From: Cenococcum geophilum 1.58
Taxonomy: Eukaryota; Ascomycota; Dothideomycetes; Gloniales; Gloniaceae
DNA length: 64,000 bases
Assembly (NCBI GenBank): GCA_001692895.1
Contig: KV748227.1
Span: 620,001 to 684,000 of the forward strand
Direction: 5' to 3'
Numbering within the stretch: the stretch's first letter is position 1; each line of letters begins with the position of its first letter. The notes below the pieces were generated by a model, which was not told the origin of the DNA, searched no databases, and was given only the letters and a program-made list of their open reading frames with translations. Position numbers and translations under genes: made by a program. Shown here one piece after another: positions 1 through 64,000 of the stretch.

Positions 1-1900
1 ATAAACTTTAGAGATAGCTTACCTTATTTAAAACAATCTCCCTTTTAATAAAGCTTAATAACTCTAATAACTTCGCTAAAGGGGGCTTAATACTTATAGC
101 TCTTTTAAGAATAAGAAACCCGTCTTCTATAAAAGCTTACAAAGCCTTACTAAGATCCTCTTTTGTAGAGAGCCCTTACCTACTGCGTTTAACAACTTTA
201 ATATCTATATACTTGTTACTTAGTCATTCTACTATTAGTTTAAGGTTATTATTATTTTACTACTTAAAATTTTAAGCCGCGCGGGGCAGGTTTAGTAGGG
301 TATAGCTATAATCTAAAGCCTTTGGTACACGTAATGCTTTACCTAGTAAGATTAATAAATATTATTATATATTAACTTTAATAACTAACTATTAATATCT
401 AATATCTCTAGCTTAAATGCATATAAGCTTATTTTATTAACCCTCTAGGTAATACTTCCTAGAGTTAACTGCTTTAGGCTAAGATTAAAGAAGACTTAAG
501 CTTAAGCTTAAACTAAAATAATATCCTTAAGGAAGTGTTTAAATTCTTATATACCGCGAAATACTAGTAGTGAAATCTAGAGGAGCGTACTAGTTATAAA
601 GTAGGGGCTATAAAATCGGTACCTTAATTAGGCTAGGGGTAATTAGAGGTCTAGTAGGTATTAAACTCTTAGTTTAAAAATAAGGAAGGTTAAGTTTAGA
701 CGGAAAATAACTTAGTTTAAGTACTAATATCTATCCTCTAAAACGATAAGTGGATTTTAAAGATAGAGGTCCTAGGATTGCCGTAAAATCACTAAGGAAT
801 TCCTATAGGAGTCCTATAGGAGTCCTAAAGGAGTCCTATAAGAGTCCTATAAAAGTTTTATAAGGTTATTATAGGGCTATAATAGGATTGCCAAGAAATT
901 ACTAAGGGATTGCGAGAGAAGTTAATATAAAAGGTAAATTTCTAAAGGTTTAGACTTATAAAATATACCCTAATATAAAAATAACTGGCCGGTTTAAATA
1001 GTTTCCTTATAATACTCTTTAGCTAAATTATATTCTCTGCTTTATCTATAATATTAATTAATAGTCTACTATACATTTTAATAAGCCGACCGCCTAATCT
1101 TTTTAGCTACTTTAAAGCTTACGGCAGTCTTTATCCGGGTAGTTCTCTCTAAATTATACTGTAAGCAATAACCCTAAAATAGATTAAAAGGTCTCTATAC
1201 TTACATCTCTATAACGTTAGGAGGACATAGTTTATATATCTCTTAGTATTTTAGGCACCACGTTTTTACTCTATTAATAAAATAGCCGCATTTAAGCATT
1301 ATTTAAATATAGTCGCATATTTTATAAGGTAATAATAATAATTTTTTGTCTAGGTAAAGTATAGGCAATATATAGATTCTAATATTAGGGCTATTCCGGA
1401 ATTTATAGTATATATATACTACTTAACACGCGGCCAAGATAGGAGATAACAAAGGAGATGTGTTATAGGAATGTATACTATTAAAGTCCTTACTTTTAGG
1501 ACTATATATATAGCCCCTCATCTACCCTAGCCACCTAAGTTTATTAATTTTCGCCTTATATACACGTTAAGATATATTTATTTTATACCCTTATAATAGC
1601 AACTAGTAAGCCAATTTTATAAATAATGCTCCCTTTCTTCCGTATAATTGGAAATTATATAACCATAAATTAATATAAAAGGATACTTAGCTCTAATCTC
1701 TACGCTATAATTTCTAGTATAATCTAGTAATTAGTCTATAGGAGTTAAACCTTATTAGCCCGCACTAAGTATATTTACCCTTTTCTTACTTTATAGCAAT
1801 CTCTAGAATCCTTCCAATCTCTATATACTTTCTAAACTATTTCTCCCACCACTCTTTTCTAAGTCTCGTTCTCCCTATACAGAGAGAAAGCTAGTTAATA
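1..1900. other. RIP-altered DNA without a recognisable gene
   Basis: Very AT-rich sequence dominated by TA steps, with short stops in all six frames. No domain or splice pattern could be followed by eye. A short tandem repeat lies at 795-852. I see nothing else to annotate here. Confidence 0.6.
795..852. repeat. 12-bp tandem repeat, about 5 copies
   Basis: Five near-perfect copies of a 12-bp unit close to GGAGTCCTATA(G/A) follow each other. Copies differ by G/A changes, as expected for RIP of a short array. No coding context is visible. Confidence 0.7.
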
Positions 1901-1959
1901 ATGTTTAAAGCGCCTATTTTAGGGCGTCTTTATAAGGGGGAGGTCTCTAAGGCAAAACA

Positions 1960-3640
1960 AATGGCACTTATTACTACTGCTGTATACTTTTCCTCCCCTA
2001 TATAGTAATATTAGAGACCACACTATGCCAAATTTCTAGGAGATATACTAACAAGCTTTAAAAACCTTTTTAAATAAGAAATTGAAAATCTAGATAGAAT
2101 TGTACTTATTATAGACAATGCTTTTAAAAACGATAAATATAAGATAGTTTATAACGCACTTAAAAGTATATATCCGCCTATAGAGAATACTAAGTTTATA
2201 ATTATTGGCGTTGCGATTTTATCCCTACTAAAAGGTTCTAATTAGAGCAGGTAGTTCTAGCCGGAAAGTAAATATTACTAAGTATTACGGCGATTGCAGG
2301 GCTTTATTAATACTGGCGTAAATATTAATAAGCTATAGGAGGAAGCCCTAAACCCAAAGCAAGACAAAAGTAAAGAAGCTATATTACTCTATACGAAATA
2401 TACTAATTTAGCTAAGTTAAAGTATAATACCTTACCCCCTTAAATCTTAGGATTAATTTTAAACTTTTTACCTAAATAATAGGTGGCTTTATAAATCCGG
2501 GCCTTACTATATACTTTAAACGCTAGCACTATACCTAAAATACTAGGGGCGTAGGCACGCTAAAGCCTTTACGTACTAGTTTAAAGCGATTTTAGTTTTT
2601 AACAGCATTCCGCTTAGCGTTTCTTCTATAGCGGGTAGTAAGACTTTCTATACTAAATACGGGTTTAAGATAAAGGAGGAAGTCCCTATACTAGAATATT
2701 AAAATTATCTAAAAATCTTTTTTTATATATATATTTTCTAACCATCTATATAGCGTATCCTAGTAAATAAAAGGGAGTTTGCTAATAATATAGGATATAT
2801 AGTAGATAGCATAGAATAGCGGAAAGAATTTAAAGACTTTAAGGTAGGTTTCTCTCCTATCTAGACTATCTTTTAAATTAACTGTAAATAGGACTAAGCC
2901 TAGATTAAGCTCGGATCTCTACTACTAGGCTACCTCTAAAATTTCCCTAAAGCATAGAATAATATTACGGAGGAAGAAATAAGGGCCGTAGAATATAGAA
3001 TTATCTAAAATAGAAACCAAAATAGGCAGTATATAAAAGGATAGTATATAGAGGATAAACGTAAGTCGTATAATAGGATTGTTTAATTTTATATAAAAGC
3101 TATCTATAAGGGAACTTTAAAGGTAATCCTAGCCGGGGAATAGGCGAATATAATATAATACTACTAGAGTAGCACACAAGCGTTAAGATCGTTGTCTTTA
3201 CCCCTCTTTATAATACTAAAAAAGTAGTTAGATATATACTCTAGCAGAATACCCTAACCGTATTAGAGCTAAATTCCATTATACTATAATAGGACAGTTA
3301 CAGCGGAGTTTAGCGGAAAATCTAGATAAGATAACAATTTATAAATATATTTAGCTTAAGTTTAGGGCTAAGTTATTATAAAAGAGCTCTCGCTAAGTAG
3401 GCTAGTATACGCCGTTTATTAAGCCTAGGCCTTCTATATTACTAAGCGTTAGTTAGTTAATCTATTTAGGGGCTTAGCTATTAAATTTTGCTATATTAAG
3501 AATACACTATATACAATTAGGAAATCACGTAAAAAGAACTATACTTTCTTTACTAATCCTAGTATTAAAACAGGAAATTATAAAGGCGCTTAAAAATATC
3601 TATAGAAAGTAAAATATAGTGCTTAAGTATAAGGGGGTGA
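1960..3640 (+). pseudogene. Unrecognised protein-coding relic
   Basis: The plus strand gives protein-like stretches of 30-60 residues between stops, for example around 2060-2220 with the hydrophobic strand-like motif LDRIVLIIDNAF followed about 30 residues later by KFIIIGVAILSLL. The pattern of a hydrophobic strand ending in Asp would fit a Walker-B-like element of a P-loop NTPase, but no P-loop was found, so I do not name a family. Many stops are TAG/TAA, consistent with RIP of Gln codons. Phase and ends are uncertain. Confidence 0.25.
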
Positions 3641-3999
3641 TCCTATTTAACTTAGCCTTTTACTACTAGTTGCGTAAAAGGCGGTTATAGAACTAATTTT
3701 AATATAGTAGGCAAAAGTAGGTATATAAAATTGAGCCTAGTTTTATACGCGTGTATATATAGTATTTAGTATACATTATACCAGGTTAATAGACGCCATA
3801 CTAACTACGGTAAAAGACTATACATTAAAAAACTTCTCTAATTCTACCGCTACTATAATTATAGACGCCTTAAATTTTCTTCTTTACTAGATATAAAGCG
3901 ACTTTTTTTATAAAGGCTAATACTCGCTAGTTATATAAAGTGGGGCGTAAGCTAGGCTAAGCTAATACTGCCCAAATCATTTTTACATCAATCTCTTAT

Positions 4000-6900
4000 T
4001 AGGCATCAATGTCTTAAGCACTTATACGCCTATTAGACTCTATAACTTATTTATATTCTTAAATACTTTCTACTCTACTCTATTTAAGTATATAATTTAC
4101 CTCTTTTACACCTCTTTAATCTCTTTATCGCGCAGAAGCTGTATACTTACTATTACCTATACTAGTTTTTCCTTAGCTAATAGAATAGGTTGCTAAATCT
4201 ATTATATAAGATATAGCCTTTATTTACTTCCTAACTAGTATATTTCCTACTAGAACCTCCTAGGGCCCATTTCTATAACAACTTTAACGCCCTTACCCAC
4301 AATCCTTAGGTCGCTATTTCCCCCTACTTTAGGTCCTTTTTAATAGCGCAAACCTATATAGAGAATATATACTACTCCTAGATAGAGCTTAGCTTTGTCT
4401 AAATTTACACTATCTATCTACCAGCAATATATTCCCTCTTAAAGTCATACCTTTATATAATTTATTATATCTAAAAAGGTCTATTAAAGCCAAACCTAGT
4501 TAAATAAACTTTAAGCTAACTTGGGATTTATATATAGGTTAGGGAGGGAGAAAAGCTAGACTATATATTATTCTATATATTTAATGCGGTAGATTATAAT
4601 TAAACAATAATATTTAGAGGCGTATTTATTAGGATCTCTAATCCTAAAGTACCTAAAGGCACTAAACTACTTAAAGATATTATATAGAATAAATCGCATC
4701 CTGTTCCTACTAGGTGTAGGGTTAAGGTAATAAATAGCTGGGTAAAGATAACACCTAAATCCGCTAAAGCTTAAATAAGTTATATATTAGAACCACCTCT
4801 TAATAACTAACCTAGAGGGTAATAGAGATATCCATGTTTTCTCCCTTAGGAATTAGCGTAGTTAAATATTCTATTATTAGAAGTCCTAGTCTTCTTTCCT
4901 TTTCCTATTAATTGCTGGTCTAGACTGCCTTAAAAAAAAAGTCGCCTAAAAGGGGGATATAATTAGTAGGCGCGTTTATAAATGCGTATTAAATTTCTAT
5001 AGTATATATTATTAGCACAGCCTTTAATATAACAAAGGTAAATCCTACTTACGTCTATATATAGGCTCATTAATACGCCTCCGTTTCCTTAACCGATTTA
5101 ATACTATAGGTTTTTCCCTATCCTCTATAGCGGCTAGTAGCCGTCAGCTTTGTGCTTAAAAGTTCTCGCTAAAGTAGACCTTACCTTTTAGGAACTTATA
5201 ATATTTTTGGGATTCTTATAACAGCTCTTTAGTTCCTAAACCATTTAGTATATAATATATATTAGATAGCTACACCTAAATATCCTCTAGGTTAATCCGC
5301 TTAACCATAAAGTTAAATATATCCTTTAATATTAAATTTACCGTCTATATAGTAGGGTTAAAGGCCACTACCTAGGAAATTATCCCGTTAGGACTTAGGC
5401 TATAAATCCGCTTACACCTTTCTTAGGTCGCCTATTTCCTTATTTAAGTTATATCCAAATTAATAACCAAATCCATTAGACCGCTAAAGAAAAGTGCTAT
5501 ATTTTTTGCGAATATCCCTTAATTCTTTAAGTTTAAACTAGTAATAGTGTCTTTTCTGTTCTCTTATGCCTGGTTTAACCGCTATTTGCCCTCCTTATAA
5601 GCCAACTCTATACGTCCTTTTTTAAGTGCTTTAATCTCTACCGGGAGCTTTTCTATAGCCTTAAAAAGCCTTATACCTAAATCCTTAATTATTTAATAGT
5701 TGCTTTTTATAGAATATATATAAGAGCGCGGGACACTATTAATAACCTATTTAAGCTTCTTAGTAAGGTCTACAAGTTATAAGATAAATTTAGTAGTCGC
5801 TATATTAGGGGTTAATCTAAACGTCATAAACTAGGTTAGGAAAAGAAGTAGTTCTAAATATCTCTTTAAGGATGATTAGGGGCGGGGGCTATTAAGAATA
5901 TTATTATCTTATACATATCTGCAAGCTTTTATTATAGTTAGGTAACTAGGGTAGCTAAGGGGTAATATACCTAAGTTTTATAAGCTAGGGTGCAATATGT
6001 CTATTTACCCCTTCTTTACTATTTAGCGACCCCGAGTTAGGTTAAAACCTTTACTAATATTTACTACCTATAGCATATGGCGGGAACTTCTTTATACGTA
6101 AGAATAAAAATGTAGAGTAAGTAGCGTCTTCCTATATTTATGCGGTCTAGTAATTTAGATTTAGGCTGCCTTTACGCGCAACTTTGCATTTTATATTGTT
6201 TGCAGCCCAGCTTAAGTCTATATATACTCTTATTACTCTAATAAGAATTGTTATATAGCTCGGCCTTATAGATATACATATATGACCTCTGCTTAGTATT
6301 TCACCAACTAATATATAAAAAGACTATTAAAGGCCTCTAAGGACCTCTAAAGGCTTTTAAAGACCTTTAAAGACCTCTAAAGGCCAGCAACTATAATACA
6401 CCTATTAGAGGCAAGTAGCACATAACCTACCCCTTCTATATTATCAATAATCTAACTACTACCCCTAGATACCTATCCCTATAATAGATACGCCTAATAT
6501 AGGCAAAACTTCAATCTATTAGGTTCTAATAGTAGGGGAAACTATTCTTAAGGAAGAGAAAAGAGGAAAGGTCTCCTATATAGGATAGAAAGAAGAAAAT
6601 TTAAAAGAGGTAAAGGTAAGTAATTGCCTATATATTAGGTAAGCAGGTCCCTAATATCTTAAAGATTTATAAAATTATCGCCATTATATATATTATGCCT
6701 AATATTCGCCGGCTTGCGGTTCCTATATATAATTTATTTAATTAGCTTTTTTTAGGCGAACCTAGCTACTATAGTAATAGAGTAATTCTAGCGGAATTTA
6801 AGTATAAGGGAGCATTAACAAGGTCTAAAGCCTATTCCGGCAATATAGTATTTATAAAAGGTAGAAAGGAAGCTTTAGAGCAATTAGAGATATATATATA

Positions 6901-7350
6901 GGAGCTTAATAAAGCCACCTAGGCTGCCGCGCCTCCTTTCGCGTTTAAATTTATATACTAGGCTGGGCCAATACTTATAGCAGCTATAGTACTTCTATAT
7001 AAGCAAGAGTGTCTTCTATAGTTATAGGCCCGCATTTTAATAAATATAACTAGATAACCTAAGGTGCCTACTATCCTCCTAAAACCGCAATTGCGGGTAA
7101 CTAGTGCGTAAATGGCTTTTATTCCCATATAGGGCATAAGTATATATACTTGCTTACTCCTATAATAATAAGGCCTATATAGGAGGCTATAATAGAGGCA
7201 AATTGCTAGTAAATCTGGGAATAGGAGAATAGAAGCCGTAGGGCATTAGTTCCTATAGGGGAGAGGAAAACATAGCTATGGGCTCCCATAGGGGAGTAAA
7301 AGCTATATAGAAGTGTAAGCCGTAAGGGATTAGTTCCCATAGGGCGGTGG
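4000..7350. other. RIP-altered DNA with unassigned coding-like fragments
   Basis: No gene could be followed. A minus-strand stretch around 5720-5480 reads as a Lys/Glu-rich, probably helical segment, and 6880-7130 on the plus strand gives a short open stretch, but neither resembles a family I know. A short tandem repeat lies at 6325-6378. Confidence 0.5.
6325..6378. repeat. 11-bp tandem repeat
   Basis: About five copies of a unit near CCTCTAAAGGA are arrayed head to tail. Variants differ mainly by transitions. Confidence 0.6.
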
Positions 7351-7367
7351 AATATATAGGCATTAGC

Positions 7368-7660
7368 ACCTATAGGGGATTTATTAGAGTAAGGGATTTA
7401 TTAACGTAGGGGATTTATTAGAGTAGGGGATTTATTAAAGTTGGGGATTTATTAGTATAGGGGATTTATTAGAGTAGGGGATTTATTAGCGTAGGAGATT
7501 TATTAGCATAGGGAATTCGTTAGAGTAGGGGACTAAATCCTATAGGGGATTTATTAGAGTTAGGGACTAATTCCTATAGGGCGGCGAAATACGTGGACAA
7601 TCGCTCCCGTAGGGGATTTGTTTAAGTAGGGGACTTATTTAAGTAGGGGATTGGTTAGAA
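7368..7660. repeat. Minisatellite with unit near GTAGGGGATTTATTAGA
   Basis: A run of at least ten imperfect copies of a 17-20-bp unit (GGGGATTTATTAG core). Related but looser copies extend left to about 7250 and right to about 7660. The array lies just downstream of the 3' end of the minus-strand FunK1 copy. No coding function is visible. Confidence 0.8.
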
Positions 7661-8916
7661 GATAGGATTAATTCTCCTACAGCCTTTATTTAGGCGGTAT
7701 AAAGCGGCTTTTAATAGGCTAGAGAGTAGATTACGCGCTTTATAGAAAAATAAAGCCTATATAGGATAATAGGGTATAGGGACTTAATAATTTGGCGGAA
7801 GATTAGGTTATCCGCTCTTCTAATTTTTATTTAGCCTAGGTAACTCGCCCAACGCTATTTTATATACGTTTTAATTAAGGCTACTACTTAGCCTTAGCCG
7901 CCTTAGCCGCCTAAATCTCTATAAAACTTTAACTTATATAGTAGAAGAATATAGGATAATAAAATGTTATTTTATCTACTCTGCTAACACTTCTAGATCC
8001 TTCTATGCTTGCTAGAGAATCTCTTTTATCTAGAAATAAAGCGCCCTATTTTCCTTCTCCTACTTCCTATTTATTAGGAAAACTACCTTCTGTACCTTAT
8101 TAACCTATAGGACTAGCAGCTAGTAGTAAGGTATAAATGCCTTAGCTATATAGTTAAGAAAATACCCCTCCCTATTTACTAGCCCCGATTTTAACTTAGC
8201 TAACTTAGTAGTATTATTATAGTTTTAACGCTTAAACTTAGTTAGACTAATACCTTTACCCGGCCTATTATAGTATATATATATCTAGAAAAGCACCTAG
8301 AAAAACGACTCTAAATTATACCTAAAGGAGTGTTTCTCGCCTAGAAGCACTCCTATAGCTATAAACGCTCTTATATTAGTCTTGCCCCATACTTTTAAAG
8401 GTCCTTCTTACTTCTCTTTAATCGCGAAATTGAAGTCAATTAAGAATGCCGGCTAAGAAGGATTATTATCTTCCTTATTTATTATAAGGTTGCCTATTAA
8501 AATATTATATTAAATAATACCGGCCTATATATATAAAGACTTATATCCTTTAATACCACCCTTTAGTGCAGTAAGTATTGCAGCCCAAAAGCTTACCTTA
8601 TAAAGAGGCTTTCTATAGTTACTAGTAATAATATATTAGTATACGCGATTCTATATAATAGGGCGCTTAGTTAGAGAGGTTAAATACAGGCGCTTACTAG
8701 GCGGTAATAGGGCGCTACAGCTAAAAGACCTATTTTTACTAAAACTTTAACCTTTTCTTATACTTTCTTGCACTCCTACTAGTCTAGGAGGCATTATTAG
8801 GCCTTCTAGCTTATAGTTTGTCACTTTTATAATATATAGCCCCTTATAAATATTAAAGATATTATTATCTTATTTACTTACGCGAATAGTCTTATAGTAA
8901 TAGTACCTAGCTATAT

Positions 8917-9109
8917 TGTTACGGGGCGGGGGCAGTGGCTACAAAGCGTATATATTTAAGGAGTCTATAAGACATTACGCAATCGATCGTAGGGGTTAAG
9001 GGCGTAAGGAGGTGATATACCTACGCGTAGCTGACATAAGCTATACGCGAGGTATATATAAGAGTATAGGGCTCTCCTATAGAGGCCCCTGCAGTAGGGT
9101 TCCGTAATA
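8917..9109 (-). repeat. 3' LTR of the 8.9-15.3 kb Gypsy element
   Basis: 193-bp direct repeat matching 15060-15252 at a constant offset of 6143, with about 15 transition differences by eye. It begins TGTTACGG, ends CCGTAATA, and is preceded by TATAT. Confidence 0.9.
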
Positions 9110-12100
9110 CTACCCCCCCTCTTATAGAGGCGGAGCTCTGGCGACGCTGTAGTTACTATATATATATAGAAGGGACACTTAAGGTATAAAAAAGAAGAAG
9201 AAGGGGGGTATTGTTAAAGGCTTAAAACAACGTTATGTAATAGGGCTTAGCATCTAAAAATCTAACTAATTAGATAACTTTAACCACCGGTTAAAGTTCC
9301 TAGACATCTTAACAATATTCCGGTTATATAATTACACTTTACCGCAATCTAATAGTAATTTAACGGCAATTTGCCCTTATATAGCAATATACAACGGTTT
9401 AACTCTATAAGGGCTCCTATAAAGGATTAGGTATAAAGTCTCTACTTAGGCCCAGTTTCTATAGGTTTATATAGTAAAAGTCCCTAATTAGATCCTTTAC
9501 ATTTTTAAAGTCTTCCTATAGTTGCCATTCTAGCTAATTTATATCAAATCCTATATATATAGCTCTATAGTAGAGCCGTTATCCTCTACCTTTGCTAAAG
9601 TATTTAGAGTTAATAATTTATTTAACGGTCCACTCCTTATAGTTCTTATCTTTGTTCTCGTCTCGGATTAGTACTAGTAGGGGTTTAGGCTATATCTACC
9701 CTAGTAAGGGGTTAGGCTAATAGAGGTGTAGTAGCTATAGGTAAAATATAGGCTATATCCTACGGGTAGCTAGAGTAGGTGGGAGTTCTAGCTTATATAC
9801 AGCTCCCCTATTAATAACTTATTTAATTAAATAGGGGCTAAGGTTTTTATAATTAAGTGACTTTATAGGCCTCTATATAGAGATATTACGTATATCTAGC
9901 TATACCTAGTCGCTAACACGTATCTCTGGTAGTGGCGTTCTATAATAGTCGGCGAAGTAGGCCTACTTTACTTAAGCCTAGGCCATTTCTCCCTTATAGT
10001 AGTCGAGTAGATTTTTTATACGGTCTGTATGCTAGTCGGCAAGTAGCATCTTAAGGCGTTTTCTATATGGCAGTTTCTTATTAATAGGTTCTAGTGGCTC
10101 TATGCCGAATTAGGGGTAATAACCCTTATTCGCGAAGAACGGGGTAAGTCCTATAGTGGTTAAGATATAATTATTTATTGCGAATTTACCTAGTAGGAGG
10201 TAATCTACCTAGTTATTTTAACTATAGGCAACTACCTATTATAGGTACGCTTTTATACTAGCATTAGCGTTTTCCGGTTACCTAGTAGTTTTATAGTAAA
10301 AGGATATAGATATCTTAACGGAGATGCCAAGGCGTTAGCAGATTTGTCTCTATATTTTGGAGTTAAATTATATACCTTAGTCAGACGTAATTAAGTTAGG
10401 TAACCTATATAGTTAGTAAACTTCGCAAAAAAAGGCGTTAGTAACGTTACTAACGGCTACGCCTTTAGTTAAAACGTAGTGGCGCTCTTTTATAAGTCGG
10501 TATATTATTATAAGGATGTTCTTATAGGTACGGCTATATTATTTATAGGGTGGTAGGTTAATAACGAAATCTATAGCAATATCTGCCTATTATTATATAA
10601 GTACTAGTAGAGGGTGCAGTAGTCCTTAGTACTTTATATTAAAGGCCTTAGCGCGCTTATAACCGTAGTAGGCGCCTATAAAGCGTTTAACTAAGTCTAT
10701 TATTTTTGGCCAGAAGTAGTATCGGCTAAGAAGCTTATAGGTTCCTCCTCTGCTTAGGTAGCCGCTTAATTAGAGGTTATAGGCCATTTAGATTAGTTGC
10801 CGTTGTAGATTTTCTAAGTTAGGGATAAATAGGCAGCCTCTATAATAGAGCCTATTTTCTTTTACTTCTAAGGCTACTATATTAATCTAGCCTAAGCTTT
10901 AGAGGTTAGTAAACAGCGTATAGGCGCTAGCGGTCTTTATAGTAATAAGTTAATATAGTAATAGGTTAATAGAGGCGTTATATGCCGTAATAATAAGCTT
11001 GTTAATTTTAGGAGGTAACTTTAGTTCTATGGTATAAAGCTAGGGTATAGTTGGCTCTATTATAGGTAGTATGCCTAGGGCTAAATTTTATGCTTTTAGA
11101 ATCGTCTATTATTAGAACTAATTATAAAGGTTATCTTTAGACTAAGGAAGGTTTTGCGAGCGGCGTATTAGGCTATTAAGTTTAGTACCTTATACTTCTA
11201 ATCTATATATAATTTTAAAGTTAAAACTAGAGAAGAACTCGTTCTAATATACTTAGCGTTAGTTTAGCTACTTTGTAGTTATAAAGTACTTAAGGTTGCG
11301 ATAGTCTGTAAAGACTTTAGTTGGCTAGTTAGGCTCTACTAAGGAGAGTTTTAGTTAGAATTCTTTAAACGCTTATATAATTATAAGGAGTTTTTTATTA
11401 TAGATTTTGTAGTTATACTATTATAGTGTAAGCTTAGATAAGTAGAATGCGACTAGGTAAAGAAGACCGTTATCACCTATCTAGGAAAAGATGCCTGCGT
11501 TAACGTAGTCTAAGAAGTTAGTTTTAAGGTAGAGTTGTTGTCCTAGTATAAAGTAAGCTAGGATAGGTGCTTTAGTAAAGGTATTTTTAAGGTCTTAAAA
11601 CGCCTTCTTGTATTTAGGCGTCTAGGTAAAGCATAGATGCGTTTTTCTTCCTTTTATAGAAAGGCCCTTTATTTATATCATTGCTATAAGTAGTGCTATT
11701 ACGCCTAAGAAGTTGTATATGAATTTCTAATAGAAGTTGGCGAAACTAAGGAAGGCTTATACGTCCTTAATGTAATTAAGGGCTTGTTATTCGGTAATTA
11801 TATATACCTTTTTAGGGTCCATATGGACACCCTTAGTAGTAATAATTAGTTTAAGGTATTTTACTTCTATAACTAAGAATTTGTATTTCTTTAAATTAAT
11901 ATAAAGTCCTATGTCCCTAAGGCGCTATAGGACCTTTTAAACGTATTTAGTATACTTAAAGGGGTTATTATTATAAATAAGTATATTGTCTAGGTACGCA
12001 GAGCAGAAGTCGTTAAGGTAGTCCTATAAGGCGTTATTAATATAGCTTTAAAAGGTGCCTAGGCCGTTATATACGCCAAAGGGCATAACGGTATATTTAA

Positions 12101-15059
12101 ATTAGCTAAAGCGCGATGCGAATACGGTTTTCTATTTGTTACCTTCCCGTATTTAGAAATAGTTAAAGGCGGCGATAATATTAAGCTTAGTATAGATTTT
12201 AGCTTAACTAAGCCGCTTAAGGTCTTACGTATAAGCGGTACTGGGTATTAGTTTTTAATCGTAATAGCGTTAAGTCCTTTATAGTTAATATAGAATTAAA
12301 TACCTCCTCCTAGCTTCTTAGCAAGAAGGATAGGGGCGGCTACTAGTAATATACTAGGACGAATAAATCCTTTATTAAGGTGCTCGTTAATATACTTTTT
12401 TATAACTAGAAGTTTATCTTTTAACATTAGGTAGGGTTTTTTATAAGGTAGCATTTTTCCTTATTTAATGTTAATAGTATAATTATTAGGTTAATATAGG
12501 GGGAGTATATCTGCGCTCTTTTGTAAGCATATATTAGTAAAGTTATAGTACCTTTTAGGGAGGAGCTTACGGGGTTCTTTGTTAGTGAGTCCTTTTTTAA
12601 GCTTTATAAACTTCTTAAAGTCTAAAGGTAAAAGTCTATAGAGTTTTATAGGGGCGTCGTCTTCTAGAAGGTTAACTATATCTATCTTATTACTATAAAG
12701 GACGTAGTTTTATTCTTTATTAAGCTTATATAGTTATAATTAGGAAGCTATAGTAATGGTCTAGCCTTTCTTACGTGCTATATAGTAGAAGGCCAGGGCA
12801 CTTATATAGTAGTAGTTAATTATAGGTAGGGTAATAAGGGGTTCCTTAGGTTAATATCCTGGGGAGTAAATAGAGGCGGTTAGGTTATACCCTAGGCAAG
12901 TCTCTTTACAGTATTTAAAGTTAAAGGTTACTTTTCTCTTCTTCTAGTTAATAGTGGGGTTATATTATTTAAGCTAGTTTATTCTAAGGATAATAGGGTA
13001 GTTAGTAAGTAGTATAATATAGGCCTAGAGTTCTTTCTAGTGCCCATTTATATCTAGGTAGAGTTATGCTATATAGGTAATCTTCTATACGGTATAATTA
13101 CTATTAGCGAGTTATAGGGCGTAGGCTTTAGTAAGGGGTAAGGTAAGTAGGTTATAAGTACGCATAAATTAGGTATCTATAAATTTGTTAGTAGCTTTGT
13201 AATTAATTATAGAACGGCTTTTATATTGTTTTTTAGTAGTAGTTCCTATTATAGGTAAAACTATCTATTTCCATCCGTTTATCTTTATAGAGTTATCTAT
13301 TAAGTAAGCCAATATATAAATCCCTCCGTTATTAGGGCGTCCTAACCCATAACTTAGGGCTAAGACTTAGCGTTTTCCGTTTCTGTATCTAACTCTACCG
13401 CTATTACTATATCTTTATCTTATACGGTAGTAGCGTATAGCAACGTATTTAGTGTTTAGGGTATTAGGTTAGGTATTAGGTAGCGGCTACTAAACCTAGC
13501 TATTAAGTAGTTTAGGTTATTATAATAATAGCCTTCTTAACGGCATCTATAGCAGCGTCCTAGTTTTTAAAGTAGCTCGCGCTCTCCATCTAGGAGTTTT
13601 TATAGGAAGGTTAGTATAGAGAAATCAATATTAGTTCTGGTAGTACTTAAGGTAGTAGGCGTTAGTAGCTTAGTATACGTGGGTTTAGTAGGCCCAGAGG
13701 GCTTCTATAGAGAGGTCTTTAGGTAAGGGTTAGTAGTAGCAATCTAATTTAGTTGTTGTTTAATCTTCTGTAGAGCTACTACTATATTATAAACATCGTT
13801 ATAGTTATGGCTGGCCGCTGCGTAACTAAGGCGATAAATAACTTTTTTAAGGAGGTCCTCCTAATCTTTAGTATTATCTTAGGCGAGGGCTCTAGTGTAT
13901 TCCTAGAATTTAATATAGAATTTATTAAATAATTTAGTAGGGCTTATCTTTAGGGCACGTAGTTTAGCTTAGTTAGTGGCCAGTAGGTTATAGTCGCGGT
14001 ATATTAGGTTAAGATTATTAAGGACTTCTTAATAGGACTACTACTTTTAGGGGCTACTAGTCTCCTATTAGGCGAAGAGTCTATTAAATAGTATACCCTT
14101 TATTCGCCTAATAATATAGCCGATCTTAGTGTCTTTTATAGGAAAAAGGTAGGTACTTTAAGTTAGTTTCTTACGGATTTATATCTTCTAGTGGCTATAT
14201 TCCTTGCGGTCTCCCTAAAAGACTAGGGGATTAGGGTAGCGTGTATTAAACCCTATAGTAGCAGTTTGGGTCCAATTATTATGGCTTTTATTATTACTAC
14301 TTTAGTAGGGGTTCCTATTAGGTGAAGCTGCTTAGTACTAACCCTCTATTAAGTATTAAGTAGGTGAAGTTACCGGGGGCGTAAAGACTTAGGTAGCGTT
14401 ATTATATATATACTTATTAAGCTAAGATTATAGGTATTTAATTATGCCTTCTCTTTTAGTAACTGTAGTAATTAGTACAATCTTAGCCTTCTTTAACTGT
14501 TAAACGTCGCGTTTAAACACACAGAGGTCGTCTTTAGTTTCTTAATGTGTGTTATTAGCAAGCGCCTTACGAGCTTATAGGTCTTGGATAATATCGCGAT
14601 CTTAGGTAGTACGCATCTCGGCTTATATAAGCTTTAGGTAGTAGTTCTGTAAAAGGTAGTAGTATTTATTAGGGTTTCGTACTACCATTTTCGCAAACGT
14701 CTTAGCGTCTTATATTTTAATTTTAATGGGTAGTAGCCCTTTTATTTGCTTATCCGTAGTTATATAGTTAATAAAAGATAAGACATTATTAGTGTCCGTC
14801 TCCTTAGGGGTTAAGGCTAAGGCTAATAAATCAAATTCTCCTAGGATTAATTGGCGTTGTAAGTTAAGTATAGATATTGGATTGTTCTTTAGGTTTAATA
14901 TAGTAGCTAGTAAGGGATATTGTCTTACTATTATGGGTTCCTTAGAAGTATAAAGTGAGGTAATTTATAGACACGCTGCTTTTAGCAGTGCCTATAGTAT
15001 TATAAAGACGTAGAATTGGTTATAGGCTAAGCGTTAGTAGTAAAAAACGTATAACGTAA

Positions 15060-15252
15060 TATTATAGGGCGGGGGCAGTAGCTACAAAGCGTATGTATTT
15101 AAGGAGTCTATAAGACGTTACGCGATCGATCGTAGGGGTTAAGGGCGTAAGGAGGTGATATACCTACGCGTAGCTGATATAAGCTGTACGCGAGGTGTAT
15201 GTAAGAGCACAGAGCTCTCCTATAGAGGCCCCTATAGTGGGGTTCCGTAATA
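15060..15252 (-). repeat. 5' LTR of the 8.9-15.3 kb Gypsy element
   Basis: Second 193-bp repeat of the pair. It is followed directly by the TATAT duplicate and then by 31 bp of FunK1 sequence before the next insertion. Confidence 0.9.
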
Positions 15253-15283
15253 TATATTAACCACTCCCTTCTCTAATATCTTA

Positions 15284-15583
15284 TATCTATTCACTTGCTT
15301 GTAGAGATAGAGATATATTCTAAATAATGTATTGTATTGGGGGGTGTAGGCCTAAGGAGAGGGTAATCATCTCAGCCTGCTGTATTGCATAGGTTCCCTA
15401 CTGTCTTAAGCAGCAGTAGATGATTACACACTCATTGCCCTACTCGGGCCTACCGCAAGCCTAAGAGGCTGCAAAATCTATCTATAGGGTGGAGGGTGGG
15501 AAAGCGAAAAGCCGAAAGGCTGATTGTGATAGATATTGATGTTGCTGTTCGGAGGGAAGGCGTGACTTCGCTTTGAATAGACA
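15284..15583. mobile_element. Short TG...CA-ended element E1 (300 bp)
   Basis: A 300-bp unit with 10-bp inverted ends, TGTCTATTCA...TGAATAGACA (the left G now reads A). Its first ~157 bp and last ~90 bp match E2 at 15588-16396 almost perfectly, while the middle differs. It interrupts FunK1 copy 1 at CTTA. It is far richer in C, G and CA than its surroundings, so it carries little RIP. It has no coding capacity. It could be a MITE-like DNA element, a solo LTR or another non-autonomous element; TG...CA ends with a 4-bp duplication lean towards an LTR-type end, but this is not settled. Confidence 0.7.
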
Positions 15584-15587
15584 TTTT

Positions 15588-16396
15588 TATCTATTCACTT
15601 GCTCGCAGAGATAGAGATATATTCTAAATAATGTATTGTATTGGGGGGTGTAGGCCCAAGGAGAGGGTAATCATCTCAGCCTGCTGTATTGCATAGGTTC
15701 CCTACTGTCTCAAGCAGCAGTAGATGATTACACACTCATTGCCCCAAACAACGCGTACCGCCAGAAGGTAGTGGTACGAGGCCTGCGCCCAACAACCAAT
15801 ATAGAAGTAAGAATATATCATCTCTTTGCGCCCGTGGGGTATCGAAGACCGTTCAGGTAATCTCGCCTCAGCCTGCTATGCAGTGGTAGATAATTACTTA
15901 CGTACCGCCAGAACCTAGCGGTACGAGGCCTACGCCTAATAACCATAGAAGTAGGAATATATGTCGTCTCTTTGCATAGAGTATCGTTAAAAACCGTTCG
16001 GGTAGGTAAATATCGAAGGCTATTAACGACGACGACGTAGGAAGCTAGAAAGCGTCAATTCAAAACCTGTTAAAAAACCCTATGGGAAAAATTGTCAGGA
16101 AAGACTACTTATCAATAGCTTGTGGAAATCGCGAAGCTGTTCGTAATAAATCACGAGGCTGTTCGTGATAAATCGCGAAGCTATTTATAGGTTCGCGATT
16201 CTCCAAGGGGTAAGACGTTTTATCGCGACGACAGCACAGCGCCGTATGGCATAGTATTATCGAGGCTATAAAACGAATGAACAACAAAATCTCTATCAAA
16301 TAAGCCTTATTTCAAAGCGAAAAGCCGAAAGGCTGATTGTGATAGATATTGATGTTGCTGTTCGGAGGGAAGGCGTGACTTCGCTTTGAATAGACA
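15588..16396. mobile_element. Short TG...CA-ended element E2 (809 bp), adjacent to E1
   Basis: It has the same 10-bp inverted ends and the same ~157-bp left and ~90-bp right modules as E1, but a ~560-bp centre. It is flanked by TTTT on each side (15584-15587 and 16397-16400), and the copied FunK1 target resumes right after. The centre contains two tandem ~110-145-bp modules that start CGTACCGCCAGAA (about 15758 and 15900), each with a GTACCGCC...GGTAC hairpin, and a 22-bp triple repeat at 16126-16191. A 64-residue open stretch on the minus strand at 16299-16105 reads through that repeat and is not convincing as a gene. RIP load is low. Confidence 0.7.
16126..16191. repeat. 22-bp direct repeat, three copies
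   Basis: Three consecutive 22-bp units of the form AAATCGCGAAGCTGTTCGTA(A/G)T, followed by a partial inverted TTCGCGATT. The TCGCGA palindrome recurs in them. They lie inside element E2. Confidence 0.75.
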
Positions 16397-18215
16397 TTTT
16401 TATAGTAGTTTACCTTCTTCCTTACGCTCTAGGTACTATTACGAGTCTTTAATAATAAGGGGTATCTTAGGTGTCCCCTTACGGTGTGCTTTTTAGTAAG
16501 TAGTCGCTTAACTAGCGATATAGCGTGCCCGCTTTATAAGTTCGTTAAGGATAAGACGCTTAGTTTAATTATTACACATGACCTTAATATATCGCTTACC
16601 GTCTAATATTAGAATAGTAGGGTTAAACCTAAGCTGCTCCTTATTTATTTAGAGAAATCCTAACATCGCTAAGGTAAATTATAATCCGTCTTTATTAATA
16701 TCAAATAGTAATAATGCGATGCCTCCTACTTGGTTATACTTCTATAGCCGTATAATAAATTTATAAAGGGTAAAACCTAAGACAAAGTGACGAGTGTCTT
16801 AAGCGGCAAAGACTTCTCTTATATATTTTTCTAAATTAAACTATGCTTACAAGGCTATATCGGTATTTAAATTACTCTTTAGCTCTCTTAGCATAAGTAT
16901 ATACAACTAATAGCATTAAGAGCTTTTACTAGCTATTGGATTATCTATAAAACCGATATTTAGCTTTTGCTTTGCTATAGACCCTTATAAGGGCTGCTTA
17001 GTATATATAATAAGCGTTTATTATATCTTTAGGGCGGACCTATACTCCTCTACAAAGCTTAAAAATAATTTAATTAGGTTATTAAACTACTCTAGGACAT
17101 TAATCTACTCCGCGCTTTTAGGCCAGTTACGCTAGCCGCCCTTAGCATATAGTAGATTGTCCTCTTCCTTATATTTCTTAAAAACGGCGGCGCTTGCCTC
17201 TTTAAGACCTTCTACTTTCCTAAAGAATACTTTATATAAGCTAGGAATCCCTACATAAAGAGAGCCTAGCTCCTCCTTTAGAATATAATCTATATATTAC
17301 CTATATTTAAACGAGTTAGTAAAACTGCTTATATTACGCAGATGTGGGGTTTGTTAAATATAGAGTGGTAGTGGTTAAGGGGAAGACGTGGGCTCTATTA
17401 TAGTGGTAATAGTATTACTCTAAACGTCCTTATCTAATTCGCGATTAATAACTATTTTTAGGAGAGGGGTAAACCGTTTAATATTAAAGTCGTTAAAATT
17501 AACTAAAGGGAGGAGTTAGAGAAGGTCACTATAAAGAGTGCCGCGGCTAGCGCTAGACGAGAGTAGTTAAGCAGCGAGAAGGTTCTATAATGCCAGAATA
17601 AGGTTAACTATAAGATTTTTAAGCCCTATATATCTTAGAGAGAACCTATAACGGATAAATTAACAATTACCTTTATAGCCTATCTGGCGCAACAAATCTA
17701 AAGAGCTAGGAATGCCTAAATTCTAATAAGTTAAGTTAAATAAATTACGAAAGCTATTTAGTCCTTCCCTAATAGGATTTGTTTTAATCATCACTAATTT
17801 AGAGAGATTCGCCATTATAAGTAAATACGCTAAGAGCTACGTTAGGAGGGCCGGCGTAGTAGGTAGGTAGGTAGGTGGGGAAAGGAGATTAAAGAGGCTA
17901 GTATATAAGGACGGTATAATAGTAAATAAATATAAGGAGGTTAAGAATATATCGGGCGCGTCTTATAATAAGGAAATAACTAGGGGGAAAAGTATAAGGA
18001 AAAAAGTAAGGTACGAGTAAACGTAAGGATTAAAAATTAGGTGTAAAAAAGTCAAGCTAACCTAAGGTGGCTTAGACTAAGGCTTTATAGGGCTTAGTTA
18101 AATGCTAAGCCATAATAGCCTAAATGCGGGTAGGTAGCGTTTTCTAGTCTATAACTAATTATACTTATTAGTTTTAGTTTATTTCGTAACGTATAAGGCT
18201 CTAATATAGCGGGGC

Positions 18216-21200
18216 TCTTATATAGTAAGGCTAAAGGGGGGCTAGAGAATAGGTTAACTATAGGGTTAGTTATATAAGCGTCTATAAATAATTATATAGC
18301 CGGTCCTAAAATAAGCTAAACCTAATATACTAAATATAGATATAGTTAACCTTCTTAAAAATATGTTCTAGTTCCCAGAACTAAATCCTATTTTTAAAAT
18401 TACGCCCTTTTTTATAGTAGTTAATTGGCCTATATCTAAAATAGGAATTAGGATCTAGTCTCTAGAATTAAATCTAGTTTTAGGATTATAATTTATACTA
18501 GAACCTAGAATTGGGATATAGTCTTTAAAATTAAAATATAATTTTTAGAATCGGATCTAGTTCTTAGAACAAGATCCTATTTTTAGTCAAAACTTAGGCC
18601 AATATTAAGGGGTAGATCCTATATTTATTCTTAATATTCCTACCCTATTAATATAAAATTCAGAGTTAACTTACACCTTAAAATAGGAGGATATTTAAAT
18701 TTAGAAGGTAGTAAGTTAAGGCGGTTAATTTCTTAGTGGTAAAGACTTTTTAAAACGCACCTCCATACTATAAGTAAGTCTCTTAACTTTAGTCTAATAT
18801 ATAAAAACTTGTTCCTTTATATATAAACAATAATAAGATATTCTTAATATAGAAATAACTAGATAGAAACAAAACACCAAGCTAAGGAAATCCTAATTAA
18901 CGCCTTAATTCTTAACAAATGCTAGAAGAGATAAGTGTAATTGCGAAAATCTATCCCTATAATAAATTTATTATTCCTTAGGCTTCTTAAAACCTCTATC
19001 TCCGGTATAAACCGCCTTTCTCTTATATATCCTTCTCCTTAATAGCTCTTTTAATAAACCCTTTAATGCCCTCTTAGCTATCTCTATTATAACATCTTAA
19101 AGTGGTTTATATATTTTAGTATAACGATAAAGAAAATAAGGATTTTTAGTATAGTATATTATAAGTCTCTCTTATAGTATATCCACGGCTAAAACCTAGG
19201 TAGGATACCAGTATATTACTATAGTAGAACTATATAAAAATATAATTCCTCTATAACTAGGGTTTTAGAGACGTGTTATATCCTTTATTGTATAATAAGT
19301 AGGTAACTAGGATATAAAATACTTTACTTATCCGCTTAAGATCTTAGTATTAGAAATTATTAACACTTTAGATAGATATATATAGATTAAGCCATTCTCT
19401 ACTTAATTATTAGTGTTGCTAAATAATATAGGTGTCTTGTAAATATACCTCTAGGTACCAGTAAAATATGTTTAGAACCTATAACTATATTTATCTACTA
19501 GGATAAGCCTTTAACGTAGTTCTCTTTTAGTTAAGGTAAGTTTATCTTAGCCTCGCCATAGTCCTCCATTAGCTTAGGTAAGTCTGTCTTAGTTTTACTA
19601 TAGCCTTTTAAACCCCTAAGGTAACTAAGGTATATTTTTTATACACTCGCTTAAACCATATCCTCTTATATATCGTCCTTTATATTATCGTCCTCTTTAT
19701 AAAAACTAGCCTTATTAGGTGTTTAGGTAGGTATCTACTCCTATATACAACCGGAAAGCTATAATTATTTCTCCTCCCTACTATCGGACGCTATGTCTTT
19801 AGCGTTAATATAATTTTAAGACAATTTAGGGTTTCTAGTAGGTTAATAATTAGGTATAATATCTTCGGGGAGGTAGTATATAGTAATGTCTTTATAAGCA
19901 CTAATTAAGGGCCTATAGGCTATATTAGCAACGTATCTAAATTTAGTTAAGGTAATATATATAATATCTAGTATTCTTATAAGGATAGCTTATAAGGATA
20001 ATAAGGGATATATAGTTAAGAGGTTAAATTTAAAGGTAAGTTAAATTAATAGCATATAAGAACTAGGAGTATAACGTTTATATTCTATTTCTCTCCTAGG
20101 GTAAAGTTAGGATAGAAGGCAGAAGGGAAAGGCAGAGTATACTAGCCGCCCTTTTCTACTTTATATAGTATCTATAGTACAATATTTAGTAGCTGTAATT
20201 ACTCTTAGCTTATATATTGTCTGTGCCTAAGATTATAGGCGCCTAAAGTGATCTATAAGTAAGGTATTATTAGGAGTAGTTATTAGCTAAGCTGCTACTA
20301 AATTTACATAGCTAATAATCCCTAACAGACGCTATATACCTTAATAGGGTTTAGAAGCGTTTGTATAAAGTTATAAACTATAATTAGAAGTTAATAGTAA
20401 CCCCTAATAACGCCTCTCTTAGCAGGAATAGCATTATATAATTTACTTCTAACGTCTATTCTTCCCGGGGCAAAACACTACCTAAGTAGTAAACTTATCT
20501 TAGCTAGTTAATCTTATATATTAACCCCCTATCTATAGTAAAGGAGCTATTAATACCTATAGGGTGGTTTAGTTAGCATTTTGGCTAAGCCCTTTATAAG
20601 CGCTCCACCTTATACGGGCGGTAATTAACTTCTATTAATCTGCCTTGCGTTAGGGGAGATCTTTTACTTAAGGCGCTAAGTAGCCAGTACTTAGAGGTCT
20701 ATAGACATATTCTATATCCTAATAGTATTAACTATAACTCCCTAAATAATATCCCGCAACCCTTAAGTACCTATAAATATACTGTCCCTAAATTACTAGC
20801 TACTAAGTGGACATTTATAGATAGAGAACCGACTTTAGAGATAACGATAGTAACGTAGAGGCGTGGGCTAGTTGCGAAAGTAACTTTAGTAATAAGGATT
20901 AAGAATGGGACGCAGAGACATTATATAACGGAGAAAATAGTTTTAGTACTAAAGATTAATAAATAGGAGCGGATAGTAATAAAGAGGTATTAAGCAATAA
21001 GGCTATATTGGCGACGGTTAAATACGGTGGCCTTAACTTTATAGTCTTAAATCTATAAGTAAAGGATAAAAATATAAAGAATAGTTCTAATAAAAGCTAG
21101 TAAAAGGGTTAAAACTTTGACCTCTTTTTATTTAGCCTATCGTGAAATAAAATAATATTTTACTATTCCTACTAGAGTCTCTACCAGCTTGACTTACAGC

Positions 21201-21750
21201 AAGCTATAAAGTATTCGCAATAATCTATACTTTTACTTAAATAAATTTATTTACTACCTTAAGGGCAATAATAGAAGGTAAATATATACTAACGACCTAG
21301 AAAATTTTAAATCTCTTAAGGATCTGGGACGTATACTACCTTAATAACTATTAGTCGTATTTAAGACTATAGTACTTATAGATTTATATCTTAAGGATAT
21401 AAACATATTCTTTTATAGTGTTTTCCTTTTATTTAAATTATTTCTCTACTTATAGTATATAGCGGTTATTTATCTATTCCGGTATAGTAGGGAGGGGTAA
21501 TTAGGTTACGTAAGGGGGTTTAGACTTATAGCTACGCTTATAGGGCTATTTATATAGGAACTTCTCTAAGTATATATAAGGGGACTTTAAGTCGTTATAA
21601 AGTTTATAGGGGTCTTTATATAGGAACTTCTTTAATATTTCTAGATCTAGGACTTATATATATATATTATTTTTTCATAGTTCTGGTATCTTCCTAATAT
21701 TTACTTTTTATTTACATGCTAGGCGTTAATAGAGGGCGCTAGGTTAGATT
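18216..21750. other. RIP-altered DNA without a recognisable gene
   Basis: Strongly degraded. Around 18380-18600 there is a loose repeat of a CTAGAACCTAGAATT-like motif. Around 20800-21400 the plus strand gives short protein-like runs including a hydrophobic Phe/Leu-rich stretch, but no family is recognisable. A ~55-bp direct duplication (TTTATATAGGAACTTCT core) occurs at about 21550 and 21625. Confidence 0.5.
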
Positions 21751-21751
21751 A

Positions 21752-22180
21752 CCTTGCTTATATAATTGCCTAGCTTATATAATTACCTAGTTTATATAAT
21801 TACCCAGCTTGCATAATTACCTAGTTTATATAATTACCTAGCTTATATAATTACCTAGCTTATAAGATTACCTAGCTCCTATAAGTACTATACTCGCATG
21901 GTTACTTAGCTCGCATAATTACCTAGCTTATAGGATTGGCTAGCTTCTACAAGTATCTAGCTTATATAATCGCCTAGTTTGTATAATCGCCTAGCTTATA
22001 TAACTACCTAGCTTATAGGATTACCTAGCTCCTACGAGCACTATGCTTTTATAGTTACTTAGCTTATACAATTACCTAGCTTATAGAATTGGCTAGCTCT
22101 TATAAGTATCTAGCTTGTATAAGTATTTAGCTTATATAATTACCTAGCTTATAGGATTGCCTAGCTTACCTATTAATATC
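21752..22180. repeat. 18-bp minisatellite, unit near TTACCTAGCTTATATAA
   Basis: More than twenty imperfect head-to-tail copies of an 18-bp unit with a CCTAGCTTATA core. Variants differ by C/T and G/A and by a few length changes, and two copies carry a longer CTCCTATAAGTA-type insert. Confidence 0.85.
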
Positions 22181-22249
22181 CTATTTATACGCTAGGCGTT
22201 AATTAGAGGACGAATAAAAGTTATATTATATATTTAGTTATAACAGGGG

Positions 22250-22660
22250 AGATAATCTATTAAGCACCGCTGTGCTATTACTAAGTCACATCTAGGAGCT
22301 TCTTAAGGCCTGTAGTATATCCAAATTCTATGTCTTAATATCTCCTATCCTTCTTATAATATTTTCTTAGTAAGCATCTTTTATTAAGTCTTACCCCAAT
22401 TAAGGTTAAGCAGTATCTCTTTTAAATATTAAACTTTCTCCAGATTATTATAAGCGTTATAGTAATTAATAAGGTTTTAGAAAGCCTTATCTTCTTTATC
22501 GTCTATTATTAACCTATAGTCCTTAAAATAAGAGTAAATAATATTGCGTTGTTTTTCAAATTCCTTCTTCTAGTTATTACTAATTTCACTCTATTTTAGC
22601 GTTAGAAGCTAAATTAGCTGCAATATATAAAGCTATAAAAACTTATATATAAAGACTGGC
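22250..22660 (-). pseudogene. Coiled-coil protein relic
   Basis: The minus strand in one phase reads as a Gln/Glu/Lys/Leu-rich helical segment (for example LINYYNAYNNLEKVQYLKEI) with few stops over about 130 codons. It looks like the coiled-coil portion of an unrecognised protein. Sequence at 23400-23429 continues across the Gypsy element into 31396 onward, so this relic may belong to a gene or element that the Gypsy copy interrupted. Confidence 0.3.
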
Positions 22661-23424
22661 AATTGTTCTATATATTACACATAAAACACATTACTAGGGA
22701 TACGATTTCGTAGATATTAGAAATGCTAGGAGAGTGTTCTTAGAGCTAAGTATATAACTGTCTTCAATTAACCGTATACTATATCCTTGACCTTAACTTA
22801 GATAAATTAAAAGACTAAAAATGTTAAAGAGCAAAGAAATTTATATAAAAGTATACGTAGGTCTAAAATCAGGGGCGTTAAATAACCTAGAAAACGAGAA
22901 CGAAACGCTAATTACCTATAAAAAAATTTATTAGCGGGCCATTATAGGTATAGAGGCGTTTAGATAGCTAAGCTGGTAAGTACTAGAGTGCTAGATTATA
23001 TTAATATCCTCTTAACCCTAAGCTAAGTAATAGGCTTAAAATACAGGGCTATATACTAGGGCTTAGTTTCGGTCTTAGTTATATATAAGAGCTAGATATA
23101 TATCTTATATTAATAAATAAAAGGGAGTTAAGTCGTAAGGCATATGCTATTTTGTCTATAACGCGTCTTACAGCCTATATATTAATCGCCGGTTTATATT
23201 ATTCGTATAGTATATAAGATAGGTACTATAGGGTATATAGCAGCGAAATAAGGCATATTGTCTACGTACGCACCTTAGCTATAACTGTATATATTAATAT
23301 TAGGGATTAATATAAACGTTTTCTATCTGGCTCCTTATCCTCCTATTAACCCTTTAAAAGCCTAATCTCTTTAACAACATCCGGTATAAATAAGTCTCCT
23401 TAAGTAAGAAGACTTAGAAGTAGG
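22661..23424. other. RIP-altered DNA flanking the second Gypsy element
   Basis: No gene recognised. This is the left flank of the Gypsy insertion at 23430. Its continuation is 31401 onward, after the GGCGC target duplicate. Confidence 0.5.
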
Positions 23425-23429
23425 GGCGC

Positions 23430-23854
23430 TGTTACGGACGCTTTAAGTACAATGTTATAACTACTTGGAGAAGAGACGGAGGAAGCTAGTTAGTTAATTT
23501 AGGCACAGTCTAGGATAGAGCCGATAGAACTATATGACGAGGAATAGTAACTAAGGTTATATAATATGCTATATATTAAACAAGAGGAATGAGAGGAACT
23601 TACGTACCTTGCGTATAAGACGTATATTACGTATAAGAAGGATTTTATAGGAGTACGGTTGTGTATTTAAGGACCCTTAGTCCCTACCTAGATAGTTCCT
23701 TCCTTATAGTAATTCTTAGAATATAATTAGAGTTAATCTGTTAGGCAACTACTTCACCAGTTATTATTACGTTGTTAACTTTTATACTTACATTTCCTAT
23801 ATACCTAGCCTATTAACAAACCCATTGTAGTTCTTACTATAAGGTTCCGTTATA
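23430..23854 (+). repeat. 5' LTR of the 23.4-31.4 kb Gypsy element
   Basis: 425-bp direct repeat starting TGTTACGG and ending CCGTTATA. It is preceded by GGCGC and matches 30971-31395. Confidence 0.92.
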
Positions 23855-26800
23855 CAATTACTACCTAGTTATAGTATTAATATAAGAAGTTAAATAATAT
23901 GCCACTAAAAGCAGCTACTATAATGCTATTAACGGCAGCAACTACTTTAGGGACAGGAGGTGATACTAGTATAGTAGATACTAACTTATAGCAACCTATA
24001 ACGGTTAGATAGCTATAGGAAATAGTTAACTAGCTAATAGCTAACAATATAGTGTTAGAAGAAAGACTTAATGGGATAGGAGCAGTAAAGATTAAGCTAT
24101 TATTAATTAAGAGATTTATAGGAGAGAGGTTAAAGCTTAAAGGATTCCTTATGTAGATGTACTTTAAGGTCTTATAAAAGGGAGTAAAGTTACCTATACC
24201 TATAGATCGGATAGCCTATACAGGACTATTCTTATTAGGAAAAGCACTTAAGTAGTTTAAATTTTATTTTATGGAGATATAGGCAAATGGAATGATAACT
24301 ACTAACTAAGACATATAATTTATGTTCTTAAGCTAGGAAGGATTTATAGAATAACTTACGTAAATATTTAAAGACCTAGAAGAAACAACTATAGTAGAAA
24401 GAAAACTCTAGAACCTTATATAATAAACTTTAGCAATTAAGTATATAATATAGTTCTAGACACTAGCAATATAAGTAGAGTAAGGGCGCTTATAGCATAG
24501 TATAAATAGGGACTTAAGGCTAAAGTCTAGGACGTAATTATTCTAATAGAAGATGCGGATACCCTAAGGGAATTAATAGATTAAGCAATTAAGATTAATA
24601 ATAGGATCTTCTAAAGGGAACAGGCTAAGAGAGGCTAGGATAGAGTTCTATAGTTATATAAGGCGTAAAGTATATAATAATAAAAGCTAAATTAGAAAAT
24701 ATAATATGGCGCAGAGCTAATAGACCTAAGTAATACTAAAGAAGCCTATAAGAGATGGAGCAAACTATAAAAACCTAAAGGATAAGGATTAAGTGATTAA
24801 AGGTTTAAGGAGTAAAGGCTAAATTAGGGATCTTAATAGTAGAAGATATTTAGGCGGACTCTATAGCAAGAGAAATGGTTTAAAGAAGGAGCTTATATAA
24901 ATTATAAAAAATAGGGTTATTACGTTAGAGACTGTAAAAGTGGGTAGAGTTACTATATAGTAAAGGGTATAAGACTAGTAGACGATATATATATATAGAG
25001 GGATAATAATATACTACGAGGAATAAAAGAATATTTAATTAGAAGTTTTACGTTTTGTTATAATAATATATGCCAAATTTATAAGGACGCTAAGTATAGT
25101 ATAAGCTATTAGCTATAAGAGCTAGCACCTATAGGATATAGAGGAACTAATAAACCAGTTCGCAGATCGGATATTAAGGATAATAAATTTAATATAGGTA
25201 AAATATTCTATAACAATAAGGTAATAAGGGCCGCTTACTAGGAGTAAGTAAACCTCAGAGATATTATACTAGAGGTAGAGGATAATTCTACTATAAAACA
25301 GGGGATATTAGTAGGGATTAAAACCCTACTAGATATAATGTCTATTACTTTATAAGACGTAAGAAAAGTAGGATAGTAAACCACTTTAGCACTTAATAAA
25401 GGTAAAAGGCTAAAGACTTAAGATTTTTAAGAAGAGATAAGAGATGACTAAGATTCTTAAGATAAGATAAGGCATACCTAAGGACCTATAACGGACGAAA
25501 ACCGATAGAGTAGGGCAGCGGCTTAGTTTAGAAATATACAAATAAGCTTAGAACAGAAGTTCCTATAGGCATAAGATTCTTAAGATAAGATAAGTAAAAT
25601 TTAAGACTCTTAAGATAAGATAAGAATACTAAGTAAGCCTAGTTAAACTAAGGCTGGAGCTAAGCTTAAGTTAGAAGCGAGCTTGGGATTAAAGAACCTA
25701 AAGGGTTAAGAATTTGGAGTACGAATTAGGACACCTATAGATAAGAGGTAAGAAGCTTCTTTATAGATTAAAGAATTTGCAATATAAATAGTAGTTAGAC
25801 TAGGAGACAGACATATAGACCTAGAAGACTTACTAGGGGAACGTAGTATTCGGCCTAAAGATTAAAAGTTTAATACTAGGATTAAGAAGTAAGATAACTT
25901 TAAGGATTAGAGCGTAAGGCGCAAACCAAAAGAAACTATAGAAGAGTTTAGGAAAAGAATTATTGTATAGTAAGAACAGAAACTAGATAAGAGATCTAGT
26001 ATATTAGGACGTATAAAGGACAAAACACTAGTATAAAAAATCACTAATAGGCTGAGAGTAGGCACACTAAGAGCTAAGTAGCTTACTAAATTAGAAGATA
26101 AAGAGGATCTAGGAATTCTAACTAGGTTTAAGGAATAATATATAAAGGGCTATTATAATGCAGTAATAAGAAGATACTTCCTTACGGATAAACTATATAT
26201 ACTCTAGTAGCTATACTAAAAGTAGTATAGGCAAAGGCATAATAATAAGTGGGAAGATTTCTATATATGGTTAGATAAAAAAGTTATCCAAAACCACCTA
26301 ATTATAGAGAAGGCCATAACGCATATTAAAGGAGCCTTAATTATAACGTTAAAGGATCTAAAGAAACAATTAGAGGACTAAAGAAGTAAGAGATATATCT
26401 TAGTACCTACGAATAAAGCTATAATATTTAGATTAGCATAATAAAGGTTTAAACTTAGGGATAAAGACGAGCTAAGAGTTAACCTAAAGCACCTAGTACA
26501 CTACATGTTATTATAGATTGCGTATATGGACGATATATACGAAATATATAAAAATTCAAAGAAAAAGAATCGGAAATACCCTATAAGGATATACTAGATA
26601 ATAGATAAGCAATAGTATAGGAATGCTAAATATATATATAGATGGCATCCAGCAGAGGTCTAAAAGGAAGGAAGTTTAATACTTTAACCAGAAAGATTCC
26701 TTATAGAAAAATGCTTAGACGGACGACAGTAATAGGAATGCTTAGAAAACACGTATCTATAGTATATTAAAGATAAAAAGTAAACTAGGTATTAGTTAAA

Positions 26801-29800
26801 GAGCGAGCTAAGTATACTAAAATTAAGTAGCTAATAGTTAGGAAAAGTAGAGGCCTATAGGACCAAAGGGAGCTAGTAGTAGAGCCTTAGACCCTTAAAG
26901 GAATTTAAGGACAATACCTAAATTTATAAATTAAGTGGCAAGATTAGTAATTTAAAGCGCTAATAGATAGTGGAGTAACGCGAAACTATATTTTACTAGT
27001 AGTAGTTAAGAAAATAGNACTACCTTATAGATAAAAGGAGCAACTTTACCTATTAGTTACAATTTTAGGAGATCTAATAACCTATAAAGGAGGGATTATT
27101 AATCTTAAAATAGGACCTATTTAGATAACTATTAAAGGAGGATAAATTAAGATATCTTTTAATATCCTACTATTAGGACGGGATAAGGCAGTATTAGGTA
27201 TGCCTTAGTTATAGGAATACAATCTAAGGATTAATTAGATTATAGGTTAGATTAATATTAAAGATACTTAACGCCGTAAGATATAATAATAAGCTAAGTT
27301 AGTATAGTACTAAGTAGGGGCAACCTATAAAGAAATAGAAAAAGAACTAAGTTATATACTAAAAAGATATTATAAGTACGGCAAAAAACTATAGTTACTA
27401 GAAAGTAAAAAGCTATTAGAATATATAGCATAGGATTATAAGATAGAGTTAAAACTAGGAATAAGTTTAAGGTTCTTTCTAATCTATAAGCTTACTAAAG
27501 AAAAAGGTAGAGCGTTAAAAGAGTTTATCTAAGAAAATCTATAAAAAGAATACATTAGACTATTATAGTCATTAGTAGGTTATCTAGTACTATTTATATT
27601 AAAGAAGAATAGCAAACTAAGGCTGTATATTAACTATAGATAGTTAAACAGCATTATTAGAAAGGATAGGTATCCTTTACCCTTAATTAGCAAAATCTAA
27701 GATAGGATAGGTAGTATGTAAATCTTTATAAAGATAAATCTAAGATAGGCGTACTATTAAATTAGGATTAAGGAAGGCGACAAATAAAAGGCAGCCTTTA
27801 GGTTAAAGGAAGGACTATATAAACTATTAGTTATGTAATTCGGGCTTATAAACGCACTAGCAACATTCTAAAAGTATATTAACAATATATTAGGAGAATA
27901 CTTAGATGAATTTATTATAGTATATTTTAACGATATTATTATCTACTTAATAACTAAGGAAGAATACGGGGAATATATTAAATAGGTCTTAAAGAGACTA
28001 TAAGAAGAACAGATGCTAGTAGCAATTAAAAAATACGAGTTCTTTATTAGAAAGACCAATTTTGTTAGATTTATTATTAAACTAAGCTAACTTAGTATAG
28101 ATCTAAAGAAGATTAAGCCTATAGTGAATTAGTAGGAACTAGAGAACGTTATATAGTTAAAATTGTTTTTAGGGTTTTATAATTACTGCAAAAGGTTTAT
28201 AGCGCAGTAGTTAAAGGATATTAAACTATTTACGCGGTTAATAAAGAAAGAAAAACTATAGGCATAGGGGGAAGAATAAAGGGAACTCTTTAAGAAAGTT
28301 AAAGAGTTATTTACCTAGGAGCTAGTTTTTAAGATCTATTAACTAGGATTAGAGACGGTTATAAAGATAGATATATTAAACTATATACTAGGGGCGTACT
28401 TTATATAAAGGTATTAAAATAGATAGCACCTAGTAGTATACTATAGTCGGAAGATAATACTACTAGAGTTAAACTATAATATCTATAATAAGGAGTTATT
28501 AGGTATAATTATAGTATTAAAGAAATAGAGAGCATTCTTATAAGGTATAGAGAAACTATTTATAGTTAAGACGGATTATAAGAACCTAATAGGATTCCTA
28601 ATAATAAAGGAACTTAACTAAAAATAGGTTAGATAGGTAGAGATACTTATGGAATACTATTTTAAGATTTAGTATACTAAAGGTATAGATAATATGCGGG
28701 TAAACGCTTTAAGCTGTAAAGCTAAACTATAAAATAAGGAAAAGCCATTAGGGGCTTTATTGCGAAAAGATATAGATAGATTAATTAGGTATAATTATCC
28801 GAAAATTATAGCAACTTAAGAAGATAATAAACTAAAGAAAGTCTATAAGATACTGGAAAGCTTTTAGGTATAAAGAATTTTAAAAGTATAGCTAGAAGAT
28901 CTATAAACAGATATATACGAAAATTAAGAAGTAAAGTATATCCTAAGAAGTATAGCAGAATAGTTTATAGAGGACTTTTATAAGGGACTAACCTAAGAAT
29001 ATAATGGAGCTACGAGCTTAGTATTAAGACTTTAGGAGGAGTATATTATTAACGGAATCTAGAGGATAGCTAGAAAAGTTATAAAGAAGTGTTTAGATTG
29101 CTAAAGAAATAAACTAATAAGGTATAAGCTATATAGAGAGCTATAACCTATTAAAATACTAGAGAAACTATAGGAGGTTATATTATAGGACTTTATTATT
29201 AAGTTGCTAAAATTAAAAGATCCTATTACTGGATAAGATTACGACATAATCTTAGTAATAGTAAATAAGCTTATAAAGTAGGGATACTTTATAGCATATT
29301 TAGAAGAAATCTTAGCGGAAGATATTGCTAGAATCTATATAAAAGAAGTATTTATAAGATATAGAGTATTAAGCAAGATTATATTAAATAGAGATTTAAG
29401 ATTTATAGTAGCATTTTAGGAAGTATTTTTAGCAGAGTAAGAAGTTTAAGTAGTAACTTCTACTATATATTATCTACAGATAGACGGTTAAATAAAAAGA
29501 TTAAATTAAACGCTAGAGTAATATCTAAGGCATTATATTAATCATGCATAGAATAATTAGGTATTACTATTACTAATTACACAGTTTATATATAATGCAA
29601 CACCTTAAGAAAAAATAGGTATATTATTATTTAAGGCAAATTATGGATATAAGCTAAGAATATCGTTATTATTATAATAAGTAAAGAAAATAAGTAGTAT
29701 AGCTAAAGAAAGAATAAAGGATTTAATAAATCTTTATATAGACCTTATAGAATTAGTAAAGAAAGTATAAAAAAGAATAAAAAAGTACTATAATGCTAAG

Positions 29801-30970
29801 AGATCTAAGGGACTAGATCTTAAGGAGGGAGATAAAGTATAGCTACTATATAAAAATTTTAAGAGTTAACGACTAAGTAAGAAGTTAGACTACGTTAGAC
29901 TAAGACCTTTTAAAATTATATAGAGGATTTCACCGGTTATATTTAAGTTAAACCTACTAGCTAGAATAAAGATCTACCCTATATAGTATATTGTAATACT
30001 AAAGCTAGTATATAGGAATATTAAGCCACCGGTTTATAAAGCAGACACGTATAGAGGATAAGAAGAAGATAAATAGTAAGTATTAAAGATCGTTAATTAT
30101 AAGGATATTGACGACGAAATATAATATAAGGTTAAGTAGATAGGCTATACTAAGACTACCTAGGAGCTATTAGAGAATTTAAAGAACGCTATAGGAAAGG
30201 TATAGGAGTATTAAAAGAGATTAGGTTAGGTAGTATTAATAAAAAAGGATTGCTAAAGAATAAGTTACCTAAGGGGGACCTAAGAAGAGTAGTTGCCGAA
30301 CTACTTAGATCTATTTCCTTCTCTATTAGAAGAGAATCCGTTTTTTTTATTACCTAGTTCCTATAGACCTTATTTTATAAGTTTCCACTCCTTAAAATAG
30401 ACCTTCTTACGCACCTTCTTAAGACGGATTAGTTAAGCGGACGCCGCTAAACGAGACTTGAGAGCCCGTTGCTAAGTATTGGCAGCCTCCTATTTAGCGT
30501 CCTAAGATCGGCGCAATTTAGCAAGAGTAATAGACAGTTTATTATCTAGCTGTATAGCAGTAGATTAAATATAAAACCCTAAAACAAATTAATTAGGGAA
30601 CTAGATAACTATTAAGAGTAATAGGTTACGTATATTTAGTATTAGAAGTAGAGTAAACGTTATAGGACGAATAAATATTCACTTTAGTACACTTTAAGTA
30701 AGAAAACGGTTATTATAAAGATAGGTTCGCTAACGTAATATAAACTACCCCCTTTTTTAAATAACGAGAATATAGAGACGGTATAATCTCACTAAGAGAC
30801 AATATTATAGCAATAGTGCGAGCACAACGTTAGGCATATAAAGAAGAAATTACTTTAGGTATAATAAGCAATAATATTAACTAAATTAATTAGATAGATA
30901 TTACACCTCTAGTAAACAACTTAAAGATATTTTAAATCTTTAAGGATAAAGATAAAAAGGAAGGAGATAG

Positions 30971-31395
30971 TGTTATGGACGCTTTAAGTATAATATTATA
31001 ACTACTTAGAGAAGAAATAGAGGAAGCTAGTTAGTTAATTTAGGCACGGTTTAGGATAGAGCCGATAGAACTATATAACGAGGAATAGTAACTAAAGTTA
31101 TATAATATACTACGTATTAAACGAGAGGAATAAGAGGAACTTATATACCTTGTATATAAGACGTATATTACGTATAAGAAGGATTTTATAGAAGTACGGT
31201 TATATATTTAAGGACCCTTAATCCCTACCTAGATAGTTCCTTCCTTATAGTAATTCTTAGAATATAATTAGAGTTAATCTATTAGGCAACTACTCTACTA
31301 GTTATTATTACGTTATTGACTTTTATACTTGCATTTCCTATACACCTAGCCCATTAACAAACTTATCGTAGTTCTTACTATAAGGTTTCGTTATA
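30971..31395 (+). repeat. 3' LTR of the 23.4-31.4 kb Gypsy element
   Basis: 425-bp partner repeat, same ends, preceded by a purine tract and followed by GGCGC. Confidence 0.92.
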
Positions 31396-31400
31396 GGCGC

Positions 31401-32830
31401 TGCTAAAGTCGATATATAAACTACTTAGAAAACTAAAATAACCTTTCTAAGTAACACCCCTTCACTTTTACGTCTTATAGGGCCTATAATATATAGGTTA
31501 CCGGTCTATATCTCTTATAGGATTATATTACTTAGTTAATACCTAAGGTTAATTAATTAATTCGCTTACTTCCTTTTTAGACGCTGCATTTAATAAAGCT
31601 AAAACTTAAGTTAGTATAAGTGTTCTAACTATAATATAATAAAACTAACAATAGGCTTTCCTAATGGCTTATACTATACGCTAATTAAGGACTTTAGTAG
31701 CTACTTAGGGTATACTCTTAGCCGCTAGCATCTCGTTTAAACGCTCTAGAAGCTCCTCCTATTTATTTATAAAAACCTTAAACTAAGTAGAGCGTATTAG
31801 ATGTAATAAGTAAAGTCATTTAGCTTCTTTCTATATAAGTGTCTACCGATCTTTATTACTAAGAGTTAAGGCTATACTTATATCCCTACTTACCAGAAAC
31901 CACTTCCATTAAGTTTTAAAATATTCGGTAATAGCCTATATATTACTAGCTTTAGACCTAGTAATAAAACTTATTATATATAGTGGCGTTAAAATAAGAA
32001 GTTAGTGTTACTGCGCGAAGTGCCGTTTACTAAGGTAGGGCTATTAACCGCGTTAACTCTGTTAATCCTATTAACCCTATTAACTATATTAACTATATTA
32101 ACTATATTAACTATATTAACCTAATTAACCGCTAGTAATATAAAACCAGCTAATACCACTAGTCTTTGCTTTTACCTTCTCCTAATATAGCTAATAAAGT
32201 TATAAATATAATAATTGGTCGGTCTATATAATAATACTATATTAGTGCCTCTCTGGGTACGCTAACCTCGCGTTTACCTCTATTTACTAGTTCTCTTTAT
32301 ATTCTAATAGGCTTATATTCTAATAGGCTTATCCTATAAATAGCTCTATATCGCTCTCTTTATTATAAGCCTATAACAATTACCCTATTTTATTGTAAGA
32401 TACTAACCTCCTTAGTATCGCGTCCCTAAAGAGTTAAATTAATCACTTAAACTGGATAGATGGGAGATTTCTAGAATAAGTTAATATAAGCCTTAATTAA
32501 GGTTCTATACCCTAAAAGCCTTTCCTACTAGGAACTAATTAGATTCTTCCCTATATTCCTTAGAGAATTGACTTAATCCTAAATCTAAGTAGGTGCTTTA
32601 ATATTACTTTACTAATAGTTAACCATATTAAGCCCGGGTTCCGTTTACTATTATAAAATTTAGGGCTTACTAGCAGAGTTATAAGGCCTGCGGGCTAACT
32701 AGGCTAAAATATAGTTACTTTCTTTTCTTTACCGTAATATACGCTCCTCTACCTATAGCCGCTGCGTACATTTATATAGTGTTTATTTATTACCTTATAA
32801 TTTTCCGTACTTTTACTCTATTAAAAAAGA
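31401..32830. other. RIP-altered DNA, right flank of the Gypsy element
   Basis: Continuation of the target sequence left of 23424. No gene recognised. A 9-bp tandem repeat lies at 32041-32130. RIP density falls sharply near the right end of this stretch. Confidence 0.5.
32041..32130. repeat. 9-bp tandem repeat, about 10 copies
   Basis: Ten head-to-tail copies of a 9-bp unit, CTATTAACC to ATATTAACT. The change from C to T across the array suggests RIP-type transitions on an originally uniform repeat. Confidence 0.85.
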
Positions 32831-33186
32831 AAATGGAGATCTGACCGCCGGTTTTGGAGGGTTCTGTCGCCGTTTTTGGAGGTTGCGTCGCCAAAACTCC
32901 CCGCCGCCCTAAGCCTCCTGCTTGCCGGTCTAACGTTAAGCCTCTCGCTTACCGCCCTATGCCCTTACTTTTTAATAGGTAGACTATGATCTTCTACGCG
33001 CCTGGCGCTGAAGCTATATAACTCTATGGCTCCTACCTCTGATCCGTTTAATCTAGGCCCCGTTTCTCTTATTCTTTACCCCCCCATCTCCTTAACCCTA
33101 CATTGCTCTTTAGATCCTTCCCGCCGTTATTACCCTCTAGGTCCCTCTTGCCGCCACTACCCTAAGTTCTCTTCTAGCTCCCTAGA
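32831..33186 (+). promoter_or_regulatory. GC-richer 5' flank of the DUF3435 gene
   Basis: Composition changes abruptly at about 32830: CpG and CCGCC/GGAGG runs reappear. Two related motifs, GCCGGTTTTGGAGG (about 32849) and GCCGTTTTTGGAGG (about 32870), sit about 21 bp apart. This is the expected place for a promoter and 5' leader. No clear TATA box or element terminus could be assigned. Confidence 0.35.
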
Positions 33187-35705
33187 ATGCGGCGCGCTCG
33201 ATTATTAGATCGTAGCTTATTGTCTAGCGTTACCGACAATGAGTATATGGATACGGATAGCGATGGTGACAGCTATGGGACAGAACCGACCGTCTTTGAT
33301 AGTAATGCCAATAGTGATGCCGATAGTAACGCCGACTGCGACGCTGACAGTGGCATTAACTGTGACGCTGATAGCATCGCTGAATCTAACGATGCTTGCG
33401 AAGCGCCCGCTTAAGTATAGCTTTATAAGGATTAAGATTATCTACTAGAATACTACCTTAAACAGTTAAAAGAGTTTGAGGAATCCAATTTTATGACGTA
33501 GGATTACGCTAATAGCAGTACGAATCTCCTTAACCGCATTAAAGATTAATGGTATTAGTAAGTAATAACCTGTTCTGCGGCTTTCTCTTAGGCTTAACCT
33601 AGAGCTGACCATTTTTAGATACTATACCTATATAAGGAAAGACCCTAAGAAAACGTACCAAGTCCTCTCGCTTTAGCTGCTTTATAGCTTTTTCGACTAG
33701 CTCCTAAATTAGAAATAAGGGAAGGGAGGTAGGAAATGGTGCGGGATAAAGCTTTCTAGCTCGCTTGGTGTATATTAAAAGTACTATCGCCTTATATATA
33801 AGAGAGCAACTAGTAGGAAAATTGCTAGTAAATTAACCTGCTAGATATATAAGGTAATTACGTTCCTAGTTAACCCTTTAGCCTAGCAAAGTAAGGCGGA
33901 GCTAAAATATCTTTTCTAGGTACTTCGGAAACTGGTAAAGAAATATGGCTTAAGTAATAAGAAGCGAGAAAAGCCCGTTATAGATGTAGAGGATCTCGCC
34001 CTAGTTTTTAAGACCAACTTAGTTACAACAAAAAAGAGATATGTAGTTAGGCGACATCGGATATAAGTCCATTTCTTACTATAGCTAGGCTTTTGCACTA
34101 TAAGCCGACTTAAAGCTCTTCTTAATCTATGCTACTGATATATAATAGTTACACTTATTTATAACCTAGAAGGCGGGCCTTATAAGATTATGCTTAAGTT
34201 TATATTTGAATTTACTAAGGAATATCTTGGTATAAAAGAAGCGTATATTCTCTTTCTACCCTATTTCTCTTACCTTATACTTATAGAGAACTAGTAATAC
34301 TTTCCTAATTTCTAAGATTATTTTCGACCCTTTACTTATTCTTAGCCCTTACGTCTTTCTCCTAGGCCTTCTCTTTGCTAATTAAGCTTTTATACCCCCT
34401 AATCTAACGTCCGCAGAGCAGCTTAGTAAGCTATATATTGAGCCTAGGCGTAATAAGTTGCCGCTACCACTCCGTTTAGACCTAGATAATATCCCCGTAT
34501 TTTAGCGATTAATTAAAACCCCCTACGGCCACAAGGTCTCACTTAATGAGCCTTTACTATACTTAACTCTTTTGCCCTGGATTAAGGACCTTGGCGCAAT
34601 TACGGGATTTTAGTAGGTTGCGCGCCTATATAGTCTTCGTTACGGCGCAGGCAAGGCATTTAATGAGAATGGTGAGTTCTATTATGTAGAGCTAGTTCTA
34701 CTAAAACCTTTCTAACGCCTATACTACCTAGGTAACGTGAGTGACGCCCTCCGGAACCTAATAATGCAGTATGCCGACGCTCGAACATTCCTAAAGCACT
34801 ACCTTTTGCGGCGTGTTGGCGTAGATATACAGGCAATTGTTTGAGGCTTAGAGCCTTAAGAAAAGTTAATAAAAGCAGTATGCTGAATAAGCCAATTAAT
34901 TGACCCGCGGCGGCCATAGCACCTAATAACAGAATAATCCTTATCGGTAAACAAGAACCCGCATATTTATTCCTTAATTAAAGTTCGAAATAAGCTAAAG
35001 CTTAGCCTTAAGCGTAAAACTGCAGGAAGTATAGAATACTAAAAGCTTAGCCGAGAAATTATAAATAAAAGGCAACGTTAGAGAAATGCGCTATTGGAAA
35101 ATATTAAGAAGAATTAGGATAACGAATAAGCTATAATTAATATTAAGCGGCAACTTTCTGGGGTTATATTTAGCGAGGATATTAAAGCAACCTTAAAATC
35201 TAGTAATGATAGATCGGTCGAACACAAACGCCTTATTAAAGTGATTATGACGCTACCTAGTATGTTACTAGAAGATAAAATATATAGACGCAATAATGCT
35301 ATTAATACGGTCGTAGATTACTGTAATGTTGAGGAGGGTAGAGTATACCGGCCGAGTTATCGCCAGAGATAGTTTAGGATAGATATCGCCCTTAGCTAAG
35401 TTAAGATTAAAGAAGATGCTGAGATTTTAGAAGCGGCTAAAGCGCTAGAGAGGGCAAGGTTATCCTTATATAAGGAGAAAAGACTAAAAATATGCTTTAT
35501 CTGCCTCGGGAATAAAAAGCTCGCAATTAGTAAGCGCATATATAAGTTCTACACTCCAGCTGCTATTATAAAACATTTCTAAGGCAGTTATCTCTCTAAA
35601 CTCCCATAGCAGGGTAAGATTAGATGTAATGTTTACGAAGTAACCCTTAAGCACAAAATGCATCTTTAAAACTATGCGCTTAGTGTATATAGGACCTTTT
35701 CCTAG
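33187..35705 (+). pseudogene. DUF3435 tyrosine recombinase (Starship captain family), RIP-inactivated
   Basis: DUF3435 proteins are tyrosine recombinases; members act as the 'captain' that moves Starship giant transposons. The start is MRRARLLDRSLL, followed by an Asp/Ser/Ala-rich acidic tract. Three canonical introns remain: 33558-33618 (GTAAGT...TAG), 34243-34294 and 34672-34731 (GTGAGT, branch CTAAC, TAG). Removing them leaves one phase throughout. Family motifs: QWYQYYTYIRKDP across intron 1, EFTKEYLGIK, IIFDPLLILSPYVFLLGLLF, then YSLRYGAGKAFN with the catalytic Arg region, and ARTFLKHYL with the His-Tyr region. The usual GH before it reads QY. The C-terminus has CFICLGN...KHF and HKMHL zinc-finger-like motifs, as in long family members. 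I saw no frameshift; the defects are stops at former Gln, Arg or Trp codons. FunK1 follows on the same strand after 555 bp. Confidence 0.88.
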
Positions 35706-35869
35706 TCATTACGCGCTTATCTTATTATTCTTTACCACTTTTTATTTCACTTTAGTCTGTTATTATCCAATCCTATTATAGTATTTAATAGAATAGATAT
35801 AATGACTGGGATTTTGTAATTCGTCTGGGAGGGGTAATAGGTAGGGTAAGGGATAAGGGCTTCTCTCTA

Positions 35870-38770
35870 GCCTTACTGTATAAGCCTCACGCGTTGCGGA
35901 ACAAACTAAAACCGATAATTATAGACTAGAAAACGCTGCCTCCTTGCATTATAGCTTAGCATTTTAACTAAGCCCTACGAAGCCTTAATCTAAGCCACGT
36001 TGGGTTGGCTTGACTTTTCCGCGCCTAATCTTTAATCCTCGCGTTCGCTTATATCTTGCTTTCTTCCTTATACTTTTCTCCCTGGTTATTTCCTTATTAT
36101 AAGACGCGCCTGACGTGTTCTCGACCTCCCTATATTTATTTGCTATTATACCGTCCTTATATACTAGCCTCTTTAACCTTCCCTCCCTGCCTACCTACCC
36201 GCCCTCCCGATGTAGCTTTTAGCGCGTTTACTCGCAATAGCGAATCTCTCTAGATTAGAGATAATTAAAACGAACCCTATTGGGGAAGGACTGAATAGCT
36301 TTCTTAATTTATTTAACTTAACTTGTTAGGATTTAGGTATCCCTAGCTCTTTAGACTCGTTGCGCCAGATAAGCAATAAAGGTAATTATTAATTTATCCG
36401 TTATAGGTTCTCTCTAATATATATAGGGCTTAAAAATCTTACGGTTGACCTTATCCTAGTATTATAGAACCTTCTTACTACTTAACTACTCCCGTCTAGC
36501 GCTAGCCGTGGCACTCTTTATAGTGACCTTCTCTAACTCCTCCCTTTAGTTAATTCTGACGACTTTAATATTAAACGGTTCACCCCTTTTCTAAAAACAG
36601 TTATTAATCGCGAATTAGATAAGGACGTTTGGAGTAATACTATTACTACTATAATAGAGTCCACGCCTCCCCCCTAACTGCTACTACTCCATATTTAATA
36701 AACCCTATATTTGCGTAATATAAGCAGCTTTACTAACTTGTCCGAATGTAGGGAATACGTGGATTATGTTCTAAAGGAGGAGCTAGGCCCTTTTTATGTG
36801 GGGATTCCTAGCTTTTATAAAGCATTCTTTAAGGGAATAGAAGGTCTTAAAGAGGTAAACGCCGCCGTTTTTAAGAAATATAAGGAAGGGAACAATCTAC
36901 TGTACGCTGAGGGCGGCTGGCGTAACTGGCCTAAAAGCGTAGAGCAAGATAATGTCCTAAAGTGGTTTAGTAGCCTAATTAAATTAATTTTGGGCTTTGT
37001 AGAGGAGTATGGGTCCGCCTTAAAGATATGATGAACGCTTATCGCATATACTAAGTAGCCCTTATAAGGGTCTACAGCAAAGCAAAAACTAGATATTAGT
37101 TTTGTGGATAATTTAATAGCTAGCGAAAGCTCTTAATGCTATTGGTTGTATATACTTATGCTAGGAGAGCTAAAGAGTAATCTAAACTCTAATATACCCT
37201 TATAGGCATGGTTTGATTTAGGGAAATATATAAGAGAAGTCTTCGCCGCTTAAGACACTCGTTGCTTTGTTTTAGGCTTTACCCTCTATAGATCTATTAT
37301 GCGGCTATAGGAGTATGACCGGGTAGGAGGCATCGTATTATCACTATTTGATATTAATAAAGACGGACTACAATTTACCTCAACGATGTTGGGATTTCTC
37401 TAGATAAATGAGGAGCAGCTTAGGTTTAACCCTACTATTCTAATATTAGACGGCAAATAATATATTGAGGTTGTGCGTAATAATTAGACCGAGCGTCTTA
37501 TCCTTAACGAATTTATAAAGCGGGCACGCTATATCACTAGTTAAGCAACTACTTGCTAGAAAGTATACCGTAAGGGGGACACCTTTAAGATACCCCTCGT
37601 TATTAAAGACTTATAGCAGTACCCGCAGCGCGAGGAAGAAGGCAAACTGCTACGTAAGGTAACGGAGAAAGAAGTAGTTAATATGGCCAGGTACTATCAC
37701 CATAAGATAGTTTATATAGGCGGTAAAGAAGATAATATTTACAATAACGTCTGTAAGGGGCTGGATATTATAAGAGCGATAAACTACAAGCCGGAAAACT
37801 TAATAATGCCTCCAAGACCGGCTAGAGTGAAAATTAGGAAAGGCTAAAGTTTTAGCAGAAAGAGGTCGTTTAGCTATACTAACGCCCCGTTACCGCCTAG
37901 TAAGCGTATATATTTGGGCTCTCCGCCTAAAGGCGGAAGGCACCCTATAACCCTAAATTAAGTATATTGACGCGTTATTACTAGGGACTACGGAAAGCCT
38001 TTTTACAAGGTAAGCTCTTAGGCTGTAATGCTTACTATACTAGAGGGTGGCATTAAAGGATATAAGTCTTTATATATGTGGGCCGGTATTATCTAATATG
38101 ACATTTTAATAGGCAACCTTATAATGAACGAGGAAGACGACAATCCTTCTTAGCTGGCATTCTTAATTGACTTTGATCTTATAATTAAGGAGCAGTAAGA
38201 AGGGCCTTTAGGAGCGCGGGGCAAGACCGGTATAAAAGCGTTTATAGCGATTAGAGTACTCCTAGGCGAGATATACTCAGCTTAGTATGATCTTAAGTCG
38301 TTCTTTTGGGTGCTATTCTGGATATACATTCACTATAATAGACCTAATAAGAAAGGTAATGTTATTGACAGGTTTAATAAGTAGAATTCTATAGATACGG
38401 AAGAGCTAGCTAAGATAAAGAAAGGAGAAGTAGATAACGAAGGGGATTTTCTTAAGAGTGCAGACGATAACTTTTTACTATACTATCAGCCACTAATCCC
38501 TTAGGTTAATAGATTGCGGAAGGTAGTATTTTTAGGCGGTGGGAGGCGAAAGGAAAAGGATAAAAAACTTCCTTTTTAAATAAAGGAGGTGCTTTAGGAA
38601 GCAAGGAAGGATCTAAAGGTGCTAGCAGAGTAGATAGAATAATATTTTATTATCTTATGCTCTTCTATATATAAGTAAAGTTTTACGGAGATTTGGGCGG
38701 TAAAGGCTAGGTAGTAGCCTTGGTTGAAACGCATGTAAAATAGTATAGGGCGAGCGAACTGTTCCGTGGT
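35870..38770 (+). repeat. Inverted duplicate (copy 2) of the FunK1 gene and flanks
   Basis: Partner of 7800-18215 (insertions removed). It starts about 390 bp before the FunK1 start codon and ends about 130 bp after the coding region. This copy has lighter RIP and no insertions. Confidence 0.85.
36261..38642 (+). pseudogene. FunK1 fungal-type protein kinase pseudogene, copy 2
   Basis: One reading phase runs unbroken by indels for 794 codons, with only RIP-type stops, and the ancestral ATG reads ATA at 36261 (copy 1 still has ATG there). Recognisable family blocks: TLYSDLLQLLPLVNSDDFNI-type N-terminus (stop in place of Q); ECREYVDYVLKEELGPFYVG (about codon 160); GSTAKQKLDISFVDN; CFVLGFTLY...FDINKDGLQF (about codons 330-360); RYYHH; ITRDYGKPFYKVSS as the start of the second kinase block; the catalytic loop, now *YDILIGNLIMNEEDDNPS, at about 38094; FLIDFDLIIKEQ as the metal-binding motif; ARGKTGIKAF; SFFWVLFWIYIHY. 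FunK1 kinases are intron-poor and multicopy in Pezizomycotina; the substrate is unknown. The longest open stretch is 36711-37031. Its position just after the DUF3435 gene fits a cargo gene. Confidence 0.9.
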
Positions 38771-40470
38771 TAATATATTATTCCTACTTATTTATACGCC
38801 ACTAGATATGCGATTACACCTAAGTTTACTATAAGTGCACTGATCTCCGATATACGGTGAAAGCTTAGTGTATAAAATACTATAAGACCTAAAAAAGATG
38901 CCCAATAAATGTAGCTAATAGATGGTTTCTTTTAGGTGATCGTAAAGAAATATGGTAAAGATACTAGCAAAAACTATAGCAAAAGCCCGGCTAGTTATTG
39001 AGATTACTATATAGTCTTACGCAGCTTAAATTTAAATAGGTCAAGTGCGGCGTAATATTTAAGAACATTAGGCAGAAAATATAGGAGGGAGGCTTTTTAA
39101 AATGGCTTTTGGAATCTAGTTTCCTTATATAGGTATAGGCCTGCTCTAGGAATACTTAGTACCTTTTATAAGCTTTATTTTTCTATAAGTAGACAAAACG
39201 TGGCCCTATATAAATTGGGGATACAGCAATTTATTAAGCCCTTTTTAATAGAAATTGTGTTGTATTGGGACCACCAGTTATTAAAACCCTGGGTTAAAAG
39301 TAATATTTTTTTAAGTGTTTGCCCCTAAGCAAATGAGAACCATAGATTTGTAGGTGAATACCGCCGCTTTTAAAGGCCTATGCGTTAACGTTGCTTATAA
39401 AAGCACAGTTTCTATCGCCGTTTTATTTCCAGCTTTAACCACTATTCCTCTCCCGCAGCTTTATGCCGTCTATACCACCTATACCGCTAGTCCTTTTCTA
39501 TTCCTTCTACAGTTTTAGATATCCTTTAATAGTAAAACTATATATAAACCACACCCTTTTGTTTTAATTTAAATACTGCTGCTATAACATAAAAGATATT
39601 ACTACGCCTTTAACTATAGTAAGCTTAAATATTCCTTCCTTATAGCGACGTGTGATGCTTAAAGGGCTTTACTAAAATCCTCTACATTAGGTAAGACAGA
39701 GCCCTAACTAGCGACATAAATTAACTTATACCTTTTAGCTTAGTATATATTAGTAAGTCAGTCCTTTATAACTGACAGGATCAGGTAATTGTATTTTAGG
39801 CCACTACGGCTAATCAAGCCGCCGTTTAACAATTTATAAGGATTAACTTGTAGGATCCTCATTACGGTAAGCAACTTTGGCGTTTAGCTCTGCGCACCAC
39901 TGTCACGCTAGCGCTTTCCCTACTTGAGATGGTTATGCAGCGAAAAACCTAGGTTAGTAGTGCGATTTAACTCTTGAATTAGATAGCATTATCTTCTAAT
40001 CACTTTGGCGTCTTAAGTTATATACCTACGTTAGCGAGCAGAGCTACCTGATATATTATAAGCTATAAGGATAAAGCCTAAGTAAAGTCTCCCTATAGGC
40101 ATGGCAATTATATAATCTGGACCTCTTAATAGTAGCACTACTATATAGTATAGGGAGTGTTGGGGAGTAAGTACGGACAACCCGTTTTCACTATAAACTA
40201 TAAGATAAAATAGTAAAGTTTAAGCAACCCCTTAAAGCCATTCTATGCCCAAGGCCGTTGGCTAAATCGCTATAATAGTGCTGTAAGGCGCCGAGATAAG
40301 AATTTTCTTCTAGGTTGCGGCAGATCCTATATCTTGTTGTATTAAGGTAAGTGGGGTTAATAGCTAATATATTGAGGCCAGAATCCGAACTAGTCTATAA
40401 GCTAATAAGCTATAAGATAGCTAAGTTTTAGTGCGATAGAGTTTCTCTAATAGTAGAGTAAGTCCTTAAA
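38771..40470. other. Unassigned DNA with a possible coding relic
   Basis: The plus strand from about 39030 to 39620 reads in one phase as a plausible protein with few stops (LPLSKQMRTIDLQVNTAAF, then FPALTTIPLPQLYA near 39430). I do not recognise it. The rest, 39630-40470, shows no gene. RIP is moderate. Confidence 0.35.
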
Positions 40471-40474
40471 GAAT

Positions 40475-40745
40475 TCTAAGGCAGCAGGCTCGATTAGGTG
40501 ATAACGATTAAGTAGGCGGTAGACGTGTTAGTGATATAGTAATTATATTAGAGAGCTCCGCTTAACACCACTAGGCCTAACTATATAACAATAGAGTGGG
40601 CAGCAGGCGCGTTGGTTGCACAGCGATCTCTAAAGAGCCCCGCCCGCTACTATTAAGTCTAATTATGCGATAATAAAGTGGGCAGTAGGCGAGTCAATCC
40701 TACAGCGGTTATACTAGAGAGCTTTACTTGCCACTATGGACACGG
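40475..40745 (-). repeat. Tandem ~100-bp repeat array, reverse orientation
   Basis: Two to three copies of a GC-richer unit that contains GAGAGCTCCGCTTA...CAC(T)AGGCCTAA and GTGGGCAGCAGGCG blocks. The reverse complement of this unit forms the array at about 54255-54690. Units are imperfect; lengths are roughly 85-105 bp. Confidence 0.65.
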
Positions 40746-41343
40746 CATCCTTTATTTATATATCGCTAACTTTTAGGTATATGGGCGACCTAATATACAG
40801 AGCTAGAAGTATCTGCGAGACTCTAGTCGCTACCTATTCGCTACCGGCGCATACCGTATAAATGTCAACTTAATAGTAGATCTGTGAGCTAGAGCGCTAG
40901 GTCTAAGGGATACTTAAGCCGCGTAATAGACTGCAGTATATAGGATTGAATTTGAACCCGGTGTATAGCGCCTTTACCTTTATAATATTTCACTTAGATA
41001 ATAAACGTCGCCACTAATATGCTTATCTCTAAAGTATAAGTGTTAGTAGCTAGAGGCTGTATATAGCATTTGGCAAGTCTGTCCGTATTAGCGAGCCCTA
41101 AAAAGGCGATTCTAAATCATTACCCCAGACTATAAGATATAAAGCTTCTACTTTCGCTAGCAGTTTTTAAGCATTACCCCCTTATAGTGTACATCTTTTA
41201 TTTACTAGAATATATTCTATACTAGAGTCTAGGACTATAAGCCCTAATTGTGTATTTAATGCTATAGGTCAGGCCTAAGGACCCTAACCCCTATCTTAAC
41301 CTATAAACCGTATATTAATAACTTTATAGAGGCCCTTACAAAT
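40746..41343. other. Upstream flank of the Myb/SANT-like gene
   Basis: No coding signal seen. Contains GC-richer patches (about 40830-40930) and should include the promoter of the gene at 41344. No TATA box stands out. Confidence 0.4.
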
Positions 41344-42027
41344 ATGCAGAGTAAAAGTCTTAATTATCCCGCCTCTAATCCCAATAGTAAGACTAATAGT
41401 CTTAATTTACCAGAATGCAGTAGCCTAGGGACTATAGTCGGATTTGATAATAACGATCCTCCTAAAACGAAGCGAGAACTATAGTTGAAGAAGTTCGCCG
41501 AGCTTAACCCTTTAATCTATCCTAAGGAGACGACTTTACAATACCCAATAAATGCTAAGCTTTATTTATCACCTAACGGTCTATCTCCTCGCTTTTTAGT
41601 AGAGCCAATAATTATATAAGGATGTTTAACTTAGGCCAGAACTATTACTATTAGGAATTGAATGTATAACTAGTACCTCTTACCTGTAGAAAACTATCCA
41701 ACCTTATTACACGGAAGCCCTCGACCCGTATTATCCTAAAAACCAATTTCCTATTCACGCGCATTATCGGGTTCCCATTCGCCCGCATCTTTTTGATTAT
41801 TGGGTTTACCCCGATAAACAAGACAAGCGTTTATGAAAAAGAATAACAATAAGCTAATTCTGTTAAGGAGCAATAACGTCTGGTGGAAGGATATTGCGAA
41901 GGAATTCCTAGATCAAACCTAGGCAAGTTTATAGGTCTACTATTACGCTTAGTTAATAGAGAAGGCAAAGAAAACCGAGGATGCTAAGGGGCTTAATATG
42001 TCTAATATTAAAGAGGCAATGCAGTAG
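41344..42027 (+). pseudogene. Small protein with Myb/SANT-like C-terminal domain, RIP-inactivated
   Basis: One phase of about 227 codons from ATG at 41344 (MQSKSLNYPASNPNSK) to TAG at 42025 with no frameshift; internal stops sit at likely Gln or Arg codons. The N-terminal two thirds are polar and probably disordered. The C-terminal part, about residues 165-210, reads KLILLRSNNVWWKDIAKEFL and then a T*ASL*VYYYA*L stretch, matching the W...DIA..F...T...LQ.HY pattern of fungal Myb/SANT-like DNA-binding domains. The likely role was a nuclear DNA-binding regulator. Myb/SANT genes occur among Starship-borne genes, but I rely on the motif only. It stands alone, 3 kb downstream of FunK1. Confidence 0.6.
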
Positions 42028-42950
42028 TAACTGTTTGCAGTTATACCCTAGTATCCGCGAAACAAAATACACCTTTTTTTAACCAACCAATGCTGTATCT
42101 TAATAACTTAGCTCTATTTAGTCGCAGGCCTTTAGTAGAGTTGTATCTCTTAGCGCTATCTAATTCCTAGCTGAAGTATTTAACTAAAGTACTCTACGAA
42201 CGATAAAATACTTTAGCGGTAACTCTACCCGCACTAGCATATTGTCCTCTTTTATATTACTATATATTTAACCGTCCAATCCCTTATATACTATATTAAC
42301 AGCGTTATGAATTAGTTGCTGGCTAATAAAGCACCTCTTTTTAAGTGTAGGTGTGCAGTACTAATATTTACGGATGTGTTCTTTAAGTAGGTCTAGTATT
42401 AACGTCTCTGATATAGAGAGTTGCTAACAATAAGATGTTATAGGCGAGGTAGGGAAGTGTACGGATTTTAGTGAAGTTATTTCTTATATAGAACTTTTAA
42501 AAGTTCCTAAGCTATATAGTAAAAAAAGGACTAGGGTATAGGCTATTATAAAGGCTATTGGGCGACTTAAGGTGTCTAGTATAAGCTAGGTGAGCGCCTA
42601 GGGTAAGCTAGATAAGCGCCTAGGGTGAGCTAAATAAGTGCCTAGGGTGAGCTAGATAAGCGCCTAGGGTGAGCTAGATAAGCGCCTAGGGTGAGCGCCT
42701 AGGGTGAGCTAGGTAAGTATTTAGCGTAAATGAGTAAGCTACTAGCTAAGTAAAAGGCGAGCTACGGCTTTATCTAGATTAAACCTAAGGCGTGTTTTTA
42801 TAAGTTATACTTTTGGCTATTTAACGCATCTTTAATTAAGTTTATTGTTTTGCTTTAGAGATTATATTCCCGCTAACTATACTCTATTTTATTAAAGCAC
42901 CTAATGACTAGTTAACCTATTTATCTATATTATTTAGTCTCTCCTTGATC
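42028..42950. other. Intergenic DNA with a 22-bp minisatellite
   Basis: No gene is visible here. Moderately RIP-altered sequence surrounds the array at 42586-42735. Confidence 0.5.
42586..42735. repeat. 22-bp minisatellite, unit near GAGCTAGATAAGCGCCTAGG
   Basis: About six to seven copies of a 22-bp unit (GTGAGCTAGATAAGCGCCTAG core), one of them shortened. Copies differ by a few transitions. Confidence 0.85.
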
Positions 42951-43395
42951 TTAAGGACCTTCTTTATCACCACCTCTATCCCATAATTATATCGCCTAGC
43001 CGTCCACTTAAATGTTTTGTGATTGAAATTAAGAATTGATATATTATAATCTAAATCGCTAACGCTAGTTTTAATATTCTGTAGTTGATACGCGAAATTT
43101 TCTAGCTCCTCCTATTCTTTGTCAATTGCCTTATAATAATTAGAATGGATATACCTACTTTGCTGTTGCTTAGCTCTAAGTTATTAAACCTGTTTTCTAA
43201 GGTCTTCTAAGGTCTTTGCTAATGTCTTTTATTGCTGCGTAAATGCTTTCAGCCGCGCCTTATATATATATTGCCACTTTATAAGACAATTAGCTGAAGT
43301 AGCCCTAGCACCCCTCTTTAGGTACCGTCGTACGGCTTATATCGTATTATAAAGAGGTTTAGAGACTTTTTTGACTTTTCTACCTTGCTTTATAG
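42950..43395 (-). pseudogene. Coiled-coil protein relic
   Basis: The minus strand in one phase reads as a strongly helical, heptad-like segment: KAFTQQ*KTLAKTLEDLRKQ, then RAKQQQSRYIHSNYYKAIDK, then NFAYQLQNIKTSVSDLDYNI. It begins near 43395 with a basic Lys/Arg-rich stretch and fades near 42950. Internal stops are at likely Gln codons. A long coiled coil with a short basic head is all that can be said; small genes of this kind often sit beside the kinase-like and DUF3723 genes in such clusters (inference from this layout and from memory of similar loci). Confidence 0.5.
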
Positions 43396-43735
43396 GATGC
43401 AGCTATGGCGGCTAGTTAGTTAAGTAAATTTATTAAGATCGGACGCTAGCTTATATGGTAATATATAATATAACTAGTGGAAGGATTATAAAAGTTCTTA
43501 ATTAATGTATAGCTATTGATAATAGGGCTTAGTTATTAAAAAGTGGGAAGAGTGAAAACTTATATATCTTATACATTAGCCGCTCTAATGCCCCCTATAA
43601 TATTTTAGGTACGCTAAGTTATATCTTAACTAATTCTAGCGTCTATACGCGTTATACTATAACTAACTAATTTAGCGCTGTATCTAAAGTTAGAATGAGG
43701 CCGGAAATATCTTCCACTTTCGCCTTGTTGTCCTT
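43396..43735. other. Intergenic DNA between two minus-strand relics
   Basis: No convincing coding phase and no repeats seen. It lies downstream of the kinase-like gene and upstream of the coiled-coil relic. Confidence 0.4.
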
Positions 43736-44814
43736 TCAGCTACCTAAATATATAGGATTAGGCACGACGGGCCCGGTAATTTAAGCAAAAACTCGTTTTA
43801 CTATACCGTTAAACCTATAATAAGAGATAAAACCTAGAAACTGTACTTTACTAAGAGAAAATAGCGGCTGCGAAGAGGTTCTATTAAGGAAGTCTTAAGC
43901 TGTATCTAACTAGCGTTTTAGGTTTTATAGAGTAAGGCTAGTTAGTTGCTGTAAAACCGTTCCGGGCTCTATTAATTGCATTATAATACGGCTAACAGCC
44001 TTTATATTAACATCCTCCGAATAAGAAGCCGCTTAAAGTATGCTTTCACCTATATTTACTGCTTAATTATTAGCTTTTTATTTTAGGATAACCGTTAGGT
44101 ACTTACTAATCTTAATTTCCCCACTCCTTGAAATTAGGAGATTTTGGCAATTTAATGAGCCATAAATAATATGAATGCTATAGATAAATAGAAGTCCTTA
44201 GATTACCTATATTTAAAATTAAAGGCTAGTTTTAAATAGAATAGCTATATTACCTCCTTATAGACTGTAGCAATTTTAAACTCTACTAATGTTCTAAAAG
44301 GGCTGGCCTAGATATCTGCTAATAATACGGATAGGCACTCGTATATTAAATGTACTATTTCGCCCTCTTTAAATACTTCCAGAATATTGACAATATTAGG
44401 GTGAGGTAACTTTGAGCATTCTAAACCGTTTACTGTCTTACTTGTTACTCTTGTCTTAATAACCATAATAGGGAAAGTTGGCTTTATTTTAAAGGTAATA
44501 ACCGCGGGTCCTGCCTAATCTTCTTTAAGTAATTTGCGGTAGTAGTTCTACGGACTTCCTAAGACTATAAGGGTCTCTAGTTCCTTTAATAGTGGAGCGG
44601 TTTTTTTGCTGTTAGCGGTAGATGATAATAAGAAGAGCCCTAAATCTTTATTAACTTTAAGCGGAACATAGAACGGTATACGCTTGCGCTTATAAATGTA
44701 CTTTCGTTTTATAAGTGTATTAGGCCGATCCTAATCCTTATTCGCGGTAGGTTTAATCATTTCGGCGTTTTTTTTATATGCTGGGAATTCAGTAACCCGT
44801 CTTTGCAAAGACAT
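43736..44814 (-). pseudogene. Kinase-like (probable pseudokinase) gene, RIP-inactivated
   Basis: Starts MSLQRRVTEFPAYKKNAEMI at 44814. One phase runs to a 47-bp intron at 44253-44207 (GTAATA...ATAG); after it the phase continues to TGA at 43736. The region after the polar N-terminus has a protein-kinase fold pattern: VITFKI...IMVIKTRV (beta-3 Lys), LPHPNIVNILEVF (HPNIV typical of alphaC-beta4), GEIVHLIYECLSV (hinge), and after the intron IYSIHIIYGSLNCQNLLI, the catalytic-loop position. There HRD is replaced by YGS and DFG by ISK, so it was probably a pseudokinase even before RIP. Stops occur at likely Gln and Trp sites. It is followed by DUF3723 upstream on the same strand, about 180 bp away, in the same orientation. 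Confidence 0.62.
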
Positions 44815-44989
44815 TTTTCTCTTTATTAAAAAATTATGCTTTACTATAATATATATATATACTTCTTCTAAAAAAAGAATTCTTAAAATAAAACAAATAT
44901 TAGAATATTATATAAATTTAAAACAGCTCTTTTAACACTATATATAAGATATCTAAAAATATATACATTTATTTAGGGATCCAGTTAAA

Positions 44990-47432
44990 AGGCTATTGAC
45001 GCAGTAGAGTATTTATATTATCTCCACTTTGAATAAAATAAAAGATTCGGCGTATCTTATAGGCTGTTTCGTTAGAAATTGGATTTAAGGACTGAGTATT
45101 TCCCCCTGGCCTATTCGTATCCCCTATAAAGACCAACCCTTTTTTTATCTCCCCTACACCTCCTATACCTATCCACTTAAAACGCTCTCCATTAATAATA
45201 AAAAAATTATACCTAGTATTTGCTAAATCCACTAAAGTGGATTTAAATCTTAGAGATAACGCTGAGAATATATAAAGCCTGCGATTCGTATAAAGATATA
45301 AAATAATTGGCTTTTCTTAAATTATTTCTAAGAACGTAGAGTTATCGGGTAAGGGTATTGGGTCGTTCTCGCTTAAGGGTATGTTAGTAGTTGGCCTTTA
45401 ACTGGCTTCTGACTTAGGGTTCGTTGTATTCTCCGTGTTATAACCTAAGGGGTTCCCTATATTAGGGCCTGAGGCTCCTAAGTTAGAGCTTAAGGGAGGC
45501 TTTAAGTTAGGGTTTAAGAGAGTGCCTGGTGGCCTACCGCTTAGTCTTTAAATAAGCGGCTCTAAAGGTTTATCGGGAACCCTAAAAAAAGCGTAGAATA
45601 TATCTCGCTTAATATAAAACGTTAAGGTATATTGCTTTACCTAAATAGGCTGCTGACTGTTTATATTTTTAATAAATAAATATTTCCTATTAGCAATATG
45701 GGATTGTTTAAACGGTCGATTATATTAGTGTATTTTTGGCTAATAAATGGAGTTATTTATAAGAAATGGGAAACTTATATAAGGATGGCGACTTAGTATA
45801 TCTCTAATTATTTAACAAATCCGCTGCATTTGCTAAAGTATAAGACTCGGCTTAAGCTTAGAGAGAGTTCTAAGGTGAGTTATGCTAAGGAAGTCTTCTA
45901 CTATATTCTCTATATAATTTGTATATATTAACTAAGTGATTTTATTAGAGCTAAAGCCTAGTCTTCGTGTAAGGAATCCTAGCTGTTTTTATAACATATT
46001 ATATAGCTTGACCTCTGGTTTAGGTTTGCTGAGGTCCTTTTGGGGTATTATACTAGTAAGTTAAGGAAAGTGTTGTATAGTAAAAAGCTAAATTTGTAGG
46101 TAGCCGAGCCTAAAGTTTAATTCCTTTGAATTACTTTCTTTTGTAGTGTAAACGCTTTCTACTATTTATATGCTTGTTTGGCCTTGATTTAATCTTAGGT
46201 AGGCTCGTCCCATAGCTATCTATACTATACCTTTAAATTTATTTAGCAGAAGTCTTTTAACTACCTTAGAGTACGGTTTAAGATATTTTATATCCTTAAA
46301 AAATATATACAGAGAAGGAATTCGTTCTGGGAAATTCTTTAGGCGCTCTAAGATTCCGCTTCGTACTTGGTGAGAAATGACAGCTAAAAAGAGTTGACTA
46401 TCCTTTATAAGATTTTCAATCTCTAATCTATTGTGTAACGAACCTCGGGGAATAAGAAGCTTAATAAGAAAAACTATATAAGAATCTAAGAGAGGTATAA
46501 GGGCTTCGTCATTGTTAAGTATATATAACTATGAACTATAAATATAGTTAAGATAGTAAATGAGCTCCTATACAATATTAGTTATAAATTTTAGCCGGCT
46601 TTAATTATTATAATTACCTTATCGCATTTTAAAGTAAGGATATAATGTAAAGTGCCTAGCTGAAGTGCCGGCCAAAGCCTAATAAGTAGAAAAAGGTTAT
46701 TAAATGCATTGCGGAGACGCGGCATTTTTTTAAGCAGTTTTTTAATATCCTTTTTTTTGCTTTCAGAAAGCCTAGAAAGCCATTTATTTTCTTATATAAG
46801 ATCTACGCGACGCTAGAAATATTAAAGGTGTTAAAATATATCGCCGTCGCAGAATGGGCGTTTATTTGAATATTCCGTTCGAAGTTCTAAGATATAACTC
46901 GATAGAAGGCCTTTATAGATTGGTTTTAGATTACGTTATTCTATACCTTAGGTTAACTTACTATTAAAATATAACCTTATAACCCACTACTTTTCCCTTA
47001 GGGCAAGGTAAGCTTTACCTACTTTAATGCGATGTTAACTATATAAGCAAACCACTATAGAGTTATTATTAAGCAGTAGTTCTAGCGGCTCGCTTTAATA
47101 GTCTAAAAGACCTGCCTATATTAAGTTAGACTTACGCAGACCTTTATTAAGGGTCTTTTGACTAATTAGAGCTAATATATAGTGTTCTGGCTCTAAGCGG
47201 TAGCAGCCTTCTATCTTAAAGATATTAATAAGTCGGAGAACGTTTTCCTAATTAAGGGTCCGAGCTCCTTTAACCTTCTAGTCCTTGAACTTCAGAAACG
47301 ATAAGCGGATCTTTACATCCCCATGAAAGTAACTCTGTTTCTTATTAAAGAGAGATAAGTCGCGCTCTAACTCAGAATCTATTGCCTTTAACTTTAGCCT
47401 TTCTAGGTATATTAAAGCATTTTCTAGTTAAA
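44990..47432 (-). pseudogene. DUF3723 protein gene, RIP-inactivated
   Basis: DUF3723 (Pfam family of large fungal proteins of unknown function) is a recurrent accessory gene of Starship elements. Read on the minus strand from about 47432: SYFHGDVKIRLSFLKFKD, then a block ending FKIEGCYRLEPEHYILALIS, then SIVVCLYS-HRIKVGKAYLAL, TEYSNKRPFCDGDIF, LSRLSESKKKDIKKLLKKMP, LWPALQLGTLHYILTLKCDK. The phase changes near 46530 (lost intron or indel) and continues with VRSGILERLKNFPERIPSLY, FFKDIKYLKPYSKVVKRLLL and LTSIIPQKDLSKPKPEV, then KRDIFYAFFRVPDKP near 45590 and an open stretch at 45232-44993. Most stops are at former Gln, Arg or Trp codons. The true start may lie a little upstream. It is transcribed away from the phospholipase gene at 48028. 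Confidence 0.8.
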
Positions 47433-48027
47433 ACAGGTTTATTTTATTTTTATTATAATATATAAATAGCTTTTTTATTTTTTTATATCCGTTATATTAT
47501 ACTACGTATAATAATATATACCTCTAGACTAGGGGTTTACCGGTCTCTAATAAAATATTAGGTTGCTAACAACTAATAGGTGGTTTAAAAACAGTAGAAA
47601 AGACTATAAGAAATTAAGAGATCCTAACGCCTATCTATGTCCTATTTGTAGCTTATTTCTATTCTTTTACTCTATAATATCTATCTACTAGGAGCTTAGT
47701 AGAAGTTACCTCCTTCTAAGGATCCTGCTGTTATTAGCCACTTTCTTGCAGCTATTCCTATCCTATCTAGAAATAGAAAAAACGCCTCTCTTTCTTTCTT
47801 TATGCAAAATAGTTTCTGTAGAGAGAGAGAGGGTCCTAGTTGCCTTTATATCTTCTCTCTCTCTATAAATAGCTTTTTTTGCCTTAAATACTGATATTAT
47901 TAAAACTATTCTGTTATAAAGCTAATATAAAAATTCCTATAAGAGTATAACGCCTAAACTTAGCTATATTTAAGTACTCTTGCGTACTTACTAAATGAAG
48001 TAATAAATTCTCTTCTACTTAATAATT
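47433..48027. promoter_or_regulatory. Shared divergent intergenic region of the DUF3723 and phospholipase genes
   Basis: About 600 bp between divergent 5' ends. It holds a pyrimidine-rich stretch with CTCTCT runs (about 47815-47875), typical of fungal promoters, and TATA-like AT runs near 47450-47520. It presumably drove both genes. No repeats or coding signal seen. Confidence 0.45.
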
Positions 48028-51000
48028 ATGTCTTGTAAAAACCACGCTACGTGGCTACAAGTAGCTAGATCTACTAGCTTTATAATTAATAATACTTTTT
48101 AGCTAGGCTATATTATTTAAGCCTTACTAAACCCTACTTTACAGACGCCGAGTTTACTTCTATTTCTAGGTAGAAGGAGTAAAAATATTGCTTTGCGGCA
48201 GCTATTTCTATATAATAACTTTAAGAGGCATAGCTCTAAGGGAGTTTTAAATATCCGAATTGATATATCTTCGATAGCGTGTAACAACCCAATTATCTTT
48301 GCGGACGGCGATTTTACTAGCGCTGTCCTATCTTACCTAGCGCCTGCGTTCTGCTATAAGAGCACTACTTATATGGTGGCTTGGCAGCCCCCTAGCGGAC
48401 AGTTGGTTGTTAACGCTATATTTGCTTATATCGTACTACCTTTTGTTACAGTTCTTACCGTATTTGTTAATGACTTTAATTCTATTAAATAAATTCCTGC
48501 CTTTTTTAAACAATGGGCTGATATTAGCAGTTACGTAGGTGTCCTCCTAAGGACTAGCCCTAGTTTAATTGTTATTTCTTTATAAAAGAATATAACGGAA
48601 GCTAGAGCCGTTTGCATAAGTGCTTACACTATAAAGATTTTCTTATAAATTGCCGCGCTTGAGATAGACGGCTCTTTGTCTCCTCTGGCAGGCTATAGGC
48701 CTTTAAAGGAGGAAATACTAAGACAAGTCGACGAGATTAGATATTATTTACGGCTTAAATACCGATTATTCACTGCGCATTACCTTGATGCGCTCTATTA
48801 GGCAGCGCTACTATATATAGCTATAACCGCCATAGAGCCCTTTGATATTATTTAAGCAACTCGAAAGTATTATATATGTGAGGATCTTGGTGGTTATATG
48901 AAAACCATTATAAGGCTTAGGAGGGAGGGGAAGATCCTCTATAAAGACGTTACTAAGTTTGTCGCATTAAGTATTTTAATAAATATATATCCTCCACAAG
49001 CGCATAGTAAAGTTACCTTCTTTATACCATTTCTTTTAACTAACTATTTTACTAGATTTTGCACTAAGGCAAATTTACCGTTTATTATATCGATCTGCAT
49101 TTATTTATGCGTTATTAGAAGTCTTTAACGAAAGTATAGGAGAGTATTAGAGCCGCTAAGCTAAAAAGCATATTTATAGTCTTTTCGAATTATTATAAAA
49201 TATGCCTTCTGCAAAAGCCCGAGCTCTAGATATTTGTCTATATTGGGCCTATATTAAAACAAACAAGATATGCCTATTCTGTTGCTTTCAAACTCCTTAG
49301 TATATGTTTAGTTGCGGCTACACTATTTGCGATATCTGCGTTTAAATATTTGGTGATGTAGTAATAGGAGTAGAGTATAAATATACTATTAATACCTATA
49401 TTCTCTATAAAGCAGTTCTATCTATAGGCTCTCTAACTATAAAGCTAAAGCCGCCTACTTGTGGTATCCGTATCCTTAGAATTGATGGTGGTGGCATAAG
49501 AGGCGTAATACCTCTAGAGTTCCTCTTATAAACCTAAAATTTACTTAGGTCCTGCGTTATCTAGGACTTCTTTAATATAGTTATCGGCATAAGCTCTGGT
49601 AAGTAATCTATCTATTATTTAATACGGCGCTTATAAAAATAGGCGGCCTAAAAGCCTTACTTATATTTCTTTACGGATAGGACGTTGCCTAGTGTAGCGA
49701 AATATTTAACCAAACCCTTACGCAATTTTTTAAAAGCTAAAGGCCTACATCCAAGTCATTCCTCTCGCGTTTGCGCGGTTATCTCCGTATATAGCTTTTA
49801 GACGGTTAGTACGACGCTACGGCTTTAGAAAAATACTTTAAAAATATCTTTAGGCCAATAAGACGCTTAATAGATCCGATAGCTTTGGCTTACTTAGGTA
49901 TGAAGGTGGCCGTAACAGCCACCAATATCTTAGACGTGGTACCTTTTTTATTTTCTAATTACAACCCTTCCGTAGAGAAGATGAGTAGTTTGTCTAATAA
50001 TAATACTAGTGAAGTAAATAATATAACTAAGGCTTCTAGTAGGCTACAAGCACACTAAACTAAAAGAGAACGGTATTGAAGAGATTCTATATGTTTGGCA
50101 AGCGTGAGTTAACCTTTAATAAACTAGGCTTTTTGCGCTAATTACTAAATAGTGCTAGGGCTACCTCTGCCGCCCTAGTGTATATATTTAAAGCCCTTTA
50201 ATCTTCTCTTTTACTGCCTGCTAATTAATTAATAAGGTTATTCCGGGCTGTAGAACTAAAATTATTCAGCGCCTTTTAAGATAGGGGATTAAAGCATAAT
50301 AATCTAATAAGCCTTAGACTTTGTAAGAGTCGTTATATTTAGTCTAAAGACTATAGGGCTGATGTAGTCCTGTCTCTTAGAACTGGTACTATAGAGAGCC
50401 AGTCGCCTTAAGCTCCACATTTTAGGCATGTCCTTAATGATAGGTTTATTCCGAGACTCTATCGATTATAGCTTTCTTTTTTTAATGGCGAAAGAATATG
50501 GAGGGATCTTACTGTATACTTAGACGACAATTTAAAAGTGAACTACTTTCGTTTTAACGTGAAGCTAGAGGAATTGATGGCCATTAATAATACTTTAATT
50601 ATAGCTAAGCTGCGGGAGATAGTATAGATGCAGCCTTACGGAGCTGCGGAGCGTTAAAGATTGGTCCTATTACTCTTAGCTTTATCCTTTTTTTTTAAGC
50701 TAGACTGCGCCCCGAAATTTAATATAGGATTTTATAGATATAAGGGATTAATTCGCTGCCGAAACTAAATTGGCGCAATTACCGACATAATTAGTCGCAT
50801 ATTCCCTTTAGCAATAGAATTCGTTACTAATTTAGTTACCCTAGCGACCTTTAAGGGTGCTTAAGGTATTTATACCTTATGCCTAAGGTTTAGGAAACCA
50901 GTGATATTTTATATAAGACACCCTTCTAAAACTATTATAATGTACCTTAGAGTAGACAAAGACATTTATATTAGAATTAGTGGGTTTCTATAAAGCATGT

Positions 51001-51161
51001 CCTAGTTTATTCGGTAATAATAACTTAATACTCCTTTTAGTGTTCCTAATTATAGTATACCTAGGTCGGTTGCTTACTCTCGCTATTGTATAGCAGAGGT
51101 TTCCTTAAAAAGACGTTTTAGTTCCCTAGGAGATACTGCGCGGAAGCGGATACAACTCTAA
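48028..51161 (+). pseudogene. Zinc-finger / patatin-like phospholipase gene, RIP-inactivated
   Basis: Patatin-like phospholipases cleave acyl groups from lipids with a Ser-Asp dyad; they are a named Starship accessory class. Start MSCKNHATWLQVARS at 48028. The N-terminal part (LLLFLGRRSKNIALRQLFLY, PIIFADGDFTSA) and the middle (PLAGYRPLKEEILRQVDEIR, TKFVALSILINIYPP) match a large fungal PLP family. At about 49260-49340 there is a RING-like Cys cluster, CLFC...FSCGYTICDIC. Next come the oxyanion motif DGGGIRGVIPLEF (about 49475) and the GISSG nucleophile elbow (about 49590), then AYLGMKVAVTATN, FLFSNYN, DVVLSLRTGTIESQSP and HFRHVLNDRFIPRLY, ending ARKRIQL at 51161. The phase shifts near 49.1 and 49.8 kb and possibly later, by introns or indels. 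Most stops are RIP-type. Confidence 0.85.
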
Positions 51162-51423
51162 TAGTTATAAAAATGTCTATAGCAATTTACCTATATTATT
51201 TTTCTGTCTTTAAAATTCACATTTATTATAAAATAGGTGTATTAAATCTTATTTATATAAAATTATATTAAGAATAAATGTCTATTTATTTTCGTAATAA
51301 ATTAGGCTAAGCTATAAATAACCTTAGTAAAAATATTTTGGAGTACGGCTTACTCTAAAGCACGGCAAATTTAAGCGTAAGGAATATTTTCCCCTATTTA
51401 TTAAAATCCTATAGGGGATTTAA

Positions 51424-51690
51424 AGCCATACTCTAGAATAACCTATACTTTAGAATAACCCGTGCTCTAGAATAACCTGTACTTTAAAATAACCTATACT
51501 CTAGAATAACCCGTGCTCTAGAATAACCTATACTTTAGAATAACCCGTACTCTAGAATAACCTATACTCTAGAATAACCCGTGCTCTAGAATAACCCATA
51601 CTCTAGAATAACCTATACTCTAAAATAACCCGTACTTTAGAATAACCCGTGCTCTAGAATAACCTATACTCTAAAAGAAGTGCTCTAGGA
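51424..51690. repeat. 17-bp minisatellite, unit near CTCTAGAATAACCCGTA
   Basis: About fifteen head-to-tail copies of a 17-bp unit. Two alternating variants, AACCCGT and AACCTAT, differ by C/T and G/A. It starts about 260 bp after the end of the phospholipase gene. Confidence 0.88.
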
Positions 51691-52870
51691 ATATTATTCC
51701 GCTAGCATTCGCGCTTAGCATCTAATGTATTTCTAGCATAGAATTTATCCTTAAAGACAACCTTACGTAGCTCTTAAATGTAAGGAACTAATGCCTTATA
51801 GATAGGGTCCGGAAATTAGCCCTACTAAATCCTTTTATTAATAAGTCCCCTTAATTATATCTTCCTCTAAAATCAATTATATCTAAATTATAGATAGCTT
51901 TTAGCATTGATAATAAAGATATAGATTAGTAATATAGAGCCAAGGGTATTCTTTACAGACATTTAATATACCGTCCTTTACTTTACCTACTACTATAATA
52001 AAGAAATACATTACTTTATACTTAGAGGTTGGTACCAAAAACTTAAATAAATAACTATATTTTACTAACAATAATTATATTTCTTAATAAATTATTAAGG
52101 GTAGTAGTAAAGTAATACTAAAGGCAAAGTAAGGGGCGGCTCTAAAGGGAAAGGACTAAAACTTATAGCAGCCGGGCCTAACTTTAAGTAATAACGCATC
52201 TATACTAATTTAAGACGTCGTTTTAGAACGCGGTCTTTAATCCTATAACTCTGTTTCTCTTTTAACTTATTTCTAGGATTTAGCTCTAGAGACCGCCTAA
52301 TAAGTAGGGAAGGTTGTCTAGGGGAATTTCCATAGTATAGGATCTGTTTTTTTCGCGCCTAAGGACTACTAAAAACAACTATTCTCTAGCATTTAACGTG
52401 GCTCCTAGTCTCGCTTTAGGATTAGAGGTAGAGTTTAATAATTAAAAAAGGTTGTTTAGAGGAACTTCTATAATATAAGACCCGTTTTTCTTGCGCCTTA
52501 GAATAACTAGGAATAATAGTTCTTTTAGATCGGCATTAGAATTAGAAGCGGAGTTTAATAGCGGTTTTTAGGTGCGGTAATTATGTATAGGGGATGACTT
52601 GTATATAGATGGGGAATGGTAAGTCTACTAGAGATAATACTTTATAGCGCGCTTTGAGTTTAACTAACCGCCAATAGGCGTTGATAGTTGCACTATATGC
52701 TTATAGACATTATTACCCTTGCCTTTGTTATCTGTGTCGCTACTACCGTCGTTGTAGTTTTCGGCTTTAGCTAAATCGTTGGTAGGATTATAGAGAACTC
52801 GATTTAGATAGTTACTAACCTTACTATGGGGTAGTGTGGTGTTACGGGGAGAGAAGTACTAAAGGGAAGG
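51691..52870. other. RIP-altered DNA without a recognisable gene
   Basis: No gene could be followed. A ~100-bp direct duplication with the core GGAA(T/C)TTC(C/T)ATA(G/A)TATA(G/A)GA is seen at about 52325 and 52460 and includes TCGCGCCTAAGGA / TTGCGCCTTAGAA blocks. Confidence 0.45.
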
Positions 52871-54050
52871 GCTAGTAGGTCGCGCAGCGGAGGCCGCCTG
52901 GTCGTTAGTACGGTCGTGGAGGTTAAGGATAAAACTAGGAGAAAAGGTTTTACGGGAGGGTAATTTTTATTACTTCGTGGGCCTGAGGTTCTCGGAATTA
53001 TTAGAGCTATAATTAATGTTTTCTAGTTGCTTAAGCTGATTAAGTCTCTACTTCTTTAATATTAATAACGTACTTCTTAAGTTTGTCTTCTTACGCCTAC
53101 CCTTATTAGCTAATAGGTTATTTATATTTATGTTTATTAGTCTAGGGTTGTAGTAATCGCAATCTTTATAACTTACTAGCGCCCTCCACTCTCTTAGCTC
53201 CTGAAGACTCTTAACTAGCGACTAATGTTATAGGTTTCTGACTAAGCTGCGGAGTGGTTCTATTGTAACGGCCGTTAGCTAGGTTGTCGCTATTTAGTAA
53301 TGTAGGTCTGGTATAGCTGCGCGTAGGTATATGGGAGAGCTCTTCTAGCGCTTCTAACGAGGGTAACTTATTATTATTATCGCTGCTGTTATTTCCGTAA
53401 TGTTTAGCTTCTAGATCTAAGTTAGCTGCGCTGTTTTTGATAACTATTAGATCCGCTACTACTTATTAGACATATACGGATACTAGAAAATGATAGGAAA
53501 GTGCTAGGATAAATCACCTTAACTACTTCCCCTACTGCTACTCGCATCGCAGATATCTTTATCCTCGCTATCCCTGTTATCCTTATTATCATTCTTCTTA
53601 TAATTATATTTAGAATCTGTAGACGCTTTATTAGGCGGAATATCTAAATTAAGGCCCTATATAGAGCGGAGTACCTAAGAGTAGTAAAGCTTAATACGCC
53701 TTAGGATTGTCTTTTGGGTGAAAACGAGGTCTGTTAGACTTCCTTTAAAGTATACCCGCGCTTATTATTAGGGCTATAGGTTACATAATGCTAGTAAGGG
53801 GCTTTTAGCTTTTCTTAAGTAGTAGTGTAGAAATTAATTAAATGAAATTTCTAAAGAGAAACAGTGTTCGTCGCTGTTGCTTAAGGGGAATTGTAGGATT
53901 TTAAAATGCGCGCCAGTCCTGCCTTCGCCGCTAGCTTTCGCCTGTAGCCTAGACTTCTTAACTAGCTAAGGCATCTAATATATGCCGTTCGCGGGGTAAA
54001 GGTTTGTAATGGCCCAGACCTACCGCCTAATCAATACCTTTAGCAAATTG
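52870..54050 (-). pseudogene. Unrecognised protein-coding relic
   Basis: The minus strand from about 54050 gives a low-stop phase: LYPANGIY, LVKKSRLQAKASGEGRTGAH, FKILQFPLSNSDEHCFSLEI, GSLTDLVFTQKTILRRIKLY, then a polar acidic tract STDSKYNYKKNDNKDNRDSE. A second minus phase over 54.03-53.7 kb also reads fairly open, so the true phase is not certain. I recognise no family. GC content is higher than in the surrounding RIP-altered DNA. Confidence 0.35.
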
Positions 54051-54254
54051 CGGTTAGAATAGCGCCCCGCCTATATAGCTAGAATGTTTAGCTCTAATAA
54101 GGCCGTTATATTAGTATTCCTTAATAAATGGCAGCGCTAATATGTCCACTCCAACCCAACAGAATTGATCTCTTGTGTTAATCGTTAGCTAGATATAAAG
54201 CCTGATATATATACGCGTCGCTAGATATTTATAACGGAAGGAGATAGTATTCTT

Positions 54255-54690
54255 ATTAATAGTGAGCGGAGCCCCCTAATACTAACTACTCTAATACGCC
54301 TACCGCCCGTATTGAGTGATCTAGACCTGCTAGTAGTAAGCGGGGCTCTTACTCTAAGACGCCTACTATATATATAATTATTGAATGATTTAAGCATGCT
54401 AGTGGCTCTCTACTAACCCCTCCGCCACTGATACGCCTACCCTCCTATATTATTAAGTGATTTAGACTTATTGGCAGCAAGCGGAGCTCTTAAATGCTAA
54501 TTGCTCCGTTACTAGCACGCCTGCCGCCTATGTGATTAAGTAACCTACTAGCGGTAAGCGGGACCCTCTAATGCTAATTACTTTGTCACTAGTATGTCTG
54601 CTAGCTATACTAAGTAATTTAGACCTACTGTGTAGTAAGCGAGGCTCCATTAAGTGACCCAGATATATTAGTGGCAGGCGGTATAGGACA
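54255..54690 (+). repeat. Tandem ~100-bp repeat array, forward orientation
   Basis: Four to five copies of a unit with the order TACGCCTACCGCC, ATTAAGTGATTTAGACCTA, (C/T)TAGTGGTAAGCGG and GGCTCTTA...CTAATTACTCCGT. Units drift by transitions and small indels. The same unit appears reversed at 40475-40745. Confidence 0.75.
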
Positions 54691-55165
54691 CTGCGTAATA
54701 CTTGCCCTTCTAATATAGACTAGCTGGTATTAATCCTTTACAGTTACGTACTCCGACCTAAAAGACTAAACCTTTACCGCTTAAACGTCTCGCAAGTGGT
54801 AAGGTAGCTAGATAGTCCTTTACGCCTAAGCCTATAGACTATACAGCGTCCTTAAAATGCCCGTTTTAATACGACCGTATAAGCAGATAGGTATACGTGT
54901 ATAGCTACTTAGAATACTACTCGCGAGGTCTGGTTCTAATAGCCTAGTAGGGTATAGCCGCTTAGACATTTAGCTAGGTTTCTATTAAGTAACCTAGTGG
55001 CATGTCCTTATAATATAGGCGGCTTTGACTATTAGTAGATGCTAAAGCTATCGGCTCTATATGATGCATCCTAGGGGAAAAGAGCGCGCAATTAAATTAT
55101 GCAACGTATGCTTAACCTAGTAGAGAAGGCGGGGCGAGGCAGTACGCCTATTTATCCCTACCTGG
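54691..55165. other. Intergenic DNA
   Basis: No coding phase seen. This is the upstream flank of the small basic-protein gene. Confidence 0.4.
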
Positions 55166-55170
55166 GAAGG

Positions 55171-55180
55171 GTATATAAAC
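55171..55180 (+). promoter_or_regulatory. TATA-like box
   Basis: GTATATAAAC preceded by a GC-richer stretch and followed about 60-70 bp later by the start of a basic coding region. This is a good core-promoter candidate for the small gene at 55240-55571. Confidence 0.45.
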
Positions 55181-55239
55181 GACTGCGGAGCAGTCTTAAT
55201 TAGGAATTAAAAGGAGAGAGGTAAGAGAGAAAGTGGAAT

Positions 55240-55571
55240 TATAAGGATATATACGCGCTAAGAGGATAGAGGCAGCACTAAAAGAACTTAATAAGCGTTA
55301 GAAAGTTGCTAATACTAAAGGCTAGAGTTAGGAGAGGCTAAAGGAAAGGCCGTAATTAACTGCATTAATTATTAGTTAAAGATATAAAATGGATACTTAT
55401 ATGTATGTTGGCGCTAAGGGGCGAATATATTTTAATGCGACGGTGACAAGCAATAAGAAGAGGGGGAGGCGTGGTGTAAGAAAAGATAAGGATAAGAAGA
55501 AAATAAGGCCCTTTAAGGTAAAGGTTAGGGGTCTTGGCGGAGCTAAGGTTTGCCAAGTTCTTACGGACTAA
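55240..55571 (+). pseudogene. Small basic protein, unrecognised
   Basis: One phase reads GYIRAKRIEAALKELNKR, then several RIP-type stops, then a clear C-terminus from 55389 (MDTYMYVGAKGRIYFNATVT) that is rich in Lys and Arg (KKRGRRGVRKDKDKKKIRPF) and ends at TAA/TAG near 55571. Internal ATG at 55389 is probably not the true start, since the upstream phase reads on. A TATA-like box lies at 55171. It is convergent with the Lys-rich gene at 58.6-56.2 kb. The basic composition suggests nucleic-acid contact, but I know no matching family. Confidence 0.45.
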
Positions 55572-56158
55572 CCGCTCCTTACTAACAAATTCTCTACTTT
55601 ATGGGGGATAGCTGTATATACGTGCTTTCCCTACCCTATAACCGAATTCTACTACGGGGCGTCTAATTTATAAGATAATCCTTACGTAAGACAAACTTCG
55701 CGAACATTATCTCCTTTGCATTACCATCTTTTAGCTAACTTTTACTTCTAGAGCTATTCTTCTTTCTTAGAGGAGGCAAGTAAAAAATGACAAAATTTGG
55801 CTTAAAAGATTGTTAATTAATTTCTATTTAATAATGCTAGACTAGCTGGTACTATAGTTCCGCGTTAATATCTATTTCCTTTTTTATCGCTCTAATCTTT
55901 ACTAGTATTTAATTTCTTCTCTTCTTGCCTATTTTTGTATCTCTTTCTATCTCTATATATAATTTATTAAGCCCTCCTTTTAGCATTTCTAATATACTAT
56001 CCTCTAAATATTTGTACTCCCTTAAACTATTAAGGAACCCTTTTAACATTTCTTTAGCGTCTTATAATATGATTTTAGGATCTCTATACCCTATTAATAT
56101 TAGAACTACTTTAGTACTACCATACTAGAACTTACTTAGATTTATTCTTTCCTTTTCC
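55572..56158. other. Convergent intergenic region
   Basis: Between the 3' ends of two convergent relics. AT-rich, with short open stretches that do not look coding. Confidence 0.4.
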
Positions 56159-58620
56159 CTATTCTTTCTTTTTCTTCTTCTTATTCTCCTTTTTCTTCTT
56201 CTCCTCTTTGTTCTTTTTCTTCTTTACCTCCTCCTTTTTCTTCTTCTCCTTTTCCTTCCTCTCCTTTTCCTTCTCCTTTTCCTTCTTCTCCTTTTCCTTC
56301 TCCTTTTCCTTCCTTTCCTTTTCCTTCTTCTTCTTTTCCTTCTCCTTCTTCTTCTTCTTCTTCTTTTTCTCCTTTTCCTTATTCTTTCCTTTCTTCTCTT
56401 TTTCCTTTTCTTTCTTTCCCTTTCCTTTCTTGGCTTTCTTTCCTTTCCCTAATTCTATTAGCTTCTTATACTTTATTACTAGGGAATTTTCCTCACCCTT
56501 TATTACTTCCCTGTCCTTATCGTCTTCTTTGTTATTCTTATCGTCTTCTTTATCGTCCTTATCGTCCTTATTACCTGAGTTATCTAAGTCGTTTGAGTTG
56601 TTTAAGTCGCTGTCCTCTTCTTCCTCTAATAACTTATTTGATGAGGAGTCGTCCTTATTGTCCCCGGAGGAGGACGAGCTTAAGTCGTCCTTATCGCCCT
56701 TATTATCCGAATCTGAGTTACTATCCTCTTCCTCCTCTAATGACTTATTTGACAAGGAGTTATCCCCGGAGGTAGAGTTATTAGAGTCGTCCTTAGAGGA
56801 AGATAAGTCCGAGTCGTCCCCAGAGGAAGATAAGTCTGAGTCGTCTAAGTTGTCCAAGTTATCCCTCTTTCTAAATTTCCTCTCACTTATCCGCTTCCCC
56901 CCCCCTACTAGCATCCATTGCTTTCTAGTATATTTTGGTATGCCGTTAGGCTCTAGTTGCTTTGCCTTCTTCTAATACCCCTCTAATTCCCCATTAATAA
57001 GTCTTAATCCGTACTTATTGCATAATACGGTCCTTAGGAACCACCTCTTTACGCCCTTTACCTTAATATATATGGCCGTAATTGGCATATTGGTGTAATA
57101 GGGTGCGTTGTTTTTAACTTTTGAGGAGATATAACCTTTTAGGCTCGATTCTCTGTCTACTAATACTACACCTCTGATAGTAATACTTGTAAAGGGGACA
57201 TCCTTAATATACTTCTTTGTGCCTTTTATAATTAGCTTAGAGTATTTATCCTTACAGATTTGTAAAATCCCCTTGCCGAATCTTCCGCTTGTGATAAATA
57301 TATACCTTTTACAACCGTTAAATATCTTTGGATGCTAGATTAAGAGCCAATAGCCGCTACGACCCGCCTTCTACTAGCCCCTAAGCCACTACTATTGGCC
57401 ATCTAATAAGACTTGACCTCGCTTCTTCGTCGCTGCTAGAGGTTTAAAAGTTTTATTAGTGTTATCTTCGGTAGCCTTTATATAATCCTTCTTCTTCCCT
57501 TTCTTCTTCTTTACTTCCTTTTTTCCCTTCTTCCCTTTTTTCTTTTCCTTCTTCTTTTCCTTCTTCTTTTCCTTCCCCTTTTTCTTCTTCCCCTTATCTT
57601 TCTTGGCTTTTTTCTTTTTTATAGATAGGTCCGATTGCAAAAACGCCTACCGCTTTACCTGCCATTTTTTAAGAACATTATTATTAAGAGTAAGGGTAAA
57701 AGGAAGAAAGTTTGGAAGATCCTTTCTTTGTTCTCTATACTGGGCTACTAGTAATTTGGTATTAATTATATCTAGGTGGTTTTTCGCTATCCCTATACCG
57801 AAATCATCCAGTTCTCCTTTTATTATATGTATAAGTGTATTTCTCAAATCCTTTAGCAATGGAAGAACCGTCCTATAACGAATAGTGCCCAAGAGTTTGT
57901 GGTAGTTGTGTACTTTATTATATTTAATAGCTTCTTAATTTGCTTTTCTTAGGTCATTAAGAGCTATAAAGTTGTCTCTAATAACGACTCGCCAAAAAAT
58001 AGGAACTAACTTTTTATTTTGGTGGTTAGTATAAAATTCGCTAACTTAATCGGGATTAAAATCATCGTCTTTTATTTCTTAATCTCCGTCCTTATCTGTT
58101 GTTGGATCTTATAGCGCGGTCGAGGACTCGCTATAGCTAAACCCGTTATCTAGCTCTGGCCTCTTTATACCTTTTTTTTTACCACTAGGAGGATGGTTAA
58201 AGTTAATTAGACCCTTCTTAGGGGTCTAATTCTTTATTTCTTTAATATATTCGCTTGGAATATTAAGTTTTTTAGCAACGTTTATAATAACTATATAAAA
58301 GTTAGTCGTATATTATATGTATATTAAACTCCATACTTTAAAGAGCCTTATTACTATTATTTACGCCACCCCGCTTTGGATATACTTTTTATATTACCTT
58401 CCGCCACGCTTATATTTTCTAAGTAGGACTTAGGTTGTCGCCCTTCTTAAGTTAGATAAATTTTAGTAAACTAGCGTCGTTATCACTCTACTTAAGAATT
58501 TTATTAATCTTATTCTAGCGTATTTAGTTTTCTTATTTAGGTTCGGCTAGTTCTTTAGCCCTATCTCCCTTTCTCTATCACTTCTTCCGGAGATTATTAT
58601 TAGGGAATGGGGTCGCTTGT
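56159..58620 (-). pseudogene. Large unrecognised gene with Lys-rich and Ser/Asp-rich low-complexity regions
   Basis: A single minus-strand phase can be followed for about 2.4 kb with scattered RIP-type stops. Upstream part: QPKSYLENISVAEGNIKKYI, NVAKKLNIPSEYIKEIKN, then PVFW-like VPIFWRVVIRDNFIALNDLR, LGTIRYRTVLPLLKDLRNTL (57892-57830) and FLPFTLTLNNNVLKKWQVKR. Next is a Lys-rich block (57600-57470), then a folded-looking domain: KAGRSGYWLLI, RYIFITSGRFGKGILQICKD, VPFTSITIRGVVLVDRESSL, MPITAIYIKVKGVKRWFLRT, GIPKYTRKQWMLVGGGKRIS (to 56870). The tail has SSSGDDSD-type acidic repeats and a long Lys/Glu tract ending at 56159. I recognise no family. The open stretches are 57892-57647, 57640-57392 and 56914-56159, all in the same phase. 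Confidence 0.6.
56205..56420. repeat. Long pyrimidine-only tract on the plus strand
   Basis: Over 200 bp consisting almost only of TTC/TCC/TTT repeats on this strand, encoding the Lys/Glu tract on the other. A second shorter tract is at 57490-57600. Such homopurine/homopyrimidine runs can form triplex DNA; here they simply encode the low-complexity protein. Confidence 0.8.
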
Positions 58621-59215
58621 GGAGTAGGGGGCGCGCTATCGGCTATTTTTAATAAATTGGCGCTAGTGCCTAATGATAAATTTCTAAAGATTTAAATAAA
58701 AGGAAACCACCCTTTTATATTTGCCTTAATTATATATAGTGGCATATATTTAGACTCTAGTAATTATATATAGACACTACTATATATAATTTATGTCTAT
58801 TTTAGTAAATTAGGAGGGGGTACGGCCTTAAAACTAAGGTGGCGTTTTATTAAATATGGGGTAGTATTAGCCCTTTTAATCACGTCTATATAGAGGGTCT
58901 TAAATATACTTAACACGTAATTTAAATTAAATAATTTACTGTCTATAGAGGTTGCCTTTATTACTCGCATTGCTAGCAGATTACTATATTATTTAAAGAC
59001 ACTATATTATAGCTAGTTTTAAAGTATAAAGTAGGCAAATATAGATTTTTAAACTATCTAAAGAAATATCTTCTAAAGCCTCCCTAACCTAACTAGGACA
59101 TTAAATCGAGTTAACTAGGATCTAAGTTAATGGGAAATCTTATATAAAGGCGAGGCATAAAATACCTAAAAGAGTTTCTTAAGCCATCTCATTATCTAGA
59201 TGTTACTAGATTTGT
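58621..59215. other. Intergenic RIP-altered DNA
   Basis: No gene or repeat seen. Probably contains the 5' flank of the large minus-strand gene. Confidence 0.4.
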
Positions 59216-59700
59216 ACCCGCTATAATAAAACAACTGCTTTAAGCTTAGCAATCCTCGTTTATTTCCTTTTGTTCTTTAGAATAATATTCTATATTTTAA
59301 ATGGCTTATTGGATTGATTTTGTTCCCTAATATCTTAGAACATCTTTTTAAGTTGTTTAGCCGTCGCGGTCGCGTGACTTAATTGCTTTTGGCAATTATT
59401 GAGCCTCCTTTCTAACTCTTCTCTAGCTTTGTGGGCTTCTTGTTGCTCCTTATATCTCTAATTTTAAATCTGGGAAATTACTATCCGATTATGAGAAACT
59501 TGAGTTTCTAGACTATGAATATATTATATTATCTATTGCTCTCTAATAAAGAAGTCCCTAAGGAAGTCCTAATTTAAGCGCCTATTATATGTCTTATAGT
59601 GCTAGCAATATCTAGGGTCCTATGATTATTAGTACTTAAGTAGTTTTTTTCTACTAGAGGTATACTGCTAAGCTATAGTACTGGCTTTTATCCTTATAGT
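58990..59700 (-). pseudogene. Coiled-coil protein relic
   Basis: The minus strand in one phase from about 59600: HYKTYNRRLN, FLRDFFIREQ, IHSLETQVSHNRIVISQI, YKEQQEAHKAREELERRLNN, KQLSHATATAKQLKKMF, then a basic region SNKPFKI and a tail with MRWLKKLF and YASPLYKISH near 59150. It is heptad-rich and probably a long coiled coil. Stops are at likely Gln codons. It resembles the relic at 42950-43395 in type but not clearly in sequence. Function unknown. Confidence 0.5.
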
Positions 59701-61160
59701 CGGTGTAATAGGTTACGTTATTTATATTTTTAGAGTACGATGTAATTCTAGAATAAAGGCTTCCTATACCAGTATATAAATTAACATTTTAATTATAGAC
59801 TACTGCTAATTATAGGTTATATCCGTTTCACCACGGTATATAGGAGAGGTGTAAGTATATATTACCCTAGCACGACCGCTAAGCGCTAATTGCTTACTAC
59901 TAAAAGAAAGATCTATATATACGCGTACGTTTCTACTAAAATTACTATTAAATGCCGCCTGCCTTGAAATTAAAGAGCCACCTATTCCAAAATTATGTAT
60001 AGCGCTAGATAAAACCGTTTTACGCCACCCTACTGTTAACGTTGCTACTTTACTAACTTAAAAGGGAATGGAATGATAATATAGTTTACGCTAGATCTAG
60101 CTTATACCTCCTTGCCAAGTTAATAGCTATAAGTGCGTGGAACTATGGGGGTTAGGGGAGGAAAGGTAATTCCTAGTCCTATATTCTGTGTTGAACCGCA
60201 TAATAAGTAAAAAGTTAGGAGTCCTCTCTACAATTTACCTACCGTATTAGTAGCCCCTTTTTAGTTTACTTACTTATGTCTAACCTTATAGCTACTCTGC
60301 GGGCGTAGGAGGAGATCCGCTGTTTAAACTTTTTTAAGCTTTTAGTTCTTCCTAGGATTTTGGTTCTTCTTAGGATTTTAGTTTAGGCGTTTCTACTATA
60401 ACTCGATTGCTGACTTTATTTAAGGTAAACCAGTAGTCTTTTTGTTAAAGGCCGTTATAAGCTTAAACTAGAAGAAAGGGGGCAGTATAGCCTAGAGTTT
60501 GTAAAGAAGGTTTTTATTATCTGGTGACTAACCCTCTAACTAAGTGACAGCCTCTATAGTAGATAACTTTGTAGGTAATAAGTTGAGAAAATAAGGGGTT
60601 GAATTGCGAGCATCTTAGAGGATGGTCTTTTAAATCTACGTTCTAGATTAAATGAATATTAATTAGTAAGTTTTTAAGCTAATGCCAGAATACTGACGGA
60701 ATGGTAGGTAGTAAAGAGCGGCGTAGGCGCAGTAGGCGACAATGGACTATACACATCTACTAATTAGCTAGCTACTCTATATAGCTCCTAGTGTAACCAG
60801 CTAAGCGCTTTACACGTATTAGCTTCTAGAGAACGATTGCCAGAACCAACTCTAGAACTCGCGCCTACAGCATTACTATCTAAAGTCGATTGGGCGTTCT
60901 ACGCCTATAGTATCGCCGGACTCTTTATATATTACAAAACACCATAATTGATTGGGCGCTCCGCGAAGTTCGACCGTTAGTTAAATCGCCTTAGGCGCTC
61001 TACACTCGCCAAGCGCTAGGGTTTTTAACTTAAGGCAGTATTGACGCTAGAAAGATGCCTGGCTTTATAACTGCTTAAAGATAAAGAGTACCTGCGCAGT
61101 AAGACTAATATCCTTTTACTTAAACTCTATTAATCCTTTTCTATAAGGCCGTATCCTACT
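59701..61160. other. Intergenic DNA with GC-richer patches and short direct repeats
   Basis: No coding phase seen. From 60700 to 61030 there are repeated GC-rich modules containing GATTGGGCG(T/C)TC (about 60898 and 60952) and GGCGCTCTACA/GGCGTTCTACG. The unit is irregular and I could not fit a fixed period. Confidence 0.45.
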
Positions 61161-61765
61161 ATGACTAGCTATAACTCTCTGGCGGATAACGAATACTAAA
61201 AGAGAATTATAAATGAAATTCTAGAGATAGATTGGGGTTCTATTGAAATTGATCCTCTTGACCTTAATAATATTCAGTTTTTAGACAACCTAGATATAGC
61301 TACGCTACAACACTCTAATATATTCTAGTAACCTTTTAGCTAGGGGGCTATACTAGAATAGCTGCAGCCTAATTAGGGAGACTAAAATAAGTAAGGATGT
61401 TAGCTTAATCTAGATCTGGGCCTTATATACATATATATTAGCCCAGAATTATCGGCCGAGACCTATATATTAATAGGTTTTAAGCCACTTAACGTTTATA
61501 TGCTGGCATAAGAGCTTTAGAAAAAGTAAGTTTTAGATTATTAAGAAAAATTACTTTACTAATATTGCTTAGACAAGAGCTGATAGCCAAGTAGGTAAAA
61601 TTAGATAGATTGTGTCTTTGTCTAAACTAATTATTAATAACAGACGGCTTAATTATCTTAATAATTATATAGCCGAGATGCAAGCATAGGCATTCTCTGT
61701 TAGTGTAAGAATTAGGGAGTTAAAGGAGGCATTAAATAGTGGAAGTAATGGTGGTGAAGGTTAAT
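61161..61765 (+). pseudogene. Small acidic protein relic, unrecognised
   Basis: ATG at 61161 opens MTSYNSLADNEY and continues in phase as an acidic, Leu/Ile-rich stretch (INEILEIDWGSIEIDPLDLN, NIQFLDNLDIATLQHSNIF). After many Gln-type stops a short open segment on another phase (61640-61765, MQA-AFSVSVRIRELKEALN) looks like a C-terminal helix ending SGSNGGEG. The product is unknown. An intron or indel must lie between the two phases. Confidence 0.4.
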
Positions 61766-62860
61766 AATTAGCTAGGTACCGAAATTTGGCACCGGATATT
61801 TTAATAGAGTCTTAATATGCAGCTTTTGTAGTACTTTTAAAAACTTATTAATCCCTTGTTTATATCGCGAAGCCTTTTCCTAATAATAAATAGCAGCTTT
61901 CCTTATTAAACGGCATTCCCGCTATAGTTCTACAATTTTGACGTTTAAATTACTAAGCCCTTTATTAACTCCGTTACTCTTTTGCTACTCTCTTCCAGCT
62001 TCTATATTCTGTAGTTCTCTTATACTTAACCCTTAACTCCTAATTTTGTGGGTTAGATATCTGTAGGAATTAAATTCTTTCTAGAAACTATTAGCTTATA
62101 TTAAATGGTATTAATAGTTTTATACCTCTATAGTTTTGGTTTTTACGGCTTTAATAGTATTTCTAATACCCAAGTATAGATCCTAATACGCTATAATAGA
62201 ATATTTACTTAGGTGTTTTTTAAAGAGGTGTTGTTTCTTGGGGGTTGGCTACTATTAGTAAGGGTTGTTATCTCTAGTAATAAGCCTTACTTCATTTAGG
62301 GAAATAACTATATTAAGCTCGTCTTCTGCTTACGGCCTAAGTAGATTACTTAAAATAAAAAGATGGCTAATATACTTAAATATTGCGCTAATCGTAAACG
62401 GCACCGCTGTCTCCATCGTGCTCTTTATATATTTTTTTTATACTTTATTTTCCTAGTAGAGTTTTAGAGAAAAGTTTGCAATTATATATAACTATACTAA
62501 AATTAAAATTTCTATTTTTAGCATCTTAATTCTCTTATAACTTTTACTTTGAGTAAAAAAGTGCGCTAGAAACCTCTTTATATACCTTATATAGAACGCG
62601 ATCAATACTCCCTTTGGGGTCATTTCTTTGTTAACTATAAACTTAGGTTTTTACGGTAAAATAATCGCTCTTTTTACTTTCTACTAAAATATAGCGTCTA
62701 ACTTAAGTGTGGTATGCGCGATGCCGAATAGATATGCTAGTTAACTAGTATTGGCTTTATGGAAAGTCTACTTTATCTAACTGGCTTATCTAAAGTTTGC
62801 TAAAGTAGCAGTAAGCCATAGAACTCACTTTTATTAGATGCGACCTATTGTATAGGGCAC
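61766..62860. other. RIP-altered DNA without a recognisable gene
   Basis: Short open stretches only. The one at 62265-62456 has no convincing start or family match. Nothing else is visible. Confidence 0.45.
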
Positions 62861-64000
62861 GGCACAGCCAGTTTGAAGAATGGCGTATTATAATGAAAAG
62901 TTATTAGGAAACAGACCCCGCTTTTTTAATACTAAACCTATAGGGTAAGCGGTAGCAATATGGGTGTAATAGTCCACACCCAATTTTCCAGCCTAGTATT
63001 GTCTTATCATTTATAGTAATGGCGACACTATACGGGCTTTATTATAGCCTTGTTAATTCCTTTTAGTATCTTAGTCTAGCTTAATTTTAAAATTTTTATA
63101 TTACGTCTCGTAGGAATAAGTCTCTTAAGTCCGCCGAATTGTACTAGGGGTAGTCTCCGCTTTATAGGCGTGGCGGGTTTGTATACTGTGACATAGAGCT
63201 AGGCTACTAAAGACTACTAAAGTGGCTGTAGTAAGGTTAAACTTTGTCGTTTTACGTGTAGAGGTTGGGGTATTTACATTGTCCAATTATTCTACGTACT
63301 ACCCCTATTTCTTTAGAAGTCAACTATTATACAAGATTTGCCTAGAGCCGCTAGGGCTAGTATATATTGGCATTGTAGAAGCTTAGTAACCTTAAAGCTA
63401 AGGAAGTAAACGCTATCCTATCTATTTAATCTAGAATCGATCTTTCCTAAAAATGGAAAAAGTCCCAGCCACTTTACACGGTAACTCTTTTATATAATCC
63501 TGACGCTAAGCAATTTAGATCCTATATCTCAGCCCTTTTGTAGGCTAGCTATCGCTGGGACAATCTAGGAAATTTTACGTGACTATACCTTGATGCAGCT
63601 TCTGAGATTAAGGTGTGGGGCCTATACGCACTCGCTTCTCTCCTATGCCTAAGAATAATGTTGCGACAGTTGCGGTTATAGCAAACTCTCCTAAACTTAC
63701 TTAAAGCTTTTAAACGCTTAACTTAAGTACGCATAGTCCCCTTTATTATACCCCTATTAGTACTAATCTAAGTACAGTCCACCTAGCCTAAAGGGCTCTA
63801 ATTTAGGTTGATTATTACAAAGCTATAGAAAATCATCTCTCGCCTTAAGTATACTAGCCTTAAACATGCCAGCCTTAAGCGGAAACGCAAGAGAAGTGCT
63901 AAACTTTTAGTACCTATAAAGGCTAGAAGAGATAAAGCTAGAGAGAAGCCTAATAATAGACTAAAGAAGTCTTGCGAATATTAGGAGTACACGGGTTCTA
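62861..64000 (+). pseudogene. Unrecognised protein-coding relic, runs off the window
   Basis: The plus strand gives coding-like stretches with RIP-type stops: EWRIIMKSY, TDPAFLILNL, GCNSPHPIFQPSIVLSFIVM, RRGGFVYCDIELGY, KWKKSQPLYTVTLLYNPDAK then QFRSYISALL, ASYRWDNLGNFT, and YLDAASEIKVWGLYALASLL near 63600. The end near 63850-63990 is basic (LKRKRKRSAKLLVPIKARRD). I know no matching family. The phase changes several times, so introns or indels are present. Confidence 0.35.

Follow-up and report, generated by a model that had tools for sequence, protein, structure and literature searches.

Starships are mostly present in few copies per genome, they often carry terminal inverted repeats, and genes for DUF3723 proteins, patatin-like phospholipases, ferric reductases and NLR proteins are frequent among their accessory genes. 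According to the accessible parts of the reports cited here, such accessory genes are absent from some Starships (PMC12134995), derelict RIP-mutated Starships with a captain (the DUF3435 tyrosine recombinase) have been described and were judged immobile by their authors (PMC11623301), and Starships that occur in several copies and have decayed through RIP are noted (PMC12153272). The latter source also states, in the part available, that a given Starship in Aspergillus fumigatus is single-copy with few exceptions, and that several copies occur in some other species.

We report that the DNA from position 32813 rightwards in a 64,000-nucleotide stretch of Cenococcum geophilum 1.58 (the window; C52:620001-684000 of the 177.2-Mb genome in 162 contigs) is, with little room for doubt, a derelict Starship, i.e., an element of a known kind and here a 63.7-kb transposon with its own captain. 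The C. geophilum genome has been given as 178 Mb with 81% repeats in the accessible text of its description (PMC5023957). As far as the available parts of these reports go, the derelict Starships in PMC11623301 are alike in being giant elements with a captain and heavy RIP, but they are single elements and a second copy, whereas paired ends of the present family number in the dozens within a single genome. Likewise, GtA of Gaeumannomyces tritici shares the extensive RIP and, unlike the window family, is the single Starship in those strains (PMC11905480, accessible part). The Janus Starships of A. fumigatus (Phoenix family) have a predicted target that includes TTACTA, as here, and cargo with chromatin-modification domains, comparable to the JmjC domain noted below; this likeness concerns target and cargo, and by eye the rest of the Janus target motif is unmet at some sites of the window family (PMC12153272, available text). 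Hephaestus-type Starships (target TTAC(N7)A) have the TTAC core at the insertion point, as here, and differ in that the window family has a TTACT-type repeat and a TTACTRRRTA-like target, with, by eye, the A after N7 at some sites only (PMC12153272, available text).

Table 1. Features of the window (positions in the 64,000-nucleotide stretch; C52 coordinates refer to the contig).
Feature	Position	Strand	Remark
End of repeat R	31396..32812	+	adjoins the window element at TTACT
LTR retrotransposon inserted in R	23397..31395	+	terminal repeats 23397-23854 and 30937-31395, 88.7% alike
Starship-type element, left 31.2 kb inside the window	32813..64000	+	runs on to C52:716535
TTACT, left copy of the 5-bp direct repeat	32813..32817	+	right copy C52:716531-716535
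Conserved left terminus, begins CYATTAAAAAAGAAAATGGAGATC	32818..32877	+	repeated in other captain copies
Captain, DUF3435 tyrosine recombinase, broken, inward-reading	33187..35321	+	Pfam PF11917
FunK1-type fungal protein kinase (PF17667, Pkinase_fungal), degraded	37089..38324	+	Pfam E 1.3e-84
DUF3723 protein, degraded, two frames	45584..47205	-	Pfam E 1.2e-37 and 6.6e-52
Patatin-like motif pair DGGGIRG...GISSG	49487..49600 (about)	+	motif; profile below cut-off

Counting both TTACT copies, the full element corresponds to C52:652813-716535 (63,723 bp), its last 32.5 kb lying past the right edge of the window; the sequence-only reading, in which a RIP-killed Starship-type gene set was confined to 18 kb, thus gave too short an extent. 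The same reading had the recombinase at one edge reading inward, and this holds: the captain is the first gene, its ATG is 374 bp inside the left end, and it reads inward. Pfam searches of translated frames, with in-frame stops read as X, place DUF3435 in three frame blocks within 33986-35321 on the plus strand (whole-frame E-values 2.3e-80 and 1.6e-13). The blocks at C52:654293-654676 and 654731-655321 have four and nine in-frame stops, respectively, and since these amount to 13 stops the window copy should not move unaided; judging from the broken captain it was probably immobilised. An intron is probable at about 34677-34730 because other copies show a similar gap. A PDB search with one piece of the captain gave no match.

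Among the cargo genes that had been proposed from motifs, FunK1 and DUF3723 were confirmed by the profile searches, as was the DUF3435 recombinase, and a 1601-bp stretch of the DUF3723 gene recurs in other element copies. Near this gene, the element also has a repeat (47515-47864) that is found at at least 24 places with 81-88% identity. For the patatin-like phospholipase the motif pair stands and occurs nowhere else in the six frames of the window, but the profile match remained below threshold (14.3 bits vs a cut-off of 27.7, E 0.049, for a piece of 80 aa), with nothing on longer pieces; three other copies align with this stretch and have lost part of the motif. Similarly, the N-lobe of the proposed kinase-like gene is recognisable by eye near 44.3 kb on the minus strand, but its frame found no Pfam support. 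The Myb/SANT gene was not recovered: neither the six frames of 33-53 kb (E to 0.01, then 0.1) nor a rescan of five of six frames across 39.3-42.6 kb gave a Myb/SANT match. No Pfam match above the curated cut-off was obtained in 53-64 kb, and neither ferric reductase nor NLR was matched in the parts scanned, i.e., all but about 26 kb of the element. The only stop-to-stop frame of 150 aa in the window lies in a low-complexity tract at 56.1-57.0 kb. Just past the window, in the same element, a JmjC domain is present at L037:516-881 (C52:684.5-684.9 kb; E 8.7e-7).

The composition of the window is RIP-like throughout its 32 bins of 2 kb, with TpA/ApT between 1.40 and 2.01 and (CpA+TpG)/(ApC+GpT) between 0.27 and 0.73. 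Comparison with ten stretches from seven other window-type copies (the copy of L025 being represented by L034) gave 2908 transitions vs 16 transversions in 29,265 positions. Taking as RIP context plain CpA/TpG transitions alone, 1548 of the 2908 qualify, and 887 more belong to the Cp[A/G] and [C/T]pG classes, which pool plain CpG with mixed neighbours. Window-type copies are 7-12% different from the window, the differences being mainly CpA-biased transitions as expected from RIP, and over 3047 positions of the captain module of L025 there are 279 transitions with zero transversions. Since the divergence consists almost entirely of transitions, we infer that little distinguished the window-type copies from each other at the time of RIP. 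Among captains at large the transition/transversion ratio is 8.8 over 210 pairs. Clustering by transversions divided 21 captain rows into 12 groups at the chosen cut, the row of L022 being inflated by about 90 terminal bases of retrotransposon; the two largest groups (four and five rows) have 15 and 44 transversions vs 1622 and 2618 transitions. Transversions average 1.3% over all 210 captain pairs, which suggests more than one wave.

These data are consistent with a history in which the captain would have performed the recombination, as in published Starships, the copies would have multiplied in a short burst, and RIP in a later sexual cycle would have mutated them and ended their mobility. 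Conceivably, some less damaged DUF3435 gene at another place in the genome still mobilises the broken copies in trans, and the gene at C49:752543-753905 (L001/L005) is a candidate: a single TAA falls within its listed blocks and its composition lacks the RIP bias. The top three translated matches of the window captain are 44-66% identical. We consider this unlikely, given that the 3.7 kb around that gene lack the family's left motif in exact form, that every listed 212-418 block of the window family carries stops, and that the window-type copies have already diverged from the window to the extent given above.

All 20 captain loci that were fetched (drawn from at least 165 matches, with the best 100 of 346 candidates scored) open with one terminus, TTACTCYATTAAAAAAGAAAATGGAGATC, with small variants, e.g. 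ATACTC and TAACTC. Alignments between loci, as compared in detail for nine of the 20, generally end at this terminus, and the remaining left flanks are dissimilar although the terminus is kept; the exceptions are a left flank common to L009 and L014, and repeat R, which together with the R-to-captain junction is common to the window and L016. On the right-hand side, 59.5-64.0 kb of the window is found entire at eight other places, and the next 6 kb (L037) recurs at the same eight, full or nearly full in six and partial in two. Out of 12 pieces taken further to the right, seven were compared; among the best 40 of 657 candidates, several window-type copies contained the pieces at 692, 698, 702 and 710 kb, the 714-kb piece has two other copies (C5a and C31), and the pieces at 706 and 718 kb matched C52 alone. 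The 706-kb miss probably stems from the scoring of the best 40 of 657, because the distance between the 702-kb and 710-kb pieces hardly changes (7,988 in C5b and 7,953 in C5a vs 8,000 in C52).

The right end was located in L050 (from C52:714271), which is common to C5a, C5b, C6, C31 and C19 up to base 2267-2275; at the point where sharing stops, the sequence reads ...TCTTATTTT followed by TTACT. The copy at C9:2.16 Mb resembles C52 also in the flank past the right end, and C45 breaks off early, with the right end missing where expected (L061). Sharp ends are thus repeated at differing sites, as in other Starships. For terminal inverted repeats the observed score was equalled or beaten by 113 of 1000 shuffles, which leaves such repeats unconvincing here. 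Moreover, the cargo keeps its order in several copies: C5b is collinear with the window copy over 39.0-40.2, 45.6-47.2 and 59.5-64.0 kb, L037 and L050, in this order, it matches four of the seven further right-hand pieces (among the best 40 of 657 candidates), and it spans 63,659 bp vs 63,722 in C52. The order and length of C5b, together with the size of 63.7 kb, show a large element whose cargo moves as a unit. Related right-end segments at L059, L062 and L063 diverge before TTACT and have other endings (CCTGATGCAGTTTCC and similar), perhaps another right-end type.

The flanks of four copies other than that in the window (C5a, C5b, C6 and C31, spanning 69.8, 63.7, 72.9 and 90.1 kb, respectively; out of 45 with paired ends) were joined and searched in the genome, and all four matched uninterrupted DNA across the joint. 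For C5b the matches were contiguous in 40 of the 40 listed, while among 43 rows for the others 37 (C5a), two (C31) and one (C6) were contiguous and three were fragments. Alignment of seven fetched uninterrupted sites, TTACTAGGTA for C6, TTACTGAATA and TTACCGAATA for C5a, TCACCAAGTA and TTACTAAGTA for C31, and CTTCTAAATA and TTCTTAGATA for C5b, shows the element flanked on both sides by a 5-bp TTACT-type sequence. TTACT is exact in three of the seven; the rest differ by transitions, shift or decay. Right junctions continue TTACTAARTA in five cases out of six and TTACTAAATT in the other. TTACT stands at both ends of the window copy. In C5b the left repeat is TTCCT and the right one TTACT, which fits a left copy derived from the target and a right copy derived from the element. 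All four tested copies have short direct repeats and an uninterrupted site, and they show a single large unit with fixed ends that went into TTACT-type sites; the element would have inserted at TTACTRRRTA-like sites, leaving a 5-bp TTACT-type direct repeat. That the sequence-only reading saw here a fossil Starship, duplicated and hit by RIP, agrees with the repeated ends, with this duplication in four of four copies and with the RIP-type divergence.

The uninterrupted sites also bear on the alternative that the copies arose by segmental duplication of a chromosomal block and not by transposition. L009 and L014 have both the left flank and the module in common, and the right flank common to C9:2.16 Mb and C52 suggests that some copies were maybe duplicated with their surroundings; for the family as a whole we find this very improbable, since in the other loci one and the same terminus adjoins differing left flanks, and for the four tested copies it is contradicted by the uninterrupted sites and the 5-bp duplication.

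The left-end pattern, with up to three mismatches allowed, has 69 matches in the genome (50 exact) and the right-end pattern 73 (47 exact), while the reversed-pattern controls have none; the duplication proposed earlier is hence borne out, but on a larger scale than noted. For 45 of the 69 left ends a same-strand right end lies within 120 kb downstream (43 different right ends are involved), vs four in the opposite-strand and three in the upstream pairing control, and 24 have no right end of the same type within 120 kb. The paired ends span 28.2 kb in one case, 33.1-34.1 kb in eleven and 39.1-41.0 kb in nine, the others ranging from 35 to 95.5 kb; members of the family thus come in several sizes, a long one in the case of the window element. 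Amplification of one Starship family to dozens of copies is apparently unusual: in the open-access literature searched, the coverage of which is partial, there was no report of tens of paired Starship copies in one genome, nor anything on Cenococcum together with DUF3435 or tying Cenococcum geophilum to Starships. One family, by its 69 left ends and 45 elements with paired ends, provides replicate insertions that expose ends, target and duplication directly; the transversion-poor divergence separates RIP from age, and it becomes testable how a giant element reaches high copy number in a repeat-punishing genome.

Some insertions of the family are tandem and others probably nested. A single TTACT is common to a right end and a left end at two places, C52:608.6 kb and C3:4543.5 kb. 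In 10 of the 20 captain loci (L009-L011, L014, L016, L019-L021, L027 and L028) a common module ends about 4.7 kb from the left end, where GTAA is followed by R (eight loci), an inverted right end (one) or other sequence (one). The GTAA site is likely an internal target hit by other elements, a hotspot of nested insertion as far as the junctions indicate. The end of R, which lies inverted beside the captain module in eight of the 20 loci, may be a right end belonging to a different type of element, which would lie upstream and abut the window element at TTACT. Cryptons are short recombinase elements without large cargo, and the 4.7-kb border could be taken to mean that a captain-only, Crypton-like unit of about 4.7 kb is the mobile part with the cargo as chance neighbours, but this is barely credible, as what is missing at the uninterrupted sites of four copies is 63.7-90.1 kb, for which the 4.7-kb unit was dropped for the window type and the Crypton class does not apply, and the border itself (GTAA, then R, an inverted right end or other sequence) looks like an internal target.

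For the Starship as a whole we suggest, in a reading over which we are nearly evenly divided, that the family may have acted as an ordinary high-copy transposon: repeated bursts would have given dozens of copies of 28-96 kb, a TTACTRRRTA-like target restored at the right end and present internally would have led to tandem and nested arrays, RIP would have ended each burst, and later waves would have come from an unseen source.

Finally, other repeats accompany the element. Four captain loci (L009, L014, L010 and L024) sit in other copies of the retrotransposon in R, at three positions. A probable LTR retrotransposon at 8914-15252 has 196-bp terminal repeats that are 90.8% alike, and a relative of it follows the C31 captain (L022) right after the equivalent of window position 35767. 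The same retrotransposon splits an inverted, diverged copy (7844-18157) of the 35.9-38.8 kb stretch with FunK1, 72-86% alike, which is perhaps cargo of an upstream Starship. Tandem arrays are present at 7373-7565, 21748-22168 and 51426-51673; their units differ, and the period is 17 bp in all three.
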